DNA of 25,921 nt from a virus: positions 1 through 25,921 of the IMG/VR virus record IMGVR_UViG_3300007960_000155, one strand, 5' to 3'. The first letter of the stretch is position 1; each line of letters begins with the position of its first letter. Below the pieces are notes generated by a model. The model worked only from the letters and a program-made list of their open reading frames with translations. It made no database searches and was not told the origin of the DNA. Made by a program: the position numbers and the translations under genes. Shown piece by piece: positions 1 to 25,921 of the stretch.

Positions 1-302
1 AGACCAATCATCCAATTATATAGTTCCAAATAATTTTGCATATTTTCCTGAACGAGGAACTGAATTATCAATTCTCCGTAACTGGGTTTCTCTCCTGGAT
101 TGTACAATCTTGAGAGGGGAGTATCAGTTTCTGTGAATCCGATCGAGAACGCAGGGATATTTGCTGCCTGACAAAAATACGACACGTTCGGAAGATTGTG
201 AATCTGAAACTTAAAACCATTTGGTTTAAGATAATCAAGTTCGCTCGGGTTTGAGTTTTCCCAAGTTCCTTCTGTTATGTTTGTTGATATAGAAACTGCC
301 AT
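1..302 (-). CDS. Tail-tube-like protein, N-terminal 100 residues (partial)
   Basis: The gene starts at an ATG at 302 and runs off the left edge. A GGAGGA-type ribosome site lies about 6 bases upstream and a TATAAATA box about 18 bases upstream. The visible part lines up by pattern with gp19 in this same window: a PNGFKF-type strand (gp19 has PNQFRV), then CQAANIPAFS (gp19: VTGAAVPASN), a GE/GER stretch, and a segment ending in an aromatic-rich W-M helix (gp19: EEWMNGI). This suggests the tail-tube fold used by gp19 and by tube-initiator or baseplate proteins. It sits directly downstream of gene 23, where T4 has gene 24, but does not look like gp24. Which tube-family member it is (initiator, completion or extra tube protein) cannot be told from 100 residues. 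Confidence 0.7.
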   Translation of the reverse strand, partial: MAVSISTNITEGTWENSNPSELDYLKPNGFKFQIHNLPNVSYFCQAANIPAFSIGFTETDTPLSRLYNPGEKPSYGELIIQFLVQENMQNYLELYNWMIG

Positions 303-319
303 AGTATTCCTCCGCAATC

Positions 320-327
320 TATTTATA
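320..327 (-). promoter_or_regulatory. T4-type late promoter box for the tail-tube-like gene
   Basis: The minus strand reads TATAAATA, an exact match to the T4 late promoter core, 18 bases upstream of the ATG at 302. It lies just beyond the gene 23 terminator, so the downstream gene gets its own start of transcription. Confidence 0.65.
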
Positions 328-330
328 ATG

Positions 331-358
331 AAAAAAGGGAGAGCATTTCTGCTCTCCC
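331..358 (-). terminator. Factor-independent terminator after gene 23
   Basis: A perfect 9-bp stem (GGGAGAGCA, 337-345, with TGCTCTCCC, 350-358) closes a 4-base loop. On the minus strand it is followed by six T (331-336). This is a textbook intrinsic terminator for the highly expressed capsid gene. The next gene's late promoter box follows at once. Confidence 0.9.
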
Positions 359-373
359 CAGTTTCTTAGTAAC

Positions 374-392
374 CCTCTCTCTAACAGAGAGG
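374..392 (-). repeat. Short hairpin just after the gene 23 stop codon
   Basis: CCTCTCT (374-380) pairs with AGAGAGG (386-392) around a 5-base loop, 6 bases after the stop codon. There is no T tract, so it is not a terminator by itself. It may protect the 3' end of the mRNA or act together with the terminator at 331-358. Confidence 0.5.
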
Positions 393-398
393 TATCGA

Positions 399-1667
399 TT
401 ACATCAGGTTAGAAACCTTAACAGCACGGTAGTACTGGTTACGGTCAGCAGTGAAAGAATCACCGTCTGTGTTACCCGAACCGTCAACCACGAATGGGTT
501 GGCGATCATGCCGTAACGAGTCTTGAAACCAATCTTCGGCTGGAAGGTTGACGGATCGATAGCACGAACCATCTGCAGCGGAACATACGGGCAGTAGAAG
601 AGACCAGCGTCATAAGCATTGGCACCCTTATAACCAACAACGTAGAACTGCGATGCAGCACCAGTGTTTGCCGAATATGGATCAACGAACACGCGATAAC
701 GACCGTTAAGAACACCAGCAAAAGTGTTGCCTGTGTCATCAACGTTAAGAGCAGGAGCACCGTTAAGAGCAGCACCCGTGTCAAGATTACCGGCCATGGC
801 GAGGGCAGAAGCAACATCCGACGAGCAGATGATGAAGTTACCCTTACCGCGACGGGTGTCTTGCGCGATCACGTTGGCGTCGCGTTCGATGTTGAACATC
901 AGACCCTTGAAACGTTCCACTGACCAACGACCATTCGAGTCAACGTCGAGGTCGAAAGTGCCAGGAGTAGCAGTCGAAGCAGAACCAGTCTTAGCAACCT
1001 TGTAGATCGTACGGATAACTTCGCGGTTGATTTCAGCAAGGATTTCCTGCGACAGGATGTTGGCGAGTTCGCCTTCAGCATCCAGACCGTGGATTGCCTT
1101 CAGGTCCTGTGCGAGTTCAACAGTGTATTCTGCCTTCAGAGCACGTGACTTAGCAGTTACGGTTGTCTTCTCGATCGAGAACGCCATTTCGTTCAGAGTT
1201 GTCGAGTCACCGAAACCTTCAGCAGTCGAAGTCGAAACACCAGTACCTGTTGTATAAGTACCGTCAACTGGGTTCGAACCAGCATGTGTGCCGCCACCAG
1301 CGAAGTCTGTATCAGCTTCGTTGAAGAGTGCTTCAGTGCCAGTCTGTGACGAGTAGTGCGACTTCATCGCGAAGATGAGACCAGTTGGACCTGACATCGG
1401 CTGAACACCAGCAACGTCATATGCCATCAGGTTTGGAAGAGCACGGCGAACAAGCGAGATCAGAATCGGATCATAGTTGTCGACGGAAGCACCAGTTGCG
1501 TTGGCATGAGTTGCTTCCATAAGTGCCTTTTCTTCGCGCATGGCTTTTTCTTGGTTCTCAAGAACTGCCATGGTGACCGCACGCTTGTACGGATCAGCGA
1601 TTGAAGGAAGATCAGGGTGGTTAACCACAGGTTCCCACTTCTTTTGAATTTGTTCGGTAAGAAACAT
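399..1667 (-). CDS. gp23: Major capsid protein gp23
   Basis: Major head protein of 422 residues; T4 gp23 is longer (521), and short forms are usual in marine T4-like phages. The recognisable N-terminus (MFLTEQIQKKWEP), the SLVRRALPNLMAYDVAGVQP segment near residue 75 and the C-terminal YYRAVKVSNLM are typical. An L-M-E|A site at residues 49-52 fits the (L/I)xE rule of the prohead protease gp21, so the mature protein would start near residue 52. The ATG at 1667 has an AGGAG ribosome site 8 bases upstream and a TATAAATA late box at 1703-1710. A strong terminator follows the gene. It is the last of the head block 20-21-22-23, as in T4. Confidence 0.97.
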   Translation of the reverse strand: MFLTEQIQKKWEPVVNHPDLPSIADPYKRAVTMAVLENQEKAMREEKALMEATHANATGASVDNYDPILISLVRRALPNLMAYDVAGVQPMSGPTGLIFAMKSHYSSQTGTEALFNEADTDFAGGGTHAGSNPVDGTYTTGTGVSTSTAEGFGDSTTLNEMAFSIEKTTVTAKSRALKAEYTVELAQDLKAIHGLDAEGELANILSQEILAEINREVIRTIYKVAKTGSASTATPGTFDLDVDSNGRWSVERFKGLMFNIERDANVIAQDTRRGKGNFIICSSDVASALAMAGNLDTGAALNGAPALNVDDTGNTFAGVLNGRYRVFVDPYSANTGAASQFYVVGYKGANAYDAGLFYCPYVPLQMVRAIDPSTFQPKIGFKTRYGMIANPFVVDGSGNTDGDSFTADRNQYYRAVKVSNLM

Positions 1668-1702
1668 TTCGTTTTTCTCCTAATTAAAGAACTTTACTCT
1701 TT

Positions 1703-1710
1703 TATTTATA
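1703..1710 (-). promoter_or_regulatory. T4-type late promoter box for gene 23
   Basis: The minus strand reads AATTTATAAATA, containing the exact TATAAATA core, 36 bases upstream of the gp23 start. The 12-base form AATTTATAAATA recurs before genes 22 and 18. Confidence 0.75.
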
Positions 1711-1722
1711 AATTATTGACTT

Positions 1723-2982
1723 TTAAAACTTTGCTGAATTGCTGATCGCAGCAGCATACTTGGCAATCATAGAATTCTCAATCTGATCTGATTCTTCAAG
1801 ATTGTCATCGAGTGATGCCTCGGCCAGAGCAGTTTTCTGTCTTGGGAAATAATTTTCCTTGATGACATTCAACTTCTCTTCAAATAATTCTGCGTTCTCA
1901 AATTCTACATCAGCGATAATATCAGCGAACTTTTCAGCGTCAGTTCTCGCGAGGTCTTCGGCGACGCGAACGAATACTGACTCTTTCTGAAGTTCGATAT
2001 TTTCAGCATGCAGTTCTACCTTAGCAGAAAATTCTTCGTCCAGTTTTGCTTGAAGTTCTTCGATGATGGCATTTTGTTCACCAATCACGTCATACTTCTC
2101 TTCTGGAACTTCAATATAATGCTCTACAAACACATCCTTGAGACTATTAATGAAAGACTCAGTGACTGATGCACGCAGACCATCTTCAATCGCAACTTCA
2201 TTGTCAGCAACCCACTGCTCAACAACATAATTGAGATATTGATCGACCTTCTCAACGATATCTGCCTTAAACTCTTCCATAAGAGCAACTGATTCGTTGA
2301 TTAGTGATTCTTCGATTCTAGCGATTTCGGTGTTTGCTCTAGCAACTACCATTGCTTCGAACAACGAAGATGCCTTACCGCGAAATTCTTCAGTCAGATC
2401 TTCGTTTCCGTCGAAAAGAGTGTCAAGATCGTCCGAAAAATCTAGTTCGTATTCTTCTTCCATATCTACATCCTCGTCCTCATCCTCGTCTTCATCTTCA
2501 TCTTCATCTGCAGATTCTTCGAGGTAGTCTTCTTCGTCGTCTTCCGAATCGAATTCTTCCTGGTGCACGTTGCCCTTAGAGGTCTTCTGCATCACAACAT
2601 TTCTTGGATCTTCTTCGTCGGTGAAATTAGGTGCTTCGCCAGCGCCATCCCCCATCTTAAGACCAGTCTTGCTTGCCTTCGCAGATGCATTCTTACCAAC
2701 TGGTGATGTCAAACCACCCTTGTCGTCCGACCCCGAAAGATCATGCATTTCTGGGTTAGCATTTGAAGAACCCTGTGTTGGGTGAGTTTGATCGCCGCTT
2801 ACGGCTGACGAAATTGAGTTGTCTTCTGATTGCTTTGCCTTTAGCATTTCTTCTGATGACTCTTTCTTTGACGACCCCTGTGTCGGATGCGTCTGATCAC
2901 CCGCTACTTTTTCGTCGAGAATTTCTTCAGAAAGTTGCTTTGGGCTCTGCCACAACTCCCTAATTTTCGATTCTACGTTCAT
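1723..2982 (-). CDS. gp22: Prohead core scaffolding protein gp22
   Basis: Scaffold protein of the prohead core, 419 residues against 269 in T4 gp22. The C-terminal half (about 185-419) resembles the gp22 core: an acidic helix (LFDGNEDLTEEF), then a long coiled-coil stretch (AIIEELQAKLDEEF) and an E/A-rich end. The N-terminal extension is low complexity. It holds two copies of GDQTHPTQGSS (28-38 and 63-73), a Lys/Ser/Gly linker, and an almost pure Asp/Glu run at about 145-178. The ATG at 2982 has a TAGGAGA ribosome site and a late box at 3018-3025. It lies between protease gene 21 and capsid gene 23, as expected. In T4 the core proteins are degraded by gp21 during maturation. Confidence 0.93.
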   Translation of the reverse strand: MNVESKIRELWQSPKQLSEEILDEKVAGDQTHPTQGSSKKESSEEMLKAKQSEDNSISSAVSGDQTHPTQGSSNANPEMHDLSGSDDKGGLTSPVGKNASAKASKTGLKMGDGAGEAPNFTDEEDPRNVVMQKTSKGNVHQEEFDSEDDEEDYLEESADEDEDEDEDEDEDVDMEEEYELDFSDDLDTLFDGNEDLTEEFRGKASSLFEAMVVARANTEIARIEESLINESVALMEEFKADIVEKVDQYLNYVVEQWVADNEVAIEDGLRASVTESFINSLKDVFVEHYIEVPEEKYDVIGEQNAIIEELQAKLDEEFSAKVELHAENIELQKESVFVRVAEDLARTDAEKFADIIADVEFENAELFEEKLNVIKENYFPRQKTALAEASLDDNLEESDQIENSMIAKYAAAISNSAKF

Positions 2983-3017
2983 TTGATTCTCCTAAAGTTT
3001 CGAAACTCATATTCATT

Positions 3018-3025
3018 TATTTATA
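3018..3025 (-). promoter_or_regulatory. T4-type late promoter box for gene 22
   Basis: The minus strand reads AATTTATAAATA with the exact TATAAATA core, 36 bases upstream of the gp22 start, in the gap between genes 21 and 22. Confidence 0.75.
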
Positions 3026-3030
3026 AATTT

Positions 3031-3687
3031 TTATTTTCTGGAAAGATTTTTCAAGAATCTTTCGAACACCTGCAGTTTTGCTTCTTCTAACTGCTTTCTA
3101 GATGCTTTTCTGATGTGCCGCTTGGCGGAATCACAATTTTGTTCTGTCCAAACACCATTCACAATTACCCATTCTTTATTTTCCATAATACCATTGACAA
3201 ACGCATCTGGTGCTGATGGATCTGCTACGATATCAGCAGCAGTTGACAGGTGAAAGTCATCCTGAACCAACTGAACACCATCTTTACCCTCTTTTAATGA
3301 TCCAAGACCACGCGAAGAAACCCCGAGTTGTCCTCCAGATTCGATGAGACCACGTGCAATGTTGCCCATTGGTGTGTCAGTGATTCTCGCTTTACCAATC
3401 CAGTTATTACCTTCACGACGAAGTTCCGTAATGATGTGAGAAACACGATCGAGATTAATCTGTGGTCCATCGGGGTGACCGAGTTCACCGAATGCTCTCT
3501 TATTTTCAACCGCTTCTTTCATATAGCGATTTACTTCTTTATCCATAATGTTTGGATCGTATTTACGGTTGTTGCGATTGACCACATCTGCTTGTAGAAA
3601 AACACCTTCAATGTATAGGTTTTTCTTGCCACCTTTTTCTTCGGTGAGATATCTTACATTGGTGTTCGTTTCAGTTATAAGTTTCAT
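3031..3687 (-). CDS. gp21: Prohead core protein protease gp21
   Basis: Serine protease that matures the prohead by cutting capsid and core proteins. Its 218 residues match T4 gp21 (212). Signature segments are present: GELGHPDGPQ with the likely catalytic His71, GVSSRGLGS with the likely nucleophile Ser124 or Ser125, and the conserved ADIVADPSAPDAF block at 151-163. The ATG at 3687 overlaps the stop of the upstream gene (TAATG), with AGGAT just upstream, so the two are probably translationally coupled. It is followed by gene 22. Confidence 0.95.
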   Translation of the reverse strand: MKLITETNTNVRYLTEEKGGKKNLYIEGVFLQADVVNRNNRKYDPNIMDKEVNRYMKEAVENKRAFGELGHPDGPQINLDRVSHIITELRREGNNWIGKARITDTPMGNIARGLIESGGQLGVSSRGLGSLKEGKDGVQLVQDDFHLSTAADIVADPSAPDAFVNGIMENKEWVIVNGVWTEQNCDSAKRHIRKASRKQLEEAKLQVFERFLKNLSRK

Positions 3688-4064
3688 TATCCTAGATCTC
3701 CTTGATTCTGGTGCTGCTGAGGACCATAACCAGAGACCTTAGTTAGTTCGACAACCACCGAACCAGTTCCAGCACCAAAATCTACTATTACATCTGAACC
3801 ATTTTCCTCGTTATCTGACCAACCTGCGAATTCCATATCGCCTTCGCCGTTGAGATACCAAAGCACCTCGGAATTTCTAGAGACAGTTGCTTCAGTTCCA
3901 TTACTGCAAGTCCAGTGAATTGAACGAATGTTTGCCGTGGGGGAACTTTGAGTTTCAGATGCCTTCTTAAGAGTAGTAGCAAGAGCAATCGTACCACTGC
4001 CAGTGCCACGCACTTTAACGACACCCTGTACTTGGGTCAACTTTAATACAGTGACAGTTGCCAT
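3687..4064 (-). CDS. Uncharacterised protein between the head-core genes and gene 21
   Basis: 125 residues, not matched to a T4 gene. It looks all-beta: a VTVLKLTQVQGVVKVRG strand pair, Thr/Ser/Gly-rich loops, a central SIHWTCSNGTEATVSRN stretch with a single Cys, an acidic WSDNEENGSD loop and a VVVELTKVSGY strand, then a Gln-rich tail. No signal peptide or membrane segment is seen. It overlaps the gp21 start (TAATG) and sits inside the head operon, so a head-decoration or minor structural role is reasonable but is inferred from position only. Confidence 0.7.
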   Translation of the reverse strand: MATVTVLKLTQVQGVVKVRGTGSGTIALATTLKKASETQSSPTANIRSIHWTCSNGTEATVSRNSEVLWYLNGEGDMEFAGWSDNEENGSDVIVDFGAGTGSVVVELTKVSGYGPQQHQNQGDLG

Positions 4065-4075
4065 ACGTTAATCCT

Positions 4076-5284
4076 TTACTGATTCCTTGCTTTATTTCTA
4101 TTTCTTAAAATCTTAAAGTCATCTGTAGAAATTTTACCGTCATCATTCGCATCAATTTTATGTTGGTTTCCAACAAGTTTGTTTTTATTAGTCTTCATAG
4201 ACTTGCCACCGTCACCCCAACCCTTGGTTAGTTTAATGGGTTTGACTTCTAGCGATTCTTTCTTCTGAAGGCGCTTCAGTTCATCCGTTGACATCTTCAT
4301 TAAATCACGTGTCTGTGGTAAAGGTCGAGCATTTTTTCTGCGCTTGGCTTCCAAAGCATCATATTCTTGTGATGCTTTATTCGTAGCAGTTTTAAGATCA
4401 TGTCCAGCATCCTGGTGCTTTTTGACCATTCCTTGATACTCATTTCTTTTTCTTTTCATCATTTGATTATAACGATATGCTCCCCCGAGTCCTTCATCGA
4501 CTTGCTCAACTTCTTCCTTTGTCGTATTTGTGCTTGTATTTGTGCTTGTAACTTTATTTGCAAGTTTTTTGCCAGCATAACTGCCTGCCGCACCTGCAAC
4601 TCGCTTTGTCATAGCACTTGCACCGGCACCAACGGCTCGTGTTGCTAATGCTCTGCCTGCCACGGCTGCAACTACAGGAAGAATCTCGTCAAGTTGCTCG
4701 ACTTCTTCATTGGCAGCAACACGAGGTGCTTTACCAGCAGTAGCAGCAAGTCCTGGATTAACCTTACGTCCTGCCATCTTATAACCAGACATTCTCTTCT
4801 TCAGAGTCTTGGTATCCTTACCATCTTTTGACCAGTCACCGCCGCCGACTTTCATTCTGTCCTGAATGCCAGTACCTTGTTTCTTAGCAGCTGAACGATA
4901 CTGCATCAACTTGTCTTGTGAGAGTTCGTCGAGTTCTTCGACTTCTTCGCCAAGAGCAGGGTTCTTCATATGAGGTGCCATGCCCTTCATATCTTTGACT
5001 GCTTTCTCGTTGTCTTTCTTTCTCTTGCGGAGAAGTTCCCAACCAGCTTGCATTTCCTTGGCTCTTTCGCCCTCGTCGACCTGCTCGACTTCTTCGTCAA
5101 CCTGCTCTTCCTTAGAGGGTTTGATGGGTTTGTTCAAAGCAGTTGACATGTGTTGCTTGGATTTTTTGTGCTTTGCCTTAAACTCGCTATCGCTGAGTTC
5201 GTCCATATCCATAGCAAGTTGGTTCATTCGACCTTCGATTAGGTCGAGTGTTTCTTCAACTATCTGTTTGAATCTCTTCGCCAT
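4076..5284 (-). CDS. Prohead core/internal-protein candidate with acidic repeats and a C-terminal EF-hand loop
   Basis: 402 residues from the ATG at 5284, chosen because GGAGAG lies 7 bases upstream; the longer frame to 5317 lacks such a site. The start overlaps the end of the small 67-like gene. It occupies the position of T4 gene 68 but is much larger. The protein is Lys/Glu-rich and probably mostly helical. Four acidic motifs of the form EEVE(Q/E)(V/L)DE occur at 64-71, 113-120, 193-200 and 257-264. A Gly/Ala-rich amphipathic stretch lies at about 202-242. The C-terminus holds DANDDGKISTDD (378-389), which fits the 12-residue EF-hand calcium loop (D1, N3, D5, G6, I8, D12). The LDE motifs resemble gp21 cleavage sites, so it may be a precursor processed in the prohead. 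Function is inferred from position and motifs. Confidence 0.75.
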   Translation of the reverse strand: MAKRFKQIVEETLDLIEGRMNQLAMDMDELSDSEFKAKHKKSKQHMSTALNKPIKPSKEEQVDEEVEQVDEGERAKEMQAGWELLRKRKKDNEKAVKDMKGMAPHMKNPALGEEVEELDELSQDKLMQYRSAAKKQGTGIQDRMKVGGGDWSKDGKDTKTLKKRMSGYKMAGRKVNPGLAATAGKAPRVAANEEVEQLDEILPVVAAVAGRALATRAVGAGASAMTKRVAGAAGSYAGKKLANKVTSTNTSTNTTKEEVEQVDEGLGGAYRYNQMMKRKRNEYQGMVKKHQDAGHDLKTATNKASQEYDALEAKRRKNARPLPQTRDLMKMSTDELKRLQKKESLEVKPIKLTKGWGDGGKSMKTNKNKLVGNQHKIDANDDGKISTDDFKILRNRNKARNQ

Positions 5285-5444
5285 CTGGGTTCTCTCCGTT
5301 AAACATATTTTGTGCAACTTCTACTCGTTTGCCTGCTAAAATATCAGCGACTTTGTTCGCCATAACAAGACCAAAGGTCTCGTTCGCATCTGTCATGTTG
5401 CCCAATTCTATGTTATTTATTAAGTTTTTAATATCGTCACTCAT
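5256..5444 (-). CDS. Small prohead core protein, gp67-like by position
   Basis: 62 residues lying between the portal gene 20 and the larger core gene, where T4 has gene 67. It has an acidic helical N-terminus (MSDDIKNLINNIELGN), then a helix ending in KRVEVAQNMFNG. This pattern is familiar from small head-core proteins of marine T4-like phages. Its ATG at 5444 overlaps the stop codon of gene 20, and its 3' end overlaps the next gene by 29 bases, so all three are probably coupled. Assignment to gp67 rests on gene order more than on sequence. Confidence 0.7.
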   Translation of the reverse strand: MSDDIKNLINNIELGNMTDANETFGLVMANKVADILAGKRVEVAQNMFNGENPDGEEIQTDS

Positions 5445-7000
5445 TAATCATCTCCATCTATAGCATCTTCAGGAATTTGCTCTTCTGCTTGATTACCAGT
5501 TTCTGTGGGAGGATTATCCTCTTCCGGTGGTGGAGCAGCGGCAGCAATCTGTTTCTCTATCTCAGCGATTTCTTCGTCGCTCAACTTAAGAATTTCTTTC
5601 TGAACATATTCTTTACTATACATACTACCAATATAATTGGCAACACCATTAAGAATCTCGATACGAGACTGAAGAATCTGTTGTTCTTTAGATTCTGTAT
5701 AAAATGCGTCAGTCGCATAACGATATTGAATCAATTCTTTAATCTGATTCCAATCTTCTTCTTTGATAATACCTTTAAGAATAAGTTGAGTCTTTAACAG
5801 ATTATCAAATAATTGAGAGAATCGACGACGAAGTTTCGCGATAAATTTAGTGAATTTCCATTCGTCTCTGTTAATTTCCGATGCTCTACCAAAGTTTAAT
5901 CCACCTTGCTGTTGCAATCTAGAAATAGGAACATTCAACGCCTGATATAATTTACGCTGAAAATACTCAACATCTTCAATCTGCCCGAGGTTCTGACCTC
6001 CTGGAAGAGTATCAATCTGGGTGCCGCGACCACCTTCGCGACGAGGCAACCAGAAGTCCTCAAGCATCGACATAAATTTCTTGTCGTCTCGAATCTCACC
6101 AGTCGCACCATCATAGACCAGTTTGTTTCTATACTGATCCATAATACCCTTTAGGTATTGTTCCGCTTTAATCTTCGGTAAGTTGCCGACATCCACATAA
6201 AAGATTCTGCGTTCAGGAGCACGAGAAATACGGTAGATAACAACCGCATTTTCCATCATTCTCAACTGATTCGCTGGTCTAATTGCTTTATGTAGATATG
6301 ACAACGTAATGTTTTTATCTTGGTCCATTAGACCAGATGGAACGTAGCAAACAGCATCTTTGGTAATTTTCATTGATGCGCTAGTTCCGGCGACTGGATT
6401 GTAAGATCTATCCTGAATAATACCCTTATCATTATAGATGAAGTATTCTTCAATTGATTTTACGAACTCGACACCAGTATTCTGATCTTTTTCTTTTTTA
6501 ACTTCACGAACAAATTTAATTTTTCTTGGGTCGATAAATCTAATGTCAGTGATACCTTTTTTGGGATTGGCAGTATCAATAACTTTGTGAAAATATAGAC
6601 GACCGTCAATATACCATCTGCGAAAGAAATCTTGCGCTCTAAGATTAAAGTCTAAGAGTCTTTGAACATATTCAAACTCTTCGCGAATCTTTTTCTTTAT
6701 GGCATCTGAATATGGTAATTCATCTAAATTAATTTCAATTGGTTTTTCATCATCAAGATTTGAGATGGCATCATTAACAATATCTTCAATCGCAGTGTCT
6801 ACATCTGCCATAAAAGCGATGTCACGATACCGTTTAATCAGTTCCGCTTCATTTTGTGCAGTGCCATCAAGGTCTAGATAAGTACCGTAGTAACCACCTG
6901 CCTTGATAACCTCTGCGCCACCATCGTCTGTAGGTGCCACGAACGATTTCTCGGTCGTAGCACCCTTAGACTTTTCAACTTTATAACCAAAAATTTCCAT
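5444..7000 (-). CDS. gp20: Portal vertex protein gp20
   Basis: Head portal protein of 518 residues (T4 gp20: 524). It forms the dodecameric ring at one head vertex, starts prohead assembly, docks the terminase and later joins the neck. Recognised segments include RAPERRIFYVDVGNLPKIKA (about 258-277), DFWLPRREGGRGTQIDTLPG (about 315-334) and ALNVPISRLQQQGGLNFGRA (about 354-373), all typical of the family. The C-terminus is acidic and Pro-rich. The start at 7000 has only a weak ribosome site. A TATAAAAA stretch at 7012-7019 is a one-mismatch late box. It is followed without a gap by the small core gene. Confidence 0.96.
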   Translation of the reverse strand: MEIFGYKVEKSKGATTEKSFVAPTDDGGAEVIKAGGYYGTYLDLDGTAQNEAELIKRYRDIAFMADVDTAIEDIVNDAISNLDDEKPIEINLDELPYSDAIKKKIREEFEYVQRLLDFNLRAQDFFRRWYIDGRLYFHKVIDTANPKKGITDIRFIDPRKIKFVREVKKEKDQNTGVEFVKSIEEYFIYNDKGIIQDRSYNPVAGTSASMKITKDAVCYVPSGLMDQDKNITLSYLHKAIRPANQLRMMENAVVIYRISRAPERRIFYVDVGNLPKIKAEQYLKGIMDQYRNKLVYDGATGEIRDDKKFMSMLEDFWLPRREGGRGTQIDTLPGGQNLGQIEDVEYFQRKLYQALNVPISRLQQQGGLNFGRASEINRDEWKFTKFIAKLRRRFSQLFDNLLKTQLILKGIIKEEDWNQIKELIQYRYATDAFYTESKEQQILQSRIEILNGVANYIGSMYSKEYVQKEILKLSDEEIAEIEKQIAAAAPPPEEDNPPTETGNQAEEQIPEDAIDGDD

Positions 7001-7021
7001 ACTTTAAGTTCTTTTTATAGT

Positions 7022-7537
7022 TTAACCAGCAACATCATAATTCTGATACTGGAATGTCACCGTAAATTCTTCGATGATATCATTCTGAGCATACTGAAGA
7101 GCAATTTCAGAAAGATTGATCGGGAATGCATCTCTAAGAAGGTACGTCTGAAGAATTTCATCATTGCGGTCGAGGTGCTCGACTGCAAGATCGATCTGAT
7201 AATCAGCAGGTGTTAGAATACCTGTGTTTTCAGTGCGATCATTGATTCCGTTCATCCACTCTTCAATTGGTCTACGAAGGGAGAAGTCAGTATCATTGAC
7301 GATAGTGACTGTCCACGGATCGAAGATACGCTCACCAGCGAGTTTCACTTCGCGACCACGATACTGAACGAGAGTTGGGTTAACATTCGATGCAGGAACC
7401 GCTGCGCCAGTAACCAACAGAGATGCTTCTTGGTTCGGACGCGATGTGACATACGCGGGGAAGTTTAGAAACACTCTGAATTGATTCGGTCTAGCACCAC
7501 CAGCACCAAGTAACCCCTTAAACTTTGAAATATCCAT
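7022..7537 (-). CDS. gp19: Tail tube protein gp19
   Basis: 171 residues (T4: 163). It forms the inner tail tube through which DNA passes, surrounded by the gp18 sheath. The N-terminus MDISKFKGLLGAGGARPNQF, the AGERIFDPWTVTIVNDTDFS segment and the C-terminal EEFTVTFQYQNYDV strand are characteristic. The ATG at 7537 has AGGAGA upstream and a late box at 7560-7567. It lies between sheath gene 18 and portal gene 20, as in T4. Confidence 0.95.
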   Translation of the reverse strand: MDISKFKGLLGAGGARPNQFRVFLNFPAYVTSRPNQEASLLVTGAAVPASNVNPTLVQYRGREVKLAGERIFDPWTVTIVNDTDFSLRRPIEEWMNGINDRTENTGILTPADYQIDLAVEHLDRNDEILQTYLLRDAFPINLSEIALQYAQNDIIEEFTVTFQYQNYDVAG

Positions 7538-7559
7538 TTAGATTTCTCCTAACTTTATC

Positions 7560-7567
7560 TATTTATA
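7560..7567 (-). promoter_or_regulatory. T4-type late promoter box for gene 19
   Basis: The minus strand reads TATAAATA 23 bases upstream of the gp19 start, in the short gap between genes 18 and 19. Confidence 0.7.
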
Positions 7568-7573
7568 GGGTTA

Positions 7574-9334
7574 TTACGCACCGAGTTCCTCAAAGGAAAC
7601 CGAAGTTCTGGTTGCGATGAAGTTCAAACGGATAAAGTTGATTGAACGAGCAGGTTTGATGTAGATATCTGCAACAAACTCATTACGATCAATAACTTCG
7701 CCTGTGTTGTTTGATTCGTCGCACACTACGCGGAAGTCGTAAATACCACGACGACCCTGGACAGTGCGGAGGAATGGTTCAACCATCGAACGGAACTGCG
7801 AACGAGTGAACGCATCGTTGAATTCGAACAACTGGAACTTAGCAGCAGTTCCTAGTGACTTTTCAAGGATGAGGAACAGACGACGAACGTTGATGCGATC
7901 GAATGCCGATGGTTTTCTCAGTAGAGTTTTGTCACCGAAGAGAACGATACCCTGACCTGAGAGGTTGACCACTGGGTTGATACCCGCAACATAGAGGGTG
8001 TCGCGATCTGTTTGTCCTGGTGAGTAAAGCAGTTTTACTGCATTACGAATTGCACCACGATTCAGACCAGCAGGTGACCACCAAGCATCATTGGTTCTGT
8101 CTGTAAGAGCGCAGAGACCAGCAACATCTGGGTTCAGAGGAACATTGATGTATACGTCGTTATACTTATCGTATTGACGCTTCCAACCTGAGTCGGCAAC
8201 AGTATACGAGTTGTATCTAGCAAGAGTTTCGAAGTAAGAAACTACGTCATCAGCTTCCGAACCAGCATTATTCTGAACATCTGCAAGTTCCGGCGAAACG
8301 AACGCAACGCAGTCTTTACGACCAAGAACGACGTTATCGATAACATTCTGGCAAACAGTCGTCGAGTGATTACCAGTGATGACAAGATCGATCTCGATTT
8401 CTTCCTTATTTGTGAACAGACCATAACCTGAACCAGAAGCATAGAGATCACCATCAGCAGGATCGTCGTCGATACCACTTCCAAGCGAAACTGCTTCGTA
8501 ACCAGAAGCATCGATCATGTTCGAGAAAGCAATACCAGAAGCAGGAACAGTATTACCCCATGCAATCACAGTACCCGATGTTGCTTCGAAGTCTGTGCCG
8601 CTGGTACCTTCAGTTGTGATATGGTCCATCCAGTAGATATACTTGGAATTAGCATTGATCACATCTTTGTAGTAAATGCTCTCGCCGTTCGAACCCTTAG
8701 CATCGCGTGCCTTCGAGACATTCGCGAACTTTTCGAGAACTGTTCCAGCAGTACCAGTGATCACACCATCTTCATCAACGACGATGATGTGCAGTTCGTC
8801 GTCTGCTGCCGAGTTGCCAAGCGCAACCGCATAATCTGATGTTCCTGGAGCAACACCGAACTGACCTTCATAAGTCCAACCAGTGAAACCAGCAACGTCG
8901 ATCATGCCAACCAGAAGCGAGTTACCGAGCGCACCAGGATACTTAGCTGCCCAGAGACCAACGCTGTTCGAACCTGATACGTGATTCTCATCGTAGTCAA
9001 GATCGTTGTCAATCTTAGGAGCAGTTCCTTCGCCGACAGCATTTCTTGCTGAAGTTCCAACTGCGCGAACAACTTTGAGATTTCCAGCGTATGCCAAGAA
9101 GTTGGCTGCAGAGTGGAAGTCTACTGTGTTGTTGACGGGTGTCCCCTGCTGGTCTTCGCCAGGACGACCAAAGGTCGAGACAAGTTGATTTTCCGAGGTA
9201 ATCGTACGAACCTCGTTTACTGGACCCCAAAGAAAGTAACCAGCATATGCGCCGATCGACGAAGAAACCGCCGGAACTACGTTTGTCTGGTCATTCTCTT
9301 GAATCTGGACTCCAGGTGATAACTGAAAAGCCAT
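7574..9334 (-). CDS. gp18: Contractile tail sheath protein gp18
   Basis: 586 residues (T4 gp18: 659). The N-terminus (LSPGVQIQENDQTNVVPAVS, then SSIGAYAGYFLWGPVNEVRT) and the C-terminal domain (from about 400: PVNLSGQGIVLFGDKTL, then FQFR-type contacts and FVADIYIKPARSINFIRLNF) are typical of the sheath core fold. The middle (about 105-330) is a more variable, Gly/Asp-rich surface domain. The ATG at 9334 has AAGGAG upstream and a late box at 9380-9387. The protein polymerises around the gp19 tube and contracts on infection. Confidence 0.96.
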   Translation of the reverse strand: MAFQLSPGVQIQENDQTNVVPAVSSSIGAYAGYFLWGPVNEVRTITSENQLVSTFGRPGEDQQGTPVNNTVDFHSAANFLAYAGNLKVVRAVGTSARNAVGEGTAPKIDNDLDYDENHVSGSNSVGLWAAKYPGALGNSLLVGMIDVAGFTGWTYEGQFGVAPGTSDYAVALGNSAADDELHIIVVDEDGVITGTAGTVLEKFANVSKARDAKGSNGESIYYKDVINANSKYIYWMDHITTEGTSGTDFEATSGTVIAWGNTVPASGIAFSNMIDASGYEAVSLGSGIDDDPADGDLYASGSGYGLFTNKEEIEIDLVITGNHSTTVCQNVIDNVVLGRKDCVAFVSPELADVQNNAGSEADDVVSYFETLARYNSYTVADSGWKRQYDKYNDVYINVPLNPDVAGLCALTDRTNDAWWSPAGLNRGAIRNAVKLLYSPGQTDRDTLYVAGINPVVNLSGQGIVLFGDKTLLRKPSAFDRINVRRLFLILEKSLGTAAKFQLFEFNDAFTRSQFRSMVEPFLRTVQGRRGIYDFRVVCDESNNTGEVIDRNEFVADIYIKPARSINFIRLNFIATRTSVSFEELGA

Positions 9335-9379
9335 AATTTTCTCCTTGAGTTAAAAATCTTACCTAGATTTTACTACTTT

Positions 9380-9387
9380 TATTTATA
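9380..9387 (-). promoter_or_regulatory. T4-type late promoter box for gene 18
   Basis: The minus strand reads AATTTATAAATA with the exact TATAAATA core, 46 bases upstream of the gp18 start. It lies in the gap after gene 17. Confidence 0.75.
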
Positions 9388-9389
9388 AA

Positions 9390-11015
9390 TTACCATATTT
9401 TAGGAGTCGACTCTGTGTCTACCTTCCAATAATCACCACCCAAAACAAACGCTTCCTCCTCAGTTCCGTCAGCGACGATTCCGAAAGGAGTTAGTTCTTG
9501 TTCAATCTGCTTCATTTGTTGGTCATATAACTTCTCACGAATATTAATATCTGTTAAATCTGTAAAATATGTATTAGTGGTCAACCAACCGAATAAGACC
9601 AGACACATTGCAAGGTCGTCATGATAACCTTCGTCTGCTTGATAACTCCCAGCCTTCTCAATAAAAGTTGACAACTCGCTGATAGTATCTGCATCAAAAA
9701 TTAATAATTTATTTTCTTCTAGCAAAGACTTAAATGTAAAACAACCTTGCCTCTTAACTTGTTTTGACATCTTAACACCGAATTGTGTTGTTTTGCCAAA
9801 CCCAGGAGACAAATACTGTTTATTGGTATCCTTTGCTGTAGTTAAAATGTTATCATATTCTAATTCACTATGTAAAATGTCGGCGACCTGTTGCCCGATG
9901 TCATTAACCTCTATCAGAACATGCGCTGTATTATAATCCCTTGCCACTTTATTTATAATATTCGGAAATAGAAGTGGAGCGATCTTATTGTTTCGATATT
10001 TTGCCACCATCTTATATGGCACTTCAGTAACATCTAGAACTACGAATGCTGAATAGTCGCCGCCGATACCTCTAGCAGTGTCAACTGTCATCGCATATGT
10101 TCTACCCTCACGTGGTTCCTCGAAGATATCCAAACCATCATTGACATAGATTGGATCTACAGAACTCATATTCCCTAGTGTTCTGGCATTAATCAGCGTA
10201 TTGCTAGATCCCAAGAAATGACACATAACTTCTTGGTTAAATTTGACTTCACCAAGGAGTTTTAATTGTTCTTCTGCCCATTCTTCATCCCTTCCTGGGA
10301 TTTCAGAATAGTGAATAAACATTGGTTCAAATCCATTCTGTCCCTTCTCTGCCTCGTTCCAGAATTTCCAGAAGTGATTATACCCCAGAGGTGTGGAGGT
10401 TAGCAGGATCTTAGTCGTTTGACCTGCAGAAATGGTAGGATAAACAGAGGCGAAGAACTGTTCTGCAACAGTATTCGGAATGATCGCCGCTTCGTCGATA
10501 TACAACCAGTTGACCGACTTACCACGAATACCGCTGGTAGTGGTTGCAGATGTAAATACCTTGGACCCATTTTCTAATTCTACGTCACCCTTGTTCCAAG
10601 TTCGAACACCTTGTTGCATCCACAGAGGAAGATTCTCATACATGCCTTGGTAGCGGTTCATAACTTCGCGAGCAGCCGCAGTCTTGTTCGCCATGATTGC
10701 TACGTTTTTGTTTTCTTGGAAGAGAGTATACCACAGGATACATGCGGCAGAGGTAATTGTTTTACCTTGCTGACGACCCTCCATAAGAATCGCCTTACGA
10801 TTGTCTAAGATGTGGCGAACCTTTCTCTTCTGACAATCATATAACTTGAACAACTGTAGACCGTGGTCAAGAGTAACAATTTGACAATAGTTCTCTATGA
10901 AATAGATCGGATCGTCCTGACATTTCAAGATTTCTTCGAGTTGTTCTGTGGTGAAAGTATGTTGGTGACCAATCGATTTTAGATTGATATTACCATGATA
11001 AGATGTATCACTCAT
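9390..11015 (-). CDS. gp17: Large terminase subunit gp17
   Basis: DNA-packaging motor, 541 residues (T4: 610). The N-terminal ATPase shows Walker A GRQQGKT (80-86), Walker B WLYIDE (170-175) and coupling motif LLTSTPLG (204-211). The C-terminal RNase H-like nuclease shows Asp312 in VDTARGIGGDYSAF, Glu369 in VLIEVNDIG and the Asp pair 466-467 in YHDDLAMCL. These match the T4 nuclease Asp/Glu/Asp triad. It starts at the ATG at 11015, overlapping the end of gene 16 by 8 bases (ATGAGTGA), so expression is probably coupled. It works with gp16 and docks on portal gp20. All key residues are present, so it looks functional. Confidence 0.98.
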   Translation of the reverse strand: MSDTSYHGNINLKSIGHQHTFTTEQLEEILKCQDDPIYFIENYCQIVTLDHGLQLFKLYDCQKRKVRHILDNRKAILMEGRQQGKTITSAACILWYTLFQENKNVAIMANKTAAAREVMNRYQGMYENLPLWMQQGVRTWNKGDVELENGSKVFTSATTTSGIRGKSVNWLYIDEAAIIPNTVAEQFFASVYPTISAGQTTKILLTSTPLGYNHFWKFWNEAEKGQNGFEPMFIHYSEIPGRDEEWAEEQLKLLGEVKFNQEVMCHFLGSSNTLINARTLGNMSSVDPIYVNDGLDIFEEPREGRTYAMTVDTARGIGGDYSAFVVLDVTEVPYKMVAKYRNNKIAPLLFPNIINKVARDYNTAHVLIEVNDIGQQVADILHSELEYDNILTTAKDTNKQYLSPGFGKTTQFGVKMSKQVKRQGCFTFKSLLEENKLLIFDADTISELSTFIEKAGSYQADEGYHDDLAMCLVLFGWLTTNTYFTDLTDINIREKLYDQQMKQIEQELTPFGIVADGTEEEAFVLGGDYWKVDTESTPKIW

Positions 11016-11442
11016 GATCTATAATTTTTTCTCTTTCGCTCTTCAATGCTTTTAGTAAATCCTGTGTGCTTCCAGCAAACACAATATTGTTTTGTGTTTC
11101 TATGTTTTGATTTTTACCATCAGAATCTTTTAATTTTTTCTTTTTTGCCTGTAGATCCAAAAGATCTTTGGCAGTATCGCCAGTAGTTTTGATCAACTGC
11201 CCGACGACTTCATATGCTCGCGGACTATCGCTCGCGAGTGCAACATTGAGCGCACCATCTAATGCTTTTTGACTTTTATCAATCAGATCGTTTAATTTTT
11301 TTCTCGCAACCTGATAGTCGTCTTCGATGTCATCTCCGGTGGAGATAATCTCAGGTTCGAGTATTTCCGGTAAATTCTCTTCTTTTGGAATTAAATTCAT
11401 ATGTGTTCCAAAAATAGAGTCTAGTTTGTCATAATTACTCAT
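11008..11442 (-). CDS. gp16: Small terminase subunit gp16
   Basis: 144 residues from the ATG at 11442 (MSNYDKLDSIF). The longer frame to 11502 overlaps gene 15 by more and has no better ribosome site. The start overlaps the gene 15 stop by 8 bases (ATGAGTAA), mirroring the 16/17 junction. The central part is helical (DYQVARKKLNDLIDKSQKAL, about 64-83), matching the oligomerising core of gp16. The end is Lys-rich and may contact DNA or gp17. The position directly before gene 17 and the length (T4: 164) support the call. It recognises viral DNA and regulates the gp17 motor. Confidence 0.88.
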   Translation of the reverse strand: MSNYDKLDSIFGTHMNLIPKEENLPEILEPEIISTGDDIEDDYQVARKKLNDLIDKSQKALDGALNVALASDSPRAYEVVGQLIKTTGDTAKDLLDLQAKKKKLKDSDGKNQNIETQNNIVFAGSTQDLLKALKSEREKIIDHE

Positions 11443-12232
11443 CTCTAAAAACATCCTCAAATGTCTCGATATAATCCCACTGACCAGTTTCTGGTGTGGC
11501 ATCTGCTGGGTCTGTTGTTACTGTGTATTTCGTGCCGACCTCAGTTGTAATAGCACTGGTAGATGTCAACTTCGGTTCGTCATATGCAGTTGCGATTGCA
11601 GTTCTAATGATACCTTGACGTGTAACAGGACCATAGAAGTTAAGACCCAGCGTGAAAGTCAAATCCCAAATTAAAGTTCTTCGTTGAGTGTAATCGCCAG
11701 TGTAATCATCAGTAAAAGAAACACTGTCCAGATTAATTTTCAAATCGCGCTTAATACCCATTTCTGGAATGTCATTGATAGTAACATTAAAATCTGGATT
11801 GAAAAACGGGAGAATTTGCTCGATTATTTGCAAACCATCATCTTGGTTCTTCGCCATAATGAACATGGAAATAGTCATATCGTATGGTGTGCTAGTAAAC
11901 TGTGTTCTTAGTTGGTTCGCCGAATCACCTTCTCCAACTGCACGATTCTTCGTCAGCAAACTTATCTTTCTAGCAGGACTATAATTTAATCCTGTAATCT
12001 CGAATCCGATTCGCGGAAGTGTTATCGCTGCTTCAGCAGGATTTGCAGTCGAGACTGCATCTATTCTGGCGAGAAATTTTTGTTTCGGTGAATATGACAA
12101 AGGAACACGTAACGATTGAACAATCTCGTCGGATGAGTTCCTGCGCTCGATAACTATGTTGTTAAAAATAGTTCCGAATGCGATGATCGCTTTTCTGATG
12201 TGTTGATGGTAAAACGTTTGTCCCTTAAACAT
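11435..12232 (-). CDS. gp15: Tail completion/sheath stabilising protein gp15
   Basis: 265 residues (T4 gp15: 272). In T4, gp15 caps the end of tube and sheath and joins the tail to the neck. The N-terminus (TFYHQHIRKAIIAFGTIFNN) and the segment MTISMFIMAKNQDDGLQIIE with LPFFNPDFNVTINDIPEMGI are typical of the family. Its ATG overlaps the gene 14 stop (TAATG) with GGAGA upstream, and its end overlaps gene 16. Order 13-14-15-16 is conserved with T4. Confidence 0.92.
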   Translation of the reverse strand: MFKGQTFYHQHIRKAIIAFGTIFNNIVIERRNSSDEIVQSLRVPLSYSPKQKFLARIDAVSTANPAEAAITLPRIGFEITGLNYSPARKISLLTKNRAVGEGDSANQLRTQFTSTPYDMTISMFIMAKNQDDGLQIIEQILPFFNPDFNVTINDIPEMGIKRDLKINLDSVSFTDDYTGDYTQRRTLIWDLTFTLGLNFYGPVTRQGIIRTAIATAYDEPKLTSTSAITTEVGTKYTVTTDPADATPETGQWDYIETFEDVFRDE

Positions 12233-12975
12233 TATAATTCTCCGAACGGATTAATAGAAGTGAAGTCTAGTATACCATCCGCAGTATTTTCATCATCGAA
12301 CTCTTCGTTGTCTGCCTGAGTATCGATTTCAACCACAGAGTAATTTTGCAGAACAATCGCGTCGCCATAACTGGTCAAGATATTATCACCGCTCTGTGTG
12401 GTCACATTGAAATTGAATTCGTCAAGAGTTCTATTATCTTCGATAGCATCAACAGTAGAATCGCCAGTATTGAAACGCTCGCTGCTGTATTCGAAGACTT
12501 CACATGTCATTTTATAGACATAAATTTTTCCAAGTTGATAAAATGGATTCAAGAAGTCGACATATTTAATTTCGAAGTATGTTCCTGTCTTAGGAAAGAA
12601 CAGAAGATCACCCTCGGCAGGTCTCTCTGCCAATTGTAATGTGTCTGTTTGGTTTGCAACACCCTCTTCCCATCTTCTTTTAGAAACTACGAAAGTTGCT
12701 TGCGCTCTAAACTCGAACCCGAACTTAGTGAATAGATCACCTTCCCCTGCAAATCCATCCACATCCTCAAGATACATTTCGATCGGATAGAATTGATCAA
12801 AATAAGAAAGTGGATCTTCACCAAGGATAGGATCTTCATCTGCGATAATTCTGGGTAAGTAATAAACATCATGCCCATAGATCTTCATACTCTCGATGAC
12901 CAAATCCTCGACGAGTCTTTGTTCATTAGTAGTACCAGAAGTATTACCAGATTGAAAGTAGAAGTTCGTGGGCAT
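12232..12975 (-). CDS. gp14: Neck protein gp14
   Basis: 247 residues (T4: 256). It is the head-completion and neck protein that works with gp13 to seal the portal and receive the tail. Recognisable segments are VIESMKIYGHDVYYLPR near residue 27, ILGEDPLSYFDQFYPIEMYL around 50-69, and FEFRAQATFVVSKRRWEE near 87. The C-terminus is acidic. It starts 4 bases after gene 13 and overlaps gene 15. Confidence 0.94.
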   Translation of the reverse strand: MPTNFYFQSGNTSGTTNEQRLVEDLVIESMKIYGHDVYYLPRIIADEDPILGEDPLSYFDQFYPIEMYLEDVDGFAGEGDLFTKFGFEFRAQATFVVSKRRWEEGVANQTDTLQLAERPAEGDLLFFPKTGTYFEIKYVDFLNPFYQLGKIYVYKMTCEVFEYSSERFNTGDSTVDAIEDNRTLDEFNFNVTTQSGDNILTSYGDAIVLQNYSVVEIDTQADNEEFDDENTADGILDFTSINPFGEL

Positions 12976-12978
12976 ATC

Positions 12979-13950
12979 TTACCCCACCTGAAAGTCTACA
13001 GGGAGTTCCCGTTTCGATTGCATTTCTTCTTCGATTTGCTGAATTTCTGTAATCGCTTCTTGATATAACTCCATTCCATTTAGAGTTACGCCGCCAGGAA
13101 GTTGAATGCCGGAAAATTTCTTCATGTTCTCACCCCACTGACGTTTAATCAACGCAGTAGCGTATCTCTTTAAGAACATATCGTTGTAGATTTCTGTATA
13201 TGTGTTAGGATCGAGAATACGATAACAATCAAAATAAACGTAGTCGCCAGGATCGAAGACTTCGCGCCAGTTAACATCGATGAAAATTTTATTCATCTTG
13301 CGGTTAAATCTAATAGATCTTTTTCCTGGGAAGAGTTGCTCAAACATTGACATGTGTGTCTTAACTTGTGCATAGTAAATCAGGTCTGTGTTGAGCAAGT
13401 TCCACATATCGTTCTGTCTAAACTGATAGAGCAGATTGAAAATGTTATTGGGATTTTCAGCACCGCTGTTAGCGTTCGAAAAACTAAACATACTTGCAAC
13501 GCCAAGAATACTATCGGTTACTTCAATGTATTCGTTGTCCATGTCGCCAGCAGTATAAAATCCTGTTGTTGCGAGTGTCGTTGTGTGACCTGAAACATCG
13601 CCTGTAATAGTTTCGCTGGCGACCCATGTTCCCGTTGTCTTATCGGTAATAATTGTATTAGAAGATGAAATTTCGACTATCTTAGCAGTCGCTCCTGAAG
13701 TCGATCCTGTGATGTTTTCACCAACTTCGAAACTATTCGCCGTAAATCCAGAAACTTTAACTGTATTGCCTGTTATCTGATGCTTGAGATAAACACGCTC
13801 GACACCATCGAAGTGGTATTCTTGAAAGTATTCCAGCGCATCGTCTATGCGGTCGGAAACTTGATCATCGTCGACGTTGATCTCGATAACTGGGAATCCC
13901 AATCTACGAAAACAATAATCAATTAATCCTTGTCTTGATGCTACTGCCAT
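12979..13950 (-). CDS. gp13: Neck protein gp13, with an inserted beta-rich module
   Basis: 323 residues (T4: 309). The N-terminal core (MAVASRQGLIDYCFRRLGFP, then DDALEYFQEYHFDGVERVYL) and the C-terminal core (MFEQLFPGKRSIRFNRKMNK, then FDPGDYVYFDCYRILDP and IKRQWGENMKKFSGIQLPGG) are clear gp13 features. Between them, residues about 62-130 form a Thr/Ser/Gly-rich stretch with two related motifs: GENITGSTSGATAKIV and SETITGDVSGHTTTL. This stretch looks inserted. The ATG at 13950 has AAGGAAC upstream and a one-mismatch late box 19 bases upstream. It forms the neck with gp14 in T4. Confidence 0.94.
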   Translation of the reverse strand: MAVASRQGLIDYCFRRLGFPVIEINVDDDQVSDRIDDALEYFQEYHFDGVERVYLKHQITGNTVKVSGFTANSFEVGENITGSTSGATAKIVEISSSNTIITDKTTGTWVASETITGDVSGHTTTLATTGFYTAGDMDNEYIEVTDSILGVASMFSFSNANSGAENPNNIFNLLYQFRQNDMWNLLNTDLIYYAQVKTHMSMFEQLFPGKRSIRFNRKMNKIFIDVNWREVFDPGDYVYFDCYRILDPNTYTEIYNDMFLKRYATALIKRQWGENMKKFSGIQLPGGVTLNGMELYQEAITEIQQIEEEMQSKRELPVDFQVG

Positions 13951-13968
13951 ATATGTTCCTTTTATGCA

Positions 13969-13976
13969 TATTTATT
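13969..13976 (-). promoter_or_regulatory. Possible late promoter box before gene 13 (one mismatch)
   Basis: The minus strand reads AATAAATA, one base from TATAAATA, 19 bases upstream of the gp13 start. Spacing fits the other late boxes, but the mismatch and overlap with the end of the preceding gene lower confidence. Confidence 0.35.
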
Positions 13977-14220
13977 ATGCTATCGTGCCAATATCTCTGG
14001 TAGCAGTCGTTGAAGAATCTGTTACCAAACCAAGGTCAACCGTCTCTGGCACTAAGAATAAATCTGCATCGTAACTCAGTAACTGCACTATGGTACCATC
14101 TGTTTTCTTTGAGAACAGTTGTCCATCTGCAAGATTAATTGCAAGTTCGCCTGCTTCTAGATCTCCCGACGAAGGAGCGCCAGAGGTTTCGCTGCGTTTG
14201 GGTTTAACAATCATAACCAT
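13975..14220 (-). CDS. Small fibre- or baseplate-associated protein
   Basis: 81 residues. The segment LEAGELAINLADGQLFSKKT, followed by DGTIVQL, is a pattern often found near the N-terminus of phage fibre and other structural proteins, where it helps anchor the chain. The first ATG shares its A with the stop of the large fibre gene upstream (TGATG); a second ATG 6 bases later is also possible. No ribosome site is obvious, so translation may depend on the upstream gene. The precise role is unknown. Confidence 0.7.
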   Translation of the reverse strand: MVMIVKPKRSETSGAPSSGDLEAGELAINLADGQLFSKKTDGTIVQLLSYDADLFLVPETVDLGLVTDSSTTATRDIGTIA

Positions 14221-16208
14221 CAGTTAAGCAATGTCCCCGAGGCATCATAGATATTAATGCGATAGTATGCACTGGATTGACCATCTAATAAGTCTGAATC
14301 TAATCCTGAACCAGATCCGTCCACTGTTTTAATCGCATCAAGTATATTAGTTGCAGTAAATGATCCACCCAATGAAACTGATGTTCCCGCAATCGTAATT
14401 GCACTGTTCGACAGTTTATCGTTCGCGATTGATCCTGCGAGCATGGTATTAGTTACCGTGCCAGTATCAGTGGTATAAACGCCATTGGTGACTGTGGATG
14501 CATTACCATCCAATGATGCAGTTATTGTTCCCGCCGCAAAATCACCAGATGCATCACGAGCAACTACCTTAGATGCAGTGTTTGCTGATGTTGCATCGAC
14601 TGCGATGGTTGGTGACCAACCTTCACCCGCAGATCCTGTTTTAGTAATATAACTGCCAGCAGTAACATCAGCAACATAATCTCCAGTCGTATCAGTTCCA
14701 AGCGCAACTGAATTTGCTGCAACAGTTGCGGTAAGTGTGACATTCGATGAACCATCTAACGACACAGAACCGGAAAGATCACCACCGAGAGTGATTGATC
14801 TTGCTGTTGTCCACTTGCCGGCAGATGTTGCAGTTGACGCATTGCCCGATAGTGAAGCGGTAATTGTTCCTGCTGCAAAATCACCAGATGCATCACGAGC
14901 AACTACCTTGCTTGCTGTATTTGCGGATGTAGCATCGACTGCAATGGTTGGTGACCAACCTTCACCGGCAGTGCCAGATACTGTGATGTAGTTGCCGGCA
15001 GTTGCACCCGCAACGTAGTCACCTGTTGTATCAGTTCCTAGTGCAACACTATTTGCAGCAACCGTTGCTGTTAAAGTTACGTTTGCCGAACCATCTATCG
15101 ACACGTTACCAGTTAAATCGCCACCAAGCGTAATTGTTCTTGCTGTTGTCCACTTGCCGGCAGAAGTCGCTGTATCTGCATTGCCTGTTACGTTACCAGT
15201 AACATTACCTGTTAAAGCACCTTCGAATGTTCCGGCGACGAATGTCTCGCTACCGACAGTCCATTTATCTGCTGTCTCATCCCAAACGAGTGTCTTATTA
15301 GTCGAAGTACCACGTTCAACTTCAATACCAGCATTCTGAGAAGGTGTTCCTGCTTCGTTGCTGTTGAGGAGAATAATATTGTCGGCGAGATTAATTGTCT
15401 CGGTATTAACTGTTGTTGTTGTACCCGATACCGTCAAGTTTCCACTGACAGTTAAATCGTTGAATGTAACATCAGATGTTGTTCCTACCGCCTGACCGAT
15501 AGAAATTTGCCCATCACTGAGTGCTACACCAGTTCCAGCACTAAAGTGGGCGCGAACATCTGAGGCAGATGGACCAGTGTAAGTGATTACGCCTGTGCTG
15601 TTGTCATATGAAAGAGAACCATCGCCACCGGAATCTGTTACCGATACTGCGGCTCTTGCAAGGGCATCTGTGTATTGAGTAATAGTAGTAGAAATTGCAC
15701 CATCTGTAATGGAAATACCAGTGCTTGCGCTGAAATGAGCGCGAACATCTGAGGCAGATGGACCAGCGTATGTAATGACACCAGTCGAAGAATTATAACT
15801 TAAAGAACCGTCGCCACCACTATCAGTTACACTGATTGCTGCCCTAGCAAGAGAATCAGTATACTGCGTGATTGTTGTTGCGATTGCACCATCTGTAAGA
15901 GTTATACCTGTACCAGCACTAAAATGTGCACGAACTTCTGATGCAGATGGACCAGTGTATGTGAATACCCCTGTGCTGTTGTCATATGTGAAAGAACCAT
16001 CACCACCAGCATCCGTCGCCGATAAATCTGTTAGAGAAATTACGCCCGTAACGTCTGATTCTAGCGCGAGAGGAAACCCTCCTGCAGTCGACCCATCGTG
16101 GACAACAAGAGTATCCTTTGTGATATCAACTGTGACTTCGCCCTCTGCTCCCGTAAAAGTTGAGTGCTCGGAGGTAGTTCCACGTCTAAGTTTTAATACT
16201 GTTGCCAT
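14220..16208 (-). CDS. Modular tail fibre-like protein with two kinds of internal repeat
   Basis: 662 residues. The N-terminus (LKLRRGTT near 6-13, then TLVVHDGSTAGGFPLA at about 33-48) matches the attachment-domain pattern seen at the start of many phage fibres, such as the Mtd N-terminal domain. Three 63-residue repeats follow (about 65-232), each with GGDGSxxY, STGVxTYxGPSAS and VRAHFSA. A VTFNDLTVSGNLTVSG module comes next, then TGNVTGNVTGN, then two 113-residue repeats (348-460 and 461-573) with GKWTTAR and VVARDASGDFAAGTITASL. The end has LDSDLLDGQSSAYY, a common fibre C-terminal motif. Expected to be a trimeric receptor-binding or long-fibre subunit. The ATG at 16208 has GAGGA 8 bases upstream. 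Confidence 0.8.
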   Translation of the reverse strand: MATVLKLRRGTTSEHSTFTGAEGEVTVDITKDTLVVHDGSTAGGFPLALESDVTGVISLTDLSATDAGGDGSFTYDNSTGVFTYTGPSASEVRAHFSAGTGITLTDGAIATTITQYTDSLARAAISVTDSGGDGSLSYNSSTGVITYAGPSASDVRAHFSASTGISITDGAISTTITQYTDALARAAVSVTDSGGDGSLSYDNSTGVITYTGPSASDVRAHFSAGTGVALSDGQISIGQAVGTTSDVTFNDLTVSGNLTVSGTTTTVNTETINLADNIILLNSNEAGTPSQNAGIEVERGTSTNKTLVWDETADKWTVGSETFVAGTFEGALTGNVTGNVTGNADTATSAGKWTTARTITLGGDLTGNVSIDGSANVTLTATVAANSVALGTDTTGDYVAGATAGNYITVSGTAGEGWSPTIAVDATSANTASKVVARDASGDFAAGTITASLSGNASTATSAGKWTTARSITLGGDLSGSVSLDGSSNVTLTATVAANSVALGTDTTGDYVADVTAGSYITKTGSAGEGWSPTIAVDATSANTASKVVARDASGDFAAGTITASLDGNASTVTNGVYTTDTGTVTNTMLAGSIANDKLSNSAITIAGTSVSLGGSFTATNILDAIKTVDGSGSGLDSDLLDGQSSAYYRINIYDASGTLLN
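14490..15167 (-). repeat. Two 113-codon repeats inside the fibre gene
   Basis: Residues 348-460 and 461-573 are near copies (339-bp period). Each runs from SAGKWTTAR through LGGDL, VALGTDTTGDYVA and AGEGWSPTIAVDATSANTAS to GTITASL. DNA copies differ at many third codon positions, so the duplication is not very recent. Confidence 0.85.
15513..16016 (-). repeat. Three 63-codon repeats inside the fibre gene
   Basis: Units begin with TDAGGDGS or TDSGGDGS at residues 65, 128 and 191 and end near TDGAI/SDGQI. Period is 189 bp. Synonymous differences between copies indicate selection on the protein. Confidence 0.85.
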
Positions 16209-16217
16209 CTAAAATCC

Positions 16218-16499
16218 TCATAGTGAAAGACTAGCTTTCTCTTCTTGCGCTGGTGTGCTATACCCATCAGAAGTATCAAACTCATCAGAACCACCATTTC
16301 TGTCCATTAATGTCTTAATGGTTTCTATTCTTTGTTCGGCTTCATGCTCTAAAATATGATTTTTTTGTTCAAGTTCCGCAACTTTTTCTTTAGCAATATT
16401 AAGTTGCGTATTTAACATTACAGCGTCAAGAGTCATTGCTTTTAATTTTTCTGCCAAATTATTGATATACGCATTAATAAACTTATTCTGATCATCCAT
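16218..16499 (-). CDS. Small coiled-coil protein between fibre genes
   Basis: 93 residues, no recognised family. Residues about 8-65 form a likely coiled coil (AYINNLAEKLKAMTLDAVML, then KVAELEQKNHILEHEAEQRI). The tail from about 68 is Gly/Ser/acidic and probably flexible. The ATG at 16499 has GGAGA 7 bases upstream. It lies between two fibre genes that share modules, so a fibre-associated or assembly-chaperone role is possible, but this is only context. Confidence 0.65.
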   Translation of the reverse strand: MDDQNKFINAYINNLAEKLKAMTLDAVMLNTQLNIAKEKVAELEQKNHILEHEAEQRIETIKTLMDRNGGSDEFDTSDGYSTPAQEEKASLSL

Positions 16500-16517
16500 T
16501 ATAAATCTCCAAAATGG

Positions 16518-16539
16518 GGGAGGGGATTAATCCCCTCCC
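16518..16539 (-). terminator. Strong GC hairpin, probable terminator
   Basis: A perfect 9-bp stem (GGGAGGGGA, 16518-16526, with TCCCCTCCC, 16531-16539) closes on TTAA. It lies 10 bases after the fibre gene stop. On the minus strand it is followed shortly by TTTT rather than a long T run, so termination may be partial. Confidence 0.7.
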
Positions 16540-16549
16540 TTATATATTA

Positions 16550-17848
16550 TCAGTATGTGCCACCGTCAATTACGTTTGTCCAATCAGGAGTACCACTGTT
16601 TGAGTACAGGAAGTAACCATCGGTACCAGCAGCAGTTGCCTGCAGTGCGCCAGTTCCGTTACCATAAATGATACCATTCGAAGTAAAGGTGCTGGCACCA
16701 GTACCACCGTCTGCAACTGCGATATCAGTCGCAAGACCCGAGACAGTTCCACCTGTTAAGTTACCTTCGATGTTCGCGACGAGAGATGCAACTGCATATC
16801 CAGTTCCTGAAGTGTCAACTGTGGTTGACGGAGCAGATTGAAGGTCTTTGAACAGTCTAAACTTACCGTCTGATGCGTCGCGGAAAAGACCAGCATAGAG
16901 GTCTTGTGAACCCGATGTATCATACAGACCGTAGAAACCGATGTCAACTGCGTCAGTCGAACTGTTTCCGTTGGCGAGAATGATCAGAGGATCTTCAACA
17001 GTAAGTGTAGCAGTGTTTACGGTGGTAGTATCGCCGCTAACTGTTAGATCGCCAGACACAGTAAGGTTGTTAAAGGTCACGTTGTCAGTTGTGCCGACTG
17101 CCTGCCCGATATCGAATGTAATTTCGTTTGCACCAACAGTTGTCGCAACACCAGTGCCGCCAGTAAAGGTAATAGTTTCACCACCAGCAACAGTATCTGT
17201 TGATCCAGTATCAGCAGCAATGTCGAACGATGTAGAGATCGCTTGGGTTGAAACTGCTGTTACTAGACCCTTTGCGTTTACTGTAATAACAGGAACTGCT
17301 GTGGTTGAACCGAAAGAACCTACATCAGAGTTAACTGTCGCAAGAGTGCCTGTTCCAGTAACATTTCCTGTACCGTCGAACGAACCTGATGTATATGCCA
17401 AGTCGCCTGTGATTGCAATAGTACGACCAGTTGCCAGCGCAGTTGCTGTATCTGCATTACCAGTAACATTACCTGTTACGTTTCCGGTTACGTTTCCGGT
17501 TACGTTACCAGTAACATCACCAGTTAGATCGCCAGTTACGTTACCTGTTACGTTACCTGTTAGGGCCGCAGTGATTGTTCCTGCTGAAAAATTACCCGAA
17601 GCATCACGCTCGACGATCGTGCTTGCTGTGTTTGAATCTGTCGCGGCATCAATCGCATCGGTATAAAACTTACCGCCGATCGCATGAATTACTGGATTCG
17701 AACCGCTATCGACTGACTCGATGTAAAGTTTTGCGCCTACGCCATCATTAGATGCGTCTTGCGAGTATGCCAATTCTGCTTCGACCAGATCTGATGTACC
17801 TGGAGCAGCCGAACCAGAACTTCTTTTAATTTGAATAATAGTTGCCAT
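16550..17848 (-). CDS. Tail fibre-like protein with TGNV tetrapeptide repeats
   Basis: 432 residues. The N-terminus (MATIIQIKRSSGSAAPGTSD, then LVEAELAYSQD) is the short anchoring pattern seen in marine phage fibres. Residues about 97-131 are nine tetrapeptides of the form TG(N/D)(V/L). The later part shares modules with the 14220-16208 gene: (V/I)GTTxxVTFNxLTVSG and VxRDASGxFxAGTITA. The C-terminus ends NVIDGGTY, and the adjacent 71-residue protein also ends in IDGGTY. A GAGAGGA ribosome site lies about 12 bases before the ATG at 17848, with an A-rich spacer. Likely a structural fibre or fibre-connector; the receptor is unknown. Confidence 0.78.
   Translation of the reverse strand: MATIIQIKRSSGSAAPGTSDLVEAELAYSQDASNDGVGAKLYIESVDSGSNPVIHAIGGKFYTDAIDAATDSNTASTIVERDASGNFSAGTITAALTGNVTGNVTGDLTGDVTGNVTGNVTGNVTGNVTGNADTATALATGRTIAITGDLAYTSGSFDGTGNVTGTGTLATVNSDVGSFGSTTAVPVITVNAKGLVTAVSTQAISTSFDIAADTGSTDTVAGGETITFTGGTGVATTVGANEITFDIGQAVGTTDNVTFNNLTVSGDLTVSGDTTTVNTATLTVEDPLIILANGNSSTDAVDIGFYGLYDTSGSQDLYAGLFRDASDGKFRLFKDLQSAPSTTVDTSGTGYAVASLVANIEGNLTGGTVSGLATDIAVADGGTGASTFTSNGIIYGNGTGALQATAAGTDGYFLYSNSGTPDWTNVIDGGTY
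17456..17560 (-). repeat. 12-bp tandem repeat coding TG(N/D)(V/L)
   Basis: Nine 12-bp units; on the plus strand they resemble variants of GTTACGTTACCT and GTTACGTTTCCG. Several adjacent copies are nearly identical, so the array could expand or shrink by slippage without breaking the frame. Confidence 0.85.
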
Positions 17849-17872
17849 GTTTTTTTTATTCCTCTCGACGTT

Positions 17873-18088
17873 TTAATAAGTTCCGCCATCTATAGTTGAT
17901 AATGTCACTTCTGTCGCAGGATCTGCTGCTTCCCATTTTTTAGTAGTATTATTGTAGATCAACGTGTATCCATCTTGAACACCCGTTAAATCTATGTCTT
18001 GAAGGTTCTCGACTCTGGTCTGCGTCCTTCTGCTAACGACACTTGTATTTATATTATTAGAAAGTGGAACTGATACTTTAATAGACAT
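17873..18088 (-). CDS. Small structural protein with C-terminal IDGGTY
   Basis: 71 residues. The segment LQDIDLTGVQDGYTLIYNNT, then TKKWEA, is a pattern found in small structural proteins of marine T4-like phages, often repeated inside fibres. It ends STIDGGTY. The ATG overlaps the stop of the preceding gene (TAATG), suggesting coupled translation. It lies just before the TGNV fibre gene. Function unknown; probably a fibre- or baseplate-associated component. Confidence 0.72.
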   Translation of the reverse strand: MSIKVSVPLSNNINTSVVSRRTQTRVENLQDIDLTGVQDGYTLIYNNTTKKWEAADPATEVTLSTIDGGTY

Positions 18089-18417
18089 TACTTAGTAACC
18101 TCCGGATTAATCACTACAATTCCTTCTAAAACTCTAATTGTTTCTTCGTCGCTTGCCGCCTCGATATCGTAAACATACCTTCCTGCTTTAAGAGCAGTTG
18201 TTTGCGCTGCAGTAAGAGATATTGTTATCTCGCCATCCGTTGGTCTTGATGCCGTCGCAGTGAAATTCGTGGACGTGGTCGAATAATATGATTTTCTCAT
18301 CTGTGCGGAGATGGTGTACTCTGTTAGATCTTTAGCATCGTCGTTTTGATCAGATACGAGAACAGATAGCGAAAACGTAGTTCCCTGATCGATGTATATG
18401 TTGCGAACAGTCGCCAT
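18088..18417 (-). CDS. BppU-like small structural protein
   Basis: 109 residues, predicted all-beta. The layout (IDQGTTFSLSVLVSDQN, LTEYTISAQMRKSYYSTT, EITISLTAAQTTALKAGRYV, YDIE, RVLEGIVVINPEVT) resembles the N-terminal domain of baseplate-upper-protein-like phage structural proteins, which dock receptor-binding parts to the tail. It is the first gene of the leftward fibre block. A late promoter box lies at 18450-18457 and the next gene overlaps its stop. Confidence 0.75.
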   Translation of the reverse strand: MATVRNIYIDQGTTFSLSVLVSDQNDDAKDLTEYTISAQMRKSYYSTTSTNFTATASRPTDGEITISLTAAQTTALKAGRYVYDIEAASDEETIRVLEGIVVINPEVTK

Positions 18418-18427
18418 CTTCTTCCCT

Positions 18428-18435
18428 TATAAATT
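18428..18435 (+). promoter_or_regulatory. Possible late promoter box for the plus-strand cluster
   Basis: The plus strand reads TATAAATT, one base from TATAAATA, 38 bases before the ATG at 18473. It is the best candidate start signal in the short gap before the plus-strand genes, but is only a one-mismatch match. Confidence 0.4.
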
Positions 18436-18449
18436 AAACTATACGCGAT

Positions 18450-18457
18450 TATTTATA
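18450..18457 (-). promoter_or_regulatory. T4-type late promoter box for the fibre block
   Basis: The minus strand reads TATAAATA exactly, 33 bases upstream of the ATG at 18417. It faces the plus-strand box at 18428-18435. Confidence 0.65.
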
Positions 18458-18472
18458 AAAACTGGAGTGCTG

Positions 18473-19165
18473 ATGAGAAGCATTTTAACTCTAAAATATG
18501 GTGAGAAGTATAGTTCTGAGCACGTAAACAAGATAGCAGAACAAACAAAATACCAGTATAATTATTTTTGCATAACAGACAACGCACAAGGTTTAGACTC
18601 AAGAATAACCCCAATACCTATCCCCGAGGAAGCAGAGGGTCATTGGTTGAAGATCTGGATGTATAATCTTAACTATTTAGGGGATGTTCTATACTTAGAT
18701 TTAGATGTTTCTATTCAAAAAGATATAGACCATTTATGGAATTATATTGACGAAACCCCAACAATAGTATATACTTTCTGGAAGAACAAAGGATTTCCTG
18801 AATTCATGGGCGACACACATTCTATGCGCTATATGAGCAACTATAACTCAAGTGCTGTGTTGTGGAGATCGGGATCTTCTGCTGCAAAATCTATCTGGGA
18901 GACATTTTATGAACACTCAGATTATTATCAAACCAAATATTGGGGTGATGATAGATTTCTTTGGCACGAGGATATAGAACTGAATACTTTTCCGAAAGGC
19001 GAATTTTATTCATTCGTGTATGGTGCTGATTACTATGGGGTCGATGACGATAATAAATCGTTCAAGTATAGACCTGATTACACTATAGCATTGCTGAATG
19101 GATTGGATCAGTTTCCTGGAGCAGATAAAAAATATGACGAATTTCGTATGCATCAAGTGGGGTGA
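18473..19165 (+). CDS. Glycosyltransferase-like protein, copy 1 of 4
   Basis: 230 residues from the ATG at 18473, which has GGAG about 5 bases upstream; the frame is open further upstream but lacks a ribosome site. The N-terminus MRSILTLKYGEKYSSEHVNK fits the family pattern K(W/Y)GxKYxxxxVN. An LYLDLDVSIQ segment gives a DxD-like pair at Asp76/Asp78, the usual nucleotide-sugar/metal motif of GT-A glycosyltransferases. The end has FKYRPDYTIALLNGLDQFPG, also shared by its neighbours. It is the most divergent of the four at the first motif (KYG rather than KWG). Donor and acceptor are unknown. Its end overlaps the next gene by 32 bases. Confidence 0.75.
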   Translation: MRSILTLKYGEKYSSEHVNKIAEQTKYQYNYFCITDNAQGLDSRITPIPIPEEAEGHWLKIWMYNLNYLGDVLYLDLDVSIQKDIDHLWNYIDETPTIVYTFWKNKGFPEFMGDTHSMRYMSNYNSSAVLWRSGSSAAKSIWETFYEHSDYYQTKYWGDDRFLWHEDIELNTFPKGEFYSFVYGADYYGVDDDNKSFKYRPDYTIALLNGLDQFPGADKKYDEFRMHQVG

Positions 19166-19883
19166 CAAATACCCCGCGAAGTATGTGAATAACCTATACA
19201 ACATGGTAAAGAGAAACTATAAGAAGGAATTTACGTTCACTTGTTATACTGATGACTCGACCGACATAATTTGTGACACTGCTCCGATCCCTGATGATGG
19301 ATTGCTTCATCCAAAATACTATTTTGGAAAAGAAAATTTTTGTTTCGATCGTGCCAAGTTTCTGATATTCAATTCTAAAGAATGGTTAGGATACAAAGGT
19401 AACTGGTGTTACTTAGATCTTGATGTGGTCATCCAAGAAGACATAACAGAGATTGAAACTCTCTCACAGAAACCAAGAATGATATATTGCAGATGGCAAC
19501 CAGAGTCACAAAAACACGACAGACTTTTTATAGAGATTCGCGGAACATTCTACAATTCTAGTGTTACTATGTGGCCTGATGATTCGACGAAGCACATCTA
19601 TGAAGATGTTTTACAAAATTCTGAGGCAGTTTTCAAAACATACTTCAAAGGTAGCGACAACTATCACTACTGGAGGCAGAGAAAGTTCTGGAATGATGTA
19701 CCAGGAGGTTGGATTTATTCTTGGAATAGAGGTAAACACTTAGATGACCTAGAACCTTTTAAATTCAGACCTGATGCCAAGATATGCCTATTCAATACCG
19801 ATAATGTGCCGCATCCATCTGCCAAGAAGTTCTTAGAACTTGCTGATTGTAAAGACGAGAATATAGTTAGGTTGTGGCAATGA
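19134..19883 (+). CDS. Glycosyltransferase-like protein, copy 2 of 4
   Basis: 249 residues from the ATG at 19134 (MTNFVCIKWGDKYPAKYVNN), inside the end of copy 1. The DxD-like motif is in WCYLDLDVVIQED (Asp95/Asp97). The C-terminal motif FKFRPDAKICLFNTDNVPHP matches the family. A conserved middle piece (FYNSSVTMWPDD) probably lines the acceptor side. No signal peptide or membrane segment is seen, so it should act in the cytoplasm. The stop is shared with the next start (ATGA). Confidence 0.77.
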   Translation: MTNFVCIKWGDKYPAKYVNNLYNMVKRNYKKEFTFTCYTDDSTDIICDTAPIPDDGLLHPKYYFGKENFCFDRAKFLIFNSKEWLGYKGNWCYLDLDVVIQEDITEIETLSQKPRMIYCRWQPESQKHDRLFIEIRGTFYNSSVTMWPDDSTKHIYEDVLQNSEAVFKTYFKGSDNYHYWRQRKFWNDVPGGWIYSWNRGKHLDDLEPFKFRPDAKICLFNTDNVPHPSAKKFLELADCKDENIVRLWQ

Positions 19884-20698
19884 GAGTAAACTACATTTGC
19901 TGTAAATGGGGAACCAAATACTCCACCGATTTCGTCAACCGTTTATATCGAATGGCAAAGAAGCATACCCCAGAACGTTTCGAGTTTCATTTTTATTGCT
20001 ATACGGACAACAGTGAAGGTTTTGAAGATGAAATCAAAGTCATCGACTTCCCAGACATCCCAGATATCCACCCGAAATACTGGTTCGGATCAGACGATTT
20101 CAAATATGGTATGGCCCGTTGCTGGGATCGACCCAAGACCTTTATCTTCAACACCCACAACTTCGCAGAAGATAAACCAACTGGCAGATTTGTATTCTTC
20201 GATCTGGATGTAATCATTCAGAACGACCTGTCGCCGATTATCACATATGATTTTGAGAATCCGACCAAATTGCGTTCTTGGTGGCAAGATCCTCGACCTA
20301 TGAAGTCTAGAAACTTCAAGTTGGCACATGGTGCATACACGAATGGTAGTTGCATGGTTTGGTCAGATGATCAAACGGAGTGTATCTGGAATGATGTTTT
20401 GGAACACCAAGAAAGGATCTGGTTCACATTTACTGATGGAACAGACAACTATCATAGTTGGAGGTGGGGTGAATTCAGCAACACACCTCTATGGAAGCAC
20501 TTTCCAAGCACCTTTGCATATTCATATAATAGAGGTCGCGACTGGGATTCTGGTGACTTAGAGGTCGCTAAATATAGAAAGAACTGTATTCTATGTGTCT
20601 TCAACGTAGACTTGTTACCATTTGAAGATAACCGCAGAGGCAAAGTGAAACAAGAATCGTTGGTTGATCCAGATCTTTTACAACATTGGAATGTATGA
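19880..20698 (+). CDS. Glycosyltransferase-like protein, copy 3 of 4
   Basis: 272 residues from the ATG at 19880, in a four-base ATGA overlap with copy 2; a GTG 6 bases earlier is also in frame. The N-terminus reads YICCKWGTKYSTDFVNRLY. The DxD-like motif is in FVFFDLDVIIQND (Asp108/Asp110), followed by GAYTNGSCMVWSDDQ, TDNYHSWRWGEF and YSYNRGRDW, all with counterparts in copy 2. It is closest in layout to copy 2. Its end overlaps copy 4 by four bases. Confidence 0.77.
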   Translation: MRVNYICCKWGTKYSTDFVNRLYRMAKKHTPERFEFHFYCYTDNSEGFEDEIKVIDFPDIPDIHPKYWFGSDDFKYGMARCWDRPKTFIFNTHNFAEDKPTGRFVFFDLDVIIQNDLSPIITYDFENPTKLRSWWQDPRPMKSRNFKLAHGAYTNGSCMVWSDDQTECIWNDVLEHQERIWFTFTDGTDNYHSWRWGEFSNTPLWKHFPSTFAYSYNRGRDWDSGDLEVAKYRKNCILCVFNVDLLPFEDNRRGKVKQESLVDPDLLQHWNV

Positions 20699-21381
20699 TG
20701 ATTAATATCTATACTGTGAAATGGGGGACCAAATATGGTTCCAAGTATGTAAATCGTCTCTTAGAAGATTGCAAGAAATTCATCACAACCGAGTTTGAAT
20801 TTCATTGCATAACAGAGGATGCTACTGGATTAGATCCTGAGGTCATAGTTATACCCATTCCGGAAGACAATTATTATGAGAAGTGGTGGAACAAGTTATA
20901 TCTGTTTGATCGAAACTTAATTCGTAAACAAGGCGAGAAGTTGTTTTTCGATCTAGACATTACGATACAGAATAACATAGATTGTATCGTCGAACAAGAT
21001 CCGGAAGATGGATTGACGTTTATTCGAACTCACTGGCACAACTTGAACAAAATGAAACTAGACACCAAGGATGTGCCGCACAAGTATACTGAATTAAACT
21101 CGAGTGTTCTCCGGTGGAATGATAAATTAGATATTGATAAAATAACTAAATTCACCAGAGACTACGCAGATCAGATGTTCTATTACTACAGAGGACTAGA
21201 CAACATGTTTGGGCATCAACGCGAACGTCTATTAAAGATAAATTACTTCCCCGACAGTTGGTTTTACAGTTACAACCACGGGTATATGTGGCCTACTGAT
21301 ATTGAGAAGAAGGTGCTCAGAAAAGAACCTTTGATTTGTTTATACGATTCTATGGAAAGACCTGAAGATGTTAAAATATAA
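20695..21381 (+). CDS. Glycosyltransferase-like protein, copy 4 of 4
   Basis: 228 residues from the ATG at 20695, which overlaps the stop of copy 3 (ATGA); the next codon is also ATG. It has INIYTVKWGTKYGSKYVNRL, the DxD-like pair in LFFDLDITIQNN (Asp86/Asp88), an SSVLRWND segment and YSYNHGYMW near the C-terminus. The C-terminal motif is shorter (EPLICLYDSMERPED) than in the other copies. Its 3' end overlaps the methyltransferase-like gene by 14 bases. Confidence 0.75.
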   Translation: MMINIYTVKWGTKYGSKYVNRLLEDCKKFITTEFEFHCITEDATGLDPEVIVIPIPEDNYYEKWWNKLYLFDRNLIRKQGEKLFFDLDITIQNNIDCIVEQDPEDGLTFIRTHWHNLNKMKLDTKDVPHKYTELNSSVLRWNDKLDIDKITKFTRDYADQMFYYYRGLDNMFGHQRERLLKINYFPDSWFYSYNHGYMWPTDIEKKVLRKEPLICLYDSMERPEDVKI

Positions 21382-22024
21382 TTACCTGAACAGTTACCGT
21401 CATTGGGGATTGGGTTTAGAAAAGATCAACCATGAGATGCCATGGAAGCATGAGGATTTTCGAAAGTCTCTCAATCCCAATTCTATGGACGCTGCAATAT
21501 GGATGGTGGAAAGACTTCAAAGGCACGTAGACCTGAACAAAAAACAAGAAATTATAATTCTAAATTCTTGGTTGGGGTTTCCCCTCGTCCCGCTTCTTTG
21601 TGAGAATTTAAATGTCAAAAAATTAACTCTAATTGATATTGACAATGATGCTCTCGAGTTGTCGAAGGTATTCAACAAACACTATTCTGACAGCGGGATC
21701 GAATTAAACCATCTCAACTGGGATGTGCCTTTTGCTTACCACGATATTAATGCTCTTCCAGCAGATATCGTTATTTCTGTTTCGTGTGAGGCGATGTACC
21801 CATTGAAGAATCTGACTACCGCAAACAAAGATTGCATCTTTGCTTGTCAATCTTCGACAGTATTTCGTGAGATGTATGGGATAAATTGCGTCCCGACTAT
21901 CGAAGCACACATTGAAAACGTAGGTGTTAAGGATGTGTTTTATTCCGGTTCTATTACGCAATCATATTGGTCTTGGGAAGGCATGGTTGACTTCGATAGA
22001 TTTATGGTTATTGGTAAGAAGTAA
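21368..22024 (+). CDS. Methyltransferase-like Rossmann protein
   Basis: 218 residues. IIILNSWLGFPLVPLL (62-77) resembles the glycine-containing SAM-binding loop after strand 1, and KKLTLIDIDNDALELSK (84-100) resembles strand 2 with its acidic residue. An ADIVISVSCEAMYPL stretch near the strand 4 position follows. This suggests a class I SAM-dependent methyltransferase, but the loop is not a perfect GxGxG and no target motif such as DPPY or NPPY is seen. It may methylate a sugar made or attached by the neighbouring transferases. It ends one base before the convergent oxygenase gene. Confidence 0.55.
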   Translation: MLKYNYLNSYRHWGLGLEKINHEMPWKHEDFRKSLNPNSMDAAIWMVERLQRHVDLNKKQEIIILNSWLGFPLVPLLCENLNVKKLTLIDIDNDALELSKVFNKHYSDSGIELNHLNWDVPFAYHDINALPADIVISVSCEAMYPLKNLTTANKDCIFACQSSTVFREMYGINCVPTIEAHIENVGVKDVFYSGSITQSYWSWEGMVDFDRFMVIGKK

Positions 22025-22025
22025 A

Positions 22026-22721
22026 TTAATCGGGATATAATTTACCAAAGTGTGACGCATCTTTTCCTGAGATATCTTCGATCATACTTTGCCAGATATC
22101 GAGGTGAGGTACGATATAACCAAAAGTCAATCTCTTTTCAGTATTACCGCAGCAATGGTAAATCATATTACCGCTGTCCTTTTCGGGATATGTTCCGTAA
22201 TACCCAACTTTACATGACCAACCCACTGGATCGGGTAGAGTGAGAATTTCATCATTGACGTAATCATACCATCTAAAGAATCCACCACCTTCGACTGGAT
22301 TATACGTTAAGAGAATATTGTATCCTGTGGCATTATGATTAGTGTGCCAACCCATGAATCCACCAGGAGGATAATACGTATGAACCGCGACGTTTCTAGC
22401 ACCGAGGAATGCGATTAATTCTGAATTTAGTTCCTGTTGCTTGTGATGGTGTTGCGAAGGAAACCATGGTTCGCGATACATCTGACTCATATCTGTTGCG
22501 ACAACGGTCTCTGGGAATCCGATGTGCTTATCGCCTTTTGACCTAATGTGTTCTAAGTATTTTTCATCAGTCGCAGTTTCCCACGTTAAACCGCCTGCAC
22601 GCTTCGCGCGAAATTCTTCTGGACCTGCTAGAATGTCATGATCGTTCTGAGCAAAGAACCACTCAGTATATGGCATCAAGATATCTAACAGTTCATCTGA
22701 AATTGATTCGGTAAACAGCAT
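22026..22721 (-). CDS. Fe(II)/2-oxoglutarate oxygenase-like protein
   Basis: 231 residues. The C-terminal half has the double-stranded beta-helix layout of prolyl-hydroxylase-like dioxygenases: AVHTYYPPGGFMGWHTNHNA (112-131), YNILLTYN, GGGFFRWYD, GWSCKVGYYG, then IYHCCGNTEKRLTFGY (187-202). Candidate residues are His126, His189 and Arg197 (2-oxoglutarate binding). The usual second metal ligand in HxD is Asn here (HTN, 126-128), so activity is uncertain. The ATG at 22721 has AGGA about 9 bases upstream. It follows the minus-strand glycosyltransferase-like gene and may hydroxylate a protein or sugar substrate. Confidence 0.68.
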   Translation of the reverse strand: MLFTESISDELLDILMPYTEWFFAQNDHDILAGPEEFRAKRAGGLTWETATDEKYLEHIRSKGDKHIGFPETVVATDMSQMYREPWFPSQHHHKQQELNSELIAFLGARNVAVHTYYPPGGFMGWHTNHNATGYNILLTYNPVEGGGFFRWYDYVNDEILTLPDPVGWSCKVGYYGTYPEKDSGNMIYHCCGNTEKRLTFGYIVPHLDIWQSMIEDISGKDASHFGKLYPD

Positions 22722-22732
22722 ATAATTTTATC

Positions 22733-23428
22733 CTAGAGTAAATTTTGAGGAATGGTATAGTGGTAGATAATTCTTTCGTGACCCATCAGTTCTTCTTCCT
22801 TATATCCAGACACAAAGTTCCACTTAGCATCTGGATCTGGGAATCTGGCATATTTAACACCAAAGTCAAAAAGATTCAATAATCTCCACATAGTAAAGGT
22901 ATCCCAATATCGTGCCTCTTCAGGATAGTGCATCATATCAAAGTTTTCATCCTGCTGCTTCCAATATTCGTCATACCATGCACGCATTAATTTTAAAGTT
23001 CTTTCATTACTTCTATATAGAAATAATCCGCAATGCTCAGTCATCTCTTCAGTTTCTGAAAGCATGGTAATCTTAGCATTATAAGGTCTATTAGCAGTAA
23101 ATAGAATGTCAACATCTTCAGGAATTTGATCCCAAACAGTTTGAATATCCTCGTGCTCGATTTCAGTATCAGCATCAACATACACGGTTAAGTCGTATGG
23201 GGTTTGGTCTAGTGCCCACAACTTCGCCCTTCTGTCGTTAGGAACATTTTCAGTTACGATGTTGTCAAAAATATCATAATCTTCTTCTTTGATCCAATCC
23301 GGATTGCCGCAGAATAATGTAATTTTAGCATCCGGATAATAATCTTTTAGAGAGATTGCTGAGTTTTTTGCTGCTCTGTAGAATCCTTTGTATCTAGAGA
23401 CAGCATACAAAAATCCATTATTCGACAT
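22733..23428 (-). CDS. Glycosyltransferase-like protein with DAD motif (different family)
   Basis: 231 residues from the ATG at 23428; a GTG at 23434 is an alternative start. It has a GT-A-like first half (GFLYAVSRYKGFYRAAKNSA, KITLFCGNP) and TVYVDADTEI with the DxD pair Asp85/Asp87. It then has MTEHCGLFLYRSN and an aromatic-rich C-terminus. It lacks the KWGxKY motif of the four plus-strand copies, so it belongs to another branch. It overlaps the upstream coiled-coil gene and lies 11 bases before the oxygenase gene, which suggests one transcript from the sigma70-type promoter. Donor and acceptor are unknown. Confidence 0.65.
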   Translation of the reverse strand: MSNNGFLYAVSRYKGFYRAAKNSAISLKDYYPDAKITLFCGNPDWIKEEDYDIFDNIVTENVPNDRRAKLWALDQTPYDLTVYVDADTEIEHEDIQTVWDQIPEDVDILFTANRPYNAKITMLSETEEMTEHCGLFLYRSNERTLKLMRAWYDEYWKQQDENFDMMHYPEEARYWDTFTMWRLLNLFDFGVKYARFPDPDAKWNFVSGYKEEELMGHERIIYHYTIPQNLL

Positions 23429-23861
23429 TAGCACTTTCTTCCGTCATAAGAATAGCAGCAAGAGCAGTGATCTCGATTACGCTCTTTGCTTTACGAATCT
23501 TCGACTTCATTTTTCTGTTGGATGAGTTCTTGATGACATCAATTTCAAACGCATCAAGTTTGGCAGCAAAAAGTTGCTCCTGCTTAACCTTTTCCATGTC
23601 TGCCTTGCGACGATCGTCATTGCGCTTGATCTCTTCGTCGCGCAATTCCTTACGACGATTGGTGTTAGCATCGAGTTGCTCGATGCTGAAATTTTTCAGA
23701 ATTTCTTTATAGTCGCGATTATTACCATCATTCATGATTGATGCAGTAACTCTTTTATCCGTATCAGGATAATAGAATTCTGCGATAATGTGTTCGCGTT
23801 CCTTATTTGCCCAATAAGGATTTTCAATTTTACGATTTGTGATAGGTGAAGATGCCATCAT
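23418..23861 (-). CDS. Small charged coiled-coil protein, unknown function
   Basis: 147 residues starting MMASSPITNRKIENPYWANK. The two initial ATG codons (23861 and 23858) both suit the GGAG ribosome site just upstream. Residues about 10-40 are a conserved-looking beta segment (EHIIAEFYYPDTDKRVTASI). Residues about 53-105 form a highly charged helix, probably a coiled coil. Residues 112-125 are Lys/Arg-rich, and the C-terminus is hydrophobic then acidic. No catalytic motif is seen. It is first behind a sigma70-like promoter, unlike the late genes, so it may be expressed early. Confidence 0.75.
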   Translation of the reverse strand: MMASSPITNRKIENPYWANKEREHIIAEFYYPDTDKRVTASIMNDGNNRDYKEILKNFSIEQLDANTNRRKELRDEEIKRNDDRRKADMEKVKQEQLFAAKLDAFEIDVIKNSSNRKMKSKIRKAKSVIEITALAAILMTEESANVE

Positions 23862-23892
23862 AAGACTCCATAATTAATGTAGCAATACATTA

Positions 23893-23921
23893 TATATACC
23901 GCTTTTTTCTAGTAATGTCAA
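23893..23921 (-). promoter_or_regulatory. Sigma70-like (early type) promoter
   Basis: On the minus strand a perfect TTGACA (-35, 23916-23921) is 17 bases from TATATA (-10, 23893-23898). An overlapping TATAAT with 21-base spacing is also present. Transcription would start about 25 bases before the ATG at 23861. It is the only clear host-type promoter in the window; other promoters are T4 late boxes. Confidence 0.7.
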
Positions 23922-23927
23922 GGGATT

Positions 23928-25921
23928 TTATGCAGTTCGGACCCAAAGTGCTACTGTAGATACTGTTTCTTTGGTTGCTTGGATAGTATCTGCAGTATAT
24001 GTTCCAGTAAATTGTCTGGAATAAGTTCCACTATATTGTTCAGTATATGATCCTGACCACTGACGAGTGAATGCCTGACTGTATCCTCCAGCAAAATCGC
24101 CCGTATATTGTCCACTGTACTGCTTAGTATACAGACCAGTAAATGCACCAGTGTATTGTCCAGTGAATTGATTAGCGAACAATCCAGTATACTGCTGGGA
24201 GAACTGACCCGTATACTGATCAGCATATGTACCAGCAAATGTGCCTTGGTATGTTCCAGCGTAGTCGCCAGCATACAGAGCAGTATACTGGTTCTGATAC
24301 GATCCAGCAAATGTGCCAGTATATGGTGCTGAATATATTCCTGTAAATGAACCAGTATACTGATTTTGGAAGTTACCCTGATAAGTTCCGGCGTATACAC
24401 CTGAGAAAGTTCCGGTATACTGATTCTGGAAGTTACCCTGATAAGTTCCGGCGTAATTTCCTACGTAGTTGCCTGAGAAAGTTCCGGTATACTGATTTTG
24501 GAAGTTACCCTGATAAGTTCCGGCGTATACACCTGAGAAAGTTCCAGTGTATTGATTCTGGAAATTACCCTGATAAGTTCCGGCGTAGTTTCCTACATAA
24601 TTACCAGAGAAAGTTCCGGTATACTGATTCTGGAAGTTACCCTGATATGTGCCAGCATATACGCCAGAGAAAGTTCCGGTGTATTGATTTTGATACGATC
24701 CTTGGTAAGTACCAGCGTAGTTTCCTACATAATTACCAGAGAACGTTCCGGTGTATTGATTCTGGTAAGCACCTGCATATGTTCCAGCATACACACCAGT
24801 ATATGCGCCTGTGAATGAACCAGTATATTGGTTGTTGTATAGACCAGTCCATTGTCTGTTATATTGTCTATCATAGTTACCAGTGAATGCCCCAGTATAT
24901 TGATTCTGATAGTTACCAGTCCATTGTCTGTTATATTGTCTATCATAGTTACCAGTGAATGCCCCAGTATACTGATTCTGATAGTTACCAGTCCATTGTC
25001 TGTTATATTGTCTATCATAGTTACCAGTGTATTGACCTGTCCACTGACGAGTGAATTGCTGGTTGTATGTTCCTGCGTATGAACCAGTATATGATCCGGT
25101 ATAGACTCCAGTCCAAGTTCCGGTATATTGTCTATCATAGTTACCAGCGTATGAACCAGTATATGATCCAGTATATGATCCGGTCCAAGTTCTGGTATAT
25201 TGGTTCTGATATGCCCCAGCGTATGAACCAGTATATGATCCGGTATAGACTCCAGTCCAAGTTCTGGTATATTGGTTCTGATATGCCCCAGCGTATGCAC
25301 CAGTATATGATCCGGTATAGACTCCAGTCCAAGTTCTGGTATATTGGTTCTGATATGTCTCAGGACTTGGAACGCTAGAGAAACCACCGAAAAATGCTAC
25401 GTAAAAACCTGTCCACTGGCGAGTGTACTGTTGATTGTACCCACCCGCATAACCACCAGCATATGCTCCAGCATAAGATCCAGTCCACTGGCGAGTGTAC
25501 TGTTGATTGTACCCACCTGCATAACTGCCAGCATATGCTCCAGCATAAGATCCGGTAAATCCTCCAGTATACTGGTTCTGATATGTGCCTTGGTAGGTTT
25601 CAGCATTAGGACCAGTATACTGGCGAGTATATGACCCTGCCCATTGACGAGTAAACTGTTGGTTGTATGTTTCAGCATTTGGTCCAGTATACTGTCGAGT
25701 GTATGACCCTGCCCACTGACGAGTAAACTGCTGGTTGTATGTTCCTGCGTATACTCCGGTGTAATTACCTGTATACTGACCAGTCCACTGACGAGTGAAT
25801 TGTCGGTTGTATGCACCAGTATAAGTGCCTGAGTATACACCAGTATACTGACCAGTCCACTGACGAGTAAACTGCTGGTTGTATGCGCCAGTATAATTAC
25901 CAGTGTATTGACCTGTCCACT
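23928..25921 (-). CDS. Giant Tyr-Thr-Gly repeat fibre protein, C-terminal 663 residues (partial)
   Basis: One frame stays open from the right edge to the TAA at 23928-23930, so the start lies outside the window. The protein is built from tetrapeptides of the form (Y/F/W)(T/A/S)(G/R)x, with an aromatic residue at every fourth position over about 641 residues. Most of the N-terminal part has a 24-residue higher period with one Trp (for example WTGVYTGSYTGAYAGAYQNQ). The C-terminal part alternates 24- and 20-residue units containing TGTFSG and QNQY. The last 22 residues (TADTIQATKETVSTVALWVR and on) are not repetitive and may be a capping or trimerisation tip. There is no Cys. Similar YTG repeats are known in uncharacterised marine phage structural proteins; a fibre shaft or adhesin is the likely role. 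Several shorter open frames on both strands here are shadows of this gene. Confidence 0.8.
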   Translation of the reverse strand, partial: WTGQYTGNYTGAYNQQFTRQWTGQYTGVYSGTYTGAYNRQFTRQWTGQYTGNYTGVYAGTYNQQFTRQWAGSYTRQYTGPNAETYNQQFTRQWAGSYTRQYTGPNAETYQGTYQNQYTGGFTGSYAGAYAGSYAGGYNQQYTRQWTGSYAGAYAGGYAGGYNQQYTRQWTGFYVAFFGGFSSVPSPETYQNQYTRTWTGVYTGSYTGAYAGAYQNQYTRTWTGVYTGSYTGSYAGAYQNQYTRTWTGSYTGSYTGSYAGNYDRQYTGTWTGVYTGSYTGSYAGTYNQQFTRQWTGQYTGNYDRQYNRQWTGNYQNQYTGAFTGNYDRQYNRQWTGNYQNQYTGAFTGNYDRQYNRQWTGLYNNQYTGSFTGAYTGVYAGTYAGAYQNQYTGTFSGNYVGNYAGTYQGSYQNQYTGTFSGVYAGTYQGNFQNQYTGTFSGNYVGNYAGTYQGNFQNQYTGTFSGVYAGTYQGNFQNQYTGTFSGNYVGNYAGTYQGNFQNQYTGTFSGVYAGTYQGNFQNQYTGSFTGIYSAPYTGTFAGSYQNQYTALYAGDYAGTYQGTFAGTYADQYTGQFSQQYTGLFANQFTGQYTGAFTGLYTKQYSGQYTGDFAGGYSQAFTRQWSGSYTEQYSGTYSRQFTGTYTADTIQATKETVSTVALWVRTA
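23997..25919 (-). repeat. 12-bp/72-bp nested coding repeat array
   Basis: The basic unit is 12 bp (a tetrapeptide). Super-units of 72 bp are visible at, for example, 24849/24921/24993 and 25041/25113/25185/25257/25329 (Trp codons), and again at 25641/25713/25785/25857. In 24360-24720 the pattern changes to 72-bp and 60-bp units alternating (132-bp dimers, about three copies). Confidence 0.9.

Follow-up and report, generated by a model that had tools for sequence, protein, structure and literature searches.

What does a phage build with a protein in which nearly every fourth residue is aromatic? This question is raised by a gene at the right end of the window, by which we denote the whole analysed stretch of DNA, an entire virus record of 25,921 bp. 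The gene (23928..25919, minus strand) ends with a TAA stop codon at 23928-23930 and stays open up to the contig edge, such that 663 aa are visible and the 5' end lies outside the record. An exact sequence search found no contigs overlapping the right edge of the window. In residues 1-642, register-0 positions are Y/F/W in 157 of 161 tetrads, and off-register aromatics amount to 3 of 160. The four non-aromatic tetrads are NAET at 81, NAET at 105, SSVP at 181, and SPET at 185. Position 2 of the tetrad is occupied by T/A/Q/S/N; G (104) or R (22) prevails at position 3, and Q/T/N/S/A at position 4. A preliminary description, made from the letters of the window, had proposed an unbroken minus-strand frame from the right edge encoding a strict aromatic tetrapeptide polymer, and both points are borne out. 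Its remark that the protein contains few Lys and Arg is wrong for Arg: 23 Arg and 2 Lys (25 K/R) occur in 663 aa, and the predicted tryptic peptides comprise 2-44 aa plus one of 244 aa. At the DNA level, TRF reveals 72- and 132-nt units within the gene. Since the tetrad register is maintained through both units and is also kept in protein homologues, the array is not a product of chance.

We assign a probability of roughly 0.75 to the reading that a giant antiparallel beta hairpin, likely a virion fibre, runs out and back here, and that the array comprises its C-arm, its tip and some of its N-arm. On the minus strand of the window, the mirror analysis delimits what is visible of the N-arm, namely its tip-proximal stretch (residues 1-176, 25392..25919), in which the NAET tetrads at residues 81-84 (25668..25679) and 105-108 (25596..25607) are taken as looped out. 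It is followed by the predicted tip FGGFSSVPSPET (residues 177-188, 25356..25391), the presumed counterpart of the relatives' central turn. The assignment is based on the central motif of the relatives, a turn in the structure model and the off-register aromatics; the predicted tip is the centre of the sole stretch that holds them. The C-arm comprises 114 tetrads (residues 189-644, 23988..25355), and the C-tail TIQATKETVSTVALWVRTA together with the stop codon (23928..23987) closes the gene; family alignment and the model of a relative suggest that this tail is a strand returning to the base domain.

By a degenerate-codon scan of IMG/VR combined with an ORF scan, at least 96 array ORFs were collected. 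Nearly all complete members share one layout, a base of approximately 240 aa with three repeats, the tetrad array, and a C-tail of about 19 residues, while array lengths range from 56 to 2,874 residues. The window protein carries the family C-tail TIQATxETVSTVxLWVRTA and shows the further family traits, i.e., an aromatic tetrad array in a single frame and a downstream cassette of genes for a 147-aa, a glycosyltransferase (GT)-like and an oxygenase-like protein. Its probable membership is mainly deduced from C-tail, array and cassette. Among the collected loci, L098 encodes Lys-rich array proteins in tandem (12473-14812 and 3064-12477, both minus strand), one of which has 3,138 aa; the upstream piece (780 aa) contains a Gly-rich stretch.

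Neither PHROGs nor Pfam contains a significant match to the base domain, and the family profile (A2) has no match at E<=1 among PDB chain sequences. With the query used, no relatives of the base domain were identified in bacterial or archaeal genomes, and a search of the accessible literature for the repeat strings retrieved no paper. A tblastn search for the counterpart of a complete relative identified just one of 50,697 named phage records. Two further tblastn matches were rejected, both in records that the complete relative does not match: the one in S-RIM2 is a structural protein of GNVTG type that lacks the base domain, and the one in Vibrio phage F23s1 is short and located at joined record ends. 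Likewise, the Pfam family Gly-zipper_YMGG (PF13441) scored above the cut-off and was rejected, as the hit reflects low-complexity Y/G spacing in array pieces; it consists of short matches inside the array and not of a single glycine-zipper domain. The family is abundant and derives from T4-like phages; it is common in environmental viromes and nearly absent among named phages.

The arrays are mirror-symmetric. Among the members with just one irregular aromatic-to-aromatic link, which span 10 to 80 links, it is the exact middle link in 19 of 20. The exception, L102, has an aromatic inside the turn and is symmetric when tetrads are counted. Some long members have nearly equal arms as well: in L016, a 106-residue centre separates arms of 464 and 460 residues (464|106|460), and in L090, a 91-residue centre separates arms of 512 and 504 residues (512|91|504). 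In a few members, e.g., L085 and L025, equal arms were not found by the parser used.

The symmetry extends to residue identity. With the middle taken as the turn, F/W versus Y covaries across the arms at a single offset, with a mutual information of 0.57 bits compared to at most 0.04 at all others. The cross-mirror pairs comprise 43 F/W-F/W, 186 Y-Y and 5 mismatches, whereas shuffling within proteins yields 15.3±2.6 F/W-F/W pairs (maximum 26 in 5,000) and rotation a maximum of 31. When the arms of L090 (about 126 aromatics each) are mirror-aligned, 43 F/W matches face 4 mismatches, and the mirror score of 101.7 compares to 25.9±6.5 for shuffled arms; parallel order scores 29.5, no better than shuffled. 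In all these comparisons, related proteins were counted singly, such that the trials are not independent; arm lengths nonetheless vary widely among members. Because neither direct nor inverted duplication of DNA can create mirror order, these observations indicate selection for pairing.

A second rule concerns two-residue insertions (aromatic spacing 6), which are frequent among members and which we call bulges. In 19 of 20 bulge-bearing proteins, bulges are equal in number on both arms and paired over one axis. All 96 mirror-paired bulges of these 19 proteins conform to the rule, 70 with P/K opposite T/S and 26 with SR opposite SR. For an out-of-sample test, new arrays were collected via the neighbouring GT gene, and the axis was preset at array length minus 4 (minus 8 for SR); these members are related to the first set and hence out of sample without being phylogenetically independent. 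The preset-axis rule held in most new regular arrays. Mirroring was complete in L133_7221 (16/16), in L130_7549 (14/14), in L138, L156_7744 and L129_2730 (10/10 each), and in L146_2528 and L160_7905 (8/8 each). Over the second sample as a whole, 192 of 422 bulges obey the fixed axis. Of the 96 pairs in this second sample, 12 are T/S-T/S, every one in upstream copies, and tandem upstream copies are mostly irregular and do not follow the simple rule. The rule also fails in a subfamily with TR/SR bulges (L167, L170, L171, L173, L180, L181, L184, L185, L186, and L191). In the two members of this subfamily that were inspected, aromatic stands opposite aromatic over much of the length on the same axis; perhaps the subfamily uses another register code. 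The mirror symmetry of the arrays is the new point of this study.

For the window protein itself, whose N-arm is incomplete, the mirror match is supportive, not decisive. With both NAET tetrads looped out by hand, the offset of the relatives gives 7 F/W-F/W matches and 9 mismatches (shuffle P 0.007), while another, unrelated offset scores 8. A pairing at sum 362 was rejected as one tetrad off, because the tip has 12 residues; sum 366 corresponds to the relatives' register. The hairpin model predicts a window N-arm of about 456-464 residues in all, preceded by a base of about 240 aa. Thus, approximately 1.6 kb of the gene would lie past the contig edge, and the full protein would have about 1,190 aa. 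A straight strand of 456 residues at about 0.33 nm per residue would be an estimated 150 nm long.

Structure models were obtained for a relative and for the visible piece of the window protein. The AlphaFold (AF2) model of the 344-aa relative L017, based on 34 sequences, has a mean pLDDT of 84.5. It shows three alpha/beta repeats and then two strands (234-282 and 285-342) that form one hairpin starting and ending at the third repeat. The base reaches a pLDDT of 85-97 and the array 51-68, and the turn is displaced from the covariation axis by about two residues. Due to the low confidence in the array and this offset, the model supports the topology only. A Foldseek search with the relative's model, a monomer of low array confidence, gave no significant PDB or viral match; the best PDB match (E 0.28) is not gp37. 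When the window piece was folded alone, it formed a hairpin near the tip, with a turn at residues 183-187, where the mirror analysis sets the tip. According to the preliminary description, Tyr and Gly would lie on one face of a beta strand and Thr and the variable residue on the other, and a stacked-aromatic shaft was deemed conceivable. The cross-arm covariation and the relative's model support this part. The array is not a one-way polymer, however; its arrangement as two mirror arms on either side of a central tip, set within the base domain's final repeat, had been missed.

According to the preferred reading, the chain would leave the three-repeat base and run outward as a strand in which every fourth residue is aromatic. 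At the exact midpoint of the array it would turn, forming the tip, and then run back, whereupon the last 19 or so residues would complete the base domain. On one side of the hairpin, aromatic would face aromatic and Gly would face Gly; on the other, Thr would face the variable fourth residue. Matched two-residue bulge pairs would act as paired joints. Most likely, the protein is a virion fibre attached to tail or baseplate and, like other phage fibres, probably oligomeric, with the midpoint tip presumably presented to the host surface.

The strongest competitor is a variant of this reading. The arms may pair between the chains of an oligomer, the N-arm of one with the C-arm of the next, into an intertwined multi-stranded needle. 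The pairing rules do not distinguish cis from trans. Phage fibres usually form trimers, and in T4 gp37, G921 of one chain packs on F970 of another (PMC6957217). We regard this variant as possible but the less probable form, given that the AF2 monomer shows the hairpin in cis.

More distant is a one-way rod, in which the array would form a beta solenoid or a meander of short strands. In the outer N-arm of the window piece, AF2 indeed produced 10-residue strands every 12 residues, i.e., a short-strand meander, although the models disagree with each other and AF2 is unreliable on repeats (PMC11795689). A solenoid does not require a mirror-symmetric sequence, a centred tip or complementary bulges across the arms, and we consider it improbable.

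The gene neighbourhood bears on the location of the protein. The window represents a T4-like block, with portal and major head protein matched in PHROGs and terminase, sheath, tube, neck and protease genes assigned from ORF reading. Directly after the array gene and ahead of the next gene lies a promoter-like element, TTGACA...TATATAAT (23885-23926, minus strand). Three genes follow on the same strand, and together with the array gene at their head they make up a conserved four-gene cassette. The first (23418..23861) encodes a 147-aa protein, a putative fibre chaperone, whose family is found behind the array gene in 69 of 78 loci. The second (22733..23434) encodes a putative GT-A-like glycosyltransferase of 233 aa with an invariant DxD (family in 69/78 loci). 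The third (22026..22721), a protein of 231 aa with invariant H-x-N ... H ... R-x-T, has a family in 64/78 loci and resembles 2OG oxygenases by motif only. Within this family W-H-x-N, H and R-x-T are invariant, with N where 2OG oxygenases are expected to have Asp, and no convincing Pfam or PDB match was obtained. In the 78 loci, the array gene often occurs in two tandem copies; upstream of it, the loci encode a giant protein of phrog_358 type and a virion structural protein (phrog_473), along with short fibre-like genes. The linkage recurs in 72 additional loci, a second sample selected solely by the GT gene: 64 carry the array gene, i.e., all that have enough upstream DNA, while the other eight have fewer than 900 bases ahead of the GT gene. 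Between fibre cassette and neck genes, on the plus strand opposite to the cassette (18392-22024), the window contains four related GT-like genes and a methyltransferase-like gene, conserved across loci as clusters 0 and 5.

Judged by this gene order, the array protein would be part of the virion, the 147-aa protein would help the fibre to fold, and the neighbouring enzymes may modify it. The enzyme-like genes downstream could suit a secreted or intracellular phage protein. Such a role is improbable as well, since in the family the array gene is flanked on one side by structural genes (phrog_358 type, phrog_473 virion structural protein, fibre-like) and on the other by neck genes, and since in phage C48C1 it follows a Phage_tail_APC chaperone. 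Finally, a disordered or gel-like tyrosine-rich polymer, regular from repeat expansion alone, would suit the low complexity, the DNA-level tandem units and the low array pLDDT, but is very improbable, as expansion yields direct and not mirror order, and mirror matches and complementary bulges need selection for pairing.

If the out-and-back hairpin is true, the gene specifies a type of phage fibre for which no family has been described, strand pairing can be read straight from the sequence, and nature supplies a rule for designing beta shafts of great length; the missing part of a gene and the length of a fibre would be predictable from sequence alone. An evolutionary puzzle arises, in that selection has to keep the two arms matched to each other. 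We tentatively go one step further, with somewhat less than even confidence, and suggest a categorically new fibre principle: a single chain would encode both strands of a shaft, several hundred nm long at most, as a protein palindrome in mirror image. Its residues would pair by a code (F/W-F/W, Y-Y, P/K-T/S bulges, SR-SR) somewhat like base pairing, such that the shaft could lengthen only if both arms gained matching pieces.

The following known systems invite comparison. The GN(V/L)TG tetrapeptide structural proteins of cyanophages, e.g., of S-RIM2, likewise contain a period-4 repeat in a phage structural protein, yet an aliphatic V/L replaces the aromatic and the N-terminal region is another one. 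The window has an array of this second kind, GNVTGNVTGDLTGDVTGN, with V/L at the aromatic position, in a fibre-like structural protein (16550-17848, minus strand).

The closest counterpart in a named phage is CDS0201 of C48C1 (OQ984149, Kyanoviridae), a hypothetical protein annotated as a single 10-kb gene, which shares the base domain, aromatic arrays and a C-tail, ETYTLYVRVA. It is followed by related genes for a 153-aa and a GT-like protein, to which the 147-aa and GT-like proteins of the window are 32% and 33% identical, respectively. CDS0201 differs by its length of 3,347 aa, several inserted globular domains and irregular arrays, and is without annotated function. In our collection the same protein is encoded at L003 6315-16358 (plus strand), with globular domains within the arrays and long R-rich stretches (TRTSTRTSTR).

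To the distal needle of the T4 long tail fibre protein gp37 (D10/D11), the family shows no sequence match (profile A2 against PDB chains, E<=1) and no Foldseek fold match. The gp37 needle coordinates iron through His and has about 130 residues, whereas the arms of the array family reach about 500 residues or more and carry aromatic tetrads in mirror order. In gp37, domain D10 (811-881 and 1010-1026) is interrupted by the needle, in which the chain runs out to the receptor-binding tip and back (PMC6957217). For the array family, the AF2 model and the alignment, both of relatives of the window protein, likewise point to a needle inserted in a base domain to which the chain returns, and a topology similar to that of the gp37 needle appears to be the best reading.
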